64,000 bases of DNA from an uncultured Schlesneria sp. (GTDB taxonomy: Bacteria; Planctomycetota; Planctomycetia; Planctomycetales; Planctomycetaceae), in contig CAIMFH010000161.1 in assembly GCA_903840265.1 (NCBI GenBank), forward strand, positions 1 through 64,000, read 5' to 3'. Below the pieces are notes generated by a model, which worked only from the letters and a program-made list of their open reading frames with translations, ran no database searches and had not been told where the DNA came from. The position numbers and the translations under genes were made by a program. Shown here in pieces: positions 1-64,000 of the stretch; positions within the stretch are counted from its first letter, which is position 1; each line of letters starts with the position of its first letter.

Positions 1-1
1 C

Positions 2-58
2 CCCACCGGCTTCTTCACGTCGCTAGGAGTTCCGAGATTAATGCCCAAACCCGCTTAA
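2..58 (+). CDS. possible C-terminal end of group II intron reverse transcriptase/maturase (partial)
   Basis: A frame open from the window edge ends at a TAA at 56-58 and would encode an 18-residue tail containing FFTSLGVPRL. It lies directly upstream of hairpins that look like intron domains V and VI. That is where the intron-encoded protein of domain IV normally ends. The tail is too short to identify on its own, so the call rests on position. The rest of the gene would lie left of the window. Confidence 0.3.
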   Translation, partial: PTGFFTSLGVPRLMPKPA

Positions 59-65
59 CCAACCG

Positions 66-138
66 AATCGCCGTGTACGGACCCGTACGCACGGTGGTGT
101 GGGAGGGGTTCCGCCGCGAGGCGGACCCCTATCCCGAT
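66..138 (+). ncRNA. 3' end of a group II intron (domain V-like and domain VI)
   Basis: Bases 67-98 fold as a domain V-like hairpin: a lower helix of 8 pairs (67-74 with 91-98), an unpaired GC at 89-90 on the 3' side, an upper helix of 5 pairs (75-79 with 84-88) and a four-base loop. A two-base 3' bulge between two such helices is the domain V hallmark, although the GACC loop is not a GNRA loop. Bases 101-135 fold as domain VI: GGGA/TCCC, GGGG/CCCC and CCGCC/GGCGG helices, a GCGA tetraloop and an unpaired T-A at 130-131. A131 would be the branch-point adenosine, 7 bases from an intron end near 138. The 5' part of the intron lies outside the window. Confidence 0.7.
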
Positions 139-140
139 TG

Positions 141-481
141 AAGTCGTCCGGCGATCGCCCATCTGGCCCAAATATCGAGCTGCAAGACTTTTCCCCACAA
201 TATGTTGTGACGAGCCCTCTCTCCGTCGCGGTATTCTTCGACGTGTTGGTATCAATTATGCCTAAGTTAACACACGGCAGGAATAGGAAGGCCTGTTGAA
301 TGCTCGTCAGGCGATCGGCGTTTTCTGCCGATATCGAGATTCATGAACGAACGTTCATAGAAAGTCGGCGTCCAGGGAGGAGTGTCATGTCGCGCCATCA
401 ACTGCGTGTCATGAGTCAGTTAAATCGATGTCGGAAATGGTCAGCCTCCTGTAGTGATTGAGTTTCATCTGGATTTCGCCC
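141..481. other. non-coding stretch downstream of the intron end
   Basis: No convincing gene was seen. The two short open frames that cross it have no recognisable product, and one of them is antisense to the intron hairpins. The stretch should contain the intron's 3' exon and the promoter of the kinase-like gene that begins at 482. I could not point to a clear -35/-10 pair. Confidence 0.5.
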
Positions 482-1186
482 ATGAGCCAAGCGTCCGTTC
501 CTGATGGTCAACCCCTTGCGTCTCGATCTGCCGGTTTGGGTTCTCACTGGGAACTCTGGGGTGTTCGCCACATCGCTCGGCGGATCGGTATCTGCGAGTG
601 CCGACGACGGTTACTTCACATGCTGCCGGGTCTGTTTCCCGCTCTGCTGTTGGTATTGCCTCATTACGATCCGTGGGAACTTCCGCTGAAACTCTGCGTG
701 GTCGGCTTCTCGCTGGGAACTATTGCGTTTGCCATTCTGCGATACAACGATTTTGCACGGCCCAATGAAAGTCAGTGGCACGTTTCGGTGCTCGGCTACA
801 TCATACCGGTTGTCGCACTGTTGATATTACTACCGGGACGATCCGAACTTGGTTTGTTGACTTTGGGTGTCCTGGCTTTCGGCGATGGTTCCGCTGCCTT
901 GGGTGGCAAGTTGATTCAAGGGCCAAGGCTGCCGTGGAACCGAGCCAAGACTTGGGCCGGACTGGCGTCGTTCGCGATCGTTGGCTCGATCGCTGCCTCG
1001 TTCAGCTACTGGGCCGATGCTCGCCCCGCCGTTCCGATCCGCATCTGCTGCACGATTGGTGCGGTCACCGCCCTGATGGGGGCCATCGTCGAATCGCTGC
1101 CGATTCGTTCGCACGATAATTTTCGAGTCGGTGCGACTGCCGCATTGACCGGCCTGACGATGCACATTCTGCTATTGGGTTGGTGA
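482..1186 (+). CDS. CTP-dependent diacylglycerol/dolichol kinase-like integral membrane protein
   Basis: This is a hydrophobic protein of 234 residues with several predicted membrane helices. It carries the signature of the phosphatidate cytidylyltransferase/SEC59/DGK1 group: GDGSAALGG around residue 132, a KTWAG motif about 25 residues later and ESLPIRSHDN near residue 205. Family members use CTP to phosphorylate or activate a lipid such as diacylglycerol, dolichol or phytol; the substrate here is not known. A TTG at 458 would extend the frame, but the ATG at 482 is preferred. The stop TGA shares a base with an ATG of the next gene (TGATG), so the gene is probably translationally coupled to the ABC exporter. 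Confidence 0.7.
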   Translation: MSQASVPDGQPLASRSAGLGSHWELWGVRHIARRIGICECRRRLLHMLPGLFPALLLVLPHYDPWELPLKLCVVGFSLGTIAFAILRYNDFARPNESQWHVSVLGYIIPVVALLILLPGRSELGLLTLGVLAFGDGSAALGGKLIQGPRLPWNRAKTWAGLASFAIVGSIAASFSYWADARPAVPIRICCTIGAVTALMGAIVESLPIRSHDNFRVGATAALTGLTMHILLLGW

Positions 1187-2196
1187 TGCTTCTTCAATCC
1201 CGCCGAGTTCGTACCGAATCCCCCCGCGTGCATGCCTCCGTCGGCCGTGCCGATGCTGCCTGCGCCAGCCTGCTGGAAGTACGGCATCTCTCGCGAAGTT
1301 TCGGCTCGCATCAGGCTGTCGTCGATGTGAGCTTTAAGCTGGAGAAGGGTGAAGTGCTGGGACTGCTCGGCCCCAACGGCGCTGGCAAAAGCACGTCAAT
1401 GATGATGATCTCGGGATTGCTTCGCCCCGATCATGGTGAAGTCGTCATCAATGGGCAGGTCTACAATGGACGTGATCCGAATCTGAAACGACAGATCGGA
1501 CTGGTCCCCCAGGATCTGGCGATCTATCCGGAACTTAATGCGATCGAAAACTTGCTGTTCTTCGGCAAGCTTTATGGAATTCGCGGCCGCGAGCTTCAGT
1601 CTCGCTGCGACGAAGTCCTGCAACGCATTGGGCTAACTGACAGCGCTCACCGCGCGTCTGGCAACTATTCCGGTGGCATGAAACGCCGTCTAAACTTCGG
1701 CGTAGCCCTGATGCACCAACCCTCGATTCTGATCCTTGACGAGCCGACAGTCGGGATTGACCCGCAATCACGATCGCATCTTCTCGAATGTGTGCGAGAT
1801 CAGGCGCTGTCCGGTGTCGGAGTGATCTACGCCAGTCACTACATGGAAGAGGTCCAGGAGATCTGCGAACGCGTTGCGATCGTCGACCACGGTAAAGTGT
1901 TGGCCTGCGACAGCATCCCCCGACTTCTCGAAGGATTAAACACCAGCCTCCTTATCCATGTGGAGGGAGAAGGCGACGTTCAAGGTCGGCTGGCGGGATT
2001 GGCCAGACTGGAACGAGCGGCCGATGGAACCGCGGTGATTGTCGTCAGCGGCGATTGTCGCGATATGGGCGAGCGATTGCGATCGCTTTTACACCACCTG
2101 ATGGCGGCGCGCGTCAAAGTGGCTCGCATCGAAACCCAGCAAACAAACCTTGAACGATTGTTCCTGCAACTGACCGGTTACGGTTTACGAGACTAG
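1186..2196 (+). CDS. ABC-2 type exporter, ATP-binding subunit
   Basis: This is the cytoplasmic ATPase of an ABC exporter. It has Walker A GPNGAGKS, the Q-loop at QDLAIYPE, signature YSGGMKRR, Walker B ILILDEPTVGID and the switch histidine in YASHYMEE. About 30 residues precede the nucleotide-binding domain, which is longer than usual, and about 90 residues follow it as in other DrrA/CcmA-like subunits. The ATG at 1186 overlaps the preceding stop by one base; an in-frame GTG at 1183 and TTG at 1180 also exist. The permease starts 24 bp downstream, so the pair forms one transporter. The substrate cannot be read from the sequence, though the lipid-kinase-like neighbour hints at a lipid or envelope compound. 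Confidence 0.9.
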   Translation: MLLQSRRVRTESPRVHASVGRADAACASLLEVRHLSRSFGSHQAVVDVSFKLEKGEVLGLLGPNGAGKSTSMMMISGLLRPDHGEVVINGQVYNGRDPNLKRQIGLVPQDLAIYPELNAIENLLFFGKLYGIRGRELQSRCDEVLQRIGLTDSAHRASGNYSGGMKRRLNFGVALMHQPSILILDEPTVGIDPQSRSHLLECVRDQALSGVGVIYASHYMEEVQEICERVAIVDHGKVLACDSIPRLLEGLNTSLLIHVEGEGDVQGRLAGLARLERAADGTAVIVVSGDCRDMGERLRSLLHHLMAARVKVARIETQQTNLERLFLQLTGYGLRD

Positions 2197-2220
2197 TTAC
2201 CAACCGCCTTCTGTGAGCTG

Positions 2221-3432
2221 ATGATGTCTGCCTGGCAGATTACTCGAAAAGACTTGCTGCTGCTGTTGAAAGACAGACGCGCCGTCGTGCTATTACTGAT
2301 CCTGCCGTTGCTGTTCATTTCCATCGTGGGAATGTCCACTGGGCAGTTTCTGACACGCGACGACAACAGTCAGAAATTTCGCATCCTGGTTGTCGACCAG
2401 AACAGCAGCGATCTGTCTCAACAATTGATTCAAGAGCTGAAACGAAATCGAGAATTCTCGGTCACGACAGGTGACTCGGCAGCCGACGCAGATGACAAGC
2501 TGCAACGCGGCGATGCTTCGATGATGATTACGATCGGAGCGGATTTCGAGAATCGAGCCGAGCAACTGCGGATCTCGGAAGTTTTCAACTCGGATTCGGG
2601 AATGCTGGCAGGTGGTCCCGAGGCGCTCGACGTCAAACTCGAAACTCGACCCGCCGCGATCGGTATTGGTCGGCTTCTCGAGGGCGTGATCTTCAGCAAG
2701 ATGATTAAGGTCGTCGCCCCCGTCGCCGCTCGTAAGAATCCGGTTACACGCACTTGGGTTGAAGACACCCCTTCCGATCAGGAGCCGAAGCCGGCCGCGG
2801 TATCCTCTGTGGAAAAGTACATCCCTCAACCAAGCGCTGTTTACTCGTGGATCGTGCCTGGGTTCACAGTGATGTTTGCCTTCTTCGTCATCAGCGTGAT
2901 GGCACGCTCGTTCATCTCCGAGCGTGAGAATGGCACTTTGCGAAGGTTACTGTTGTCACCCATTAGTCAGACTTCCGTTCTGGCCGGGAAGACGATCCCC
3001 TTCTTCCTGACATCGGTCATCCAGTGCCTGCTGCTATTCGGCTGCGGGCGCGTGCTGTTCGGGATGTCCTGGGGACCAGCCCCGATCTACTTGATTCCAG
3101 TGATCCTTTGCACATCGCTGGCGGCAACATCGTTGGGCTTATTGTTGGCAACGATGGTCCATACCGATCAACAGGTCTCTTCCTACGGAACAACGCTGAT
3201 CCTGGTCCTTAGCAGCATGAGCGGCTGTTTTTTTCCACGTGACCTGTTTCCGCAAACGATGAAGCAGATCAGCCTCTTCACACCCCACGGCTGGGCACTA
3301 AAAGCATTCGACGCAGTACTCAGTCAGGCGACCGTCGATCTTACAACCGTCGCCACTTGCTGCGGCATGCTGGTGCTGTTCGCGGTCGTCTTCTTCGCGA
3401 CAGGAAGCTGGCGCTTCCGCGTCGCCAGCTAG
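2221..3432 (+). CDS. ABC-2 type exporter, permease subunit
   Basis: This 403-residue membrane protein has the ABC-2 permease layout. There is one helix near residues 22-44, a large extracytoplasmic loop of about 170 residues, and then five hydrophobic segments starting with SWIVPGFTVMFAFFVISVM. The RENGTLRRLL motif just after the second helix is typical of the family and contacts the ATPase. It follows the ATP-binding subunit closely in the same direction, and the two should assemble as a 2+2 complex in the inner membrane. It ends facing the convergent gene at 3454, only 21 bp away. Confidence 0.88.
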   Translation: MMSAWQITRKDLLLLLKDRRAVVLLLILPLLFISIVGMSTGQFLTRDDNSQKFRILVVDQNSSDLSQQLIQELKRNREFSVTTGDSAADADDKLQRGDASMMITIGADFENRAEQLRISEVFNSDSGMLAGGPEALDVKLETRPAAIGIGRLLEGVIFSKMIKVVAPVAARKNPVTRTWVEDTPSDQEPKPAAVSSVEKYIPQPSAVYSWIVPGFTVMFAFFVISVMARSFISERENGTLRRLLLSPISQTSVLAGKTIPFFLTSVIQCLLLFGCGRVLFGMSWGPAPIYLIPVILCTSLAATSLGLLLATMVHTDQQVSSYGTTLILVLSSMSGCFFPRDLFPQTMKQISLFTPHGWALKAFDAVLSQATVDLTTVATCCGMLVLFAVVFFATGSWRFRVAS

Positions 3433-3453
3433 TGCTAACCCAGACCAAGTGAA

Positions 3454-4977
3454 TTACGCCAACGCATCTCGAGTTCGTTTGACCAGCTTGTTTTCCGCGT
3501 CGCCCGACCCTCGTAGGTTGTAGACACCCGCTGCCAGGAAGCGGCCTCGCCATTCGGGCGAGACATGTTGGAAGTCTTCCATGATGGCGGCGCTAAATTT
3601 GTAATCGTGCGAATTCGTCCCTTTCAGGAAGATCAGTAGACGAGCGGCGTCGATGAAGTCCTTCGGATCGGGATGCTCATTCACATAGGCCAGCAGCTTG
3701 CTGGCTGCCACCGACCGGTCGCGAGAGATGTCCGCCAGGATCTCGTTCAATCCGTCGGCACCCGCTTGCAGTTGTGCTGGCTCCAGAGTGTCGAGTCGCG
3801 TGTGTGCGATCTTCCCGCGACTGATCATTGCTTCGCGGAACAACGGCACGAAAGCCACGTTCTGTAGGAAGACCATGCGTCGCGTATCGTCATTCCTAGT
3901 CGACTGAAATGCATATCGCAGGGCGTTTGACGATGTCATCGCGTGCAGCGCGACGATCCCGGGCTGACGCATCAACAACTCTCCGGCACCCACAAAAAGT
4001 GCGTCCCAGATCGACTGTGGCGAGACCCCCCGATTGATGATGTCGACTGCTTTGGCGCAGGCTTCTTGGTCGTTCGCGGTTCTCAAAGCTGCCAGGAATT
4101 CTGTCGTCGCGACCGGGTCGATTTTGCCTTCCGTCCAATCGGCTCGCAGTCGCGAAGCCAATTCGCGATTCCGTTTCCACGGCTGATCTGCAGCGGCATC
4201 ACCCTTGAACGGATTGCCTCCTTCGTGATGTTGCAAGGCGTAGGCGAGCGACCGCAGGATCGGCTCAGCATGGTGCCAACCGATTGCGTCGAGTGTCCGA
4301 CGACTATTGGCGACAAAGATTGCCTTGTGCCCTATGTCACGGAAGTCGCGAGCCCCGTAGCGGTAAAATAACTCGAAGACCTCTTCCATCGTCGACGAGC
4401 GAGCGAGTCCCGCCACAGCGGCATCGGCAGCTCCTTCGTCCCAGGAATCCATCGCATCGATGAAGGCCTGCCGTGCTTTCTCGGCCGGAGGAACCAATGA
4501 CTCTTTCACGGGAGCCATCGTCCAATTCCCTTCGCGCACATCCGCGGCCTGCGAAGACTTGAACTCATCCAAAGCCCAGAAGATCGGCAGCCAGCGCTGG
4601 TCATCGGGTGATGCCTGGCTGGCCAGATGCGCGGAATTGACAACTAGCACCGCATGAAACTTAAAGCCAACCGATGGCCGCGGTTGAATATTTCGCACGC
4701 CTGCCAGGAGCAATGCGGCCAGGACTTCGCGATAGGTCAGGCCACCCTTAATGCGCTCGGCAACCTTTTCCAATAGCTGCTCGCGAGGTGTGTCTTCCAG
4801 CAACTTCACGACTGGCTCGATACTGGGATCGAGTTGCACCACATTGGGGTCCAATTGCGATTCCGCGGCGGCGACGGGTTGCAACTGGGAGAGAAATCCC
4901 AAGTCACCTAAGCCGGCCAGGGCTCCTCCCATGGCCGTACTCTGCAGAAAGCATCGTCGAGATGTGTGTTCAAACAT
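3454..4977 (-). CDS. Tat-signal protein of unknown function
   Basis: The product has 507 residues. The N-terminus has a twin-arginine motif (SRRCFLQ) and a short hydrophobic stretch ending near AAAES, so export in folded form is likely. The mature part is rich in helices and has several conserved-looking histidines (GFKFHAVL, DIGHKAIF, IGWHHAEP, LQHHEGG), which would suit a metal- or cofactor-bound enzyme, but I do not recognise the family. The ATG at 4977 is preferred over one 21 codons upstream because GGAAGG lies about 8 bases before it and the Tat signal then sits at the terminus. The sugar-isomerase-like Tat protein lies immediately upstream on the same strand. Confidence 0.72.
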   Translation of the reverse strand: MFEHTSRRCFLQSTAMGGALAGLGDLGFLSQLQPVAAAESQLDPNVVQLDPSIEPVVKLLEDTPREQLLEKVAERIKGGLTYREVLAALLLAGVRNIQPRPSVGFKFHAVLVVNSAHLASQASPDDQRWLPIFWALDEFKSSQAADVREGNWTMAPVKESLVPPAEKARQAFIDAMDSWDEGAADAAVAGLARSSTMEEVFELFYRYGARDFRDIGHKAIFVANSRRTLDAIGWHHAEPILRSLAYALQHHEGGNPFKGDAAADQPWKRNRELASRLRADWTEGKIDPVATTEFLAALRTANDQEACAKAVDIINRGVSPQSIWDALFVGAGELLMRQPGIVALHAMTSSNALRYAFQSTRNDDTRRMVFLQNVAFVPLFREAMISRGKIAHTRLDTLEPAQLQAGADGLNEILADISRDRSVAASKLLAYVNEHPDPKDFIDAARLLIFLKGTNSHDYKFSAAIMEDFQHVSPEWRGRFLAAGVYNLRGSGDAENKLVKRTRDALA

Positions 4978-5075
4978 GGCAATCACCTTCCCAGGAATTG
5001 GCCCGCCGTGAACGAGGACACCGAAATTATACCAAGTCATTTATTCAGACCGGATATTTTCCCTCCGCCAAATTC

Positions 5076-5975
5076 TCAACCAACCTTGGCTCGTGCGGCA
5101 GCGAGCATCTTGTCGAACAATTGCCGCTGCTCAATCAATGCTGCTGCCGGATCGGCGGGGACGGTTCCCTCTTCCAGCATCAGCCAGCCGGCGTAGTCTA
5201 TTTTGACGTACAGCTCCAAGAGCTGTTGATGCGGATACGTCTTCGAATCGAGCAGATGGATATGCGCCGTTTCGCCAAAACGATCTTTCACCAGATTGAA
5301 GTTGTGTTCCAGGCCAGGGGCATCGAGATCCTCTGGATTCGAATTCCAGCAGACGCCGACGTTGGTGTTGTCGGCCACATCCATGATCGCCTTGATGGTG
5401 GGCAGCTTGCAGCATTGCCCATGCACTTCCAGGCGGATCTGTTGGCCGAAGCCGGCTGCATACTCGCCCAGTATATTCAGTGACTTGCCAATCTGTTCGA
5501 TCGTTTTCTCTTTGGGGATATTGGGATGGAACGAGTCCGGTTTGACTTTGACTCCGGTTCCGCCGATGTCGTGACTGAGGACAATAAACGCCTTCGTCGC
5601 GTCGATCGCTTTCGCGACGACAGCAGGATCGGGATTGTCATAGCGTTCGTTGCTGCCAATCCCGACGCATTCGACTTCGGAGTCGGCGAATCGCTTGCGG
5701 ACTTCCATGCGTTCCGCCTCAGTAAGAGCGGGCTCAACTCCATGTTTGTGAGTCGTGCGAAGTTCAATGCCCAGGCAACCCGCCTTGGCACAATTCGTAA
5801 TCAACGTCGGCAGATCCCAGTCCTTGCCCCATTGGTAAGTGACCAACCCAAACTGGATATCCGCACCCTTCTTCTCTTCTTGAGCAACGCCGACGCGTGG
5901 CTGTCCAAACGTCGCCAATAGCGATGCTCCGACCGCAGCGGCACCTAAGAATTCACGTCTAGAAAACTGCGACAT
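5076..5975 (-). CDS. Tat-exported sugar phosphate isomerase/epimerase-like TIM-barrel protein
   Basis: A clear Tat signal (SRREFLGAAAVGASLLA) is followed by a xylose-isomerase-like TIM barrel that opens with FGLVTYQWGKDWDLP. Family motifs include GIELRTTHKHGVEP, IRLEVHGQC and a late HLLDSKTYPHQ segment, in which Glu, Asp and His residues would bind a divalent metal. Members isomerise or epimerise sugars or cleave modified sugars; the substrate is unknown. Thirteen codons upstream of the ATG at 5975 also remain open, but the Tat motif sits properly behind this ATG. Planctomycetes often carry such exported isomerase-like proteins. The acyltransferase gene upstream ends 44 bp away. Confidence 0.82.
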   Translation of the reverse strand: MSQFSRREFLGAAAVGASLLATFGQPRVGVAQEEKKGADIQFGLVTYQWGKDWDLPTLITNCAKAGCLGIELRTTHKHGVEPALTEAERMEVRKRFADSEVECVGIGSNERYDNPDPAVVAKAIDATKAFIVLSHDIGGTGVKVKPDSFHPNIPKEKTIEQIGKSLNILGEYAAGFGQQIRLEVHGQCCKLPTIKAIMDVADNTNVGVCWNSNPEDLDAPGLEHNFNLVKDRFGETAHIHLLDSKTYPHQQLLELYVKIDYAGWLMLEEGTVPADPAAALIEQRQLFDKMLAAARAKVG

Positions 5976-6019
5976 CGGAGCGTTCCTTAGTTCGAAGTTC
6001 GAGAATTCAAACACTTCTC

Positions 6020-6739
6020 CTAACCATTCGTCTGTGGTCCATCCACTAATTTAGGCCACACCGTGTTGGTCCGCCATGCTTCCGCTTCGTCAAAACAGCT
6101 GGCGATCCGGTTGCGAACGAACTCAATCAGTGCTTGATCCTGATCGCGGCCCGCAAACTGTTCGAGTTCTTCAATGCTGATCGGCGTTCCCACGACGACG
6201 CGCACTCGAGTTGGTCTCAGGAACCAACTCTTTCGGCCAAGGGCTTGGAAGCCCCCCGCGATTCCGACTGGATAGACGGGCACCTTGGCGCGTCGAATCA
6301 GGGCGACGAATCCCGGCTTTAACGGGCCCATCGCGCCCGTTTCCGTACGAGTCCCCTCCGGAAACAACCCCACCAGAAAACCGTGTTGCATACGTCGGAT
6401 GGTTTCGCGCATCGTCGCCGTGGCGGCCGCTTCGCGACTGATCGGCATGACATAAGTGTTCCGCAGAATCCACCCGATGACCGGGATACGAAACAACGAG
6501 TCTCGTGCCAGGTAACTGATCGGCCTATGTAGCGGCAAGCCGACTAACAGGGGATCGAGGAAACTTTGGTGGTTCGCCAGGACCAAGCCTCCGTCGGCAT
6601 CCTCCAGTTGCTGGTGGCCGCGCGAGCGATAGCCGAGCCAGAAACAAAAGAAAATCTGCAGGAAGAACTGAAAGAATCTCCAGATCAGACTGCGTGACTT
6701 TGGAGGCGGAAGTGGTAACGGTTCTGCGGGTGATGACAT
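6020..6739 (-). CDS. 1-acyl-sn-glycerol-3-phosphate acyltransferase (PlsC family)
   Basis: This membrane-bound acyltransferase of 239 residues carries the PlsC motifs: the catalytic NHQSFLDP (H-x4-D), FPEGTRTETG for phosphate binding, and a VPVYPVGI segment near the C-terminal third. A hydrophobic stretch (FFQFFLQIFFCFWLGY) near residue 25-40 anchors it in the membrane. It should transfer an acyl chain to lysophosphatidic acid in phospholipid synthesis. The length fits the family. It is the first gene of a three-gene minus-strand run with the two Tat proteins, but a functional link to them is not evident. Confidence 0.88.
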   Translation of the reverse strand: MSSPAEPLPLPPPKSRSLIWRFFQFFLQIFFCFWLGYRSRGHQQLEDADGGLVLANHQSFLDPLLVGLPLHRPISYLARDSLFRIPVIGWILRNTYVMPISREAAATATMRETIRRMQHGFLVGLFPEGTRTETGAMGPLKPGFVALIRRAKVPVYPVGIAGGFQALGRKSWFLRPTRVRVVVGTPISIEELEQFAGRDQDQALIEFVRNRIASCFDEAEAWRTNTVWPKLVDGPQTNG

Positions 6740-6850
6740 CCAGATGGCTCTTGAACTCAGCGGTTTATCAGTGGCGAATTGCGTTTCACGGTTACAACTC
6801 TTACGATTCTAGGCCCCATTCGCCCGCCTTACGACCAGGGCGGTCGGTGG

Positions 6851-6930
6851 GTTAACCGCGTGGGAATGACCTCGCGATCTCGAGACTCCAATCATAGCTG
6901 ACTCGCGGGGCGATGCCCACGCGGTTAAAC
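6851..6930. repeat. palindromic intergenic element, GGTTAAAC family, copy 1
   Basis: The outer ends are GTTAACCGCGTGGG (6851-6864) and CCCACGCGGTTAAAC (6916-6930), inverted copies of each other with a 51-base interior. The same ends, with one transition, bound the longer element at 13771-13895, so the two are members of one family. It lies in the region between the divergent acyltransferase and metY genes. Confidence 0.75.
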
Positions 6931-6955
6931 GACGAGTGATGGCTGCATAACGTAA

Positions 6956-8266
<1,311 letters not shown>

Positions 8267-8288
8267 TCGATTTTTTGTTGTGACACCC

Positions 8289-8334
8289 GCCGAGCTTCCG
8301 AGATCTACAACGATTTCGGGAGCTCGGCTTTTTT
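8289..8334 (+). terminator. Rho-independent terminator of metY
   Basis: A long hairpin pairs GCCGAGCTTCCGAGATC with GATTTCGGGAGCTCGGC around an ACAAC-type loop and is followed by six T residues at 8329-8334. It starts 23 bases after the metY stop codon. Confidence 0.9.
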
Positions 8335-8443
8335 GATTTTGGGCCTCATCCTAGTGCGGGCCGCACTTTCATTTGGCGTTGAAACAGAGGTTAGACTCCG
8401 TGGTTTTCTGCTCGCGGGGCGCCACAGTTAGGTGGGATGCGCT

Positions 8444-9805
8444 CTAGAAGATCATCTGGGCACCGAGTGTAAAGATGTTCAGCCGGCTTCCCGCGACGAC
8501 ATCCCGTTCGCTCCAGACAGCAGTCAGGCGAGCGTTCGGACCGTTCATCACATACTCAACACCAACGTCGAGGCCGCGCGAAAACAGACCTGCCGATGGT
8601 GCGAGGTAATCTCGGTTGTATTGCTGATAACGAGTGTATGGTCGGAAGCGACCAGTGATCGGTCCCACCGAAAAGATCTGTGGAAACATGTAGCCGACAT
8701 AGGCGAAGCCGCTTTGACCTTGCTGGGTGCTCGTCACCAGATCTGAATTATTGTACTTGTACAATGCTCCTTCCACCGTGATGACGCCTTCGTTCTCGAA
8801 CTTGGTCTCGTACAAGAAATCCAGATTCATGCCGGTGAAGTTTGCCGGCGCCGCTGCTGTGCCAAGCGCGTTATGCTGCGTCTGGATCGCAAATCCAAGA
8901 GCGAGGATATCTTTCTTGCCGTAATACGTACTCTGGTGGTAGTAGCCTGGCTCGGCGTCGAGGAAGTTGAACGTCACGCGAGCATCCAGCTGGATGTTGT
9001 TGTTGGGGTTTGGAGCAGTGTCTGGCGGATTCGTGTAAGGAGATTGAAGCGATCCCCCCGTTCCGTTGAAGGCACCGACACTCCACTTGATCTGGCCACC
9101 GGAGTACTGTCCCCAGTATGCGGCACCGAGTTGACGACCCTGGAAGATTGCGGGGTAGTTCGACACGAATGGGTAGTCCCAGCCGTTGATGTAGAACGGT
9201 CCGGAAATGTTAGCACGGTCGGATGGAGGCAGGAACTGGCCCATCCAGACATTGAACGCGTCTCCCGTCTCCACCTTGACAATGGCATCGAGCAGATTGA
9301 ACGGGCTCGGTACCCCGAGAGAGGCGGGAGTCACCCCGTTCGCCAGATCGACATCAGAGTTCACTTCAAATCCGACGTACTTTGTGACCTGACCACTCGC
9401 GAGCAACCGCGCGTTATTGAGTGTGAAATAGTTGCCGAGTCCAGAAGTGGCGTACGATTGCCCATTGAACGACGCTCGCACCGCGGCTCCCACTTTTGTC
9501 CACTTGTCGGGAGCCCACTGATACTTATAGCCGGCGGGATCAAGGCCATCGCAGCAGCCTGCAAAGCGGCCGCAAGAATCACTGCTGGTTGATGGCGTGA
9601 ACACTTCGGCCGGAGCCGTCGATTGATATTTGAGGTAGTCCGTTTCCGCCGGTGTTGGTGGGATCGCACCAGGCTGTTCGTTCTGAGCAAGGGCTTCGTT
9701 AATTCGCTGCCTGGCCGCCTCCCCGGGCCACTCCTGAGCTGTGGCGGGTCCGCTTGTCGCGACGAGCAGTGCCGCCATGGTTACAAGCGCAAGAAGAGCC
9801 TTCAT
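8444..9805 (-). CDS. BBP2/OmpL-like beta-barrel porin
   Basis: The product of 453 residues has a signal peptide (MKALLALVTMAALLVA, cleavage near ATAQ) and then alternating strands rich in Gly, Asn, Tyr and Phe, ending with a terminal aromatic residue (LGAQMIF), as outer-membrane barrels do. The mature part contains WMGQFLPPSDRANISGPFY and repeated DxRVTFNF-type strands characteristic of putative porin-2 proteins. It probably forms a pore for small solutes. The frame stays open about 100 codons further upstream, but the ATG at 9805 is preceded by GAGGA and begins the signal peptide. A cluster of Cys (DSCGRFAGCCDG) in the early mature region is unusual for a porin. Confidence 0.82.
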   Translation of the reverse strand: MKALLALVTMAALLVATSGPATAQEWPGEAARQRINEALAQNEQPGAIPPTPAETDYLKYQSTAPAEVFTPSTSSDSCGRFAGCCDGLDPAGYKYQWAPDKWTKVGAAVRASFNGQSYATSGLGNYFTLNNARLLASGQVTKYVGFEVNSDVDLANGVTPASLGVPSPFNLLDAIVKVETGDAFNVWMGQFLPPSDRANISGPFYINGWDYPFVSNYPAIFQGRQLGAAYWGQYSGGQIKWSVGAFNGTGGSLQSPYTNPPDTAPNPNNNIQLDARVTFNFLDAEPGYYHQSTYYGKKDILALGFAIQTQHNALGTAAAPANFTGMNLDFLYETKFENEGVITVEGALYKYNNSDLVTSTQQGQSGFAYVGYMFPQIFSVGPITGRFRPYTRYQQYNRDYLAPSAGLFSRGLDVGVEYVMNGPNARLTAVWSERDVVAGSRLNIFTLGAQMIF

Positions 9806-10273
9806 ACGTTCCTCGGTCGATGTCCGGAGATGGGCGAACTCAGCTAGGGTGCCGGCTACAAAGACGTTATGACTGGCATAACCGCTACATTCATACTCGG
9901 ACACCGTTATCGGAATCTTGAGAGGATGTCGGCTATCTTGCCCAGTCCCCCATTCGGTGATGCTATCGCGATAGGAACTTTTGTATGGCTGTCGCGATCC
10001 CACAACTACCAGTGTCGAAATGAGTTGAGCGGTGTTGAGTCGAAGTGATTTGGCAGGATTTGTCAGTCCATGGCAGGGTTTTGGGGGTGTCGCGTTTTTT
10101 GAGCGGTGTGGACTCACTTCTGTGGCTAGATACTATCCCCGATCACGGGACGTGCCGCAGCTCGTCCGCTCCTTGAGTTCAATTGCTGGCCGGATCCCCT
10201 CACTCGTATTTTGAGCGGATTCGTTCGCGGCTTTCGTTTGCCGCATCAAACTCCCTTCGCCTGAAAGCAAAAA

Positions 10274-10324
10274 AACGGCCACACTAAATCAACCACAATG
10301 ACGTGGCGAAAAAGTGTGGCCGTT
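10274..10324 (-). terminator. hairpin with poly-A/T flank, terminator-like for minus-strand transcripts
   Basis: AACGGCCACACT (10274-10285) and AGTGTGGCCGTT (10313-10324) are perfect inverted repeats around a 27-base loop. The left side is preceded by a run of A, which on the minus strand reads as a T run after the stem. No gene transcribed leftward into it is visible, so it may instead belong to a mobile-element remnant. Confidence 0.45.
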
Positions 10325-10429
10325 GGTTACGGTCCACGCGTGTTGCGTCCTACAAGAAGATCATTGTGCCATAGGGCAGGCAACCGTCAAGATGTTATTT
10401 CGATGACTTGCCACTATAGGCGCGAAGGC

Positions 10430-10474
10430 TCACTGACAGTTTTTGACACCCCAGGACAACTTTTGACGATGGGG
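10430..10474. mobile_element. possible IS21-type terminal repeat remnant
   Basis: The stretch contains spaced TTTTTGACA/CTTTTGACG-like motifs: TGACAGTTTTTGACAC, GGACAACTTTTGACG and then GGGGGACAAAAC. IS21-family ends typically carry several such short repeats around TGTCA. No istA/istB-like gene is in the window, so this would be a solitary end or relic. The call is tentative. Confidence 0.3.
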
Positions 10475-10502
10475 GACAAAACGACCCTGTTTTGTCGTTT
10501 TT
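10475..10502 (+). terminator. terminator-like hairpin
   Basis: GACAAAAC (10475-10482) and GTTTTGTC (10489-10496) pair around GACCCT and are followed by GTTTTT. The stem is short and A/T-rich, and no gene is read into it from the left, so it may belong to the IS-like remnant beside it. Confidence 0.4.
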
Positions 10503-10574
10503 CCTCAAAAAAGTGGATGTCTTGTGACAGTTGCTTTTCGGCCGCTGGAGCGACGCTGCAACGCATTTTCTAAG

Positions 10575-10784
10575 GCCGTGCCACTGGATTGGCCGCTTCG
10601 GACAACCCAGTGCGATTGCTGTCCCGCTGCCTATCGAAAAGTGAAATTGTTCGTGCTACCACGGACACGCAACTGACTTTGTTTGAAACAGGCATAACTC
10701 AGACCTGGCAAGCGAAGACCTGACCGTCATGGTCTTGTGGTATCGGCACTGGGTTGTCCGAAGCGGCCAATCCAGTGGCACGGC
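10575..10784. mobile_element. MITE-like element with perfect 39-bp terminal inverted repeats
   Basis: Bases 10575-10613 and 10746-10784 are exact reverse complements over 39 positions; both contain GGCCGCTTCGG or its complement. The 132-bp interior has no open frame of note. Size, perfect ends and lack of coding capacity suit a non-autonomous mobile element or a structured repeat. I did not find an obvious target-site duplication. It sits 102 bp upstream of the HD-phosphohydrolase start. Confidence 0.7.
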
Positions 10785-10886
10785 TGTCGTGAAAGGCTGT
10801 ACACTGCCCCTCCGTTCGTGTTGCCGTTAGGCTGCCGCATTCGGGCGTGAAGTGACCCCGTTTGATTTATCAACTGTGCAAGATCC

Positions 10887-12218
<1,332 letters not shown>

Positions 12219-12370
12219 CGCTCGGATTTCCGCAGGACTGCCTCGACTTTGATCCATTCCCATCAATAAGTAGCTATGCTACGGGCTGACAGATGCACGG
12301 ATGTGTTGAATCCTAGTGAATCAGAGCGCGCCGCATACGGAGTATGCGGTCTACATGGGGAGATGATCGC

Positions 12371-13714
12371 GTGATATCTCGACGGCAGGTGTTGCAAGCG
12401 GGAGCGATCCCACTGCTTGGCCTTGGGCTGCCGCGATTGCTGTCCGCCAACCCAACCGCCACGTCTGATCGTCCCAAATCGTGCATCTTCATCTATCAAT
12501 ATGGCGGACTGAGCCAACTTGATTCGTGGGATCCCAAGCCGAATGCGCCGAATGAAGTTCGTGGACCCTATCAGGCGATTCCGACTGCAGTTCCCGGATT
12601 TCACGTCGGCGAGCTGATGCCCCGGCTAGCCAGGCTGGCAGATCTCTATGCCGTGATTCGCTCGATGAGTCACAGCGTTCCCGTGCATGATGTGGCCAAC
12701 AAGATGCTGCTGGCGGGACAGACGCTGCCGAATCTGGACTCGCCCTCTTTTGGAGCCGTTGTCTCCAAGTTGAGACCTTCGACGGCGAGTGTTCCGTCGC
12801 ATGTCTGGCTGCAGAAGTTCGGTGGAGGTGCCGCCCCGCCCGAGCCCGCTTATTTATCGGGCGGGTTCCTCGGGATGGCTCACAGTCCGCTGGTGCTGGG
12901 GCTGACTCACGACGACCACCCTGCCAATCCCAAGTTTCAAGTGAAAGCGTTCCATACGATCGAAGGAGTCTCGATCAATCGGCTGAACTCACGCCGACAA
13001 CTGCTGGAACGCGTCGAGTCGCCTGCGACTGGGGTAAACGAATCGCACCTGAGGTTTCGTGAACGGGCGTTTGACTTGCTGGCCGGTTCGCACGCTCGCA
13101 AGGCGTTCGATATTGAACAAGAAGCTCCCAAGATCCGCGATCGGTATGGCAGACATCCTCTCGGGCAGAACCTGTTGCTGGCGCGGCGGCTGGTCGAAGC
13201 GGGTGTTCGGCTGGTGAACGTTGTCGCTTGGACTGGCCTGGCACCAGGCGAGAAGTTCAATAGCCTTGAGACCTGGGACATGCACGGCAATGCAGGGATC
13301 GACATTTTCGCGAACGGCTGGAATGGCTTGGGATGGGCGTTGCCGAAATGCGATGAGGCGGTGTCGGCATTGCTCGAAGATCTTTCTGTTCGAGGGCTGT
13401 TGGATGACACGCTGGTGGTGTTGGTCGGAGAATTTGGGCGCACGCCGGTGATCAGCCGCGGGGCTTCCGCAGTGGGCCGCGACCATTGGCCCAACAGCTA
13501 TTCTGCCATGCTCGCCGGGGCAGGAATCCGAGGGGGAACCGTCTACGGAGCAAGCGATCAGCAAGCTGCCTATGTGAAAGATCGCCCGGTTTCACCGGAA
13601 GACTTCGCCGCGACGCTGTTTCACGCGATGGGCATTCCACCGGAAACGCGGATCAGTCCAGATGGATTTTCTCGTCCAGCCAGTACGGGGCAGGTCGTGA
13701 CGGATTTGTTTTAA
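12371..13714 (+). CDS. DUF1501 domain-containing Tat-exported protein
   Basis: A sulfatase-like protein of the alkaline-phosphatase fold, very common in planctomycetes. It begins with a Tat-like signal (SRRQVLQAGAIPLLGLG) and has the DUF1501 landmarks: FIYQYGGLSQLDSWDPKP near the start, HDVANKMLL, RLVNVVAWTG with a downstream WDMHGN, LVVLVGEFGRTP and GRDHWPNSYSAMLAGAGI. The family is thought to act outside the cytoplasm, but its substrate is unknown. The GTG at 12371 is chosen because GGGGAG lies 8 bases upstream; an ATG at 12344 adds nine residues before the Tat motif. The gene usually sits next to DUF1549/DUF1553 genes, and none is present here. Confidence 0.88.
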   Translation: MISRRQVLQAGAIPLLGLGLPRLLSANPTATSDRPKSCIFIYQYGGLSQLDSWDPKPNAPNEVRGPYQAIPTAVPGFHVGELMPRLARLADLYAVIRSMSHSVPVHDVANKMLLAGQTLPNLDSPSFGAVVSKLRPSTASVPSHVWLQKFGGGAAPPEPAYLSGGFLGMAHSPLVLGLTHDDHPANPKFQVKAFHTIEGVSINRLNSRRQLLERVESPATGVNESHLRFRERAFDLLAGSHARKAFDIEQEAPKIRDRYGRHPLGQNLLLARRLVEAGVRLVNVVAWTGLAPGEKFNSLETWDMHGNAGIDIFANGWNGLGWALPKCDEAVSALLEDLSVRGLLDDTLVVLVGEFGRTPVISRGASAVGRDHWPNSYSAMLAGAGIRGGTVYGASDQQAAYVKDRPVSPEDFAATLFHAMGIPPETRISPDGFSRPASTGQVVTDLF

Positions 13715-13770
13715 GGCGTGGTTTCGTCTCGTCGTCAGCGAAGATGGCAGATCGGCCTTAGCATCCTATA

Positions 13771-13895
13771 GTTTAACCGCATGGGCAACGCCCTGCGCGT
13801 GATGGAGAGTGGGACGAAATTCTCCGATCGGCCGGTGGGGAACCGTTCCTGTTTTGCCCGCTATCACGCGCAGGGCGTTGCCCATGCGGTTAAAC
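13771..13895. repeat. palindromic intergenic element, GGTTAAAC family, copy 2
   Basis: Bases 13771-13803 and 13863-13895 are exact inverted repeats over 33 positions, with a 59-base interior. The ends GTTTAACCGC and GCGGTTAAAC are shared with the element at 6851-6930. It lies between the convergent DUF1501 and queE genes. A long hairpin at such a position could also stop transcription from both sides. Confidence 0.8.
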
Positions 13896-13947
13896 GACCG
13901 ACTCTAGATTTCACCCTTGGGCCTGAAGATATGAGAGCCGCCAGTTG

Positions 13948-14628
13948 CTACGTCCCGCGTGTATGACCAAATAACTCGATATGTCGCCGCGGAGAGAGTC
14001 GGTATCCCAACTTGTCGGCCGCTGGTTGTAACCATTGCGTGCGCACCGCCAAATCGGGAACACTCACTCCTTGGGGCATCAACCAGACTCGGTCGCCTGT
14101 GACGTTGGGAAACTCGCTCAGATAGGCCGTCACTTCGTCGAGATCGGATGGCTGGTCGATTACGAATTTGAACTGGTAGTTGTAGTTCTCGATCAACTGT
14201 CGCAGCGGTTCGTTCCGCTGGCGGATTCGATTGTGGCGTTCCTGCCAGCGGCCTGCTTCGTGGGGGCTGGAGTTGGACATCTTCGGACTGATCGACATCA
14301 GGTTCGCGGCCACAGGACGAAAGATGGTACCCGCAGTCTCGACCGTGATGAATCGCCCGGCGTCTGTGAGAGCTTGGGACAATGGCACGATCTGCGGTTG
14401 AAGCAGCGGTTCTCCTCCGGTCAACACCACGTGCTGGCAATCGATCTTGAGGAGATCAGATAGTAGTGCCTGCCAGTCCTGGTGAGATCCCTCGGGATGC
14501 CAGGATGTGTAGGGGGTGTCGCAGAACCAGCATCGCAAGTTGCAGCCCGTGGTGCGTACGAAAATGGAAGGCGTTCCACAGAATTCGCCTTCACCCTGGA
14601 TTGATTGAAAGACCTCAGCAATTCGCAC
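13948..14628 (-). CDS. queE: 7-carboxy-7-deazaguanine synthase
   Basis: This radical SAM enzyme contracts 6-carboxy-tetrahydropterin to 7-carboxy-7-deazaguanine in queuosine precursor synthesis. The N-terminus MRIAEVFQSIQGEGEFCG is typical. The iron-sulfur cysteines are in CNLRCWFC, here with the C-x3-C-x2-C spacing CNLRC-WFC starting at the GC of TTGCNLRC, and VVLTGGEPLLQP is the SAM-binding glycine motif. At 226 residues it has the usual small-barrel length. It starts 12 bp after the stop codon of queC, so the two are almost certainly one transcript. Confidence 0.93.
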   Translation of the reverse strand: MRIAEVFQSIQGEGEFCGTPSIFVRTTGCNLRCWFCDTPYTSWHPEGSHQDWQALLSDLLKIDCQHVVLTGGEPLLQPQIVPLSQALTDAGRFITVETAGTIFRPVAANLMSISPKMSNSSPHEAGRWQERHNRIRQRNEPLRQLIENYNYQFKFVIDQPSDLDEVTAYLSEFPNVTGDRVWLMPQGVSVPDLAVRTQWLQPAADKLGYRLSPRRHIELFGHTRGT

Positions 14629-14640
14629 TTGGGCAGACCA

Positions 14641-15339
14641 CTACTTCACATACGGAGCTGGATCGGTCAAACCAGCATCCGCGAATCCCTTCAGCCGCAA
14701 TTGGCAGGAATCGCAGTGACCGCAGCTTTTCCCATCTGAGTCCGGATCATAGCAACTGTGGGTCAGACCGTAATCAACGCCCAGTGCGATTCCGCGTTGA
14801 ATAATCTCGGCCTTGCTGAGAGCGATGAGCGGAGCATGTACTTTCCAGGGGGCTCCTTCGACGCCGGTTTTGGTCGCCAGTCGAGCCAGATTGCGAAACG
14901 CGGCGATGTATTCCGGGCGACAATCGGGGTAGCCGCTGTAATCGACAGCATTGACGCCAATAAAGATATCCTCCGCACCCAGCACTTCTGCCCAGCCGAG
15001 TGCCATCGACAGGAAGATCGTATTGCGAGCCGGGACGTATGTGATCGGGATTCCGGTCGACATCTGATCGTCGCTACGATCCTTGGGAACGTCGATTTCG
15101 GCAGTGAGGGCTGAACCACCGAACGCTCGCAGATCGAGTGGCACGACGATCTGCCGCTTCACTCCAGCGGCAGCGCAGACTCGCTTGGCCGCTTCCAGTT
15201 CAAAGCGGTGCCGCTGTCCGTAATCGAAAGAGATCGCACACGGTTCGAAGCCTTCTTCCTGTGCAATGGCCAGAATTGTGGCGGAGTCCAATCCCCCGCT
15301 CACCAGCACCACGGCCAACCGTGGACTCGATGCAGTCAT
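14641..15339 (-). CDS. queC: 7-cyano-7-deazaguanine (preQ0) synthase
   Basis: This ATP-dependent enzyme converts 7-carboxy-7-deazaguanine to preQ0. The N-type ATP-pyrophosphatase loop is [17 protein letters not shown], and the [16 protein letters not shown] and [12 protein letters not shown] motifs follow as in QueC. The C-terminal zinc site is [21 protein letters not shown], with four cysteines. The ATG at 15339 gives 232 residues; a longer open frame upstream has no support. Together with queE downstream it supplies two of the steps to preQ0. The other genes of the pathway (queD, folE, queF) are not in the window. Confidence 0.93.
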
Positions 15340-15639
15340 TTTTTCCGGTCCGAATTGTGATAACAGCCCGCCATCCAAGTCCGAGCGTACCGCGCGATTG
15401 TGTGGACTGTCGAGGGACTGTTCGGTTTGTGTAGCGAGATGAACGTGGACGCATTTGTGAAATTGAATATCGATGTGTGAACGACTCCCAACGACATTTG
15501 CCCAAGGTCTTGGCGACGACGGGACTGGACACACTGCGGGTGCCGGAGGAAGATATCCCATGTCTCCATCATTCTGTCTCTTGCCCCCCAGCCCTTCGCC
15601 CTTGGCCTTTTTACTTGTCTGTCATTGAGGTTTCTTGAA

Positions 15640-16377
15640 ATGCCGAAGTTCGCCGTGATTTTGCCGGCTGCGGGGAAGAGCAGCCGATTCGCGACGCAGC
15701 AGTCTAAGAAGAAGGTCTTTGTCGAGCTCAAGGGGCGACCGGTCTGGGTGCGTACGGCCGAGATATTCACCAATCGCGACGATGTCGTGCAGACAATTCT
15801 GGTGGTGTCTCCCGACGACTTGGACTGGTTCAAAGACAAGTTCCGTCCCAACCTGGCGTTTATGGACATCGAGATCGTCACGGGGGGGGCCGAACGAGCG
15901 GATTCTGTGATGAACGCCCTCGCCCGAGTCCGCGCCGACGTCGATTTTGTCGCCGTCCACGACGCCGCTCGACCATTAATCGTGAAAGATTGGGTCTCCA
16001 AAGTCTTCAAAGCGGCCGAACAACACGGAGCGGCGATGCTGGCAACGCCGATCACGAGCACGCTGAAACGAGTCGGACCTGATAAGCGGATCGAAGAGAC
16101 GGTCTCTCGCGAGAACCTGTGGGCAGCTCAGACCCCCCAGGTGTTTCGCCGCCAGCTATTGCTGGATGCGTACGCTCACCGACGCGGGCTGCAGGCCACT
16201 GACGAAGCGCAACTTGTTGAACAGCTAGGACATGCAGTGCATGTCGTGGAAGGATCACCGCTGAACATCAAGATCACTTCACAAGACGATTTTCGGATGG
16301 CTGAGTTCCTGATGGAAGCACTACCGAAAGAGAAGCTGCCGGGGTTCCTGCATCCCTTCGCGGACGAGCGGGACTAG
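15640..16377 (+). CDS. ispD: 2-C-methyl-D-erythritol 4-phosphate cytidylyltransferase
   Basis: This is an MEP-pathway isoprenoid enzyme that transfers CMP from CTP to methylerythritol phosphate. The N-terminal nucleotide-binding loop AVILPAAGKSSRF, the phosphate-contacting VHDAARPLI, LKRVGP/ETVSRENLWAAQTPQVFR and the ending ITSQDDFRMAE are all IspD features. The product of 245 residues starts at the ATG at 15640; a TTG five codons upstream is less likely. It stands alone, divergent from queC. Confidence 0.92.
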   Translation: MPKFAVILPAAGKSSRFATQQSKKKVFVELKGRPVWVRTAEIFTNRDDVVQTILVVSPDDLDWFKDKFRPNLAFMDIEIVTGGAERADSVMNALARVRADVDFVAVHDAARPLIVKDWVSKVFKAAEQHGAAMLATPITSTLKRVGPDKRIEETVSRENLWAAQTPQVFRRQLLLDAYAHRRGLQATDEAQLVEQLGHAVHVVEGSPLNIKITSQDDFRMAEFLMEALPKEKLPGFLHPFADERD

Positions 16378-16607
16378 ACCATCATCTGGCGGAAAACGCG
16401 GAACCGGATATGGCCCTTGTGGCTATGAATATGCCTATTCATTTATGTGTTGAGGGCTTGATTGTTGCAGAACACCCTTGAATTGTTCATAATCTGCGAC
16501 CTTTGACAAATTGAGAATTTGGCTGATTGCCGTTCCCTGCGCGGCTTGCTCCCGCAGAAGTGACGCAACAGCTTGTTATGAACGCCCGTACGAAAGGCTA
16601 ACCGACT

Positions 16608-17993
16608 GTGTTGAAGACGATGGAACCCGTCAACATTCGAGCAATCCTAAGTAATAAGGGGCACGTGACCGCCGACGAACTGGCTCAGATGCGACGCGCT
16701 ATCGCCAGTGATCAAGTTGTGCAGGCGCGAGTTGAAATCGACGCTTTGCTGCGTGACGTTGAAGGTGGCGGAGCGGCCGGATCAACCGTTCGCGCCGGGA
16801 TCGGTGCCTACTTGTTGGGACAACACGCCATTGCCGAACGTCTGCTGGCCTCGGCCGGTGACGACGGAACCGCGCTGTACGTGCTGGCTCTGACATTGCT
16901 GTCACTGAACAAGTACGAAGAAGCTGAAGAGAAGTTCACTGCCGCTGCCAAGGCTGGCTACGATCCGGTCGAATGCACCTTGAAGCGCGCTGGTGCTCAG
17001 CGTCAACAAGGCAAGCTCGACTTGGCCGAAGCCACTTTGAAGCAAGCCGGTCCAGAACGAGCCAGTCGAGCAGACTATTCCTATCAAATGGGATGCATCT
17101 TCTCGGATCGCGGCGATACCTACGGTGCGATCGAACACTTCGAACGTGCTGTTGATATGGATTCGCATCACGCTCAGGCATTGTTCCGCCTGGCTGGTGA
17201 AAATGCCCGCTACGGCAACGACAACGAAGCGATTCGTTTGTACGAGCAGGCTCTCAGCCGACCTCCGTATCACCTGGGTGCGCTGATGAACCTGGGGCTG
17301 CTGTACGAAGACAAAGGCAACTACTCGGCGGCCGCGTTCTGCTTCCGCCGCGTTCTCGCCTACGATCCGACTCACGAACGCGCCAAGATGTACATGCAGG
17401 ACATCGAAGCGACGAGCGAGATGTACTACGACGACGACATGGCTCGCAACGAAGCCCGTCTCGCTCAGTTGCTCAGCCGTCCCGTCACCGACTTCGAATT
17501 GTCGGTTCGCAGCCGCAATTGCCTGGCGAGCATGAACATTGTCTCGCTGGGCGACCTGACGAAGATCACCGAAAACGACTTGCTGGAAGGCAAGAACTTC
17601 GGCGAAACGTCGCTGGTCGAAATTCGCGATCTGATGGTGGCTCACGGACTCAGTATCGGCCAGAATCTGCAACAGACGAAGGCTAAGGATTCGTACGGTG
17701 CAGGTGGTAGCGGCGGTGCTCCTGTGAGCGGCGGAACAGCGGCGGGTGGCTTCCCAGCCTTCGCTCCAGATTTGTCGCCACAAGAACAGGCGATGCTGTC
17801 GCGACCGGTTTCCGATCTGAACCTGTCGGTTCGCGCCCGCAAGTGTATGGCTCGTCTGGCCATCGCCACGTTGGCCGAACTGGTTCAACGCTCGCCAGAC
17901 GAACTGCTGGCAACCAAGAACTTCGGTGTGACCTCGCTGAACGAAATTCGTCAGCAATTGGGTGAAATGCAATTGAAGCTGCGTAACGACTGA
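16608..17993 (+). CDS. TPR protein with two RNA-polymerase-alpha C-terminal-like domains
   Basis: This 461-residue cytoplasmic protein has TPR-type helical repeats at about residues 85-280 (for example SYQMGCIFSDRGDTYGAIEHF and ALMNLGLLYEDKGNYSAAAFC). Two domains resembling the alpha C-terminal domain of RNA polymerase follow, at about 293-352 (LSVRSRNCLASMNI, then KNFGETSLVEI) and 396-461 (LSVRARKCMARLAI, then KNFGVTSLNEI), joined by a Gly/Ala/Ser-rich linker. Such domains bind DNA upstream elements or activators, so a role in transcription is inferred, but none is proven. The GTG start has AAAGG about 10 bases upstream; an ATG four codons later is possible. A hairpin terminator follows. Confidence 0.88.
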   Translation: MLKTMEPVNIRAILSNKGHVTADELAQMRRAIASDQVVQARVEIDALLRDVEGGGAAGSTVRAGIGAYLLGQHAIAERLLASAGDDGTALYVLALTLLSLNKYEEAEEKFTAAAKAGYDPVECTLKRAGAQRQQGKLDLAEATLKQAGPERASRADYSYQMGCIFSDRGDTYGAIEHFERAVDMDSHHAQALFRLAGENARYGNDNEAIRLYEQALSRPPYHLGALMNLGLLYEDKGNYSAAAFCFRRVLAYDPTHERAKMYMQDIEATSEMYYDDDMARNEARLAQLLSRPVTDFELSVRSRNCLASMNIVSLGDLTKITENDLLEGKNFGETSLVEIRDLMVAHGLSIGQNLQQTKAKDSYGAGGSGGAPVSGGTAAGGFPAFAPDLSPQEQAMLSRPVSDLNLSVRARKCMARLAIATLAELVQRSPDELLATKNFGVTSLNEIRQQLGEMQLKLRND

Positions 17994-18001
17994 TCTCTGG
18001 T

Positions 18002-18031
18002 AAAAGGGCGGTCTCTGCAGGCCGCCCTTTT
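18002..18031 (+). terminator. Rho-independent terminator after the TPR/alpha-CTD gene
   Basis: AAAAGGGCGG (18002-18011) pairs with CCGCCCTTTT (18022-18031) around a ten-base loop, starting 9 bases after the stop codon. The symmetric A and T tails would let it work in both directions. Confidence 0.85.
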
Positions 18032-18052
18032 GCTTTTGCCGTCTGCGATGGA

Positions 18053-19357
18053 GTGCAGGCCGTGGCCCGTGGCGATGATCGCAAGCCGAAGGATTCCCTG
18101 AAGACTCTGGGAGTCTGGCTGATCCTGGTAGCCGCGACAGTGATGCTGGTGATCGTTGTTCGCGTTGATTCCAGTCGAGAAGACTCGCCCGCGTTGCGTG
18201 TGAAGTCCGCACGGCCTGTGGTGGTCAAGCCATCGGTCAATTCAGAGCGTCCGTCAAAGACGCCAATCGCTCCACCGACTATCCGAGTCAACCTGACACC
18301 GGGCGGAGAAAGCAGCCTGCAACTGGAGATCCGGGGACCTTACACCGTACGCCGAATCGGCGGCACGCGTGAACTTGGAAAGGGAGCCAGGCTGGCACCT
18401 GCCAAGGTCGTGGCGAACAAGACTGAGATCCGCATCGGTTCCGTGAGTTATCCCGAAACTCAACTCGAAGTTGTCTCCAAAGATGATCCTGGCATGCGGG
18501 TGAACAATCATCTCTATCGCGGCGTGATCCGCTTGTGCAGACGGACTGACGGATTGATTTCCGCCGTGAACGTGCTGCCGATGGAAGAGTACCTGGCCAG
18601 TGTGGTCGATTCGGAGATGCCGGCAGCGTTTCCCGAGGCGGCCAGACAAGCGCAAGCGATCGTGTCACGGACATATGCTCTCTACCAGAAGGAACATGCG
18701 GATCCTGCGGCGGTGTACGACCTGTTTTCGACTCAACGCAGCCAGAAGTATCTGGGGGTCGAATACACGACCGACTCGGGTCGACGTCTGGCGGGCGAGT
18801 CGGCATCGAGTCGAGCAGCGGTCGCGGCAACTCGAGGCATGGTCTGCATGAAAAATGCGAAACTGTTTTGCACCTATTATTCTGCCGTCTGCGGCGGACG
18901 CACCACGAGTGGAGCCGGAGTGTTTGCCGACGCGAGCGACTTGATCTCAGTCCCCTGCGAATGGTGCCACGAGTCGGATCACTATCGTTGGACAGTCCCC
19001 TTCGAGCGGGCTGATTTTTCGAAGAAGACCCAGCAACTCACATCGCTGCCGAAGATCACGTCGGTCCGCCAGACGGCCGGGCCGGGAACGGGAGTGATCT
19101 CGCGATTCCGACTGGCGGATGGTGCGAAGACAGCAGAGGCAAATGGGATCGAACTGCGAGATCGTCTCGGTCTGCGCAGCCCTCACTTCGCATTGGTGAT
19201 CGAAAAAGACAAAGTGCGAGCTGAGGGGCGCGGCCACGGTCATGGAGTCGGCTTCTGCCAATGGGGAGCTCGCGGTCAGGGCCTGGCCGGGAAGACGGTC
19301 AAAGAGATTGTCGCTCATTACTATCCTGGGACCGAGCTGAAGAAGCTGGACTACTGA
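18053..19357 (+). CDS. SpoIID/LytB domain-containing membrane protein
   Basis: The 434-residue protein has one N-terminal membrane helix (LGVWLILVAATVMLVIVV) and an extracytoplasmic SpoIID-type domain. The core motifs are LPMEEYLASVVDSEMPAAFP near residue 178, AQAIVSRTYALYQ, FCTYYSAVCGGRT and the C-terminal GRGHGHGVGFCQWGARG, where the family usually has GHGVGMSQYGA. SpoIID of Bacillus is a lytic transglycosylase that cuts glycan strands; its catalytic Glu would be in the EMP motif here. A function in peptidoglycan remodelling is therefore likely. The GTG at 18053 is the upstream-most start, and a GTG three codons later is also possible. The extra cysteines in the C-terminal motif are unusual. 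Confidence 0.83.
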   Translation: MQAVARGDDRKPKDSLKTLGVWLILVAATVMLVIVVRVDSSREDSPALRVKSARPVVVKPSVNSERPSKTPIAPPTIRVNLTPGGESSLQLEIRGPYTVRRIGGTRELGKGARLAPAKVVANKTEIRIGSVSYPETQLEVVSKDDPGMRVNNHLYRGVIRLCRRTDGLISAVNVLPMEEYLASVVDSEMPAAFPEAARQAQAIVSRTYALYQKEHADPAAVYDLFSTQRSQKYLGVEYTTDSGRRLAGESASSRAAVAATRGMVCMKNAKLFCTYYSAVCGGRTTSGAGVFADASDLISVPCEWCHESDHYRWTVPFERADFSKKTQQLTSLPKITSVRQTAGPGTGVISRFRLADGAKTAEANGIELRDRLGLRSPHFALVIEKDKVRAEGRGHGHGVGFCQWGARGQGLAGKTVKEIVAHYYPGTELKKLDY

Positions 19358-19369
19358 CCGAATCACGAG

Positions 19370-19924
19370 CTAAGACTCGGACGCCAGCTTTGCTTCGATC
19401 AACGGTGTGTACGTGGGGCCACTCGGTCCCATGTCAGAGCGATACAGAGTCAGCGCCAGAGGCCTGACCGTACCGAAGTCCCTGGAGGCGTATTCGTGAA
19501 TGAAATCGGCAAGGTCTTGAGGAGGCTGCAATTTGACTCGGGCCAGCGTCAAGTGTGGTTGAAACGGTCGCGATTCTCGGGCAAAGCCAAGTTGCTCGCA
19601 ACGAGTTGCTAACTGGTCGGCCAAGCGAATCAAGGGTCGCGGATTCGTCAAGCCGGCCCAGATGACCGTTGGACGAGAGTCATTCAAGAACGCACCGATC
19701 CCGCAAAGCGCTAACTGCGAAAGCGGAACCGAACCGGCGACCTCGTGAATGACGTCACCGAGACTCGACACGAGCGACTCGTCGGTCTCGCCCAAGAACA
19801 CTGTCGTGAGATGGAGCTGATCGAACGGAACAACTTTTAACGGTGGCCGCATTGCCTGAAGCCGGCTCAAGGCGAGCGTGATCGCTTCGGTGGGGCTGAT
19901 CGGAACTGCGATAAACGTCCGCAT
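19370..19924 (-). CDS. thpR: RNA 2',3'-cyclic phosphodiesterase
   Basis: This is a small 2H-phosphoesterase of 184 residues with both catalytic motifs, HLTTVFLG near residue 43 and HLTLARVK near residue 130, and the N-terminal MRTFIAVPIS. Members open 2',3'-cyclic phosphate ends of RNA. It is read in the same direction as tex, whose stop lies 23 bp upstream, so the pair may be co-transcribed. It converges on the SpoIID-domain gene with only 12 bp between. Confidence 0.9.
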   Translation of the reverse strand: MRTFIAVPISPTEAITLALSRLQAMRPPLKVVPFDQLHLTTVFLGETDESLVSSLGDVIHEVAGSVPLSQLALCGIGAFLNDSRPTVIWAGLTNPRPLIRLADQLATRCEQLGFARESRPFQPHLTLARVKLQPPQDLADFIHEYASRDFGTVRPLALTLYRSDMGPSGPTYTPLIEAKLASES

Positions 19925-19947
19925 TGCGTCGATTCAATGACCTGAAT

Positions 19948-22356
19948 TTAGTGAGGTCGATTTTGCCAGGCTTGTTTGAGTTCATCGAAGCCGCGTAAGG
20001 GTCCGCCTGTGGACTCGGGCGTTCCACCGTTCGGTGCCTTGCCGCTGGCGTTTTCAGATCGCGGCCGATCGGCTTTCGCTTCTGGCTTGGACGAATCATT
20101 CGGGCGATTGGGCTGCGCCTTGGCTGGCGCTGACTTGCGAGCGGCCTCTGCGACGGCTCCATCCGGAGCGATCATCGTCAGGCCGATTCGCTTACGTTCG
20201 CGGTCCACGCTGAGAACCCAGACGGTCACCACATCACCGATGGAGACGATGTCCTGGGGGGATCTCACAAAGTGCGTGGCGAGTTGGCTGATGTGAATCA
20301 AGGCCGAATCTTTGAGGCCGACATCGACGAAGGCCCCAAAGTCCACGACGTTGAGGACGGTCCCTTGCAGCTCCATCCCAACTTCGATGTCGTCCAGCGA
20401 GAGGACACCCTTACGAAAGACAGGCAGCGGCAGATCGGCGCGAGGATCGCGGCCGGGCCGCAGCAGCGCATCGATGATATCGGTCAGTGTTGGCAGGCCC
20501 ACGGTGATCTCGCTGGCCAGTTGAGCCGTGTCGATCGTCGATAACTGGGCCCGCAGCGGTGATCGATCGGCACTCGGTCGCAACAGATCTGGGGAGACTT
20601 GGCAACGAGTCAGCAGCAGGCGCGCAACTTCGTAGCTTTCCGGATGAATCCACGTGTTGTCGAGCGGTTCGTCTCCATCCAGTTTCAAGAAGCCCGCCGC
20701 TTGCGTAAATGTGGCGGGGCCGACTCCGGGGACGTCGAGCAGTTGTTTGCGATTCTGAAAACGGCCTGTTTTCTCCCGGTATTCGACGACACGGCGGGCG
20801 ATCAGTTGATTGAAGCCGGAGACGTGCATCAACAGCGAAGGGCTGGCCGTGTTCAGGTCAACACCGACGAAGTTCACACACGATTCCACGACATCGTCCA
20901 ATGCCTCTTTCAACTGTTTAGCATTCAAATCATGCTGATACATTCCTACGCCGATATGTTGCGGCTCGATCTTTACCAGTTCACTCAGTGGATCTTGCAG
21001 ACGCCGCCCAATGCTGACCGTGCCACGCGCCGTCGCGTCGAGGTTGGCAAACTCCTGTTGAGCCACCGTGCTGGTGGAATAGATGCTGGCCCCCGCTTCG
21101 TTCACAACGATGTAGCGAACTTCGGGGCACTCGGCGGCGATCATCTCAGAGACGAGTTCTTCCGTTTCGCGACAGCCGGTGCCGTTGCCAATGCAGATGA
21201 CTTGGCAGTTGTGTTCGCGCAGGAAGGCGACCAGTCGAGTCCGTGCTTCAGCCTTCCGTTCAGCCGATCCGACGATGCTGATTAGATCGATGCCAAGCAA
21301 CGCGCCAAATTCGTCGAGAGCAGCCAACTTACATCCGGTACGGAATCCCGGATCGATAGCCAGAATACGTTGGTCTCGGAGGGGCGGCTGCAGGAGGAGT
21401 TGTCTGAGGTTCTGAGAAAAGACCGAGATCGCATGTCGTTCGGCCTTCTCTGTCAAATCGCGACGGGCCTCGCGTTCCAGTGCCGGTCGAACGAATCGAT
21501 CCAAGGCATCGACGACGCAGGCGGAAAGAAACTGACGGCAGGAATGCTTTTCGGTTCGCTGTTGTTCAAGGGCAGATCGCTGGGCTTGCTCGCCATCCCA
21601 ATCGAAATTGACCCGCAACGCTTTCTGTTCTTCACCGCGGTTCAGGGCCAGAATTCGATGAGGCGGGATTTTGGAAACGGGTTCCGTGTACTCGAAGTAG
21701 TCGCGAAACTCAGGGTGAGTCTGATCGGCGGTCTTGGTTCCCACTGAGGCCAGTCGGCCAGTCTGTCGAGCGACGATACGGCAGCGTTCTCGCAAGTTCG
21801 CGTCGTCCGAAATCTTCTCGGCCAGAATATCCGCTGCGCCGGCCAGGACGCTGTCGATATCCAGTAGCTCTAGCTCGGGGTTCAGAAAGGCCGCGGCGGC
21901 ATCTCGTAAAGTGGCATCGGAGACGGCTTGATTCCAGACATTCTCGGCCAGCGGTTCCAAGCCTTTTTCGCGAGCAATCGTGGCTCGCGAACGGCGCTTG
22001 GGTCGAAACGGCAGATATAAGTCTTCCAACCGCTTCAACGAATCGGCTCGTTCAATCTCAGCTCGTAGTTCGGGAGTCAGCTTTCCCTGACCATCGATCA
22101 ATCGCAAGATATCGGCGGCTCGTTCGGCGAGTTGCCTGAGAGCCAACACGCGTTCCTGGACCGCCCGAATCTGCTCTTCATTCAGGTTGCCCGTGCGTTC
22201 CTTGCGATAACGCGTGATGAACGGAACCGTGTTGCCTTCGTCGAGCAACTGCATCGTTTGCGCGACCTGATCAAGTCGCAAACGCAATTCGCTCGCGACG
22301 CGCGCCAGATCTACAGCGGTCGTAGTTTTCGGATCCATCATCAAAAGCCGTTCCAT
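19948..22356 (-). CDS. tex: Tex-family RNA-binding protein (S1 domain)
   Basis: This 802-residue protein has the full Tex architecture: an N-terminal helical region with TVPFITRYRKERTGNLNEEQ, a YqgF-like fold starting at ILAIDPGFRTGCKLA, helix-hairpin-helix segments (LDVPGVGPATFTQAAGFL) and an S1 domain near residues 640-710 (GTVLNVVDFGAFVDVG). Tex binds RNA and affects transcription and termination in other bacteria. Past the S1 domain there is a low-complexity tail of about 70 residues rich in Ala, Pro, Lys and Ser. The ATG at 22356 is chosen; further Met codons at 22341 and 22338 are possible starts. Confidence 0.92.
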   Translation of the reverse strand: MERLLMMDPKTTTAVDLARVASELRLRLDQVAQTMQLLDEGNTVPFITRYRKERTGNLNEEQIRAVQERVLALRQLAERAADILRLIDGQGKLTPELRAEIERADSLKRLEDLYLPFRPKRRSRATIAREKGLEPLAENVWNQAVSDATLRDAAAAFLNPELELLDIDSVLAGAADILAEKISDDANLRERCRIVARQTGRLASVGTKTADQTHPEFRDYFEYTEPVSKIPPHRILALNRGEEQKALRVNFDWDGEQAQRSALEQQRTEKHSCRQFLSACVVDALDRFVRPALEREARRDLTEKAERHAISVFSQNLRQLLLQPPLRDQRILAIDPGFRTGCKLAALDEFGALLGIDLISIVGSAERKAEARTRLVAFLREHNCQVICIGNGTGCRETEELVSEMIAAECPEVRYIVVNEAGASIYSTSTVAQQEFANLDATARGTVSIGRRLQDPLSELVKIEPQHIGVGMYQHDLNAKQLKEALDDVVESCVNFVGVDLNTASPSLLMHVSGFNQLIARRVVEYREKTGRFQNRKQLLDVPGVGPATFTQAAGFLKLDGDEPLDNTWIHPESYEVARLLLTRCQVSPDLLRPSADRSPLRAQLSTIDTAQLASEITVGLPTLTDIIDALLRPGRDPRADLPLPVFRKGVLSLDDIEVGMELQGTVLNVVDFGAFVDVGLKDSALIHISQLATHFVRSPQDIVSIGDVVTVWVLSVDRERKRIGLTMIAPDGAVAEAARKSAPAKAQPNRPNDSSKPEAKADRPRSENASGKAPNGGTPESTGGPLRGFDELKQAWQNRPH

Positions 22357-22659
22357 AGCCAACTCAGCCCTACCGTGAACCAATATGGTATCGCATTTTC
22401 GGGCAGCAATGGGAAGGCAACCGTAGAGTATCTACCATGACAAATCAGCGCCGCAGTTGTGGTGGCGGGGCCTCAGGAGTGTATTGCTTGTTTTCTCGAG
22501 ATCTGTTTGCCCGTGGCATGGGCTCAAGAACATGGTCAGTAACCTTTCCCGATCGTTACGCGTAGAATCAATCTCGGTCAGCGAAATGCGAGTCGTTCCT
22601 GAAACAGCAGGTTCGTTTCAAACACACATAGATCTCCAAGTTTACAACGAGAACTGAAG
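22357..22659. other. divergent intergenic region between tex and prpB
   Basis: About 300 bases separate the divergent tex and prpB starts. No gene was recognised. The region must hold both promoters, but I could not assign -35/-10 boxes with confidence. Confidence 0.5.
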
Positions 22660-23526
22660 ATGTCTGAATCTTCCGGACAACGATTTCGACAAGCGATAGA
22701 AGCAGAGCGACCGCTACAGATCATGGGAGTGATCAATGCGTACTGTGCTCGGCTGGCCGAGCGAGCCGGGTTCCGTGCGCTGTACCTGTCGGGGGCCGGG
22801 GTCGCCAATGCTTCATTTGGTTTACCCGACTTGGGAATGACGAACCTGGCCGATGTCGTTGAAGATGCGCGGCGGATCACGTCGACCACGAATCTGCCAT
22901 TGCTGGTTGACTGTGATACGGGATGGGGCAGCCCGCTGACGGTCGCGAGGACGATTCGTGAGATGTCGCGAGCAGGTGTGGCGGCGATCCAGCTGGAAGA
23001 TCAAGTCGATGCGAAGCGATGTGGTCACCGACCGGGCAAGCAGCTCGTCACAGCGGATGTGATGGTCGGGCGTCTGAAGGCTGCAGTCGATGCGAGGGTC
23101 GATAGTGGCCTGGTTATTATGGCTCGGACCGACGCGGCGGCGGGTGAAGGTGTGGAAGCGGCCATTGAACGGGCGGCGAAGTATGTTGAAGCCGGGGCCG
23201 ATGCGATCTTTGCCGAAGCACTCACCGAGCCTGAGCACTTTCGCCAATTCACGCAGGCCATTAAAGTTCCCGTGCTCGCGAACATGACTGAATTTGGCAA
23301 AACTCCGCTGATGAAGGTCGATGAGCTGCGCGACCTTGGTGTGCGGATGGTCTTGTATCCACTCACCGCGTTTCGGGCGATGAATGCGGCGGCAGTGAAG
23401 GTGTATAAGACCGTGCGATCGGTTGGGACGCAGCATTCGCTGCTCTCGACGATGCAGAGCCGGACCGATTTGTATGACGTTTTGAATTATCACGAACTCG
23501 AAGCGAAACTGGATCGCAACGAGTGA
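22660..23526 (+). CDS. prpB: 2-methylisocitrate lyase
   Basis: This enzyme of the PEP mutase/isocitrate lyase family splits 2-methylisocitrate into pyruvate and succinate at the end of the methylcitrate cycle. Family motifs are YLSGAGVANASFGLPDLG, the metal-binding VDCDTGWG, the active-site loop KRCGHRPGK near residue 122 (KRCGH is diagnostic), IMARTDAAA and a LANMTEFGKTPL segment. The length of 288 residues fits. It is the first gene of a prpB-prpC-prpD run that breaks down propionyl-CoA. Confidence 0.93.
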   Translation: MSESSGQRFRQAIEAERPLQIMGVINAYCARLAERAGFRALYLSGAGVANASFGLPDLGMTNLADVVEDARRITSTTNLPLLVDCDTGWGSPLTVARTIREMSRAGVAAIQLEDQVDAKRCGHRPGKQLVTADVMVGRLKAAVDARVDSGLVIMARTDAAAGEGVEAAIERAAKYVEAGADAIFAEALTEPEHFRQFTQAIKVPVLANMTEFGKTPLMKVDELRDLGVRMVLYPLTAFRAMNAAAVKVYKTVRSVGTQHSLLSTMQSRTDLYDVLNYHELEAKLDRNE

Positions 23527-23560
23527 TTGACCTGTCTGATCGATCTTGGGAGGTGGCACC

Positions 23561-24670
23561 ATGAGTGGCGGATTGGAAGGAATCGTGGCGGGACGCACAG
23601 CGCTCTGCACCGTCGGCAAAGAAGGCTGCGGGCTGACTTATCGAGGCTATTCGATTGAAGACTTGGCCGAGCACGCGACCTTTGAAGAGACCGCCTGGTT
23701 ATTGCTGAGAGGCGAGTTGCCCACAGCAGAGCAACTGAGTGGCTACCGCCAGAGGCTGCGTGGCCTGCGATCACTGCCTGCGGCGCTCAAGAGCGTTTTG
23801 GAACAACTACCTGCGACTTCTCATCCGATGGACGTGCTGCGAACAGGGTGCTCAGCCTTGGGCTGCATGGAGACGGAGACGGCTTCGCAGGGAGAATTTG
23901 ATATTGCCGATCGGCTGCTGGCGGTGTTTCCGTCGATGCTGATGTACTGGCACTGGTTCCATAAGAACGGGACACGGATTGAGACCGAGACTGACGCAGA
24001 TTCGATTGCCGGGCAGATTCTGTGCTTGCTGCATGGTCGTGCGGCTGCGGCCAGCCATCAGCGTGTGATGGATTCGTCGTTGATTCTGTATGCCGAGCAC
24101 GAGTTCAACGCGTCGACGTTTACCGCTCGCATCGTGGCTTCGACCTTATCAGACTTTCATTCCGCCATCACGGCGGCAATTGGAACTTTGCGTGGGCCAT
24201 TGCATGGCGGGGCCAATGAAGCCGCGTTTGAATTAATTGACCAGTTTACGACGCCGGAAGAAGCGGAAACTGGGGTGATGGAGTTGCTACGGAAGAAGGT
24301 TAAGATCATGGGATTTGGCCATCGCGTTTATCGCACATCGGACCCTCGTTCGGATGTCATTCAGAAGTATGCGGCCGAGTTGGCGGCTGAAGTCAAAGAT
24401 ACGCGGCTCTACCCGGTTTCCGAACGAATTGAAGCGGTGATGCGTCGCGAGAAGAAGCTGTTTCCGAATCTGGATTTCTACAGCGCAAGTGCCTACCACT
24501 TCCTTGGGATCCCGACGCTGTTCTTTACGCCGCTGTTTGTCTTCTCGCGGATTTCGGGTTGGGCCGCGCATGTGATTGAGCAGCGAGGCGACAATCGACT
24601 GATACGCCCCGCCGCCGACTATGTTGGCCCTGAGCCACGAGCATTCGTGCCGCTGGCGTCGCGGAAGTAG
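23561..24670 (+). CDS. prpC: 2-methylcitrate synthase (citrate synthase family)
   Basis: This citrate-synthase-fold enzyme should condense propionyl-CoA with oxaloacetate. The conserved catalytic segments are GPLHGGANEAAFE and MGFGHRVYRTSDPRS, and RISGWAAHVIEQ is the usual C-terminal motif. At 369 residues it is the short type used as 2-methylcitrate synthase, and its place between prpB and prpD decides the call over ordinary citrate synthase. The ATG at 23561 has GGGAGG 7 bases upstream, and the gap after prpB is 34 bp. Confidence 0.92.
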   Translation: MSGGLEGIVAGRTALCTVGKEGCGLTYRGYSIEDLAEHATFEETAWLLLRGELPTAEQLSGYRQRLRGLRSLPAALKSVLEQLPATSHPMDVLRTGCSALGCMETETASQGEFDIADRLLAVFPSMLMYWHWFHKNGTRIETETDADSIAGQILCLLHGRAAAASHQRVMDSSLILYAEHEFNASTFTARIVASTLSDFHSAITAAIGTLRGPLHGGANEAAFELIDQFTTPEEAETGVMELLRKKVKIMGFGHRVYRTSDPRSDVIQKYAAELAAEVKDTRLYPVSERIEAVMRREKKLFPNLDFYSASAYHFLGIPTLFFTPLFVFSRISGWAAHVIEQRGDNRLIRPAADYVGPEPRAFVPLASRK

Positions 24671-24681
24671 GCTGGCTTTTG

Positions 24682-24791
24682 GTGGGATGGGCTTCTAGCC
24701 CGTCGCTTTAGTTTTGGTCTTTCACTTGAGTTTTGTCTTCGAGATTCAACGCAAGCTGCGAAGAATGACGGGTAAGGAAACCCGTCCTACG
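24682..24791. repeat. imperfect palindromic intergenic repeat (GACGGGTTTCC-type)
   Basis: GGTGGGATGGGCTTCTAGCC followed by CGTC at 24682-24704 is an imperfect inverted copy of GACGGGTAAGGAAACCCGTC and CTACG at 24767-24791. It lies between prpC and prpD. The sequence type is one I have often seen in planctomycete spacers, but that is memory and not a search. Confidence 0.6.
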
Positions 24792-24825
24792 AGAAGACGG
24801 ACACCCTGGAGTCGAGAGAGAACGC

Positions 24826-26265
24826 ATGAGTGCGATATCGAATGAGATCCGTGAGCCCGATGAGATCATTGGGCAGATCGCGGACTATGTTTGTGCGGCC
24901 CCCCACTTCAGCGACGAAGCGCTGGACACGGCGCGGCTTTGTTTGTTGGATAGCCTGGGATGTGCTCTGCTGGCACTGGATTTTCCTGCTTGCACCAAAT
25001 TGATCGGTCCCGCCGTTCCGGGAGCAACGCTGGCGAGCGGGGCACGCGTGCCTGGGACGGATCTGTCGCTCGATCCAATTCAAGCGGCGTTTTGTTTTGG
25101 GACGATGGTTCGCTGGCTGGACTACAATGACACCTGGCTGGCCGCGGAATGGGGGCATCCTTCCGATAATTTGGGTGCCATTCTGATGATCGCCGATTGG
25201 CTGAATCAGCGACCAGGTTCCTCGCAACCACCAATTACGATCCGTGACGTGCTAATCGCAATGATCCAGGCGTACGAGGTGCAAGGGATTCTGGCACTCG
25301 ACAATGCCTTTAACAGGGTCGGCATCGATCACGTAATTCTGGTGCGAGTCGCTTCGACCGCGGTCGCAACACGGATGCTGGGTGGCACGCGAGATCAGGT
25401 TGCCAATGCAGTCAGCCAGGCTTGGCTCGATGGTGGCCCCTTGCGAACCTACCGACACGCTCCGAATACGGGTTCACGCAAGAGTTGGGCCGCCGGGGAT
25501 GCGACTCGACGGGCTGTGCAACTGGCTCTCTGGACCTTGTCTGGAGAGATGGGTTATGCGACGGCATTAACCGCCCCGACCTGGGGATTCCAGGATGCGA
25601 TGTTTCGTGGTCGGACGATCACGTTGGCTCGGCCGTTTGCGAATTATGTGATGGAACACATTCTCTTCAAGGTGTCGTTCCCGGCGGAGTTTCACGGCCA
25701 AACCGCAGTGGAAGCCGCTTTGAAATTGCATCCACTGGTGAAAGGTCGGTTCGAGCACATCGCGAAGATTGAAATCGAGACACAGGAACCAGCGGTGCGC
25801 ATTATTGCGAAGTACGGCCCATTGAATAACCCCGCCGATCGAGACCATTGCATCCAATACATGGTGGCGATTGGTTTGATTCAGGGAACACTCACCGCTG
25901 ATGACTATGAAGACGTGGCGGCGAAGAACCCGCTGGTGGATCAACTTCGAGGCCGCATGACGGTCGTCGAGCGGCCGGAGTATTCACGTGACTATCTCGA
26001 TCCCGACAAGCGATCGATTGCGAATGCCATTCAAGTCACGTTTACGGACGGAACTCAGACGTCGCGAATCGAGATCGAATATCCACTTGGCCATCGCCGT
26101 CGCCGCGCCGAAGCGCGACCCGCTCTCGTCGAGAAGTTCAAGCAGAACACGGCTGGCAAACTGCGAGATGTTGAACAGGTCGCCAATCTGTTTAACGATG
26201 CGGTGACACTGGATGGCATGACCGCTTCGCAGTTCGTCGAATTGACTCTGCTTCGGCGAAATTAA
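24826..26265 (+). CDS. prpD: 2-methylcitrate dehydratase (MmgE/PrpD family)
   Basis: This 479-residue enzyme dehydrates 2-methylcitrate to 2-methyl-cis-aconitate in the methylcitrate cycle. Typical MmgE/PrpD motifs are LDSLGCALLALDFPACTKL near the start, VRWLDYNDTWLAAEWGHPSDN around residues 102-125, NTGSRKSWAAGDATRRAVQL and FPAEFHGQTAVEAALKLHP. It needs no iron-sulfur cluster. It follows prpC after about 155 bp that hold a palindromic repeat, so co-transcription with prpBC is possible but not certain. Confidence 0.93.
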   Translation: MSAISNEIREPDEIIGQIADYVCAAPHFSDEALDTARLCLLDSLGCALLALDFPACTKLIGPAVPGATLASGARVPGTDLSLDPIQAAFCFGTMVRWLDYNDTWLAAEWGHPSDNLGAILMIADWLNQRPGSSQPPITIRDVLIAMIQAYEVQGILALDNAFNRVGIDHVILVRVASTAVATRMLGGTRDQVANAVSQAWLDGGPLRTYRHAPNTGSRKSWAAGDATRRAVQLALWTLSGEMGYATALTAPTWGFQDAMFRGRTITLARPFANYVMEHILFKVSFPAEFHGQTAVEAALKLHPLVKGRFEHIAKIEIETQEPAVRIIAKYGPLNNPADRDHCIQYMVAIGLIQGTLTADDYEDVAAKNPLVDQLRGRMTVVERPEYSRDYLDPDKRSIANAIQVTFTDGTQTSRIEIEYPLGHRRRRAEARPALVEKFKQNTAGKLRDVEQVANLFNDAVTLDGMTASQFVELTLLRRN

Positions 26266-26289
26266 CGCAAAGGCGCAGAGACGCAAAGG
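26264..26289. repeat. short CGCAAAG direct repeat at the prpD stop codon
   Basis: The motif ACGCAAAGG occurs twice in 26 bases around GCGCAGAG, overlapping the prpD stop codon. Such strings are widespread in bacterial spacers; no function is claimed. Confidence 0.5.
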
Positions 26290-26321
26290 AAATCGAGGTC
26301 CCTTTCGCAGATGCCAGCAGC

Positions 26322-28304
26322 TCACTTCGTTTTCAGACGATTCCCATAACCGGCGGCATCGTAGAGTTGTGATGTTCGCTGGAAGGACTCGTCTTTCGCG
26401 TTCAGCAGCGTCAGATGGCGCGGGGCCAGCAGGCCGAGCGCGTCGGGGATATCCAGGACTTTCAGGACGTTTAGCAGGATCGGGCCTTCGCGATGTGAGG
26501 CGGGAGGATCGACGGCGATGACTTCGGCGATGCTGGTTTCATTGAGTGCGGCATACGCGCCAAGGACTCCGGCCTGGCCTCGACCGGCGACGCCGATGGT
26601 CAGTTCGTTGCCTTCGACTTCGTGCAGCATGCGGGCGACGGCTTGGATGTCCCAGACTCGGCCGATATCAACGGTGCGGCCGACGAGGGCGTGAGCCCGC
26701 TGGACATAATTGGGCGGATTGGTCGCGGTCCATTTTGTGGTACTGCCACTGCCACGGGGACTGACGATGACAACGGCCTGGCCATGCGGGATGACCTTGG
26801 AGGCCCATTCCGGCAGTTGGCCTTCGGGTTCATCTGCATTCAGGATGATCAGCCAGATTCGTTCGGGATGTTCGGGGGAGCGTTTGACGTCGGTGTCCGC
26901 CTTGGTTCGCTTGGCCGTGACAATGACTTCGTCTTCGGTCTGCAGCATCATCAGGCCGGTCTTCTCGTTCTCTTCGCGAAGCTGGGCGGCGGCGACCTGA
27001 TCGGGCCATTCATTGAAGACTCGATCCAATAGTTCTTCTCGCAGGCTTTCGGACCACTTGGTGTATTCGGCTCGCGTCTTCGGCGATGCGGGGGTGGCGA
27101 GCGTCACGAACGATTCATCAATCTTGGCATTGATGCGGTCGGCGGGGAGATCTTTATCCTCGGGGAAGACTCGCAGATCTTTGCCTTCGAGCTTGGGAAG
27201 CGGAGGTTCGTTGACTTCGCCGTTGTCGTTTGTGAGATGCTTATTGATCCAGCGATAGGCCATCAATCGCAGTTCGACGTTGTCGTTGTGGCCGCCGGGA
27301 GTGACACCGACATCGAACAGGTCGCCCGGCTTCTTCTCGTACCAGCGATACAGGTCCGCTAGTCGATCGCGGATTCGTTCGTTGGCTGGCATCGGAAAGA
27401 TCGGGTCATAACCGGAGTTCTCGAACAGCATGGCTCGTGGAGCGATCAGGGCGGCGATCGTCGACCAGTCCCAGCGATACGTGTTGTAGAAGAACATGCA
27501 ATCGCAGTGGCCGTTGCAGACTTTATTGATGACATAGCTCTCGAGGTCACTCATTCCGCTGACGGGGACGCAAACGTTGACTCGTTCGTCTGCGGCGGCG
27601 ATCCAGAAGGTCGCCGCACCCCCTCCACTGATCCCGGTCACGGCCAGTTTGTCAGCATCGACCTCGGGACGGCTGATCAGATAGTCGATCGCCCGAGTGC
27701 CATTCCAGCATTCGACACCGGCCGGGGTGTAGCCGGCCGATTGCCACCACCAGCGATTCTCTCGGTAAGTGCCATGATGTATCCCGGCAATCTCTCCCAG
27801 TTGCAGAGTGTCGATGATCAGGCAGACATAACCGTGCGTTGCAAACCACTGTCCGTGATGCTGGAACGCGGTCTTGTTGCCGTCACGACCCTTGCCGGAA
27901 TGTCCGCAGACGTACAGCACCGCGGGAAGCTTGCCTTCGATTTTGGCGGGAAGATACAGATTGCCAGTGACATACAGGCCGGGCTTACTCTGGAAATGAA
28001 CGTTCTCGACGCGGTAGCCGTCTCGTTGCAGCTTCCCAGTCACCTTGGCGTTGAGGGGAGTCCGTTCAGGTAATGGCCACAGGCCGAGCATGTCGAAGAA
28101 TTCTCGCTTGAGTTCTGGGCGTTTGGCTTCCCAATCCTCTTTCGACTCGGCCCCTTCGTGGATTCGTTCACTCAGGCGAGTGGCTTCGAGCGTGAGATGC
28201 GATTCGATGACGGCATCACCGAATCCGATCTTGGGTGTCTGCTCCTGGGCCTGGATCAGACTGCAGCAGCACAACATGACAAAAGCCGGACGAAGAAGAG
28301 ACAT
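26322..28304 (-). CDS. exported tandem alpha/beta-hydrolase (acetyl-xylan-esterase-like)
   Basis: A signal peptide (MSLLRPAFVMLCCCSLIQAQ) precedes a hydrolase domain of about 330 residues with the nucleophile elbow GISGGGAATF near residue 221 and a HxDN histidine motif (GGHNDN) near residue 336. LPAVLYVCGHSGKGRDG is the oxyanion region. This half resembles acetyl xylan esterase/dienelactone-hydrolase-type proteins. The second half (from about 400) is again alpha/beta-hydrolase-like, but its elbow reads GVAGRGQAG, with no Ser at the nucleophile place. The ATG at 28304 has AGGA 8 bases upstream and 660 codons follow. It is read from the same strand as the glycosidase-like gene upstream (105 bp gap), which supports a role in polysaccharide use. 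Confidence 0.8.
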   Translation of the reverse strand: MSLLRPAFVMLCCCSLIQAQEQTPKIGFGDAVIESHLTLEATRLSERIHEGAESKEDWEAKRPELKREFFDMLGLWPLPERTPLNAKVTGKLQRDGYRVENVHFQSKPGLYVTGNLYLPAKIEGKLPAVLYVCGHSGKGRDGNKTAFQHHGQWFATHGYVCLIIDTLQLGEIAGIHHGTYRENRWWWQSAGYTPAGVECWNGTRAIDYLISRPEVDADKLAVTGISGGGAATFWIAAADERVNVCVPVSGMSDLESYVINKVCNGHCDCMFFYNTYRWDWSTIAALIAPRAMLFENSGYDPIFPMPANERIRDRLADLYRWYEKKPGDLFDVGVTPGGHNDNVELRLMAYRWINKHLTNDNGEVNEPPLPKLEGKDLRVFPEDKDLPADRINAKIDESFVTLATPASPKTRAEYTKWSESLREELLDRVFNEWPDQVAAAQLREENEKTGLMMLQTEDEVIVTAKRTKADTDVKRSPEHPERIWLIILNADEPEGQLPEWASKVIPHGQAVVIVSPRGSGSTTKWTATNPPNYVQRAHALVGRTVDIGRVWDIQAVARMLHEVEGNELTIGVAGRGQAGVLGAYAALNETSIAEVIAVDPPASHREGPILLNVLKVLDIPDALGLLAPRHLTLLNAKDESFQRTSQLYDAAGYGNRLKTK

Positions 28305-28408
28305 GGTGTAGTTCCTGAGGGCGACCGGGAATCGTTGTCCGTCAAGTCTGGTGATTTGGGCTTGGGAACGCAAAGCCGCGGGTGGGCCTCTCATCTCGTA
28401 TGAATGGG

Positions 28409-30676
28409 TTAATCGAGAACCAGCATCTGGTGCAGTTCTAACGGGGGTAGCTCTAAGACAGGGCCGTTGGCATTGAGGATCTTGGGGGCGATGTGTCCAG
28501 GTTCAACGAACATTTCTTGGAAGTCCTGACTGCCGAGATGGACCTTGATGCCGTGGATCGAGATCGTTTCTTCGCGAAGGGGGACATCGACGGCGGGCAG
28601 TCCATGGTTGGCGGTGGTGTTCAGGCCGTTGAAGAAGTGGATGATCAGTCGATGTTGCTTGTTGGATCGGATTGCAGGCTGGTGCCAGTAGGTCACTTGA
28701 ACGCACTTGGGAGCTTCAATTCGGACCGGGAAGTGATGTTCTTCACCGGCGGCCCATTCGATCAACCGGGTCAGCATCCTGCGCTGGTAGGGGTAGGAAT
28801 AACTCCACATGGCCGCATCCAGGCACGCGGGAAGATAGGCCACCCTGCCCTTTCCAAATTGTCGTGCGATGATGCCAGGAATCGCGGCGTTCGGAGTCGT
28901 GCCGGCAGCAGTCGGAGTCAATCGAGCGATCACTTCATCGGCCTGTGGCTCGGTCACCAGGACTTGCGGACCCTTGAACGTGGCGACTCGGCCCGGGACA
29001 AGTTCACGAAGCGTGGGATCGTTCCAGATCGGTGATTCTGTCCATTGCAGTGTGGCGGCACCGACTCGCTGCTGCCAATAGGCTTCATCAACTGTGATTG
29101 CGAAATTCGCATCGAGAGTTTCTCGCTTTACGGGTGCCGCGGGCCGACCGCGATAGGAGACACCGAACAGATCCTTCAGACCGAAGTCCGGTCTCGGTCG
29201 TCCGAGCTCATCGCATAGCGAAGTTTCGCCCGTGGCAACCAATCCCCCGCCTTGTTGAACAAACTTGCGGATCGCAGCCAACTGAGCATCCGAAAGTGCG
29301 GCAGAACAGGGAAGGATCAGGACCTTGAATTCGGCGAGGGCGTCGTCAGTCACGTCCCAATCGTTGATTAGTGTCAATGGGAAGTGCTCTTCCATACCGA
29401 CTCGAAAAGCCCCGAAGACATGAGGCAGGAAACGCTCGGCGATGTCTCGGTAAGCGTAAAACTGTCGGGTCTGTTCACTGACAAGCAGAGCCGCCCATCG
29501 CAGCGGCGTGGTCTGTGCGATTAGAATTTCACGCCGCTTGATCTCGTCGAAGACGGCGGCGATCGATTCCTGATGTCCCGACCAACCGAGAGATTCCGCG
29601 CTGACGCTGCCATTGGTCAGCCCGAGCAGCGAGCGCGTGATCCGTTCGTATTTCGGGAAGCTGTCGGTCCCATAGGGGTTTCCGCGGGACATGAGGTACG
29701 CTTCCGAGGCGGCGGGGCGATCGCCGGCGACCGCTCGTGAATAGGCCGCACCAAACGCCGGGGCGACACTGGCCCCGAAGTTGGTTTCATCCAGCCACCA
29801 TTCCTGCATGGGGAGATCGAAGAGCTGGTTCATGCGCGTGGGCATGGCTCGTGGCGAATGCAGGAAATGGCCGTAACGTCCGGCGTTGACGGTCCAGGAC
29901 ATCACAACCGTATCCGGGTTGATCGCTTTGAGTCTCCGCTGAAGCCGCGCATAGTGTTGCTCCAACCGGTCGCCGCGCCACACCAGGTATTCGCGATAGG
30001 CGATGTCGTCGAGGTTGATGCGGTCTGGGATCCTTTTAGTCGTGTCGCGCAGGTAGCTGGTCTGGCAGGCGTCGCAATAGCAAATCGCGGGATGATAGTT
30101 GCCATCGAACGAATAGCCATCGATGCCAAAGTCTTCCACCAGTTCCGCGCAGACATCGATCAGATAGTGGCCCCAAGGGCCGTTGTTGCAGCCGAGGCGC
30201 GTTCCCAGGTTGTCTTCACGGGGCTCGACTCTGAGTGACGTGTCCGAGAGATCAGGTCGAATTCGCCAATCGGGATGAGCCTTCACGCAATCGACGGAAG
30301 GAAACGGGGGCAGACCCAGGCAATACTTCATTCCTTGCTGGTGACATTGATCAACGATCTGTTGCATCAGCTTGCGATCGGCGGGTGAAAGTCCCCCTCC
30401 GTCGCGGCGCAAAGGAAAATAGGGCCAGACTGCGTTGCCATGGCAAACTTGTACACCCAGCGCCGCCGCACGATCAATTTCGCCAGGGGTCACGAATGCC
30501 ATTCGCGTGACGGATCGAACCCAGTCGGGAATTTTCACCGGTGCAAAGGGAAGAGACTGTTGAACAGCCTCTTCTGCGGCAACGTCAACGGTGGGGAGCA
30601 TGGTCGCCCCGGCCAACCCTGCCACCGTGACAGAGAGAAAATCACGACGCGAGAGATGGGAGTCTAATTGTGACAT
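28409..30676 (-). CDS. Tat-exported glycoside-hydrolase-like protein
   Basis: This 755-residue protein has a Tat signal (LSRRDFLSVTVAGLAGATM). Residues 50-400 read like a TIM barrel of a glycosidase, with GIDGYSFDGNYHPAICYCD near residues 184-202 and a CYCDAC cysteine motif that would bind zinc. From about residue 440 comes a flavodoxin/GATase-like domain (LILPCSAALSDAQLAA followed by VQQGGGLVATGETS), as seen in the trimerisation domain of beta-galactosidases. It therefore resembles GH42-like or related hypothetical glycosidases; the substrate is unknown. The ATG at 30676 begins the Tat signal. Confidence 0.78.
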   Translation of the reverse strand: MSQLDSHLSRRDFLSVTVAGLAGATMLPTVDVAAEEAVQQSLPFAPVKIPDWVRSVTRMAFVTPGEIDRAAALGVQVCHGNAVWPYFPLRRDGGGLSPADRKLMQQIVDQCHQQGMKYCLGLPPFPSVDCVKAHPDWRIRPDLSDTSLRVEPREDNLGTRLGCNNGPWGHYLIDVCAELVEDFGIDGYSFDGNYHPAICYCDACQTSYLRDTTKRIPDRINLDDIAYREYLVWRGDRLEQHYARLQRRLKAINPDTVVMSWTVNAGRYGHFLHSPRAMPTRMNQLFDLPMQEWWLDETNFGASVAPAFGAAYSRAVAGDRPAASEAYLMSRGNPYGTDSFPKYERITRSLLGLTNGSVSAESLGWSGHQESIAAVFDEIKRREILIAQTTPLRWAALLVSEQTRQFYAYRDIAERFLPHVFGAFRVGMEEHFPLTLINDWDVTDDALAEFKVLILPCSAALSDAQLAAIRKFVQQGGGLVATGETSLCDELGRPRPDFGLKDLFGVSYRGRPAAPVKRETLDANFAITVDEAYWQQRVGAATLQWTESPIWNDPTLRELVPGRVATFKGPQVLVTEPQADEVIARLTPTAAGTTPNAAIPGIIARQFGKGRVAYLPACLDAAMWSYSYPYQRRMLTRLIEWAAGEEHHFPVRIEAPKCVQVTYWHQPAIRSNKQHRLIIHFFNGLNTTANHGLPAVDVPLREETISIHGIKVHLGSQDFQEMFVEPGHIAPKILNANGPVLELPPLELHQMLVLD

Positions 30677-30717
30677 CAATGATTTCTCCGAACGTGGGAA
30701 TTAAGAAGAGTGCTAGC

Positions 30718-30749
30718 CACGGATGAAACACGGATTGAACACCGATGAA
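30718..30749. repeat. three tandem 11-base units (CACGGATGAAA type)
   Basis: CACGGATGAAA, CACGGATTGAA and CACCGATGAAG follow each other directly, each differing by one to three bases. They lie in the spacer upstream of the glycosidase-like gene. No function is claimed. Confidence 0.55.
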
Positions 30750-31043
30750 GAAGGTAGATTCAAGAATCGCGTAGCGGTTTGGACGTGCATCAGTTTCATG
30801 CGATTCACTGCACTAACAGTCTGCCGCGCCTGGCGATTTCCCGAAACCAACGTAGCCTTCCTAGTCTGCTCTTTTTGTTTTCTGCGAGGGAGGCTGCTCA
30901 GCGAGCGGACTTTGTGATGGTACTGTTGGTGTGTTGACGATGAATTCGAAGTGACGCTGTCGCTGATCGCCGAGTGTGGTTGGTATGACGGTGTGGCCAG
31001 TCTCTCTCAGACTGAGTTGCGACCACGGAAGGATCGAAAGCCA

Positions 31044-31898
31044 ATGGATCTGGCGTATTGGGGCTTTTCGCACTGGCCATTTCAGCGACGTCAGATTGCG
31101 AGCGATGCCGCGATCGGGGCTTCTCATGAAGAAGCGTATGCTCGGCTGTTGTTCGTGATTGACGAGCAGCGTCGTTGCGCATCCTTGACGGGACCGGGCG
31201 GCACCGGCAAAAGCTGCCTGTTCCAGCGGTCGGCGGATTATGCGCGACGGCAGGGGCGGATGTGCATTGCCGTCGATGCGGCCAACATGGATGTTGTGGA
31301 ACTCACAATGCAGGTTGCCGATCAGCTGCATGCCGATAGCGACGGCGCGAGTTCATCGGCGACGTGGTCTCGCATGCAACAGCAGCTTGCCAACCGCGCG
31401 CTGGTCAGGCAGCGGACCGTGATTTTGATCGACAATATCGATTCGGCGCATCGAGACTGTGGGCAGGTCCTTCGCCGATTGATGAACCTGGCGGAATCCT
31501 TGGATGCGGCGCTGGCCGTCTTGCTCTTCTCAAGAGAACCCGTGGCCAGTCCCGAGTTGCAAGAGCAGATCGAATTGTCGATTGAGCTGTGCGGCTGGTC
31601 ACATCGTGAGACATCTCAATTTGTGTCGAACGCCACTCGAACTGCGGGGGCAAAGCGAGAGATCTTCACACCAGACGCGATCGATTTAGTCCAAGACCTG
31701 ACGCAGGGGATTCCGGCAGATGTCATTCGAATCTGCGATTTGGCACTGCTGGCGGCAATGAGCGACGATCGGCACGAGGTGGATGCCGCTCTGGTCCAGG
31801 CCGCCGTCGCTGAGTTTTCGCCGCGGCATGCAGTGAAAGCTCACCCGCGGTCGTTGGCGAGGCAAGAGCGTGCCAGTGCGATGGTGAGTACCGAGTGA
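31044..31898 (+). CDS. ExeA-like AAA ATPase
   Basis: The 284-residue protein starts MDLAYWGFSHWPF, the opening typical of ExeA/GspA-type ATPases (YxxxFGFxxxPF). Walker A is GPGGTGKS near residues 49-56, Walker B TVILIDNID near 126-134, and the C-terminal third (FTPDAIDLVQDLTQGIPADVIRIC) is the usual AAA lid. ExeA proteins help to place the secretin of type II secretion through the peptidoglycan; the single-domain form here lacks any visible peptidoglycan-binding module, so its role is uncertain. The ATG at 31044 has GGAAGGA 10 bases upstream. No secretion gene is adjacent. Confidence 0.75.
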   Translation: MDLAYWGFSHWPFQRRQIASDAAIGASHEEAYARLLFVIDEQRRCASLTGPGGTGKSCLFQRSADYARRQGRMCIAVDAANMDVVELTMQVADQLHADSDGASSSATWSRMQQQLANRALVRQRTVILIDNIDSAHRDCGQVLRRLMNLAESLDAALAVLLFSREPVASPELQEQIELSIELCGWSHRETSQFVSNATRTAGAKREIFTPDAIDLVQDLTQGIPADVIRICDLALLAAMSDDRHEVDAALVQAAVAEFSPRHAVKAHPRSLARQERASAMVSTE

Positions 31899-32223
31899 AG
31901 GTGCGTTTGATCGCAAGGGCATGCTGCGCTGCGAATTGAGTCGCGCCGGTACCTCGTAAATTGGTCTTGGCAATGACCACTCGATTCTGCCGATGGGACG
32001 GTAAATCCGAAGCCGCCTCGCTAGTTCGAATAACTGCGAGAATTCGCATTTTTGGAGTGATCGCTATAACCGGACCGCATTTCCGTCATGTTCGTTAGCT
32101 TGCGCCTTCCAGTTGCAAGCGACAAGACCGGCTTGCCGATGCAATCTGACACATTCGGCCCAGTCCTGATATTGCGGATATCAGATCCATCTGGCATTCG
32201 TGTCATGAGTGGAAGGAGCAATC
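31899..32223. other. gene-free stretch with a small palindrome
   Basis: No gene was recognised in these 325 bases. CTGATAT and ATATCAG form a 7-base inverted repeat around TGCGG at 32166-32184, about 40 bases upstream of the small lipoprotein start, and could be an operator. That is only a guess from position. Confidence 0.4.
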
Positions 32224-32460
32224 GTGCGTTTCGAATTTGCTGTCATCGGAATTCTGGCCATCGCTGGCTGTCAGTCTCAACGTGGCTACACCGCCGCGTG
32301 TCCTCACTGCAATCAGGCCCATACGGTTGTGAATAATCAGACTGCCGCGCCGTCTTCGATCAACCCGGTGACCTATAGCGATGCCGACGCACCCGCGCCG
32401 CTGCCGAAGAACTATGCGACCGCATTTGAGCCGGTGCCATCCGTTCCAGGAGTTGATTGA
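32224..32460 (+). CDS. small lipoprotein with a CxxC motif
   Basis: This 78-residue protein has a short hydrophobic start and a lipobox (VIGILAIAGCQSQ), so the Cys should carry a lipid after cleavage. The mature part opens with a CPHCNQAH motif, which looks like half of a zinc knuckle or a redox CxxC, then a Pro/Ala-rich tail. The GTG at 32224 is preceded by GGAAGGAG at a good distance. The function is unknown. Confidence 0.7.
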   Translation: MRFEFAVIGILAIAGCQSQRGYTAACPHCNQAHTVVNNQTAAPSSINPVTYSDADAPAPLPKNYATAFEPVPSVPGVD

Positions 32461-32472
32461 GTCGAGAGACGG

Positions 32473-32510
32473 GCACGCAGAATTGAGAGTGTTGCTTTCA
32501 TTCTGCGTGC
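32473..32510 (+). terminator. hairpin after the small lipoprotein gene
   Basis: GCACGCAGAAT (32473-32483) and ATTCTGCGTGC (32500-32510) are exact inverted repeats around a 16-base loop, starting 13 bases after the stop codon. There is no clear T run, so it may act as a weak or Rho-dependent terminator. Confidence 0.5.
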
Positions 32511-32584
32511 GCATTCTCTTCGACGTGCGGAGGCGCAAAGCGTGCGCAGAAGACTGGAAATCCTCGGCACATGGACTGTGCCTG

Positions 32585-33634
32585 CTATTTTTTGGGGACT
32601 TCCGGCAGGTGGTAGCCTTCGCAGTTCAGGCGAATTCTGTAGAGGCTGGACCCGGCTGTGATGTAGAGCAGGTTGCCATCTTTGCCACGACCGAAGCCGA
32701 CGTTGGTTGGAACTTCGGTCTTGATATAGTCCAACTCCTTACCCTCCGATGAATAGACGTAGATCCCCGGTCGATTCTCTGCACGGACGGCGACGTAGAG
32801 ATTGCCGTGCTTGTCGACGGTGAGTCCGTCCGGTCCATCAAATGGCGCGTAGTCGACCAGCGTCTTCCTGAATTTCGCGGTGCCGTCGCGAGCCAGGTCG
32901 TAGGCCATCAGTGCCATGTTTCCCTTGCGCACTGGCTCGTCTGTCTGGAGTTGCTCGGAGCCCGTGGCACCGTTGTCGTTGCTGACGACATAGAGAGTGT
33001 TCTGATCGGGTGAGACGGCAACGCCGTTTGGTTTACCGGCATTCGTGATGATGCGATGCAAGGTGCCGTCAGTGTCAATGCGATAGACCGCCATCACAGG
33101 TTGCTCAAGCGGCTCGTGCCCGAGATAGCGTGGGTCACTGAAATAGATTCGTCCTTTTTCATCGATGGTGATGTCGTTGGGAGCATTGAACGGGCGACCT
33201 TCGAACAAACCCGCGATGATATAGCTCTTGCCGGATTTCATGTCGGTCCGCGTGACGCGACGGCCGCCGTAGTCGGCTCCTTCAGCGACAATCATATCGC
33301 CGACGGCGTCGAACTTGATCCCATTCGACATGCCGCTGGGGGAACGGAAGATTGTGGTCTTGCTGGTGGCTGGATCAAATTTCCAGATGTGCCCCGCTTC
33401 GATTGCTCCTGTGTCATCGCGAGACTTATTCGAAAACGTGATCTCACTGAAGTACACCATGCCATCCGGTGCGATGCTGACTCCTTCGGTCAGGACGTGC
33501 GATTCGAAAAGCTGTTCGAGCTTGGAATCTGGCGGAACGATCGGATTGGCGGCAAACAGCCGGCCACAGAGACTCAGTGTGAAAAGCGGCACTGCGTAAA
33601 GCGAGAGTCGATGATGACGCGAGCGAAGCGGCAT
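32585..33634 (-). CDS. exported SMP-30/gluconolactonase-like protein
   Basis: The 349-residue protein has a signal peptide (about residues 1-28, ending near FAAN) and a six-bladed propeller of the SMP-30/gluconolactonase/LRE group. Motifs include EGVSIAPDGMVYFSEI (metal-binding Glu), NGIKFDAVGDMIVAEGADYGG, NAPNDITIDEKGRIYFSDPRY (the NDI/SDP metal site) and PNGVAVSPDQNTLYV. These proteins hydrolyse sugar lactones with a divalent metal. The ATG at 33634 has AAGGA about 8 bases upstream. It is convergent to the small lipoprotein gene. Confidence 0.87.
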   Translation of the reverse strand: MPLRSRHHRLSLYAVPLFTLSLCGRLFAANPIVPPDSKLEQLFESHVLTEGVSIAPDGMVYFSEITFSNKSRDDTGAIEAGHIWKFDPATSKTTIFRSPSGMSNGIKFDAVGDMIVAEGADYGGRRVTRTDMKSGKSYIIAGLFEGRPFNAPNDITIDEKGRIYFSDPRYLGHEPLEQPVMAVYRIDTDGTLHRIITNAGKPNGVAVSPDQNTLYVVSNDNGATGSEQLQTDEPVRKGNMALMAYDLARDGTAKFRKTLVDYAPFDGPDGLTVDKHGNLYVAVRAENRPGIYVYSSEGKELDYIKTEVPTNVGFGRGKDGNLLYITAGSSLYRIRLNCEGYHLPEVPKK

Positions 33635-33766
33635 GGCGAGTTCCTTCGAGTCTGCATGGCGATTGTTGGTGAATGATTGCGATGCCAACAATATGCGAAG
33701 CCCGTCGGGTGAACAATGCTCGCGACAGATCATTGAGTTCGAAGCCAGCGAATGCGACGTTCGCGA

Positions 33767-35377
33767 TCAGGAGGACATCCTTGTCAGGGCCACGATGCAA
33801 AGATCGTCGCTCGGTTTGCGGCCCTGACGAAAACGATCAACCGCTGCCATTAACTTGCGGACACGCTCAGCGGCATTGCTCACCGAATCCAGCAAGGAAT
33901 CGTCCAGCCGTTCCATGCCGAAAATGTCGCCCGCAGGATTGAATGCTTCACTGACTCCGTCGGTGTAAAGCACGAGTTCGTCCCCGCCCTCGAGATTGAT
34001 CGTGACCGGATGACACGGATTGTCGAGCAGCACTCCCAGAGGGAAGCCAGTGCGGTTCTCACCAACCTGGAGGACCGTTCCATTCCGTTTTCGCAGTCGA
34101 GGGAGCGGATGGCCGGCATTGGCGATACTGAGTGTGTGCTTCTGGGGATCCAGCACGACCAGGCAGAAGGTGATGAAATCGCTGTCCGATCGACAGACGG
34201 ACCGGTTCAATTCGTCCATCGCCGCCTTCAACGATGTCGCACTCGAAATGCAGTGCCGCAGTTCCGAGATGAATTCGGCGATGCGCAGCGACGCGGGAAG
34301 CCCCTTGCCTGAGGCATCGGCCACAGCCAGCATGAGCCGCCCGTCAGAGAGACGATGATAGATGTAGGCGTCACCGCCAACGATTTGAGCAGCGCAATAG
34401 TACTGGGCGAACGAGTAGCCCGGTACCTGTGGGGATTCGGTGGGAAGCATCCGTAGTTGGATTTGACGCGCGGTTTCCAATTGATGCCGCGTCAGTTCGT
34501 GCTCGACAACAACTTCGTGCGCGCGGGCATAACCGATGGCCTGTGCGGCCAAGGTGGCGGCACCGCTGACAAAGGCCAGGTCATCTTCGCAAAATTTCGC
34601 CTGCGAATCCTCGGTTTCCAGGATCACGATACCGAGTGCGGATCGTGTGGGGCCGATTACGATCGGGACATACATCGTGGATGAGAAGGTGGATTCGAGT
34701 GCCGATTCGCAGCTTTCATCACCTGAGTTATGAATCGAGGCGACTCCCTCTTCGAGGGTTTGACGAGACAGAGAGTAGTCGCCGGGCATGTCGGTGGCTG
34801 TCGATCCGTCGGCGTCGTGTCCGTGCTTAGTGGCGCGGGGCGACAGTTGACCGTCTTTCTCGACCAACAGAATTTCACCACTGCTCGCCTGCGGGAACGT
34901 CTGGAACAAGATGTCCAGGATCTTGGGCAGGATGACATTGACATCCAGGCTATGGCCGAGTTGTTGAATGATACCGAGCACGTTGTCCAACCGGACGCGC
35001 AGGCGGTTGGGCTGCCGGTCGTCGGTGGGTACGACGACATCCTGGTAGGCGGGCATCGATCCGCTGGAGGGGGCCTTCGACTCTTCAAACCGAAAAAATC
35101 GGATCGGCACGTCATACAGGTTGATCCGGTCACCGTCCTGCAGTGGAACGGGACTGTGGATCGGACGGCCGTTCAGGAAGGTTCCGTTGACGCTGTCCAG
35201 ATCTTCCAACAGGAACTCACCGAACCGTTCGACGATTCTGGCATGCTCACGTGAGATCGATCTCTTATTCAAAACAACGTCGCAGAAGCCTGATCTTCCA
35301 ATGACACATTCGTGTTGCATGGTTAGCGGAAAAGTGGTCCCCGTCAGTGGGGGGCCCATCACGACAAGGCTGGCCAT
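33767..35377 (-). CDS. FHA-GAF-SpoIIE (PP2C) phosphatase
   Basis: This is a three-domain signalling protein of 536 residues. An FHA domain (CVIGRSGFCDVVL, SISREHARIV, SVNGTFLNGR) occupies about residues 20-95 and should bind phosphothreonine. A GAF-type sensor region lies at about 130-290. The C-terminal 220 residues are a SpoIIE-type PP2C phosphatase (VADASGKGLPASL near residue 351, ELVLYTDGVSEAF near 469). Such proteins often act on anti-sigma-antagonist switches, but no partner is adjacent. No membrane segment was seen, so it should be cytoplasmic. Confidence 0.9.
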   Translation of the reverse strand: MASLVVMGPPLTGTTFPLTMQHECVIGRSGFCDVVLNKRSISREHARIVERFGEFLLEDLDSVNGTFLNGRPIHSPVPLQDGDRINLYDVPIRFFRFEESKAPSSGSMPAYQDVVVPTDDRQPNRLRVRLDNVLGIIQQLGHSLDVNVILPKILDILFQTFPQASSGEILLVEKDGQLSPRATKHGHDADGSTATDMPGDYSLSRQTLEEGVASIHNSGDESCESALESTFSSTMYVPIVIGPTRSALGIVILETEDSQAKFCEDDLAFVSGAATLAAQAIGYARAHEVVVEHELTRHQLETARQIQLRMLPTESPQVPGYSFAQYYCAAQIVGGDAYIYHRLSDGRLMLAVADASGKGLPASLRIAEFISELRHCISSATSLKAAMDELNRSVCRSDSDFITFCLVVLDPQKHTLSIANAGHPLPRLRKRNGTVLQVGENRTGFPLGVLLDNPCHPVTINLEGGDELVLYTDGVSEAFNPAGDIFGMERLDDSLLDSVSNAAERVRKLMAAVDRFRQGRKPSDDLCIVALTRMSS

Positions 35378-35923
35378 ACATCGGCTCCCTCCTAAGGAAG
35401 TTGGCCCTTCCCAAAGTTTTCACCGGGGCGATTGCCCGACGCAGACGACGTGATGTCACGTTCTCTAACAGCGCCAGTTCTCAATTTGCAATAGGCGAGT
35501 CCCCGTCAGAAGTCATCACACTTGATCGCTGCGATGGATGCGAGAAGAACACCTCTTTAACATTACGCAGCCGATCCTCAAAACGTTCACACAAATTCAC
35601 CACTTCTCGCGTTTTCAAGGAAATCCCTTTGGCTGGCCACGGGCGACTTGCGGTCAATCGGAGTCGCTGCCGGACGACATCAAATTTGAACTGTGGGCAA
35701 CTGATGAACACGTGAAGTAACGAAGATGTGATCGAGTGACACTCACCCCGACCCGCTGCTCGATCATACTGCAGTTGATCGTGAGGTATCGAACAGATCG
35801 GATGAGGTGCGGGCGAAAGCGTTGCGACTTGCAGAGCAAGTCGATGTAATGTGTCTCATTCACTTCCGCAGTCGCTTTGGCGGCGCTTCGATCCTCTCTT
35901 TCTGAGAAATTGTGGAGATCCTA
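35378..35923. other. gene-free divergent region before the urea locus
   Basis: About 545 bases lie between the divergent phosphatase and urea transporter genes. I saw no gene or strong repeat. It probably carries the promoter of the urea/urease run and may hold its regulatory sites, but no NtrC- or sigma-54-type box was recognised with confidence. Confidence 0.5.
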
Positions 35924-36838
35924 GTGACAGCCGATTCAATCGCCGTTCCTGACCAACAGTCGAAGAAGAACGTGCCGCCCTGGTTGGCTCCGCTGACAGG
36001 GTTGGGTCAGATCATGTTTCAGGACAGTGCTTGGACCGGCGCGTTCTTTCTGACTGGCATTGCGATCGTCTCCCCCGTGACCGCGGCCGGTGCCGCATTG
36101 GGAGCACTGGTCGGTACGTTGGCCGCGATGTTGCTGAAGTATGACGAGCAGGAAATTCGCGACGGCATCTACGGCTTCAATGCGAGCCTGGTGGGAATCG
36201 CGATGATAGCTCGCTATCAACCACATGTCTTGACGTTCTTGTTGATCATCGTCGGAGCGGGGGTGTCGACAATGCTCACGCGCGAAATGCGTCGTCGCGT
36301 CCCATTTCCCACATATACCACACCGTTCATTGTGACCACGTGGGTCGCGCTCTTCATGGCGCAGGAGTTCAGCATTCCACCGGTCGTCCACCCGACAGAA
36401 CCGGAAGGGACTTTGGATATCGCTGCCGCTGTGGTGCGAGGTGTCAGTGAAGTGATGTTTCAGGCGAATGTGCTCACCGGAATCTTGTTCATCGTGGGGA
36501 TCGCACTACGTTCGTGGCGTGGCGCGGTGTGGGCGCTCGTCGGTTCTCTGATGGGCCTGATGACGGGACTGTCGCACGCGGCCCCTGAACCAAATCTCTC
36601 ACTGGGAATCTATGGATATAACGCGGCACTCGCAGCGATGGCGATGGCTCTGTATCGGCGATCGGTAACGCTGCCACTGTTCGCAGTCATTCTGTCAGTC
36701 CCTGTCACGGAGATCTTCCCGGTGATCGGGCTACCAACTCTGACCGCGCCGTTCGTCATCGCCTGTTGGGCGGTGATCGGCATGGATAAGCTGGATCGGA
36801 AACTGTACGGAGCGCAATCACCAGCCTACCCGGGGTAA
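35924..36838 (+). CDS. urea transporter (UT family)
   Basis: This 304-residue integral membrane protein has the internally repeated layout of UT channels. The paired motifs are LTGLGQIMFQDSAWTGAFFL in the first half and VSEVMFQANVLTGILFI in the second, and the signature DGIYGFNASLVGIA has its second-half partner LGIYGYNAALAAMA. It should let urea diffuse into the cell. The GTG at 35924 follows GGAG by 6 bases; an upstream GTG at 35912 is possible. It leads directly into the urease genes, with 178 bp between. Confidence 0.9.
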   Translation: MTADSIAVPDQQSKKNVPPWLAPLTGLGQIMFQDSAWTGAFFLTGIAIVSPVTAAGAALGALVGTLAAMLLKYDEQEIRDGIYGFNASLVGIAMIARYQPHVLTFLLIIVGAGVSTMLTREMRRRVPFPTYTTPFIVTTWVALFMAQEFSIPPVVHPTEPEGTLDIAAAVVRGVSEVMFQANVLTGILFIVGIALRSWRGAVWALVGSLMGLMTGLSHAAPEPNLSLGIYGYNAALAAMAMALYRRSVTLPLFAVILSVPVTEIFPVIGLPTLTAPFVIACWAVIGMDKLDRKLYGAQSPAYPG

Positions 36839-37016
36839 TGAGGATGGTCTTTGTCCACACCTCTGACACTCTTGTTTTCAGCCAACACGATTGCCAAGAT
36901 GCTGCCGCTACGCTGTGCTGCACGCAGAGAAACAACAGCATTGAATGTAGAACCCCTTTCGTCTGGCCGAAGCGTTTCGCGACAACGTGGGCCTGCGACT
37001 GTACTGGAGAAAAAGC

Positions 37017-37319
37017 ATGCACCTGACGCCGCGGGAAATGGAAAAGATCCTGATCTATTCGCTGGCCGAGATTTCGCTGAAGCGGAAAGCAAAAGGATTG
37101 AAGCTGAATCACCCGGAATCGATGGCCATCATTTGTGCCGCCGCCATGGATGGAGCTCGCGAAGGGAAAACTCTGGAAGAAGTCATGGAAACGGCGTCGC
37201 ATGTTTTAACGCGCGAGGACGTGATGGAAGGGGTCGCTGAAATGATCCCTTACGTCCAGCTCGAAGCTGTTTTTACGGACGGCAGCCGACTGATTACGGT
37301 TCACGACCCCATCCACTAA
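37017..37319 (+). CDS. ureA: urease subunit gamma
   Basis: This 100-residue subunit starts [18 protein letters not shown] and contains [20 protein letters not shown] and [24 protein letters not shown], the full gamma-subunit pattern. It is structural and assembles with UreB and UreC. The ATG at 37017 is preceded by GGAGAAA, and codons upstream of it give no urease similarity. ureB follows after 16 bp. Confidence 0.95.
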
Positions 37320-37335
37320 CCACAGGACAATTCCA

Positions 37336-37779
37336 ATGGCTAAGAAAGAAATGCCAAAAGAAGCCCCGGTTGAAAAGAAGACCCCTGTCGGTGGGTTGGT
37401 ATTAGGTGAAGGTGATATCGAGATCAATGCTGGGCGTCCGACCGTGACAATCAAGGTTCGCAACACAGGCGACCGGCCGATTCAGATCGGATCGCACTAT
37501 CACTTTTTCGAAGTGAACCGCGCTTTGGAGTTTGACCGCGCCGCGGCGTTCGGCAAGCGACTTGATGTTCCCGCGACCACAGGGGTGCGGTTTGAACCGG
37601 GAGACGAACGAGAAGTGACGCTGGTCGCCATGGCCGGGAAGCAGCGGATCTACGGGTTCTCCAATCTGGTTGATGGTTGGACCGGCGGTAGTGATTCGAC
37701 TTATCGGCCCAACTATGGCGAATCGATCAAGCGTGCCGAAGAGCTCGGGTTCAAATCGAAGAAATCATCGAAGAAGTAA
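37336..37779 (+). CDS. ureB: urease subunit beta
   Basis: The beta subunit has the motifs [32 protein letters not shown] and [16 protein letters not shown]. At 147 residues it is longer than the usual 100-110. The extra is a charged N-terminal stretch ([14 protein letters not shown]) and a basic tail ending SKKSSKK. It remains separate from UreA, as in most bacteria. ureC follows after 24 bp. Confidence 0.95.
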
Positions 37780-37803
37780 CGTCGGACCAGAGGAGCCACA
37801 GCC

Positions 37804-39522
37804 ATGTCCAGAATGTCCCGCAAGGAATACTCGGATCTGTTCGGTCCCACGACGGGCGACAAAATCCGACTCGCCGATACCGACCTGTATATTGAGATCG
37901 AGAAGGATCTGCGCACTTACGGTGATGAGGCGGTCTACGGCGGTGGCAAGACTCTGCGAGACGGCATGGGGATGGACAATACCCTCACCAGTGCCGCCGG
38001 CGCGTTGGACCTGGTCATTACCAATGCAACCATTCTGGATCCCTATTTAGGTGTCATCAAGGCCGATATCGGGATCAAGGCAGGAAAGATCGTCGGCGTC
38101 GGTAAGGCTGGCAATCCTAATACGATGGCCGAAGTGACGCCGGGGTTAGCCGTTGGTCCAGCAACCGACGCCATCAGTGGTGAGCATCTGATCGTCACCC
38201 CCGGAGGCATGGACTCTCACATCCATATGATCTGCCCGCAGCAGGTTGAGACGGCTCTAAGCAACGGCATTACGACGTTCTGGGGGGGCGGGATTGGCCC
38301 GACCGACGGCACCAACGGGACGACCATCACGTCTGGGCCGTGGAACCTGGAAATGATGTTCCGGGCCATCGAAGGCTTACCGATGAATTTCGGTCTGCTC
38401 GGGAAAGGAAATTCGTCTGGTCGCGAACCGCTGGTCGAACAAGTTCTGGCCGGCGCGACGGGTTTCAAGATTCATGAAGACTGGGGATCAACTCCCGCCG
38501 CGATTCGTCGTGCCCTGGAAGTGGCCGAGGAATACGATGTCCAAGTAGCGATTCATACCGACACGTTGAACGAATCGGGCTACGTTGAGGATACGATCGC
38601 CGCCATCGATGGTCGGACGATCCACACGTATCACACCGAAGGGGCCGGTGGAGGACATGCTCCCGACATCATCAAGATTGCTGGCGAACCGAATGTGTTG
38701 CCCAGTTCGACGAACCCCACGCTGCCTTATGGCGTGAATTCGGTTGCCGAATTGTTCGACATGATCATGGTCTGCCACAACCTGAATCCGAAGATTCCGT
38801 CCGACGTGGCGTTCTCGGAAAGTCGCGTCCGAGCCGAAACCATCGCGGCCGAAAGTGTGCTGCACGACATGGGGATCCTCTCCATGATCACCAGCGACTC
38901 ACAGGCGATGGGACGTGTGGGCGAAAACTGGATTCGCACGATTCAGACGGCCGACTCGATGAAGAAGGCACGCGGTAAGTTGCCGGAAGACGCTCCCGGC
39001 AACGACAACTTCCGCGTGCTGCGATTCATTTCCAAAGTGACGATTAATCCTGCCATTGCTCAAGGTGTCGGACACATTATCGGCTCGATCTCGCCCGGAA
39101 AGATGGCGGATCTTGTGCTGTGGGAACCCGCCTTCTTCGGTGCCAAGCCGAAGATGATCATCAAGGGTGGAATGATCAACTGGGCCTGCATGGGAGACCC
39201 CAATGCCTCATTGCCGACACCGCAACCGGTGATCTACCGTCCCATGTTCGGTGCGTTTGGGACCGCACTCTCGAAGACGTGCGCGACGTTCGTCTCGCGG
39301 GCGGCTTACGACCTGGACATTGCCAAGAAGTATGATTTGCAGCGAATGGTGCTGCCGGTCTACGGCACGCGCACTGTCACAAAACGCGACATGGTGCGGA
39401 ACTCGACCCTGGCCGACATTCAGGTGAACCCGCAGACTTTTGCTGTGACTGTGGACGGCGTTCATGCCACGGCACGCGCCCCGAAGACAATTGCGCTGAA
39501 TCAACTTTATTTTTTCAGTTGA
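37804..39522 (+). CDS. ureC: urease subunit alpha (catalytic)
   Basis: This 572-residue amidohydrolase splits urea into ammonia and carbamate at a dinickel centre. Nickel ligands and active-site residues are in place: HIHMICPQQ near residue 139, the carbamylated lysine in GFKIHEDWG near 221, the HTDTLNE and [16 protein letters not shown] histidines, the flap VCHN near 323 with catalytic Cys-His, and TSDSQAMG near 363 with the ligand Asp. After that Cys-His comes Asn, where many ureases have a second His. AGGAG precedes the ATG by 8 bases. The length is normal. Confidence 0.96.
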
Positions 39523-39623
39523 TCCACCACGGATGCTGACCTCGCCGAATGGCTATTCGAGGAACAGAACAGAGACCTTCCAGAATCAGATCTGGAATTC
39601 GTGCGCCAAGAGCGGAGAACAAT

Positions 39624-40196
39624 GTGATTATTGTGGAGACGATCGTCGGGAACGCCACCGATGATGCTTGGAAGATAGAGTTGGCGGATGCCGCCTTCGA
39701 CTATCTCGATCTAGATCAGTGGCAGGCTCAAAAGAACAGGTTTCGGACGACCACCGAGAAGGGAATGGAACTGGCTTTGTCGCTGGAGCGAAATACTCAT
39801 TTGCGAAACGGAGATATTCTGGTTTGGGACACGGCGACTCGTAAGGCTGTTGTCGCTCGGATCACGTTGCAGGATGTTCTGGTCATCGATTTTTCCCCCC
39901 TCCTCGAACAGCAGGGTGGCGCAATTGCGCAGACCTGCTTTGAACTGGGGCATGCACTTGGCAATCAGCATTGGCCGGCGGTCGTGAACGGATCCAAAGT
40001 CTTTGTTCCGCTGACAGTCGCCCGCCAGGTGATGGCATCGGTGATGAAGACGCACGCGTTCACGGGGATCACGTACGACTTTGTGCCGGGGACGGAAGTC
40101 ATTCCGTATCTGGCACCGCACGAGGCGCGGCGCCTCTTCGGCGGGGCCAACTCGACACCGCATTCTCACAGTCAGCAATACGTGCAAGGCAACTGA
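39624..40196 (+). CDS. ureE: urease accessory protein UreE (nickel metallochaperone)
   Basis: This 190-residue protein starts with the UreE-type MIIVETIVGN (GTG start at 39624, GGAG 6 bases upstream) and carries the peptide-binding N domain and the C domain with CFELGHALGNQHWPA, whose His binds nickel, and VMKTHAFTG. The tail is short with two His (STPHSHSQQ), not the long poly-His of some enterobacteria. It delivers nickel to the UreFGD complex. Confidence 0.93.
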   Translation: MIIVETIVGNATDDAWKIELADAAFDYLDLDQWQAQKNRFRTTTEKGMELALSLERNTHLRNGDILVWDTATRKAVVARITLQDVLVIDFSPLLEQQGGAIAQTCFELGHALGNQHWPAVVNGSKVFVPLTVARQVMASVMKTHAFTGITYDFVPGTEVIPYLAPHEARRLFGGANSTPHSHSQQYVQGN

Positions 40197-40239
40197 CTTC
40201 TCGCCATCTTCGCAGTCAGCGACCGGAGTTTCGATTTCC

Positions 40240-40932
40240 GTGACGAGCATTCCTGAGCTCATGAGAGCCCTGCAGTTTGGCGACTCAATGCTGCCTGTCG
40301 GCGCATTCTCGTTCTCGAACGGGCTAGAATCGGCTGTTCAGGAGCATGTCGTCCATGATCTGGAGACTTTGAGGCAATTTGTGAAGACGGCAGCCGAGCA
40401 AGCCGCGACCGGCGACGGAATCGCTCTGTTGGAAGCACATCGGGGTGCGCAGGCGAAGGATCCCAGTCGCGTGATTGCGGCCGATCAGGCGGTTTATTGT
40501 CGCAAGCTCAACGAAGAGATGCGGACCATGACCATCCGAATGGGCCGGAAGTTGGGGGAAATGGCCCTGCAAGTGCTTCCCGATCCGCCATTGGTCAGCG
40601 ACTGGTTGGCGGCGATCAAACAGAACGAATCTCCGGGAACTTATCCCGTGGCCCAGGCGTTGGTGTTCTCAGCGTTGGGCCTGACCGAAGAAGACACGTT
40701 CGCGGTTCAGCAGTATGGCGTGGCATCGATGATGCTCGGAGCGGCCTTGCGGCTGATGAAAATCAGCTACCTCGATACTCAGTCGATCCTGTTTGAAATC
40801 AATCAGTCGGCTCAGGCGGCGTATCAGCGCGTCGCCATGGCTCAACTCGACGACATGTCGACGTTCTCACCCGTGCTAGACATCCTTGCCGCGACACATG
40901 TCAAATCGCGAATTCGCATGTTTATGAATTGA
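40240..40932 (+). CDS. ureF: urease accessory protein UreF
   Basis: This all-helical 230-residue protein contains [20 protein letters not shown], the typical UreF opening, and an [10 protein letters not shown]-type middle, here [19 protein letters not shown]. It bridges UreG and UreD and controls GTP hydrolysis during urease activation. The GTG at 40240 is chosen because GGAG lies about 11 bases upstream; the ATG at 40261 begins MRALQFGD. ureG starts close behind its stop. Confidence 0.9.
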
Positions 40933-40952
40933 AGAAGGCCGGAGACGAATCC

Positions 40953-41591
40953 ATGAAGAAAATTACGCGGATCGGGATTGGCGGCCCCGTCGGGTCGGGG
41001 AAAACCGCTTTGATCGAAGCGCTGACCCCGATGCTGATCAGGATGGGTGTGCGCATCCTGATCATCACGAACGACATTGTGACGACAGAAGATGCCAAGC
41101 ACGTGCAGCGAACCCTGAAGGGGATTCTGTTGGAAGAGCGGATCATTGGCGTTGAGACGGGGGCCTGCCCGCACACTGCGATCCGCGAAGACCCCAGCAT
41201 GAACCTGGCCGCCGTCGAAGACATGGAGTCACGGTTTCCTGAAACGGACCTGGTGATGATCGAGTCCGGTGGTGACAACCTGACACTGACGTTCAGCCCG
41301 GCGCTGGTGGACTTCTTCATCTATGTGATCGATGTCGCGGCGGGAGATAAGATTCCGCGAAAGAATGGTCCCGGCATCACGCAGTCGGATATTCTCGTGA
41401 TCAATAAGACGGATCTGGCTCCGTATGTGGGTGCCAGCCTGGAAGTGATGGATCGCGATTCGCGGATGATGCGCGGCAAGAAGCCGTTCCTGTTCACCAA
41501 CTGTAAGACTGGCGAAGGTCTTACCGAGCTGGCACAAATGCTGCGCGAGAACTGTCTCTTCGATCTCGAACTGTCAGCACCCACGAAATGA
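40953..41591 (+). CDS. ureG: urease accessory GTPase UreG
   Basis: This SIMIBI-class GTPase has P-loop [15 protein letters not shown] near the start, [28 protein letters not shown] (the metal-binding Cys-Pro-His motif), ESGGDNLT and the guanine-specific VINKTDLAP. It drives nickel insertion into urease. The ATG at 40953 (GGAG about 8 bases upstream) gives the usual length of about 212 residues. Its stop overlaps the ureD start by four bases. Confidence 0.95.
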
Positions 41592-42502
41592 CACCGCAAC
41601 ATCTCTTGCCCGAGTTGGCACCGTATTTGGACGAACCGAAGCAATTGCCCACCGGCTCATTCGGGAAGGTGGCGGAATTGCGACTGGGATTCCAGCGGCG
41701 CGGCGAACGCACGATCCTCGCCGACCTCTATCGTCGCGCCCCTCTGATCGTTCATAAGGCGATCTACTGGGACGAAGAGATGCCCACGATGCCTTGCGTG
41801 TTCATCATCTCGAACGCCGGTGCAATCCTGCAAGGGGACCGGAACACGATCTCGATCAAGGTCGAGGAAGGGTCTCAGGCTCACATCACAACTCAGTCGG
41901 CGACGAAGATCCATGAGATGGATGCGAACTACGCAGCGCAGGACCAGACCATCGTGCTGGAGAAAGACGCGTATCTGGAATACCTGCCGGACCCGATGAT
42001 TCCTCACAAGCACACGCGGTTTCTTTCCCGGACCGATATCGTCATCGATCCTTCGGCGACGTTGCTGTACTCCGAGATCCTGATGGCGGGGCGAAAGTAT
42101 CACGGCGACGGGGAGGTCTTTCAGTACGATTTGTTCTCGTCGCTGATTCGAGCCAGACGCCCAGATGAATCACCGCTGTTTACCGAAAAGTTCGTTGTCC
42201 GGCCGCATGAGCTGCCCGTTCAGCAGGTCGGTGTCATGGGGAACTACGATGTCTTTGCCAATGTCGTCCTGCTGACACCGAAAGATCACGCCGATCGCAT
42301 CTTTGAACAAGTTCCGGCCGTTTTCAATGAAGAGGAAGGTTGGGCTGCTGGGGCGAGTCGGCTGCCGCATGATGCGGGGTTGATCTACAAAGTAGTCGCG
42401 ACGGAAACGGCGACTGCGAAGGCAAAAGTCCGCGACTTCTGGGCGGTGGTTCGCCCCGAGATTGTCGGTGCCGCGATTCCACGGCAGTTCGCCTGGCGCT
42501 AA
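41588..42502 (+). CDS. ureD: urease accessory protein UreD (UreH)
   Basis: This 304-residue beta-rich scaffold protein has [20 protein letters not shown], a [12 protein letters not shown] region (the usual GGxxxGD) and [12 protein letters not shown], all UreD/UreH landmarks. It overlaps ureG by ATGA, so it is translationally coupled. The order A-B-C-E-F-G-D is one of the common ones. A palindromic repeat lies just after it. Confidence 0.92.
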
Positions 42503-42524
42503 GATATAACGTTTTGTTGAAAGA

Positions 42525-42594
42525 GCGAGGTTCCTGCTGAGCCGCGCCTGTTATTGTGAGTCCATCGACACGCGCGGCTCGGCAGGAGCCTCGC
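42525..42594. repeat. palindromic intergenic repeat (GAGCCGCGC family)
   Basis: Arms at 42525-42547 and 42572-42594 are inverted repeats over 23 bases with two mismatches, with a 24-base loop. The arms contain CTGAGCCGCGC and GCGCGGCTCGG. It lies between ureD and the CbiX-like gene, where it could act as a transcription boundary. Confidence 0.75.
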
Positions 42595-42622
42595 CCTCCC
42601 AATCACGAACATCTCCGCATTT

Positions 42623-44023
42623 ATGGCCATGCCTGCATACACCGCGACGCTCTTGATCCCTGGCGATATCGGTACCCGGTGGGGATCACAGCGAGCGTCC
42701 GATCTTGCGATGGAAATGGAGCGGCGCATTAATCAGCCGGTGGTTGTCTGTTCTCCGGATGAGAATGCGATTCCGTTGACGGCTGCGATTCTGGATCTCG
42801 TGAAGGCTGACTACCAGTCTCTGGTCGTCATGCCACTCGGATTATTGCCGGTTTCTACCAACGGAAACATCTCACGGACATTGGGCTTGGCAAAACGCCA
42901 ATGGCCGAACCTGGCGATTCATGTGGCCGCACCGCTCACGTGGTTGGAATGGAGTGGTTGGCTGCGTGTCACAGCATTCGATGCTGCCAACCAGTCAGGA
43001 ATTCCACCGGAACAAGCCGCCGTTCTGATCGTTGGCGAATCCAGCGGGAATCCGCTGGCTAACGCTGATCTCGCTCGTCTCGCCCATTTGGTTCAGGAGG
43101 GAAGCCCGTTCGCTGGTGTGGGATATTCGTTCCTGGAAACAACACGGCCTGACATTCCCGAAGCGATCCTGTCTTTAACTGCGTCTGGTGTCCAGAATGT
43201 GATTGTTGTTCCCTGGCTGATTACGCAAGAGGAAGCGCTGCAGCGAATTGCCAAGGAGATTGATTACGTTGTTCGAGTGGACGGGCTCAATGTGAAGCTG
43301 GCGACGCCAACTCTCGCCCATCCCGCCATGGTGAATCTGCTCGTTTCAAACCACTACGTCGCGGTTTCGGATGAGAATCATCCATTCGCAGCAACAGGGG
43401 AAATCGGCCCCGAGATTGATTGCACGGTCAGGTCGGTAGCACCAGCGATCACACCGCAAGACGCGTTCGAGCTTCAAGAATTGGAGCGGCGAATCAATTC
43501 GATGCTGCCGTCCGAGTATCAGGGCCAGCTTGAAAGCGTCAAACCGACCTCGATGGGTACGGCGTCATTGAAATTCGACGACGCTGGCAAGGTGGCCTGG
43601 GGTGACATCTGGACAAGCTTTTGCGATCTGGCTCTGGCTGGCGGTCCCCCGCATCGCGGTACGTTGCTGGAAGCGGTGTCATCCGCGGATGCTCTGGCAG
43701 AACCGGAACAGTATCAGGCTGTCGTGACGGAGATCGAAAGAGGGATCAGGCTGGTCACCTCGTTGCCCATCATCACCAGCAAGACACCGGGATGGGTGGG
43801 CGTTCGTTGCGAAAGCGAAGAGATGTCAGTCTGGCTGATGCGCGCGATCATTGTCGAAAACATCATGGTTCGTCGCGAAGGTAATATCCTCTATCTACCG
43901 GCTGGCCCGCGATTCACGGTCAAACGCGAGATCAAGAACGTCATTACGGCCATTGCGAAAACCGTTCACTATTGGTCGACGCATCTGTTGGCGAGGCGTC
44001 AGTCGGCAGAAGGTCGTTTCTAA
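42623..44023 (+). CDS. CbiX/SirB-like protein with altered active site and an extra C-terminal domain
   Basis: Residues 1-260 show two CbiX-like halves: SLVVMPLGLLPVSTNGNI, then AAVLIVGESSGNPLANADLARLA and VIVVPWLITQEEALQRIAKE. CbiX and SirB chelatases normally have GHGS/GRGS and P-L-F-L-x2-G-x-H motifs; here the first loop reads PGDIGTR, the second VGESSGNP, and the His after PLGLLP is missing. Residues from about 290 form a domain I do not recognise, with DLALAGGPPHRGTLLEAV. The gene follows ureD after 120 bp with a repeat between. It may bind metal (nickel is the tempting idea), but loss of the histidines argues against simple chelatase activity. The ATG at 42629 is an alternative start. 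Confidence 0.7.
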   Translation: MAMPAYTATLLIPGDIGTRWGSQRASDLAMEMERRINQPVVVCSPDENAIPLTAAILDLVKADYQSLVVMPLGLLPVSTNGNISRTLGLAKRQWPNLAIHVAAPLTWLEWSGWLRVTAFDAANQSGIPPEQAAVLIVGESSGNPLANADLARLAHLVQEGSPFAGVGYSFLETTRPDIPEAILSLTASGVQNVIVVPWLITQEEALQRIAKEIDYVVRVDGLNVKLATPTLAHPAMVNLLVSNHYVAVSDENHPFAATGEIGPEIDCTVRSVAPAITPQDAFELQELERRINSMLPSEYQGQLESVKPTSMGTASLKFDDAGKVAWGDIWTSFCDLALAGGPPHRGTLLEAVSSADALAEPEQYQAVVTEIERGIRLVTSLPIITSKTPGWVGVRCESEEMSVWLMRAIIVENIMVRREGNILYLPAGPRFTVKREIKNVITAIAKTVHYWSTHLLARRQSAEGRF

Positions 44024-44061
44024 CAGCAATTGACGAGTCACACACCCAGGGAATTCGATCG

Positions 44062-44790
44062 ATGAAGCAGAACTTTCTATTAGGCATCCTCCTGTTGTCG
44101 CCATTGCTGGCCGTTCACGCGGCCGATCTATTGCCGGCGAAACCGATGATCGGCAAGTTGGCTGCGTCGAAGGTTTTGTTCCTCGGCAACAGCATTACCT
44201 TGCATGGTCCTGCACCCAGCATCGGTTGGACGGGGAACTGGGGAATGGCAGCCAGTGCGGAAGACAAGGATTATGTTCATCTGGTGACGGCAGACGTTAC
44301 GAAGGCGGCAGGAGCGAAGCCGGAGACGATGGCACGGAACATCGCCGATTTCGAACGCGGCCACGACAAATTCGATATTGCTGGCGAATACAAAGCGGAA
44401 CTTACATTTCAAGCCGATCTGATCATCGTTGCGATCGGGGAAAACGTTCCCGATCTGGCGACAGACGAGGCGAGAGCGAAGTATGCGACTGCGTTTACGA
44501 AACTTCTGACAGAGCTGAAGAGGAATGGAAACCCGGTCCTCTTCGTACGCAGTTCGTTCTGGGCGAATGCCGCGAAAGACGACATCATGCGCAAGGCGAG
44601 TGCCGACGCAGGCGCCACGTTCATCGATATCTCGAAGCTGGGCGGCGATCCGTCCAATTCGGCCTCGTCAGAGCGAAAGATCGATCACGCGGGCGTCGCC
44701 GCCCATCCTGGTGATAAAGGAATGCAAGCCATCGCAAACGCGATCTTCGCCGCGATCCAGCAGAAGGCCGATGCCGCGGTCAAACCTTGA
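44062..44790 (+). CDS. exported SGNH/GDSL hydrolase
   Basis: This 242-residue protein has a signal peptide (MKQNFLLGILLLSPLLAVHA). The catalytic blocks are visible: nucleophile FLGNSITLHG, GEN in IVAIGENVPD and the C-terminal D-x2-H-like DHAGVAAHPGDKGM. It should be an esterase or acetylhydrolase outside the cytoplasm. The ATG at 44062 begins the signal peptide, while the frame upstream runs back into the end of the preceding gene. It is 38 bp from the CbiX-like gene and could share its transcript without sharing its function. Confidence 0.83.
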   Translation: MKQNFLLGILLLSPLLAVHAADLLPAKPMIGKLAASKVLFLGNSITLHGPAPSIGWTGNWGMAASAEDKDYVHLVTADVTKAAGAKPETMARNIADFERGHDKFDIAGEYKAELTFQADLIIVAIGENVPDLATDEARAKYATAFTKLLTELKRNGNPVLFVRSSFWANAAKDDIMRKASADAGATFIDISKLGGDPSNSASSERKIDHAGVAAHPGDKGMQAIANAIFAAIQQKADAAVKP

Positions 44791-44884
44791 TTTGGACAGT
44801 CGGCATCAACGGCGGTGGTTGGAGCTTTCAACCACCACGGCCCTGCACCGCTGACGAATGACCGATGCGGCGTCGCCTTCACTC

Positions 44885-45136
44885 TCATTTGCTACGACGA
44901 TTCATGCGAGCGAGCGTTCGAGCAATCGCCTTCTCACGAGTCTGGGAAAAATACAACAGCGCCCCATGGAGGACGATCCCGGCTCCCCAACCGAGCGCCA
45001 CCCAAAGGGCCCATTTCTTGTCGGGGCTTTGTGTGTAGTTCAGAAACACCATTCCGGCGATGGCAACTAAGTACACAGCCAGGTGAATCCAGAATACAAG
45101 CTTGACTCGCGATTCGGCTTCGGCGTGAGTTGTCAT
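44885..45136 (-). CDS. 2TM domain-containing small membrane protein
   Basis: This 83-residue protein has two hydrophobic helices (KLVFWIHLAVYLVAIAGMVF and WALWVALGWGAGIVLHGALL) joined by a short polar loop, the pattern of the 2TM domain. In other proteins this domain is a membrane-located module, and on its own its role is unknown. AAGGA stands 8 bases before the ATG at 45136; a TTG 14 codons upstream is an alternative. Confidence 0.72.
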   Translation of the reverse strand: MTTHAEAESRVKLVFWIHLAVYLVAIAGMVFLNYTQSPDKKWALWVALGWGAGIVLHGALLYFSQTREKAIARTLARMNRRSK

Positions 45137-45407
45137 CACGGGTTTTCCTTCTTTGTTTGTATCGCTCTTGTTGGTCAAGTTTTCCTCGCCTCAACAGACG
45201 TGCAAGCCAACCCGTAGGCGAGCGAGCTTACCATAGTCGGTGAGGCAACGTTCAAATTCGTTGATAATGAAGATCACTCTCTGCTCGTCGAGTGACAGCT
45301 ACGAGCGAATTTCGAACGGCTCACTCTTTCTGGCGACCGAAGACAACCGCAAATGGTCGCTTCGTGCCGGTCAAATGAACGGAGGGTGTTGCTACGATTG
45401 CGTTGAC

Positions 45408-46433
45408 TTATTCTGCGGAGTTGTTCCGTCGCAGAGTTGTCAATCCGTTGTTGAATTCGACTTTTCGCTCGATGATCCACTCGGGGTGATCGTTTAAGAA
45501 CTCCTCGACCGCTGGCCAAAGCCCCCGGCCACCATCTTCGCCTCGTGTTCCGAAAGATGTCGTATCGTGAAGAACGATAAATTTGCGGGCCTTCGTTGAG
45601 TGGCGGCGAAGCTCCAGACGCAATTGGTCGTACGTATGCCACGTGTCGATGAAAAGCAGATCCACAGGATCGATGTCGATCTCCAAGACATTTGCCTTGT
45701 GCATGGTGACGCGTGACGAACTGGACCAGATCCCCATCGCTTCAGGCGTGAGATTAATGTCGTAGCAACTCAGCCGTTCGGGCTTGCTGGCCAGGAATGC
45801 GATCGTCGATACGCCGTGCCTGGTTCCGAACTCCGTGATCGTCTTCACCTGCGAACCGAGCTGCCGCAAATAGGGCAGGTGCTCGCTGATATCTGACGGA
45901 ATTCGGAGAGATTTGGCGTACATTCCCCGGATGCGCGCCTCTTCGTCGACAGGACATCTCAGACCGATACCAATGGTGTCGTTGCCATTCGTATATGTCT
46001 CCAGCGGAAGGATCCCACCCTCTTCAAACAGGGCTTTCATTCCCATCGGCCAGACTCGCCAGCAATCAATGGGATGCCCATGATAGGGCCAGGTATTCGG
46101 CGTGTTGATGTAAATCAGACCTCCCGGTTTTAATCGACTCGACAGTTTCTTAATCCATTCCCACGGCTTGGGGATCTGTTCCATGGTTGAGATACTGACG
46201 ATCACATCGAAGGATTCGAGATCAACATTCAACCAATCAGGCCGAAGGACTTGATCAACGTTCGGCCCTGAAGCGATATCCAATCCAACATAGTCCCAAT
46301 TGTTGCCACGGAAAAGATGCCGCACGTTTCCATTCACGTCGAACGAGCCGACATCGGCAATACGGTAGCAGCGCTCCGAATCCAAGAACTGCTCAGAAAA
46401 CCGCTGAGCATCATCCATTGCAGACTTGTGCAT
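45408..46433 (-). CDS. protein with two methyltransferase-like halves
   Basis: This 341-residue protein has, at residues 20-150, a class I SAM-methyltransferase fold (RIADVGSFDVNGN, YVGLDIASGPNVD, FDVIVSISTMEQIPKPW, LKPGGLIYINTPNTWPY). Residues 180-335 look like a second Rossmann-type domain of the Methyltransf_24/CmcI type (ITEFGTRHGVSTIAFLA, VDLLFIDTWHTYDQLRLEL, FIVLHDTTSFG). Such pairs occur in sugar or glycan decoration. The glycine motif of the first half (DVGSFDVNG) is not the classical GxGxG, so catalysis there is uncertain. AGGA lies about 8 bases before the ATG. It is a single gene. Confidence 0.8.
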   Translation of the reverse strand: MHKSAMDDAQRFSEQFLDSERCYRIADVGSFDVNGNVRHLFRGNNWDYVGLDIASGPNVDQVLRPDWLNVDLESFDVIVSISTMEQIPKPWEWIKKLSSRLKPGGLIYINTPNTWPYHGHPIDCWRVWPMGMKALFEEGGILPLETYTNGNDTIGIGLRCPVDEEARIRGMYAKSLRIPSDISEHLPYLRQLGSQVKTITEFGTRHGVSTIAFLASKPERLSCYDINLTPEAMGIWSSSSRVTMHKANVLEIDIDPVDLLFIDTWHTYDQLRLELRRHSTKARKFIVLHDTTSFGTRGEDGGRGLWPAVEEFLNDHPEWIIERKVEFNNGLTTLRRNNSAE

Positions 46434-46714
46434 CGATCAGATCCTGATTCCATGTGACACTGCGCCGAGTGCACTCGTCACTATGGACCATTGCGTGAGT
46501 TGGCCGGCGCAGGAACGCGGTTGTCATACTGTGATATGAAGGTCTTAGCAAAGAACGCGGGGGGAACAATCGCAGATTGCGGGGCTTTCATCAAGCGGCA
46601 CACGACCTCGAACGTGGCACCGGCTGGCATTGATATCTCAGCAGTGACGGCTGAGAATCGCAGAGCAGCTCATTGGATTGCGACCCAGGGAAAGCGGCCT
46701 CTCAAGAGAAGACC

Positions 46715-49003
46715 ATGCTAATTCGCGACGTTGACAGGCGTGTGTGCTCTTCGATGCATGCCATGTATTTGACGAACATCCTGCTGGGTTTCGCAATTCT
46801 CCTATGTGTTGTGCCCGGATTGTCCGAGGCGGCTGAATCTGCGGCTGTCACCATCACACGTGATGAATGGGGTGTGGCGCACATTCATGGAAAAACGCAT
46901 ACCGACACGTTCTTCGGCATGGGGTACGTGCAAGCCGAAGACTATTTCTGGCAGTTGGAAGACACCTGCATACGATCGCTTGGTCGCTACGCGGGGGTGG
47001 TGGGTGAGGCCGGGATTTCCAGCGATATCTTGAATCGCAGCTTTGAAGTTGCTCGAAGATCCCAGAACGATTTTGAAAAACTGAAGCCGGAACATCAGCT
47101 AAGGGCAGCCGCCTATGCGGATGGGATCAATCGATATTTGACCACGCATGTGGAAACGAAGCCCAGGCTTCTGAAACATTTTGAGCCCTGGTATGTCCTG
47201 GCGATGGACCGCCACATGATCCTCGACTTCATCTATCGTCGCTCTCATGTCAAACGTCCTGCGGATCGCGGTCCGCAAGACGTGGCGTTACGTGCGCAAC
47301 AGATTGATGCGACCAGTGTGGCCACTGACCCCTGGAGTTTCCCGAGTCCCTCCGTGACCGGATTCGCGGCCGAAGTCCGGGCCGCGATCGGTTCCAATGC
47401 GTGGGCGATTGCCGGATCGAGGACGCAATCGGGATCGGCCATGCTGTTCGTGAATCCTCATCAGCCCTGGTATGGAATGGGGCAGTTTCACGAAGTCCAC
47501 GTTAGCAGCGACGAAGGGCTGAATTTTAGTGGAGCCTGCTTTTTTGGAAACCCGTTTCCCACGATCGGACACAACGAGCATCTCGGCTGGACGTACACGG
47601 TCAACAGTCCCGACGTGGCCGATGCCTGGCGAGTCACGTTCGACGACGCCGCCCGACCGCTTCACTACCGATTTGATGGGGCCTATCGTGAAGCGGTTCA
47701 ATGGACGGAGACCGTGGGTGTCATCCAAGGTGGTGTCTTGGTTCAGCGTCCACTGACTTTTCGCAAGACACATCACGGGCCGATCGTCAGCAAAGAGAAC
47801 GACACCACGTTTCTGGCAGTCCAGGTGGCGGGGTTATTCGACATGAAACGTGTCGACCAAGCCTGGGGAATGGTCCTGGCCACGAACTACGCGGAATGGC
47901 GGGCCGCGATGAGTCACTGCGCAATTCCGATGTTCAATGTCGTCTATGCAGATCGCGCGGGAAATATCTTTTACGCCTACAACGGAACCATTCCAGTACG
48001 CGATCCCGCATTTGACTGGATGCAACCTGTCGACGGCAGCGACGCTCGCACCGACTGGAAGGGCACACACACATTTGATCAATTGCCGCAAGTCTTCAAT
48101 CCCAAGTGTGGCTACGTGCAAAGCTGTAATTCCTCCCCCTTCACGACCACCGGCGATGTCGATCAGGATCCACGACCGGAGAACTTTCCCAAGTACATGC
48201 TGGAGGATCACGATGTCGACATGAGACGCGCGAAGATGTCACGTCTGTTGCTGGGCAAGATGCAAGGCCTGACTATTGCGCAACTGCAAGTTCTGGCCTT
48301 CGACACGACCCTCTATTGGCCGCTGACGGAGTTGCCTGGCCTGCGAGAGGACTTTGTGCGACTACAAACGACCGACGCAGAACTTGCGAAAGAAGTCGCA
48401 CCGATGATGGAGCACCTGGCAAATTGGGACTGCAGGTCGTCTCTGGACTCAACACAAACGACATTGTGTGTCGCCTGGTACGAGGAACTCTACGGTTTTG
48501 GCTATCCGGCCGAGACCTTGAAGGTCGAATACGCCGACCGCATGCGATGGTTCGTGGCATTGAAAACTGCGGCCAGGAAGCTAAAGGGCCTTTATGGTGA
48601 CTGGAAGCATCCATGGGGAAAAGCTCATCGATTGCAGCGAATTGCCGACCAGTCGGAAGTGCAGAGTGCCGGGATCTATGTGAATGGTGTGGAGCGAAGT
48701 CTGCCACTCGCGGGAGTACCTGGTCCACTGGGTATCATCCATACCGTCTACTCCACACCAGAGATTCCCATAGTGCGGCCTCAGCGTTTCGCGGTCGTGG
48801 GAGCCTCGTATCTGTCGGTGGTTGAATTCGCGGACCCGGTTCGCAGTCTCAGCGTGATGCCGTTCGGCTCGAGCGGACGACGCAAATCCCCTCACTTCTT
48901 CGACCAAGCCCAATTGTATTCGTCACATCGCCTCAAATCGGCCTGGTTTACGAAGGAGGAGATCGCAAATCACGCCAACGTCACTGTTGAACTCGATCGA
49001 TAA
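46715..49003 (+). CDS. exported penicillin acylase family protein (Ntn hydrolase)
   Basis: This 762-residue protein has an N-terminal hydrophobic segment (TNILLGFAILLCVVPGLSEA) and the acylase family pattern: ITRDEWGVAHIHGKTHTDTF, FGMGYVQAEDYFWQLE, and the nucleophile GSNAWAIAG near residues 226-234, where autocleavage would free the N-terminal Ser of the beta chain. FVNPHQPWYG, NIFYAYNGTIP and the C-terminal half complete it. Relatives cleave penicillin, acyl-homoserine lactones or other amides; the substrate is not known. The ATG at 46715 is chosen, and a later ATG at 46757 is possible. It converges on the giant gene, 42 bp away. Confidence 0.87.
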   Translation: MLIRDVDRRVCSSMHAMYLTNILLGFAILLCVVPGLSEAAESAAVTITRDEWGVAHIHGKTHTDTFFGMGYVQAEDYFWQLEDTCIRSLGRYAGVVGEAGISSDILNRSFEVARRSQNDFEKLKPEHQLRAAAYADGINRYLTTHVETKPRLLKHFEPWYVLAMDRHMILDFIYRRSHVKRPADRGPQDVALRAQQIDATSVATDPWSFPSPSVTGFAAEVRAAIGSNAWAIAGSRTQSGSAMLFVNPHQPWYGMGQFHEVHVSSDEGLNFSGACFFGNPFPTIGHNEHLGWTYTVNSPDVADAWRVTFDDAARPLHYRFDGAYREAVQWTETVGVIQGGVLVQRPLTFRKTHHGPIVSKENDTTFLAVQVAGLFDMKRVDQAWGMVLATNYAEWRAAMSHCAIPMFNVVYADRAGNIFYAYNGTIPVRDPAFDWMQPVDGSDARTDWKGTHTFDQLPQVFNPKCGYVQSCNSSPFTTTGDVDQDPRPENFPKYMLEDHDVDMRRAKMSRLLLGKMQGLTIAQLQVLAFDTTLYWPLTELPGLREDFVRLQTTDAELAKEVAPMMEHLANWDCRSSLDSTQTTLCVAWYEELYGFGYPAETLKVEYADRMRWFVALKTAARKLKGLYGDWKHPWGKAHRLQRIADQSEVQSAGIYVNGVERSLPLAGVPGPLGIIHTVYSTPEIPIVRPQRFAVVGASYLSVVEFADPVRSLSVMPFGSSGRRKSPHFFDQAQLYSSHRLKSAWFTKEEIANHANVTVELDR

Positions 49004-49045
49004 AGCTGGATCCACTCCCTCAAAGGTGACGGCCTGATTCCTCCG

Positions 49046-52000
49046 TTATTTCGGAATCAGCGATTCAAGCGCCGATGCCTGGAACTGCACATTGTTGAAT
49101 CGAGCGGGCCAATCTGTCTTTCGCAGTTTGAGAATGGTGGCTCGTGCGGCGTCCCATTGTTTCTGATGCAACTGAGCTTCGGCCAGTTTGAGCAACCCGT
49201 TTGGCTCCAGCTTTCGGAATTCAGCGACGAGTTCCCAGTGTGGGATCGCTTCGGCCCAGCGGTCCTGCTTTTGCCGCAATTCGGCCATCACGGCTTGATT
49301 CTCAGCTTCGTTGGGAGAGGCCTCTACAATCGACGTGGCGGCTCGTTCCGCTTCAGCCTCGTTACCTTGCAGCCGATCCGCCAGTTCCTGGTAAAGAGGC
49401 AGATCGCTACGACGCAGATCGATCAACTTCAGGAGTTGCCTGGTTCCCGCAGGTCGATCGTTGGTGGCGTCGTAGCACGCGACGAGAGCACGGTGAATTG
49501 CCACGTCGTTCGGTTGCAGATCGACGGCCACTCGCAACTGTGGGATCGCCTTCGCAAATTCATTCTTCTCCTGATAGACGATTCCGATCGCCTTTCGCAG
49601 GATGGCACTGTCCTGACCACTCTTGGCGGCTTCCGCATCGAGGTGCTTCACGTAGTCATCCAAGTCTGCTGCGGATCTCACGACGGACATCAGCGTATTC
49701 AATTGATCCGCACGCTGCTGACTGGTTGGCCCCCAGCAGATCAATGCGGCCGAGGCAGCATCGACAGCCTCCTTCGTCCGACCAAGTGCCGAATACGTGT
49801 GGGCGAGCGTCGCGTAATAGTTGGAGAGCGTACCGTCATTCAGACCGCTGCGGGGATTGGCTCGCTGATGCAGCGCAATGGCCTCGGTCATGTATCCCAC
49901 CGCGCGTTCACGGTCACTACAACTGGAACAGCCACCACCGAGTGCAGCAGCATTGTGCTCGGTCCAGCGGCCCTCCTGATGGAAATGGTCATGAGTCTGC
50001 TGAATCAACTCTGCCAACTGTTGTGGTCGCTGTGAGCGGAAGTAGGCTTGCATCAACAGGACTCGAAACTCGATCTGATCTGGCCGAATTGCGATCAGTC
50101 CTTCTATGATTGGTATCGACTCGGCAAATCGCTGCCGTTCATGCAACCAGTTCACAAGTTGCTGCTGGGCGGCGGCGTCAAGCAGTGTCTGCCGGTGAGC
50201 AATCAGCAGGATCTCAATCGCGCGGTCTTGTTTGGGCAAACCACTCCAGAAATAGCGAGCGACCGACTGCGATCGTCGTCCAGAGGTCTTGTATTCAGCG
50301 AGAACCGCTTCGGCGGCTTTGGCAAATTCGTCAGCCTTCTCTTTCCAGAAATGCTGGTCGTGCTGATAGTAGATGACCTGATTGCGGGGTTCGCCCGTCC
50401 TGAGGTCTCGCTGCAATTCGCGAATCACCAGCTTCAAAACGCGGTCATCAAGATCCGACGCGCCGACCGCCTGCCGACGGCTGCCGAGTTCATTGGCGAA
50501 CGACTGCCAGCAGCTTTCCCACGAGATTTCCAGACGCTGCGGGTACTGCTCCATCCGCTCGACAACGTAACGCAACGCGGCTTTCGGTCCGCAGATATCC
50601 GCAATGCTGCGCATCGGAGATGTGACTGTATTTCGATACTGCGAGATCTGCTTCTTTAGCAGAACGGGCATCACTTCAAAGGCGAAGCTGCGGACGATGT
50701 CAGCGGTGCCAGTAACTTTGTGGCGATTGGCGATTTCAAACGTACTCGTGAGTTGCGAGACCAGAATGTACCGCTCGTTTTCGTCGAGCGATTCGTCGAT
50801 CTGCTTGAGCACGTACTTGTAGATCGGTTCGAACAGCTTGCTTCGTCCCGATCCGAACGAGACCGCGCCGTCGTGTTCCAAAGCCTGGTTGTAAACCGGC
50901 ATCAGTCGGTTTGTCAGCCACTTTCGTTGCTCCGCATGCTCCGGCTTGAGCAGGAGTTTCTGTAGCACCGATTCCGCAGCCATGTATTGCCCTGCCTGCT
51001 CGTACAACGAGACGAACCGGTTCAACGCTTCGATATCCGCATGCGGCCATTGATTGCCATTCGCTTGCGAGTAATCGCGGACTTCGATTGCCATCTCACG
51101 AATGGCTTCGTCGAGGCGGCTGTACGTGGAGCCGATCAGCTGGCACAGGTCACTGGTGATACTCAGGTGATCCCGAGAGAGAGCGGGAGCCAGTTTCTGG
51201 AGCTCCTTCATCTCGCGAAGTTGTTCGGCAGCCAATTTCTCGGGCAAGCCGCCCAGATTGAAGAGGAAGCTCGACATCATCCGCGGCTCACCTGGGCCCC
51301 ATTGTCGTTCGAAGGCTCGTCGCAGTGCGGCGAGGCACGCGTCAATATGGGGACCTGGCTGATTCAGGACTTCAGACGACTTTCTCTCCACCAGAGCTTC
51401 GAGCAAGTCGAGGGCTCGCAGATCGGTCACGGTTCGCTCGCCCGCTCGCAGAACTTTGATCCGAGCCAGAATCTCGTCGGCCGGAGCTTCGTTTCGAACT
51501 TCGGATAGAATGGTCCCATTCAGCTGCTGCAAGAACGCATAAATCTGCTGAGGCGTCCGCCCCATGAGCGAATCTGGCATCATCTGGAGCGTGCGGAAGT
51601 CACGTGAATTCGCGTACAGACTGCGAAGCTGCCACAGGTAGGTTTCCGGCACGGCGGACTTTTCGAAGAGGGCTTTGAACGCCAGCAGCGTATCCTCATC
51701 GAGCACCGTCAATGCCGCGTTTTGTTGCTCCCAGCGCTGAGCCAGTTGATAGACGAGTTGATTCAATTGCCATTCCGGCATCACCTTGTAGGACTCGATC
51801 CGACTGCGTTCGTACAGATCCCGACGGTCCGTCACCAGATACCAATCGGCCAGTTGTTTGAAGTCGCTTGCGGAGAGCAGATTGTCCTTCTGGCAAGCTT
51901 CAAACATTTGAATCGCTTCGTCGAGTTTGCCCCGTTCTGCCAGCAGCCGAGCCAGCGACTGCCGCCAGGGGCCAGTCGAGACATCGTCGCGAATCCAGGC

Positions 52001-55000
52001 GCGCAGCTCTTTCTCTAGTTCGTCGGCACGATCGAGAGCGATCAGGACGCGGAACTTGGCATTGCGCCAGGTACGGCTTGCTTCGTTCACGTCGACTGTT
52101 TCAGCAGGTTTCGCATCCCCTTCAACCGGTTTCACGGCGGCCGCTCGACCCTGCTGGATGCCAATATCGATGAACTTCATGATCCGAGCGACGTCATCTG
52201 CCTTGGCCGACTTGAGGAGTGCCAGTTTGATGACCGTCGTCAGTGCCCGCTGCTTTAGGTTCGATTCCAACAGCCGCACGTTTTCTTTCGGGTCGACGAC
52301 AGGCGGAGTTTGCTCGACATTCGCGATGATGGCATCGTCGACATCGTTGTCATGGTTCACCGGCTGGGGGGGAGCATCACCCAGGATCTTCCAGCAGGTC
52401 TCTGCTACGGCAGCCAGATCTTGACCAAGCTTGACCTCGATCCACGTTCGCTCGATCTTCAGCCAGTTGGAGAGCGGTCCGTTCGTTTTCTTCGCTTCCT
52501 GCTGAAGCCGAGCGGCCAGTTCTGCCTTACCGGCTCGCTGGATCTCCAGCTTTTTCGCGGCGAGTTCTTTGCGGGTCAATTTGTCCAAGCCGCCCTGGTC
52601 CGTCAGCTTTCGTTCCCCGATGCGTTGCCGGTTGGCGAGCATCGAGTCGACCAAACGGTAGAGCGCGGGAACTTCGACGATCAGCCGATCGTTCGCATCT
52701 GGCGTATCAGACAACTCTTTCAGGCGATCAAACGCTTCCTGTTCGATCGCGTCCGTCCACTGAGCCAACAGCAATGCTTCGAAGAGACTCGAAATATAGG
52801 CTTGCTTGAGGTCCGCGGGTGCCGAGGTGATACGCTCTCGCAAGAATGGCAGCAGCAAGTCGTCGCGGAAGCGGTTGCTGTAGATCGAATTCAAGGCCTC
52901 TGATAATTGCTGCTTCTCGAATTTTGATTGCGACTTCTCCCAACGCGATCGCAGTAACGCCGCTATCTCTTTCCAGAGGGCCGTTGGAATCTCTGAGGCA
53001 TCCAATTGCTTCCGGCCCAAGATCGGGACAGGGGCTTCCATTCGTCCAGACATCGTCCAACTCACCAGGTTGTTGATCAATCCCGACGAGAGCGTCGCCG
53101 TATCTGCCTGCAGCATGGCAAAGAATTCGCCTCGCAACCGGTCCGCGATGTCGGACTGCTGAAACTGATGGTGTGAGAAGATGCGCGAAGCGATATCCAG
53201 CTGTGTCGCGTGCAGCACGTAGTAGCGAACCAGCTTGCCGAGTGGCTGATTCCAGCGTTCTTCCATCCGCTGATAGGAGAGGTTGTAAGCACTGCCCAAT
53301 GCAAAGTTGACGGCCACATCAAGACGAATCTGCTGATCCGCAGTCAGCTTCCCTTCGACTTGCGAATCGTTCATCCACTGTTGCGCCGTGGCGTAGGCGT
53401 CGTCGACTTTATCATTGAAGATCAGCGCCGACAGATGCTGCGCGTACGCCGAGTTATACGAATGCGTTGTCGGCTTCAGCGCGATCCATTCCGTCGTAAA
53501 CTTCAGCAGATCACCCCATCGCGACTGAGTTCGATACAGATCCGCGACAACCGAGCGAAGTACTTCCTCGTCTTCTTGACGCCGTTTGACGGGCCGGGCG
53601 AGTTCCTTCTGCAACCAGGCATGAGCGACATCGAATTGGCCTGCTTGTGACAAACGTTGAGCGTAGTCGGTTTGCCAATGCGGATTCCAAGGCCCTTGCT
53701 CGGCAATTGACTTCTTCAGTGCCAGTACTTGCTCGTAGTTACCGAGTCCCTCCTGACAAGTCGCCATCCAGCCGGTCCACTGCAGCATCATGTCCAGTTC
53801 GGCGGGCTGCCGCTCGTACACGGGCTTCAGAAGTTGCACGAACTCGAGAAGTTCCGCGGAAGAAGAGACGCTCTGAGCCTGACCAAGGATGAACGTCGTG
53901 AAGAATAGTTCCTCTGGCTGAGGCTTCGCGACCAGATCTTTCGCTTCTGCGAGCAGTCGATCTCGGCCTTCTTCGTTCCGACGAATCGTCTGTAGCAACA
54001 TCGTGCGGATCCAACGCAGACCGGGTTTACCGACGGTCTGTTTCTCCATCGCGTCGACGTATTTCCACATTTGCTCCCACTGCTGCGATTGGGCGGCATG
54101 CAGGATCATGGCCAGCTCATCGTCGAAGGCGGCTGTTCCGTCGGCAACCTTTTGTCGAGCGACACTCAGTTTGACGAAGGGAAGATGTATGAATTGCACC
54201 GCAGAACGGGCAGCAAGTTCCTGATCGAGACGTTCGGTGAAACGAGGCCGTGGAAGCCCTTGAACATCGAAGGTCGTCTCCGATGTCTTGCGACCGGCAT
54301 CGTCCAGATGGGACACCTTCTGCGGCCACCACGAGCCGGCCACTTCGACGAAGTCGTCTCGTGTTTCGGAACTTGTCAGACGTTCGCCATCAAACCATTC
54401 GTGCTTGATCAGCACATGCTTCGCGGTGTCGATCAGCAGCTGCTCGGCAAAGGTCGAGTCTTTCATCGTCAAAATCAGTTTCATGCGATCCTGGCCGGCG
54501 GGTTCGACTCGGGCGATGCGGTCGCGGAATTGCTCATGCAACGGAAAGACGGAACCGTCGTAAAGTCCCATTGCCTCGGGGCCGAAATCGGTGTCAACGG
54601 CCGACCGCTGGCGGCCCAACAGGAATGAACTGGAATAGGTACCTCGTTCTCGACCTGTGCAATAGTGGATGACGGTCTGCTGAAGGGGATTGAGCGGCTT
54701 CGTGAGCCATCCGCTCGGCGAATAGAGGACGAGGTCGCGATGGCGGCTGAACCGGCGGTTCCAGATGGGATCCAATTGATCTACCACGCGCTGGAATTCG
54801 ATCCCTCCTTCAAATTTGCGGAGTGAATCTGTTCGCGACAAACTTTTGGAAAGCTCAATCGCATCCGCCGACCAGGCATCGGCAGGTCGCACAGCAGGCC
54901 GGTTCAGTGGGCGGGCTTCCAAGGTCGGGAAGAGTGAATTGAGCCAGCCGGTGTAATCAGGACCTCCCGAATAGCCCAAGGTGCGATAGGGCTTAAAGAC

Positions 55001-58000
55001 ACGGCCCCGGTTGCGGTCCCCGTGCGCATCAAAAGCCCATCTGCCAAGCTCTGACTTCTTAGTCTTCTTGGCATCCATGCTGCTCCGCTTGCCGCCAATC
55101 GCGATAGCGCGTCCGTTGCTCAACAGGCCATTCACCGAGATGGCATCGGCGAACCCATCCTGGAAGTCCATGCGTCCGTCAAATACTGTCGTATCGGACA
55201 ACGACTTCAAGTCATCGTCTCGATCTGCCGATTGAGGCTCTGCAACTGCCAGGCTCAGATCTTCCCCATCCTTCATGTCCTTGATCACGCCAAAGTCATC
55301 ACTTTTGGTGGCAAAGAGCTCCACCGGCTGGTCGCCGAGGTAAGCGTCAATATTGACGAAGTCCATAGAATCGCCGAATCCCATACCGCCGCCCATTCCT
55401 CCCATGCGGCCTGAATAAGACATGGGTCCTCCCATAGGGGCGTTGTCGTACCAGCCACCTGATCGGTAGTAGGGGTTCATCGCTTGCTGAAGTTGCTGCT
55501 GCAACAGTTGCGGATTGCGTCCCAGATCATTCAGTCCGAGAAGAATCTGTCGTCGCAGTCCGAGTCGCCAGTCGCCTGCACGTTTCATCTGCGCCTGCAG
55601 CAGTTCGAAGTTGGCGTTGCTGCGACCTTCGGCGAAGAACTTCTCGCCGTCCCGCATCTCATAGCGGCGTTTGACCCCGAACCGTTCTCGATCGGCATCG
55701 GATTCCAGGACTAACAGCGACGTGTAAGGAGTGATGATGTGAAACTCTTCCGACAGGCCGATGATTTCATCTTTGATCTGCGAACTTTGACCCTGGGCGA
55801 GTAACTGATCGAGGTGACCGCGAGCCCACAGGCGGGGGATGAACGAGTTACCCGCTTCGGCATCCTTCAAATTGACATGTGTGGCGTATTTTACCTTCTC
55901 ATTGCCACGCATACCGGTAATCAAGATCTCGCCGGACTGATCTTTCCCCTCGGGAAGATAGCGGCCAACAAGAATCTGCTGAGTCCCCGCGGCGATGTTG
56001 GGAAGCTGTTCGGGATACACAGCAGCCACTTTCAGACCGCGGAATTCGATGTTCAGGTCTCGTAAGCCCGGTTGAGCGATTTCGTTCAGTAGTTCGAGCG
56101 CGATGATCTGCGGCGTCTGTTCATTGGTGATGGCTCGCGATGAACCGCCGGTGGTAGAGGCGATTCCCTTCAAGACGACCGCTTCGTGCGAGTTGCCGAC
56201 GCTGATCGAATGGAATACTCGTCGAGTTCCACTGGCGGGCTTTTCCGCTTTGCTGATCAATTGCTTCAAGCGTTGGACAAATGCCGCCGGGTCTGTTGAG
56301 CCCGCCGACACGATTCCGTCACCAACATACAGCACCTGTGCGTCAGCCGGCGACTTCTGAATCACGTCGGCGAAGGCACGATCCAGATTGGTCCATCCCA
56401 AGGAGACTCGTTCGTCCAGGAACGCTCTGGCCTTCGCTGCGTTCTCGGCATTGACGGACAGCGGCTCGGCAGACAGCCACGCCGTCCCGACATCGGCGCA
56501 CGCCAACTGGAAGTGATCGTCACTGCTAAGCGACATCAGCACCGCGCTGACAAACTCAGCCTGTTGGCGGCGTTTTTCGGAGTCCATTGACGACGAGGTA
56601 TCACACAGCAGCACGACATTCAGCGATTTGCCATCGGGCAATAGCTCTCGCTGCCAGTTTCCTTCGGGCCCGGGTGGAGTCAGTTGAAGCAGGAAATAGC
56701 CGTCATTGCCGCGGCGATGCGGGATCACGACCACATCGGATTGCTTGCCATCGACTTCGCAGACAACCTCGAAGTCTCGCGTCGGCGTGTATTCTTGAGC
56801 TGTGAATTCCACTTGAGCCGAATGCGGGGTCTGCTGTGTTCGCACAGTGTGAGTGGGACACGATACGGCTTTAAGAGGGATCGCCGAATTCACCGTGACG
56901 TTCAGCGACAGTTCACGCAGTGGCTTCGTTCGCAGCAACTCGCTGCGAAGTCCGTATGAGTAGCGATAGCGGTTGGTTCGTAGCGGCAGTACTTGCGTGT
57001 AGACAATCTTGATCCGTTTTTCGGAATGCGCTTCGATGGGGAAGACGCGGGCCTTGAAGATGTTGCCCCCCATCCATTCCAGCAGTCCGGGATCACGCTT
57101 TTCACGCAGGATCGTTTCGAAGATCTCTCGAGCCCGCTGCTTCTCGACGACATCAGCTTCGACCAGATCGTTGCCGATCCACATCCCGAACCCGCTGATC
57201 GATGCATCTTGAGGGAGCGGAAAGTGGAAGACTCCTTCCAATCGAGCGGGAGTATGATTGAAGAAAGACTCTTCGATCGTCGTACGCGCGATCTGATCAC
57301 GGATCTCGACTGAAACCTTGTGATAACCGACCGTCAGCGGCTCGTTACGACCGTCGGGCAGGTTGACGATCAGCGACCCCAGCGATTCATTGCTGGTCGT
57401 GCCTTCGAATCCCGCGAGCCACACCGGCGTCTGGGCCACATCGACTAACTTCTCTTCGCGATCAACGCGAACCAGTTGCTTGTCTTCGGCCTTGAATGCC
57501 CGTTCACCAGTGCGAGGCGCCAGCAAAGTGAACGAGGCCGCTTTGTCCGGCTTCCCACCAACTTTCACCTGCACCTGTCCATTGTGCAGCCTGGCCTGCG
57601 TCGGACTGATGCATTCGATCAACGAGCCCGGTCCCAGCGTGAGTTCGACTTCCGAAGCAAGCGTGATTTTGACGGCGTTCGCGCCGCGCAGTTCCGTTCG
57701 CAGCCAGTCACCTGGTCGCAACAACGTTTCGCGACAAACCGGCGTCCAGCGTTTGGCGAGCATCGGACGTAGCACAACAATTCCTTGGGCTTCGCTCACC
57801 TTGCCGATTCGACCATCTTCGGTCAACGATTTCGCGACGGCAAACTGTTCGTCGGCCACCGGTTGATTGACCGCCACCAGCCGCAATTCGGCGAGAGGTT
57901 GCTTCGCACCCTTCTCGTCAGCAACATCGCGAGCCGTGATACCGACGAGTTGGTTGTTGGTCACGTCGGCGAATGCTTCCACATGGACACGACCCTGCTC

Positions 58001-58693
58001 GCCCGGCAGGTCGACTCGATAAGCATAGCAGTCGCGCCCGCCGTAGGTTGTCCGCTGATAGGGTCGAGCGACCAGCAGCGGCGTGGCGTCTTTCACGCCA
58101 ACTTCCAGCAGCTTCAGCAGATCAATCTGTTTCTCGGGGCTAAGAAACCACGGCGAATCTCCTTCGCTGACGGTGTTTTCGGCCTCGTCGATTTTCCACC
58201 AACGCGAGCCGGCGGCGATTTGATAGCGCTGTGGCGAATCCTGTTTCCGGACAAGGCCGGGAACTCGCACCAGGATTTCCGAGGTCTGGCCCCCCTTCTC
58301 CAATTGCAGGTGCAACGTCGACGCACCGCGAAGTTCCTCCATCACTTTGGAGAATGGGATCGATCCTCCGGCGACCTGGGGAGCAAACGGATTCAGCCAG
58401 ACGGCCAGCAGCGCGACGGCAGCGGACAGAGCGAGCGAACCACGAATCGCGAGGACTAACATGGAGGATCTCCGATCTTTGGGGATCGTTGGTGTGGAAT
58501 CGATTGGACTAACAGCAGTCGGAGGCGTTGGACCTTCGACTGCAGCCGCTCGGGCAAACTCTTCGGCAACTCGTTGACGCAGCGCGTTCAGCGCGGCGAG
58601 ATCAGGACTAGGCGCATCGAGATCGACGGAGCGCAGCAGCCCCCGCAGATCTGTTTCGTCTCGGTGATGTTCAGGCTCGTGAGTCATAGCCAC
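49046..58693 (-). CDS. giant 3215-residue membrane protein: FecR-like, VIT, VWA and TPR regions
   Basis: One open frame of 3215 codons. Residues 1-77 are polar (cytoplasmic), about 78-100 form the only clear membrane helix, and then comes a LolA/MucB-like region (STLHLQLEKGGQTSEIL). A FecR-like domain follows at about 320-385 (RPGDWLRTELRGANAVKITL), a VIT domain at 455-568 (KARVFPIEAHSEKRIKIVY) and a VWA domain at 685-850 with the MIDAS motif DTSSS near 694. A Gly/Met-rich linker lies near 1072-1112, a second LolA-like stretch near 1405-1470, and the rest is helical, with clear TPR-type repeats in the last 350 residues. The gene starts (GTG at 58693, or ATG at 58687) 14 bp after an ECF sigma gene, so the N-terminus probably acts as its anti-sigma. 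The mature mass should face the periplasm. Confidence 0.85.
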   Translation of the reverse strand: MAMTHEPEHHRDETDLRGLLRSVDLDAPSPDLAALNALRQRVAEEFARAAAVEGPTPPTAVSPIDSTPTIPKDRRSSMLVLAIRGSLALSAAVALLAVWLNPFAPQVAGGSIPFSKVMEELRGASTLHLQLEKGGQTSEILVRVPGLVRKQDSPQRYQIAAGSRWWKIDEAENTVSEGDSPWFLSPEKQIDLLKLLEVGVKDATPLLVARPYQRTTYGGRDCYAYRVDLPGEQGRVHVEAFADVTNNQLVGITARDVADEKGAKQPLAELRLVAVNQPVADEQFAVAKSLTEDGRIGKVSEAQGIVVLRPMLAKRWTPVCRETLLRPGDWLRTELRGANAVKITLASEVELTLGPGSLIECISPTQARLHNGQVQVKVGGKPDKAASFTLLAPRTGERAFKAEDKQLVRVDREEKLVDVAQTPVWLAGFEGTTSNESLGSLIVNLPDGRNEPLTVGYHKVSVEIRDQIARTTIEESFFNHTPARLEGVFHFPLPQDASISGFGMWIGNDLVEADVVEKQRAREIFETILREKRDPGLLEWMGGNIFKARVFPIEAHSEKRIKIVYTQVLPLRTNRYRYSYGLRSELLRTKPLRELSLNVTVNSAIPLKAVSCPTHTVRTQQTPHSAQVEFTAQEYTPTRDFEVVCEVDGKQSDVVVIPHRRGNDGYFLLQLTPPGPEGNWQRELLPDGKSLNVVLLCDTSSSMDSEKRRQQAEFVSAVLMSLSSDDHFQLACADVGTAWLSAEPLSVNAENAAKARAFLDERVSLGWTNLDRAFADVIQKSPADAQVLYVGDGIVSAGSTDPAAFVQRLKQLISKAEKPASGTRRVFHSISVGNSHEAVVLKGIASTTGGSSRAITNEQTPQIIALELLNEIAQPGLRDLNIEFRGLKVAAVYPEQLPNIAAGTQQILVGRYLPEGKDQSGEILITGMRGNEKVKYATHVNLKDAEAGNSFIPRLWARGHLDQLLAQGQSSQIKDEIIGLSEEFHIITPYTSLLVLESDADRERFGVKRRYEMRDGEKFFAEGRSNANFELLQAQMKRAGDWRLGLRRQILLGLNDLGRNPQLLQQQLQQAMNPYYRSGGWYDNAPMGGPMSYSGRMGGMGGGMGFGDSMDFVNIDAYLGDQPVELFATKSDDFGVIKDMKDGEDLSLAVAEPQSADRDDDLKSLSDTTVFDGRMDFQDGFADAISVNGLLSNGRAIAIGGKRSSMDAKKTKKSELGRWAFDAHGDRNRGRVFKPYRTLGYSGGPDYTGWLNSLFPTLEARPLNRPAVRPADAWSADAIELSKSLSRTDSLRKFEGGIEFQRVVDQLDPIWNRRFSRHRDLVLYSPSGWLTKPLNPLQQTVIHYCTGRERGTYSSSFLLGRQRSAVDTDFGPEAMGLYDGSVFPLHEQFRDRIARVEPAGQDRMKLILTMKDSTFAEQLLIDTAKHVLIKHEWFDGERLTSSETRDDFVEVAGSWWPQKVSHLDDAGRKTSETTFDVQGLPRPRFTERLDQELAARSAVQFIHLPFVKLSVARQKVADGTAAFDDELAMILHAAQSQQWEQMWKYVDAMEKQTVGKPGLRWIRTMLLQTIRRNEEGRDRLLAEAKDLVAKPQPEELFFTTFILGQAQSVSSSAELLEFVQLLKPVYERQPAELDMMLQWTGWMATCQEGLGNYEQVLALKKSIAEQGPWNPHWQTDYAQRLSQAGQFDVAHAWLQKELARPVKRRQEDEEVLRSVVADLYRTQSRWGDLLKFTTEWIALKPTTHSYNSAYAQHLSALIFNDKVDDAYATAQQWMNDSQVEGKLTADQQIRLDVAVNFALGSAYNLSYQRMEERWNQPLGKLVRYYVLHATQLDIASRIFSHHQFQQSDIADRLRGEFFAMLQADTATLSSGLINNLVSWTMSGRMEAPVPILGRKQLDASEIPTALWKEIAALLRSRWEKSQSKFEKQQLSEALNSIYSNRFRDDLLLPFLRERITSAPADLKQAYISSLFEALLLAQWTDAIEQEAFDRLKELSDTPDANDRLIVEVPALYRLVDSMLANRQRIGERKLTDQGGLDKLTRKELAAKKLEIQRAGKAELAARLQQEAKKTNGPLSNWLKIERTWIEVKLGQDLAAVAETCWKILGDAPPQPVNHDNDVDDAIIANVEQTPPVVDPKENVRLLESNLKQRALTTVIKLALLKSAKADDVARIMKFIDIGIQQGRAAAVKPVEGDAKPAETVDVNEASRTWRNAKFRVLIALDRADELEKELRAWIRDDVSTGPWRQSLARLLAERGKLDEAIQMFEACQKDNLLSASDFKQLADWYLVTDRRDLYERSRIESYKVMPEWQLNQLVYQLAQRWEQQNAALTVLDEDTLLAFKALFEKSAVPETYLWQLRSLYANSRDFRTLQMMPDSLMGRTPQQIYAFLQQLNGTILSEVRNEAPADEILARIKVLRAGERTVTDLRALDLLEALVERKSSEVLNQPGPHIDACLAALRRAFERQWGPGEPRMMSSFLFNLGGLPEKLAAEQLREMKELQKLAPALSRDHLSITSDLCQLIGSTYSRLDEAIREMAIEVRDYSQANGNQWPHADIEALNRFVSLYEQAGQYMAAESVLQKLLLKPEHAEQRKWLTNRLMPVYNQALEHDGAVSFGSGRSKLFEPIYKYVLKQIDESLDENERYILVSQLTSTFEIANRHKVTGTADIVRSFAFEVMPVLLKKQISQYRNTVTSPMRSIADICGPKAALRYVVERMEQYPQRLEISWESCWQSFANELGSRRQAVGASDLDDRVLKLVIRELQRDLRTGEPRNQVIYYQHDQHFWKEKADEFAKAAEAVLAEYKTSGRRSQSVARYFWSGLPKQDRAIEILLIAHRQTLLDAAAQQQLVNWLHERQRFAESIPIIEGLIAIRPDQIEFRVLLMQAYFRSQRPQQLAELIQQTHDHFHQEGRWTEHNAAALGGGCSSCSDRERAVGYMTEAIALHQRANPRSGLNDGTLSNYYATLAHTYSALGRTKEAVDAASAALICWGPTSQQRADQLNTLMSVVRSAADLDDYVKHLDAEAAKSGQDSAILRKAIGIVYQEKNEFAKAIPQLRVAVDLQPNDVAIHRALVACYDATNDRPAGTRQLLKLIDLRRSDLPLYQELADRLQGNEAEAERAATSIVEASPNEAENQAVMAELRQKQDRWAEAIPHWELVAEFRKLEPNGLLKLAEAQLHQKQWDAARATILKLRKTDWPARFNNVQFQASALESLIPK

Positions 58694-58707
58694 ATTTCGG
58701 GACAGGT

Positions 58708-59319
58708 CTATCGAACTTCGCAGTCGTTGCGACGGATCGTCGGTTCGCGAACTAACACTTCCATCCGGGCTCGAAATTCACGTCGTGCCCGGGCCAACTT
58801 TGATTTGATGGCATCTACCGTTCCCCCCGATTCTCGAGACAACTCGTCGAGCGTTCGTTCGTCGAGGTATTTCGCTGTCAGCAGCGCCGAATAGTCCGCG
58901 GGCAAATCGGCCAGCACACCACGAACCGCATCGGCCAGTTCCAGCCGAGCCCACGGTTCGTCGGCCGGTTCCGATGTTTCCAGCCAGCGGCGTAATTCGT
59001 CGGCTCTCGCTTCAACCAGTTCCTTCAGTCGCTGAACCTTGTTGATCTGTCGCCAGTACAGGGCCGACTGGTGATGCGCGATACCCGACAGCCACGCCCA
59101 CAGAGTTCCTCGCTGCGGATCAAATTGCCGGGCTGATCGAGCTGCCGCCAGAAATGTTTCTTGCACGATATCTGCCACGGCTGCGGTTTCTGGGCCGACC
59201 AGTCGTGCGACGTACCGCCAGATATCTGCACTGTATCCGTCATACAGGGCAGACCAGGCGTCTCGATCGCCGAGCCGCAATCCGCAGATCACGGCCTGTT
59301 GGTCAGGCTCATCAAGCAC
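58708..59319 (-). CDS. ECF-type RNA polymerase sigma factor
   Basis: This 203-residue sigma-70 family protein has region 2 (DAWSALYDGYSADIWRYVAR, IVQETFLAAARSARQFDP, LWAWLSGIAHH) and region 4 (LADLPADYSALLTAKYLDE, LDELSRESGGTVDAIKSKLA), with no region 1 or 3, as in extracytoplasmic-function sigmas. The C-terminus after region 4 is short. The GTG at 59319 is used as start. The giant FecR/VIT/VWA gene follows in the same direction after 14 bp, which makes them an operon and suggests a sigma/anti-sigma pair. Confidence 0.93.
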   Translation of the reverse strand: MLDEPDQQAVICGLRLGDRDAWSALYDGYSADIWRYVARLVGPETAAVADIVQETFLAAARSARQFDPQRGTLWAWLSGIAHHQSALYWRQINKVQRLKELVEARADELRRWLETSEPADEPWARLELADAVRGVLADLPADYSALLTAKYLDERTLDELSRESGGTVDAIKSKLARARREFRARMEVLVREPTIRRNDCEVR

Positions 59320-59470
59320 GAGGTATCTCGTTAGTCAGGGCTGTCGTTCCGAAAACAATTGGCGCTTCGACGAGGCGAAGTGTCGCGGAGTTCTCAGATT
59401 TTCGAGGAGAAGTGAGGAAATCGCGAAATTGAAATCCGCCAGCGTCGCCGCAACTCCTTTAGGAGTCGGG

Positions 59471-59875
59471 TCAACTGGAGCGCACCAGATCCAGCAGCCG
59501 ATCGAGGAAAATCCGCTGGTCGGGATGAATCACGTCGCGGGCCTGGTCGATCGGCAGAAATTCCGCTCGATCCACCTCCCACGAAGCACATTGCGGATTC
59601 GCCTCTGCCGATGCCAGCCCCGTGAATGCGTAGACTCGCTTGCGAGACTTTTGATAGATGATGTCGCCCAGCGGGACCAATTCAACAGCAATGACACCGG
59701 TCTCTTCCAGCGTTTCTCGACGAGCGGCTGCTTCCAACGGCTCATCGGCGTCGGGTTCCCCTTTGGGAATCGACCACGGCGACTTGCGGTTGTAGTTTCC
59801 CGAGGGATGCACCAGCAGCACTTCCAGGTTGTCACCGCGATGTCGGTACAACAGCGTTCCGGCAGATTCTCGCAT
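59471..59875 (-). CDS. Nudix hydrolase
   Basis: This 134-residue protein has a complete Nudix box, from GEPDADEPLEAAARRE into TLEETGV, that binds the metal for cleaving a nucleoside diphosphate linked to another moiety. SPWSIPKGEP and AGTLLYRH are the usual flanking strands. The substrate is unknown; the SIPKGE type is often active on diadenosine polyphosphates. It lies divergent from lhgO, with 115 bp between the starts. Confidence 0.9.
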   Translation of the reverse strand: MRESAGTLLYRHRGDNLEVLLVHPSGNYNRKSPWSIPKGEPDADEPLEAAARRETLEETGVIAVELVPLGDIIYQKSRKRVYAFTGLASAEANPQCASWEVDRAEFLPIDQARDVIHPDQRIFLDRLLDLVRSS

Positions 59876-59990
59876 TCTTTCGCGTCCAACGGCGGCAAGT
59901 GGTTAGTCCGGGCAATCCACGTCGATTATACTGCCGCGACTTTAGCTCGGAGCGAAAGCGGAATCTTTTCAACCGGATGGAACGACAGCA

Positions 59991-61190
59991 ATGCAGCAGG
60001 CAGATGTAGCCATTATTGGGGGCGGGATCGTCGGCTTGGCGACGGCATATCGCCTGCAGGAACGATTTCCCGGTAAAACGGTGGTGGTGCTGGAGAAAGA
60101 ACGCGAAGTCGCGCAGCATCAGACGGGCCACAATTCGGGCGTCCTGCACTCCGGCATCTACTATAAACCGGGATCCCTGCGAGCAACAAATTGCCGTGAC
60201 GGCAAGCGGGCGATGCAGGAGTTCTGCGACAAAGAGAACATTCCGTATCAACTGTGCGGCAAGGTGATCGTCGCGATCAACAACGACGAGATTCCGCGGC
60301 TAGACAAGATCTACGAACGGGGCCTGGCGAATGGCGTGACTTGCCAGATGATCGACGGCGCTCGCCTGCGTGAAATCGAACCGCATGCGGCTGGCATCCG
60401 CGCAATCCACGTCCCTGAAGCGGGGATCATCGACTATCGCCAAGTCTGCGAACGATTGGCTCTGCGAATCGCCGAAGCAGGTGGCGAGATCAAGACGAGC
60501 GCCAAAGTAACGGGGATGTATCGCCGCGAAGGCCGCATGCTGATCCAGAGTACGGCGGGTGAATTGGAAGCCAAACTAATCGTCAACTGCGCCGGTCTGT
60601 TCTCGGATCGAGTCGCGTGGCTGTCAGGTCAGCGACCCGATGCGCAGATCGTTCCCTTTCGCGGTGAGTATTTCGAACTCAAACCGTCGATGCATCACCT
60701 GTGTCGAGGGCTGATCTATCCGGTCCCCGATCCGGACTTCCCATTCCTGGGCGTCCATTTCACGCGCATGATTCACGGCGGCGTCGAATGCGGTCCCAAC
60801 GCCGTCTTCGCCTTCAAGCGCGAAGGCTATTACAAAACCAGCTTCAATCTGATGGATACGCTGGAATCGCTGACCTATCCCGGCTTCATCAGAATGGCGA
60901 TGCGTCATTGGCGAATGGGATTTCACGAGCTGTGGCGATCCTTCAACAAGGGCGCCTTTGTCGCCGCGCTGCAGCGATTGGTTCCGGAGGTTCGCAGTGA
61001 ACATCTAGTGTCGGCACCAGCGGGCGTGCGGGCTCAGGCGTTGTCCCGCGACGGGAATCTGGTCGACGACTTCCTGATCGTAGAAAACGACCTCGTCATC
61101 AACGTCTGCAACGCCCCCAGCCCCGCCGCAACAGCATCGCTAAACGTCGGCAAGCTGGTCGTAGACAAGATTGCCACGCACATAAATTAG
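59991..61190 (+). CDS. lhgO: L-2-hydroxyglutarate oxidase
   Basis: This FAD-dependent oxidase of 399 residues belongs to the DAO family. The dinucleotide fold is VAIIGGGIVGLATAYRLQ, followed by VLEKEREVAQHQTGHNSGVL, where the GHNSGVLHSGIYY motif is that of LhgO. FRGEYFELKP, GLIYPVPDPDFPFLGVHFTR and the C-terminal VCNAPSPAATASLNVG agree. It oxidises L-2-hydroxyglutarate to 2-oxoglutarate. It stands alone, with a palindromic repeat after the stop. Confidence 0.92.
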   Translation: MQQADVAIIGGGIVGLATAYRLQERFPGKTVVVLEKEREVAQHQTGHNSGVLHSGIYYKPGSLRATNCRDGKRAMQEFCDKENIPYQLCGKVIVAINNDEIPRLDKIYERGLANGVTCQMIDGARLREIEPHAAGIRAIHVPEAGIIDYRQVCERLALRIAEAGGEIKTSAKVTGMYRREGRMLIQSTAGELEAKLIVNCAGLFSDRVAWLSGQRPDAQIVPFRGEYFELKPSMHHLCRGLIYPVPDPDFPFLGVHFTRMIHGGVECGPNAVFAFKREGYYKTSFNLMDTLESLTYPGFIRMAMRHWRMGFHELWRSFNKGAFVAALQRLVPEVRSEHLVSAPAGVRAQALSRDGNLVDDFLIVENDLVINVCNAPSPAATASLNVGKLVVDKIATHIN

Positions 61191-61239
61191 CCCAGGTTAC
61201 CTACGGGTCAGTAAGATGGTCGCTAGGGGTGCTTCTGTT

Positions 61240-61377
61240 CGTCATTCCCGCGCAGGCGGGAATCCAGTTCTTTGGGATCGAGTCTCCACGGACGCCGGGA
61301 ATCGAACGACACAGCAAGGGTGTCGCATCGACTCCTCCTTGACGACTACCTGAATTCCCGCCTGCACGGGAATGACG
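61240..61377. repeat. palindromic repeat with CGTCATTCCCG arms
   Basis: Arms of 28 bases at 61240-61267 and 61350-61377 are inverted copies with two mismatches; both contain CGTCATTCCCG or its complement. The interior is 82 bases. Sequences of this type are known as dispersed repeats in many proteobacterial and other genomes. It lies between the convergent lhgO and PQQ-propeller genes. Confidence 0.75.
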
Positions 61378-61412
61378 TGAAACAGGTGTTGGCCCGGTCA
61401 TCAACGGGAAAA

Positions 61413-64000
61413 CTACTCAATCACCGCTTGCTTCCACAACGCCTCAGTGGGCTGCTGCTGAAGGGGCAGTGTCTGGATCAACTGCACGGGAACCTGCTTG
61501 CCGGAAAACGGGGTCAAGTCGACGATGGCTTCGCGCCAGCCGTTGTTGCTGCCAGATTCCTCGACAACTTGTTCGAGCACCTGCTTGCCCGCCACAAGGA
61601 CCGTCAATGCCCAAAGTCGGTCGGCCGCGTTGCCAAATCGCAATTTGAGTGAGGTCTTGCGATCTTTGGGGATGTCGATCAACTGGATCAGGCGCACGTC
61701 TTTGTGCTGTTCAAGCTTGGCCGCTATCACGAATTGTTCTCCGCGGACATCGCCGGGCGTGAGCTGCAGTCGGGTTCCATAGTTCACTTCAGGACGCCAA
61801 CCCGGAAGCACCAGTGCCAAGTCAATCAGTTGCGACGTGGGGATGTCCGACATCCAGCAATTCGTAGCGTTGGCGATGGGGCCGGGTATCAATGGGGAGG
61901 CTGTTGAGAGCTCAAATAGCTCGCGCTTGGTTTCTTTCCAGCCCTGCCCTCCCAGTGACCACCATTTACTTCCCGCATAGATGATGGGGCCAATTTGACA
62001 TTCGGGGCGTTCGAAGCCGAACAGTTCGGACTGAGCGACATCGACGCCAGTGTCGAGCTTGAGCCAGACGAGGCTGGACTGGGTTTTGTTCGAAGCCACG
62101 GTAATTCGCTGAGACGCCACCACGAATTGATCGTTGACCTGAAACGCTTCCAACCGGGATTCCAGCGGTCGCGACCAGGCAACCTGACCATCAAGAGCCG
62201 ACAGTGCGGTTAGTGCGCTCACGGTATCGACCAGGATCTTGGATCCCTGCATCGCGATGATGCCGCGGAGGTCAGACAGCGAGCGCGTCCAGAGTTGGCG
62301 GCCGGTTTCCAGGTCCATGCATGTCACCGTCCGCACGCCGGGGACGGACATGACGACACGGTTGCCTTGGATCAGCGGTGGTGCGACCCGGAAATCGTCC
62401 GCCAGATCATCAACCTGCTTGGGAAGCCACAGATGTCGACGCAGCCAGTGGATCTCGCCCGCCCCGTCAAAGCAGGCGGAAATCCCGGCCATTGAGCAGA
62501 CGGCCAACCGACCTGACACCGTCAGTTGAGCGGCATTCGAACGTTCACTGGATTCGCGCAATCGGAACAGTGGTTGCGACGAGGTGGCCGCACCGGACTC
62601 GATGTCGAACCGCGTTCCTTCGACCTGCACCAGATCATCGTCGACTTTGGCCAGGGTCAGCGCGAACAAACTGCCGTTCCAGAAGACAGGATCCGAGAGT
62701 ACCTGCAAGCCGGGTCGCTGTGACCAGACGACGCTGCCATTCTCGGCATTCAAACAGGCGAGTTCGGTCCCCCCTTTGGCCAGTCGTCTCACAAACAAAC
62801 GATCGCCAGCGATCAAGGGAGTCATTGGGGTGAATGGCATACCATGCGCTTCACCCTGTTCACTCCCCAGGCCCTGCGCCCACTGCTGCTGTCCACCGGG
62901 CAGCGCATAGGCGTTCACTTGGAAGCGATTGCTGACGTAGATTCGCTGGCTGTCCGAGACCGCCGCCAACTGTTTGCCGAAGGGGTCGCCGAAGCGGAAT
63001 TCGTAGCGATCGGGACTGAGTCCCGGCTGGCCATCAAACGTCGCTCGCTGTTCCACACGATAAGCCAGCGGATTCAAGTCGGGGGCGGCGGCGATCGCAG
63101 GATGCTGAAATCGCTTCGCGGCGGATGGCCGAGCGGCCAGTGATTTGACCAAGGCTTCCAATTCAGCAGCAGAGATCTTGGCGCCATTCAGTTCGATGGA
63201 ATTCACAGAGGCGACTGCCGGATCTGCGGACGGTTTTCCGTTGAGAGCCGTCGCCAGTTGCAGACGAGACTGCAGACCTTCGCGTTGTCGAGGGAGGCAG
63301 TGTGCCAGTCCCAGCAGGAAGTGTTCTTCGGCAGAGGGGAACCGGCCAGCGGAAAGATCGCGATCACCCAACCACTGATGAGCTTCGGCGGCGGCTTCGG
63401 TTCCGAAGAATTGCAGGGTGGCCGATTGGACTCCGCGAACGTCTCCGGACTGGACGGCTTGGCGGACGCGGATGACACCCAGCGGCCCAAATTTGTCGGT
63501 CATCAGCCTGGCAAACTCAGGATGAACCTGCATGGCTGAGGCGACCGCCGTGGGGAGCGAAACGAACAATTGGCGATCATCCATGTCGGGCAACAACCCG
63601 GGGCCGTCGCTCACGTTAATGGACATGACCACGCGGCAGGCGTCTTCGTACGTTTGGCCCGTCAACGCGGCCTGCAGTTCGGCGCGGACGTTGTAGGCTT
63701 CTTTATTCCATTGCAAGGCCAGCGGGTGACGCCAACTGCCGGGAATGATCCCCGCCTGGCCGTCATCCAGTTGTGGCGCATTCTCGACCGCGATCGATTT
63801 GACCCAGCGTGCTTGTCGAGCGACGACTTCGGCTCGTTCGACAGGAACCCAATCGGGATGCACGCTGGCATTCCAGAAAAGCGCCGACTGGCCGGTGCGC
63901 ATCGCGTCGGGCCAATCGGTGCGATAGACGGAACGGATCAGATCCTGCGAAACTTGCTTCTCCCACGCAAATCGGAGCTTGCTGTTGGTCCACATCGGCG
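61413..64000 (-). CDS. PQQ-like beta-propeller protein (5' end outside window)
   Basis: The visible part of about 860 residues begins with a helical region, followed from about residue 310 by PQQ-like propeller blades (LSPDRYEFRFGDPFGKQLAAV, ACLNAENGSVVWSQRPGL, VTCMDLETGRQLWTRSL, LSALDGQVAWSRPL). Blades with a WxxxG-type pattern occur in BamB and in quinoprotein-like planctomycete proteins. An ATG at 63995 opens the frame but sits at the window edge with no visible signal peptide, so the gene very probably continues to the right. The C-terminal 150 residues are a separate beta-rich region. Function unknown. Confidence 0.8.
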   Translation of the reverse strand, partial: PMWTNSKLRFAWEKQVSQDLIRSVYRTDWPDAMRTGQSALFWNASVHPDWVPVERAEVVARQARWVKSIAVENAPQLDDGQAGIIPGSWRHPLALQWNKEAYNVRAELQAALTGQTYEDACRVVMSINVSDGPGLLPDMDDRQLFVSLPTAVASAMQVHPEFARLMTDKFGPLGVIRVRQAVQSGDVRGVQSATLQFFGTEAAAEAHQWLGDRDLSAGRFPSAEEHFLLGLAHCLPRQREGLQSRLQLATALNGKPSADPAVASVNSIELNGAKISAAELEALVKSLAARPSAAKRFQHPAIAAAPDLNPLAYRVEQRATFDGQPGLSPDRYEFRFGDPFGKQLAAVSDSQRIYVSNRFQVNAYALPGGQQQWAQGLGSEQGEAHGMPFTPMTPLIAGDRLFVRRLAKGGTELACLNAENGSVVWSQRPGLQVLSDPVFWNGSLFALTLAKVDDDLVQVEGTRFDIESGAATSSQPLFRLRESSERSNAAQLTVSGRLAVCSMAGISACFDGAGEIHWLRRHLWLPKQVDDLADDFRVAPPLIQGNRVVMSVPGVRTVTCMDLETGRQLWTRSLSDLRGIIAMQGSKILVDTVSALTALSALDGQVAWSRPLESRLEAFQVNDQFVVASQRITVASNKTQSSLVWLKLDTGVDVAQSELFGFERPECQIGPIIYAGSKWWSLGGQGWKETKRELFELSTASPLIPGPIANATNCWMSDIPTSQLIDLALVLPGWRPEVNYGTRLQLTPGDVRGEQFVIAAKLEQHKDVRLIQLIDIPKDRKTSLKLRFGNAADRLWALTVLVAGKQVLEQVVEESGSNNGWREAIVDLTPFSGKQVPVQLIQTLPLQQQPTEALWKQAVIE

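Follow-up and report, generated by a model that had tools for sequence, protein, structure and literature searches.

An ECF sigma factor gene followed by a giant gene

Planctomycetes possess many ECF sigma factors as well as giant genes of unknown role, and a locus in which the two stand side by side raises the question of whether such a giant protein may control its neighboring sigma factor. In the stretch of DNA analyzed here (the window, 64 kb), an ECF sigma gene (58708..59319, minus strand; 203 aa, GTG start) is located upstream of a giant membrane protein gene (49046..58693, minus strand; 3215 codons), with 14 bp between the annotated ORFs. Both ORFs were re-found at these coordinates, in agreement with an earlier sequence-only reading that had described a 203-residue ECF sigma gene 14 bp before a 3215-codon gene. 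Because the alignment of relatives begins at an ATG at codon 3, the true start of the giant is probably 58687, which leaves a gap of 20 bp. Our computational analysis indicates that the giant probably holds the sigma off and reads the envelope state through an outer part of unusual size. Related bacteria show the pairing as well, the giant body being joined in them to different sigmas or to none, and this sigma-giant family links the abundance of ECF sigma factors in planctomycetes with their giant genes.

The window sigma is an ECF sigma factor, with regions 2 and 4 above the Pfam and NCBIfam cut-offs (Sigma70_r2, 46.3 bits, cut-off 24; Sigma70_r4_2, 29.5, cut-off 25.7; TIGR02937, 71.0, cut-off 42.9). 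Against the TIGR02989 (gvs1) subfamily it scored below the cut-off (70.7 bits versus 124.55). In each of the 11 rows aligned at the start codon (the window plus 10 relatives), this codon is GTG or TTG. As for the giant gene, dN/dS against its nearest relative (L034) was 0.09 overall and 0.03 in the VIT-VWA part, showing that it is not a chance ORF; the folded domains ranged from 0.03 to 0.13, while the cytosolic segment had the highest value (0.50, on few changes), which counts against the anti-sigma reading given below. Among the titles and abstracts listed by literature searches, none describes a sigma-giant pair; an earlier mention is possible in the 2021 ECF reclassification or in planctomycete ECF surveys, of which the excerpt of PMC8103513 names Jogler 2012 and Wiegand 2020.

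Domain architecture of the giant protein

A single hydrophobic stretch of the giant passed the threshold (KD19>1.6), namely the transmembrane helix at residues 76-105 (58379..58468, minus strand, as are all features below), which bears out the one membrane helix proposed earlier. The body that follows is presumably located outside the membrane, in the periplasm. According to the AlphaFold model of residues 105-455, the membrane-proximal domain (residues 105-290; 57824..58381), which makes up the first half, has a LolA/RseB fold. For this fold, a helix plus a half-barrel, Foldseek gave E-values of 2.2e-6 (LolA) and 2.1e-5 (RseB), and structure comparison gave Z scores of 12.3 for LprG and 9.9 for RseB; both RseB and MucB were among the solved folds listed for this domain. 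The next part (residues ~293-430; 57404..57817) is a putative FecR-like beta domain, of which model residues 189-283 match 5ix9 (Foldseek E 0.010). LolA-like and FecR-like domains had both been claimed from the sequence: the former is upheld by the predicted fold and the latter is a candidate, and neither has a Pfam match in the window giant. Among the 26 members of the alignment, Pfam LolA matched the first LolA region weakly in one (E 0.041) and Pfam FecR (PF04773) was weak in two (best E 0.027). The LolA-fold domain is absent in three relatives (L045, L049, and L052).

The VIT domain (residues 458-565; 56999..57322; PF08487, 93.7 bits, cut-off 26.5) is the best conserved part of the protein. 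It is followed by a VWA domain (residues 692-852; 56138..56620; VWA_3, PF13768, 42.4 bits, cut-off 27) that keeps the DxSxS...T...D pattern, which we take to be a MIDAS metal site; across 26 rows, the D, both S residues, and the last D are invariant and the T nearly so. After a variable Gly/Met-rich linker (residues ~1051-1250; 54944..55543) comes a long tail (residues ~1640-3215; 49049..53776). Its TPR arrays lie at ~1649-1763 and ~3035-3189, with a weak one at ~2244-2295; TPR_19 scored 54.5 bits (cut-off 25), and profile matches to TPR structures were obtained. The VIT, VWA, and TPR parts named in the sequence-only reading all lie above Pfam cut-offs. The VIT-VWA core is common to other VIT-VWA proteins, including the TIGR03788 sortase targets and vertebrate ITIH4 (structure 9c4f, E 3.1e-19); however, the giant adds a transmembrane helix and a sigma partner, and its score of 194.7 bits against TIGR03788 (marine sortase target) is below the cut-off of 551.65.

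A second LolA-like domain, overlooked earlier, is also indicated at residues ~1330-1560 (54014..54706; approximate limits). In alignment A2, 10 of the 26 members have a Pfam LolA_like match there (best 7.4e-5), the window member not being one of them. The two LolA-like domains showed no relation at the profile level (E 0.56), and alignment A2 retrieved no LolA structure when compared with the PDB by sequence.

The N-terminus as a candidate anti-sigma domain

Class II (CnrY-type) anti-sigma factors are recognized by two short cytosolic helices before the transmembrane segment, with helix 1 on sigma4 and helix 2 on sigma2 of the inhibited sigma. Two short helices preceding the membrane are indicated in the giant family by the alignment, the hydrophobicity, and an AlphaFold prediction for the relative L053. 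The cytosolic part comprises ~75 residues in all, with a two-helix portion of ~40-45, and its candidate class-II-like domain lies at residues 12-50 of the window protein (58544..58660; placed by alignment). The majority consensus over 26 rows is DDxxLxxLL...PDxxxLxxLRxxSxxxF, and mean column identity is 22% (alignment A4), i.e., conservation is weak. The L053 model, an artificial read-through fusion of the sigma and the N-terminus predicted from five paired rows, reached a pTM of 0.79 and contained helices at 204-210 and 223-245, with pLDDT of 82-97 in blocks 201-250. Its sigma part was nearest to anti-sigma-bound sigmas (SigW/RsiW, Z 12.1; CnrH/CnrY, Z 11.0, rmsd 6.0, 153 aligned), a comparison that covers mainly the sigma (residues 1-192) rather than the N-terminal helices. 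The sigma-binding segment is likely to be residues ~12-50, CnrY-like and not demonstrably of the FecR type. The most likely reading of the protein as a whole is a membrane anti-sigma factor resembling class II (CnrY-type) that carries a giant sensor body.

Three N-termini on one body

A profile scan yielded at least 157 relatives, the best 80 of which were analyzed together with the window and 11 more (92 rows). No stretch of alignment A3 was sufficiently conserved for a scan of the collection. Two cultured relatives, Zavarzinella formosa DSM 19928 (L091) and Thalassoglobus neptunius KOR42 (L105), also carry the pair. In the first relatives, the sigma gene was located directly upstream in one frame in 23 of the 25 giant loci reaching upstream; it was split over two overlapping frames in one and left as a remnant in another. 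Separation of the two genes in relatives, which the sequence-only reading had held would speak against it, was thus not observed, with an adjoining sigma in 24 of 25 loci (one split) and a remnant in the 25th.

Three types of N-termini were distinguished among the best 80 of the 157 relatives, with a sampling that favors type A, the type of the VIT-VWA query alignment. Type A giants bear the ~45-residue two-helix cytosolic segment plus the transmembrane helix and have an ECF sigma upstream: among 51 testable rows, the sigma was in one frame in 48 (including L079, in which the sigma domain lacks its first ~20 residues in the open frame), split in one, and a remnant in two. Type B giants, called by the absence of an N-terminal match together with a hydrophobic leader judged by eye, lacked a sigma in all 18 rows whose upstream sequence extends for 600 nt or more. 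These counts leave out L087, whose contig starts at the gene, and five type B rows with shorter upstream regions (L108, L124, L126, L128, and L141). Type C giants (7 rows) carry a FecR-type anti-sigma fused in frame and are preceded by a sigma of another subfamily, which was found in 7/7 rows by our sigma profile and confirmed by Pfam in the 6/6 scanned; five of six tested reached the TIGR02989 cut-off, the sixth (L144) scoring 118.9 bits. Two type B loci (L109 and L136) have far ECF-like frames on the opposite strand, that of L136 lying 0.9 kb beyond the giant.

Between types A and C, the N-terminal module (FecR-type in C) and the sigma subfamily (TIGR02989 in C) change together on the same body, and type C does not form a single clade (AU p 0.002, quick tree). 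This co-occurrence pattern across the three types indicates that a sigma goes with its N-terminal module, on a body common to all three. On the tree, four tree-independent contrasts on well supported branches all agreed (sign test p 0.125, with two sigma remnants scored as sigma present and related rows not independent). Three rows with a short core (L073, L100, and L135) were excluded from the tree and seven had an undecided N-terminus (L083, L101, L102, L103, L121, L127, and L129); among these ten, L100, L103, and L135 also have a sigma upstream.

An alternative explanation is that the sigma merely drives the expression of a membrane-anchored giant scaffold, whose N-terminus is an anchor making no sigma contact. 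The sigma-free and apparently exported type B giants agree with this, as does the weak conservation of the N-terminus; moreover, in two loci the giant frame is still open next to a sigma remnant alone, so the giant may act without a sigma. On the contrary, an anchor would not readily account for the co-occurrence of sigma and cytosolic N-terminus in the rows examined and their joint switch in type C, nor for the N-terminal consensus over 26 rows. Furthermore, two short-form relatives, found by the upstream motif described below and by the N-terminus profile, keep the motif, the sigma, the N-terminus, the transmembrane helix, and the LolA- and FecR-like parts but lack the giant body. We therefore regard the anchor-only explanation as unlikely. 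A more tentative extension of the anti-sigma reading, which we consider possible but somewhat doubtful, is that the FecR-VIT-VWA-LolA-TPR body works in its own right as an exported machine or scaffold of the envelope, sigma-free in records of several phyla, and was repeatedly made into a sensor by fusing different anti-sigma/transmembrane modules in front, the sigma then reporting the working or assembly state of the machine to its own operon.

The surroundings of the pair were also compared. Any given neighboring ORF was present in at most 8 of the 71 loci, at scattered distances, suggesting that the pair has no standing third partner. This argues against the N-terminus being a FecR-like co-activator (pro-sigma) that needs release to activate the sigma rather than an inhibitor alone, as does the missing Pfam FecR match in the window giant. 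Such a role would fit the FecR-like domain of the giant and the finding, given in the excerpt of PMC7406223, that the N-terminal 59 residues of E. coli FecR are essential for ECF activity; overall, we judge it improbable. That unrelated genes share an operon by accident is scarcely credible, considering the adjacency across several families, the lack of any equally conserved neighbor in the 71 loci, and the fact that 9 of the 23 sigma-giant pairs measured have overlapping frames (with start codons chosen by us).

Proposed mechanism and known systems

Taken together, we consider it probable that the two genes form an ECF module, likely self-activating, in which the giant N-terminus clamps the sigma, the external body senses, and release triggers the module's own operon. 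The first ~50 residues, as two short cytoplasmic helices, would clamp the sigma in the class II (CnrY-type) manner, and one transmembrane helix would connect them to the LolA/RseB-like, FecR-like, and VIT-VWA domains and the TPR tail in the periplasm. These domains may read a ligand or an assembly state; plausible inputs are a lipid or lipoprotein for the LolA-type domain, and a partner of protein or glycan nature for the VWA site or the tail. The signal would alter the membrane-proximal part such that the N-terminus frees the sigma, either through a change of conformation or through regulated proteolysis; the freed sigma would then transcribe its own operon. The transmembrane regulator that the sequence-only reading had imagined, coupling a scaffold-sized periplasmic mass to a sigma, is well supported by the comparative evidence (adjacency and N-terminus co-occurrence); an adhesive role found no support.

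CnrY, the nearest model for the N-terminus, has a membrane anchor. Its short cytosolic two-helix segment, with CnrH as partner (as described in the excerpt of PMC7406223), resembles that of the giant; however, the giant has an external part of ~3,100 residues, and its sigma binding is a prediction. The LolA-fold domain just outside the membrane recalls the ECF anti-sigma route of RseA/RseB in E. coli and MucA/MucB in P. aeruginosa, although in the giant a single polypeptide carries both this domain and the proposed anti-sigma segment; the LolA-like domain of MucB is reported, in the part of PMC7400510 consulted, to sense lipid. FecR-type regulators paired with TIGR02989 sigmas (Rhodopirellula/Verrucomicrobium family) likewise consist of an ECF gene followed by a transmembrane protein with a FecR domain, and type C relatives combine such a module with the giant body, whereas the window pair differs in its TIGR02989 score and in having no Pfam FecR match. 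RsgI of Clostridium thermocellum shares with the giant an N-terminal sigma-binding part (a candidate in the giant), one transmembrane helix, and external sensor domains, and its anti-sigma release occurs by proteolysis; in contrast, it belongs with the SigI sigma class, and the excerpt of PMC12203970, which covers these points, describes no VIT-VWA-TPR body.

A promoter-like motif upstream of the sigma gene

A promoter-like bipartite motif, GCGACAC ... GCGCCAAT, is located upstream of the sigma gene (59358..59386, minus strand) and is a candidate autoregulatory ECF promoter. GCGACAC occurred upstream of 20/33 type A sigmas and in 0/21 type B and 0/6 type C regions, and the looser form CGACA-N13..19-[CG]n?CAA in 19/33, 1/21, and 0/6, respectively; the motif was noticed in an alignment whose data partly coincide with those used for counting (11 of the 33 regions shared), with local, 20-nt, mononucleotide shuffles as controls. 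This confinement to type A upstream regions suggests autoregulation, i.e., that the sigma may drive its own operon from this candidate motif. Since the family also offers natural comparisons (a body without sigma, a sigma module without the body, and one body bearing two different sigma modules), a simple reporter could serve to follow what a giant envelope protein does.

In the window's own genome, GCGACACN{14,17}GNCAAY gave 19 sites versus 4 in the reversed control. Thirteen of these were inside ORFs; of the other six, three lay no more than 330 nt from an ORF start on the same strand, namely the sigma itself (L170), L173, and L167. The search of 149 relative genomes with GCGACACN{13,14}GCGCAAA gave 20 sites, distributed over 17 genomes, the same total as for the reversed control (20), indicating no genome-wide excess there; in these motif searches of the own genome and the 149 relatives, no regulon beyond the own operon was found. 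By position, six of the 20 sites in relatives were located upstream of an ECF gene of this family (G101, G075 twice, G085, G044:C9, and G020:C231).

The sigma-giant gene pair in the window

The sequence-only reading had placed an ECF sigma factor gene 14 bp ahead of a giant gene, and the ORF coordinates bear this out: on the minus strand, the sigma gene occupies 58708-59319 and the 3,215-codon giant frame 49046-58693. The alignment of the giant homologues begins at an ATG that is codon 3 of this frame. Both sigma regions 2 and 4 scored above the Pfam cut-off in the 58708-59319 product, and the VIT, VWA and TPR assignments made for the giant likewise hold above cut-off; its single membrane helix corresponds to one hydrophobic stretch at about residues 76-105. 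Furthermore, the metal-site residues of the VWA domain are kept across the aligned relatives. Against the nearest relative (locus L034), whole-length dN/dS of the giant is 0.09, with values of 0.03 for VIT-VWA, 0.035 for LolA, 0.065 for the FecR-like domain, 0.05-0.12 for parts of the tail, 0.13 for the second LolA-like region, 0.30 for the linker and 0.50 for the cytosolic segment.

The window's own genome holds one giant gene of this kind; the sigma has no near duplicate there, the best other match being 47 bits at 25% identity. Another locus of this genome (L067:7761-10169) encodes a VIT-VWA protein of 803 aa that lacks the giant's tail and other parts, and the sigma profile query gave no match in that region. 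A Penicillin amidase family protein is encoded at 46673-49003 (plus strand), convergent with the giant gene.

Distribution and conservation of the pair

Tail matches of at least 240 bits were found in 28 of 149 genomes (own genome counted), including 9 of the 15 genomes of the same genus, and the distribution is therefore patchy; a tally of 51 at E 0.001 takes in weak TPR matches. The pairing is conserved in relatives, as the sequence-only reading had proposed to survey: of the 25 fetched giant loci whose sequence extends past the gene's start, 23 carry a single-frame sigma immediately ahead of the giant on its strand, one (L059) carries a sigma divided between two overlapping frames, and one (L045, the same locus as L095) retains only a remnant. 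The distance from sigma stop to giant start ranges from -14 to 343 nt with overlap in 9 of the 23, start codons being chosen by us. Two genomes carry two giant copies, each with an upstream sigma (G011, L036 and L056; G020, L039 and L040).

A genome scan with the VIT-VWA alignment, from which the best 80 of 157 loci were taken, returned mainly Planctomycetota, together with records labelled Verrucomicrobiota, Kiritimatiellota, Lentisphaerota and Latescibacterota. Within these best 80 of 157 and the fetched loci, giants with a cytosolic segment (type A, below) occur in Planctomycetota-labelled records and at two loci (L090 and L098) from a single MAG with the label Nealsonbacteria.

Three front ends on one giant body

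Type A (52 tree rows) comprises a cytosolic segment, a membrane helix, usually a LolA-type domain, then FecR-like, VIT and VWA domains and the tail; a single-frame sigma lies upstream in 48 of the 51 rows with upstream sequence. The rest are L107 (the L059 locus), where the sigma is divided between two frames, and the remnant-only rows L092 and L095. The L107 split (7550-8450) may reflect either a true frameshift or an error in sequencing; the near-identical L106 has the same gene in one frame. L092 (8820-8972) and L095 (9064-9246) carry different small sigma remnants in two related planctomycete MAGs, with the giant open and its N-terminus present, possibly from loss of the sigma alone or from assembly trouble.

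Type B proteins (23 rows) start with a hydrophobic leader that directly precedes the FecR-like domain. The sigma profile detected a same-strand upstream sigma in 0 of 23 rows (18 with at least 600 nt upstream), and a Pfam scan of ten upstream ORFs at nine type-B loci gave various families and no sigma. ECF-like frames lie on the opposite strand at L136, 0.9 kb past the giant's end, and at L109, 8.6 kb off. L094 and L096 are planctomycete giants nested in type A that keep a hydrophobic leader without cytosolic segment or sigma; L096 also has a separate VWA protein some 0.7 kb upstream.

Type C (7 rows) has a different anti-sigma joined in frame ahead of the giant body. Of four N-termini scanned, L137, L138 and L144 exceeded the Pfam FecR cut-off and L118 scored 21.6 against 24; the remaining three were assigned by reading. 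A sigma lies upstream in 7/7 by our own profile, with Pfam confirming 6/6 scanned. These sigmas belong to the TIGR02989 subfamily (5/6 above cut-off; L144, 118.9 versus 124.55), against which four type-A sigmas score 61-74. The VIT-VWA tree requires seven changes among the three types, and a single type-C clade was rejected (AU p 0.002, quick tree). When the two remnants are counted as sigma present, all 76 rows agree with the sigma versus front-end contrast (Fisher p 8e-18, uncorrected for kinship); with kinship considered, four contrasts remain on well supported branches, all concordant (p 0.125).

A promoter-like motif upstream of the sigma gene

We compared regions of 330 nt that precede a set position within the sigma gene or, in type B, precede the giant's leader. 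GCGACA occurs in 25/33 type-A, 0/21 type-B and 1/6 type-C regions, and GCGACAC in 20/33, 0/21 and 0/6, respectively. The gapped pair CGAC...GCAA is present in 16 of the 33 type-A regions; the best pair in 30 shuffled sets reached 7. Several of these 33 regions come from near relatives. The window copy (59358-59386, minus strand) lies 38 nt before the sigma GTG and can be read as a candidate promoter of the sigma itself. A wider regulon was not found over the 149 genomes, where the exact motif pattern gave 20 matches versus 20 for a reversed control. At L054:12609-16472 (G075:C1088), the pair is preceded by an additional, shorter sigma frame with an identical 28-base promoter-like site, which suggests tandem duplication.

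Structure predictions and proposed mechanism

AlphaFold modelling of a relative's sigma (L053) read through into the first 83 residues of its giant gave a mean pLDDT of 85 and pTM of 0.79; helices 204-210 and 223-245 lie in blocks with a pLDDT of 82-97. In a comparison covering mainly the sigma part, the best matches are two anti-sigma-bound chains, SigW in complex with RsiW (Z 12.1, rmsd 6.7) and CnrH in complex with CnrY (Z 11.0, rmsd 6.0); RNA-polymerase-bound ECF sigmas rank behind them (Z 9.1). The model is compatible with a CnrY-like clamp, a fit rather than proof. For window residues 105-455 (mean pLDDT 84, pTM 0.59), the first half of the model resembles LolA/RseB/MucB/LprG, and the stretch ~293-387 matches the entry 5ix9 ('Cell surface anchoring domain'; rmsd 1.3 across 68 columns, TM-score 0.78 on the target, Foldseek E 0.010, Z 8.2). 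The giant has a second domain of LolA-like type at about 1330-1560.

Our best reading is that the giant would be an anti-sigma tethered to the membrane and carrying a very large sensor outside it, its N-terminus following the class II anatomy described in PMC7406223, and that the sigma would activate its own operon by positive autoregulation. The LolA-type domain may sense lipid, by analogy with MucB (PMC7400510); lipid sensing cannot be the sole input throughout, because L045, L049 and L052 are missing this domain. Sigma release might proceed through proteolysis, by analogy with RsgI (PMC12203970). ECF/anti-sigma pairs and FecR, LolA and VIT-VWA domains are already known; for the size, the domain combination and the attachment of a common body to different sigma modules, no description was found in the literature covered, outside which lie the main planctomycete ECF surveys.

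Short forms without the giant body

Two genomes (G085 and G044) came up when relatives were searched by the promoter motif alone; in each, the gene following a sigma of the same family as the window sigma encodes a protein of 837 or 875 aa. Both proteins match the giant profile at the N-terminal, membrane-helix, LolA-like and FecR-like parts, with no giant-profile match to VIT, VWA or tail; Pfam found no family in the 837-aa protein. A profile search with the N-terminus recovered the same two short forms. It gave 32 of 37 matches below 1e-6, comprising 26 in frames of at least 2,900 aa, the two short forms, and four in frames of 801-1,920 aa, one of them (G004) a giant truncated by the contig end.
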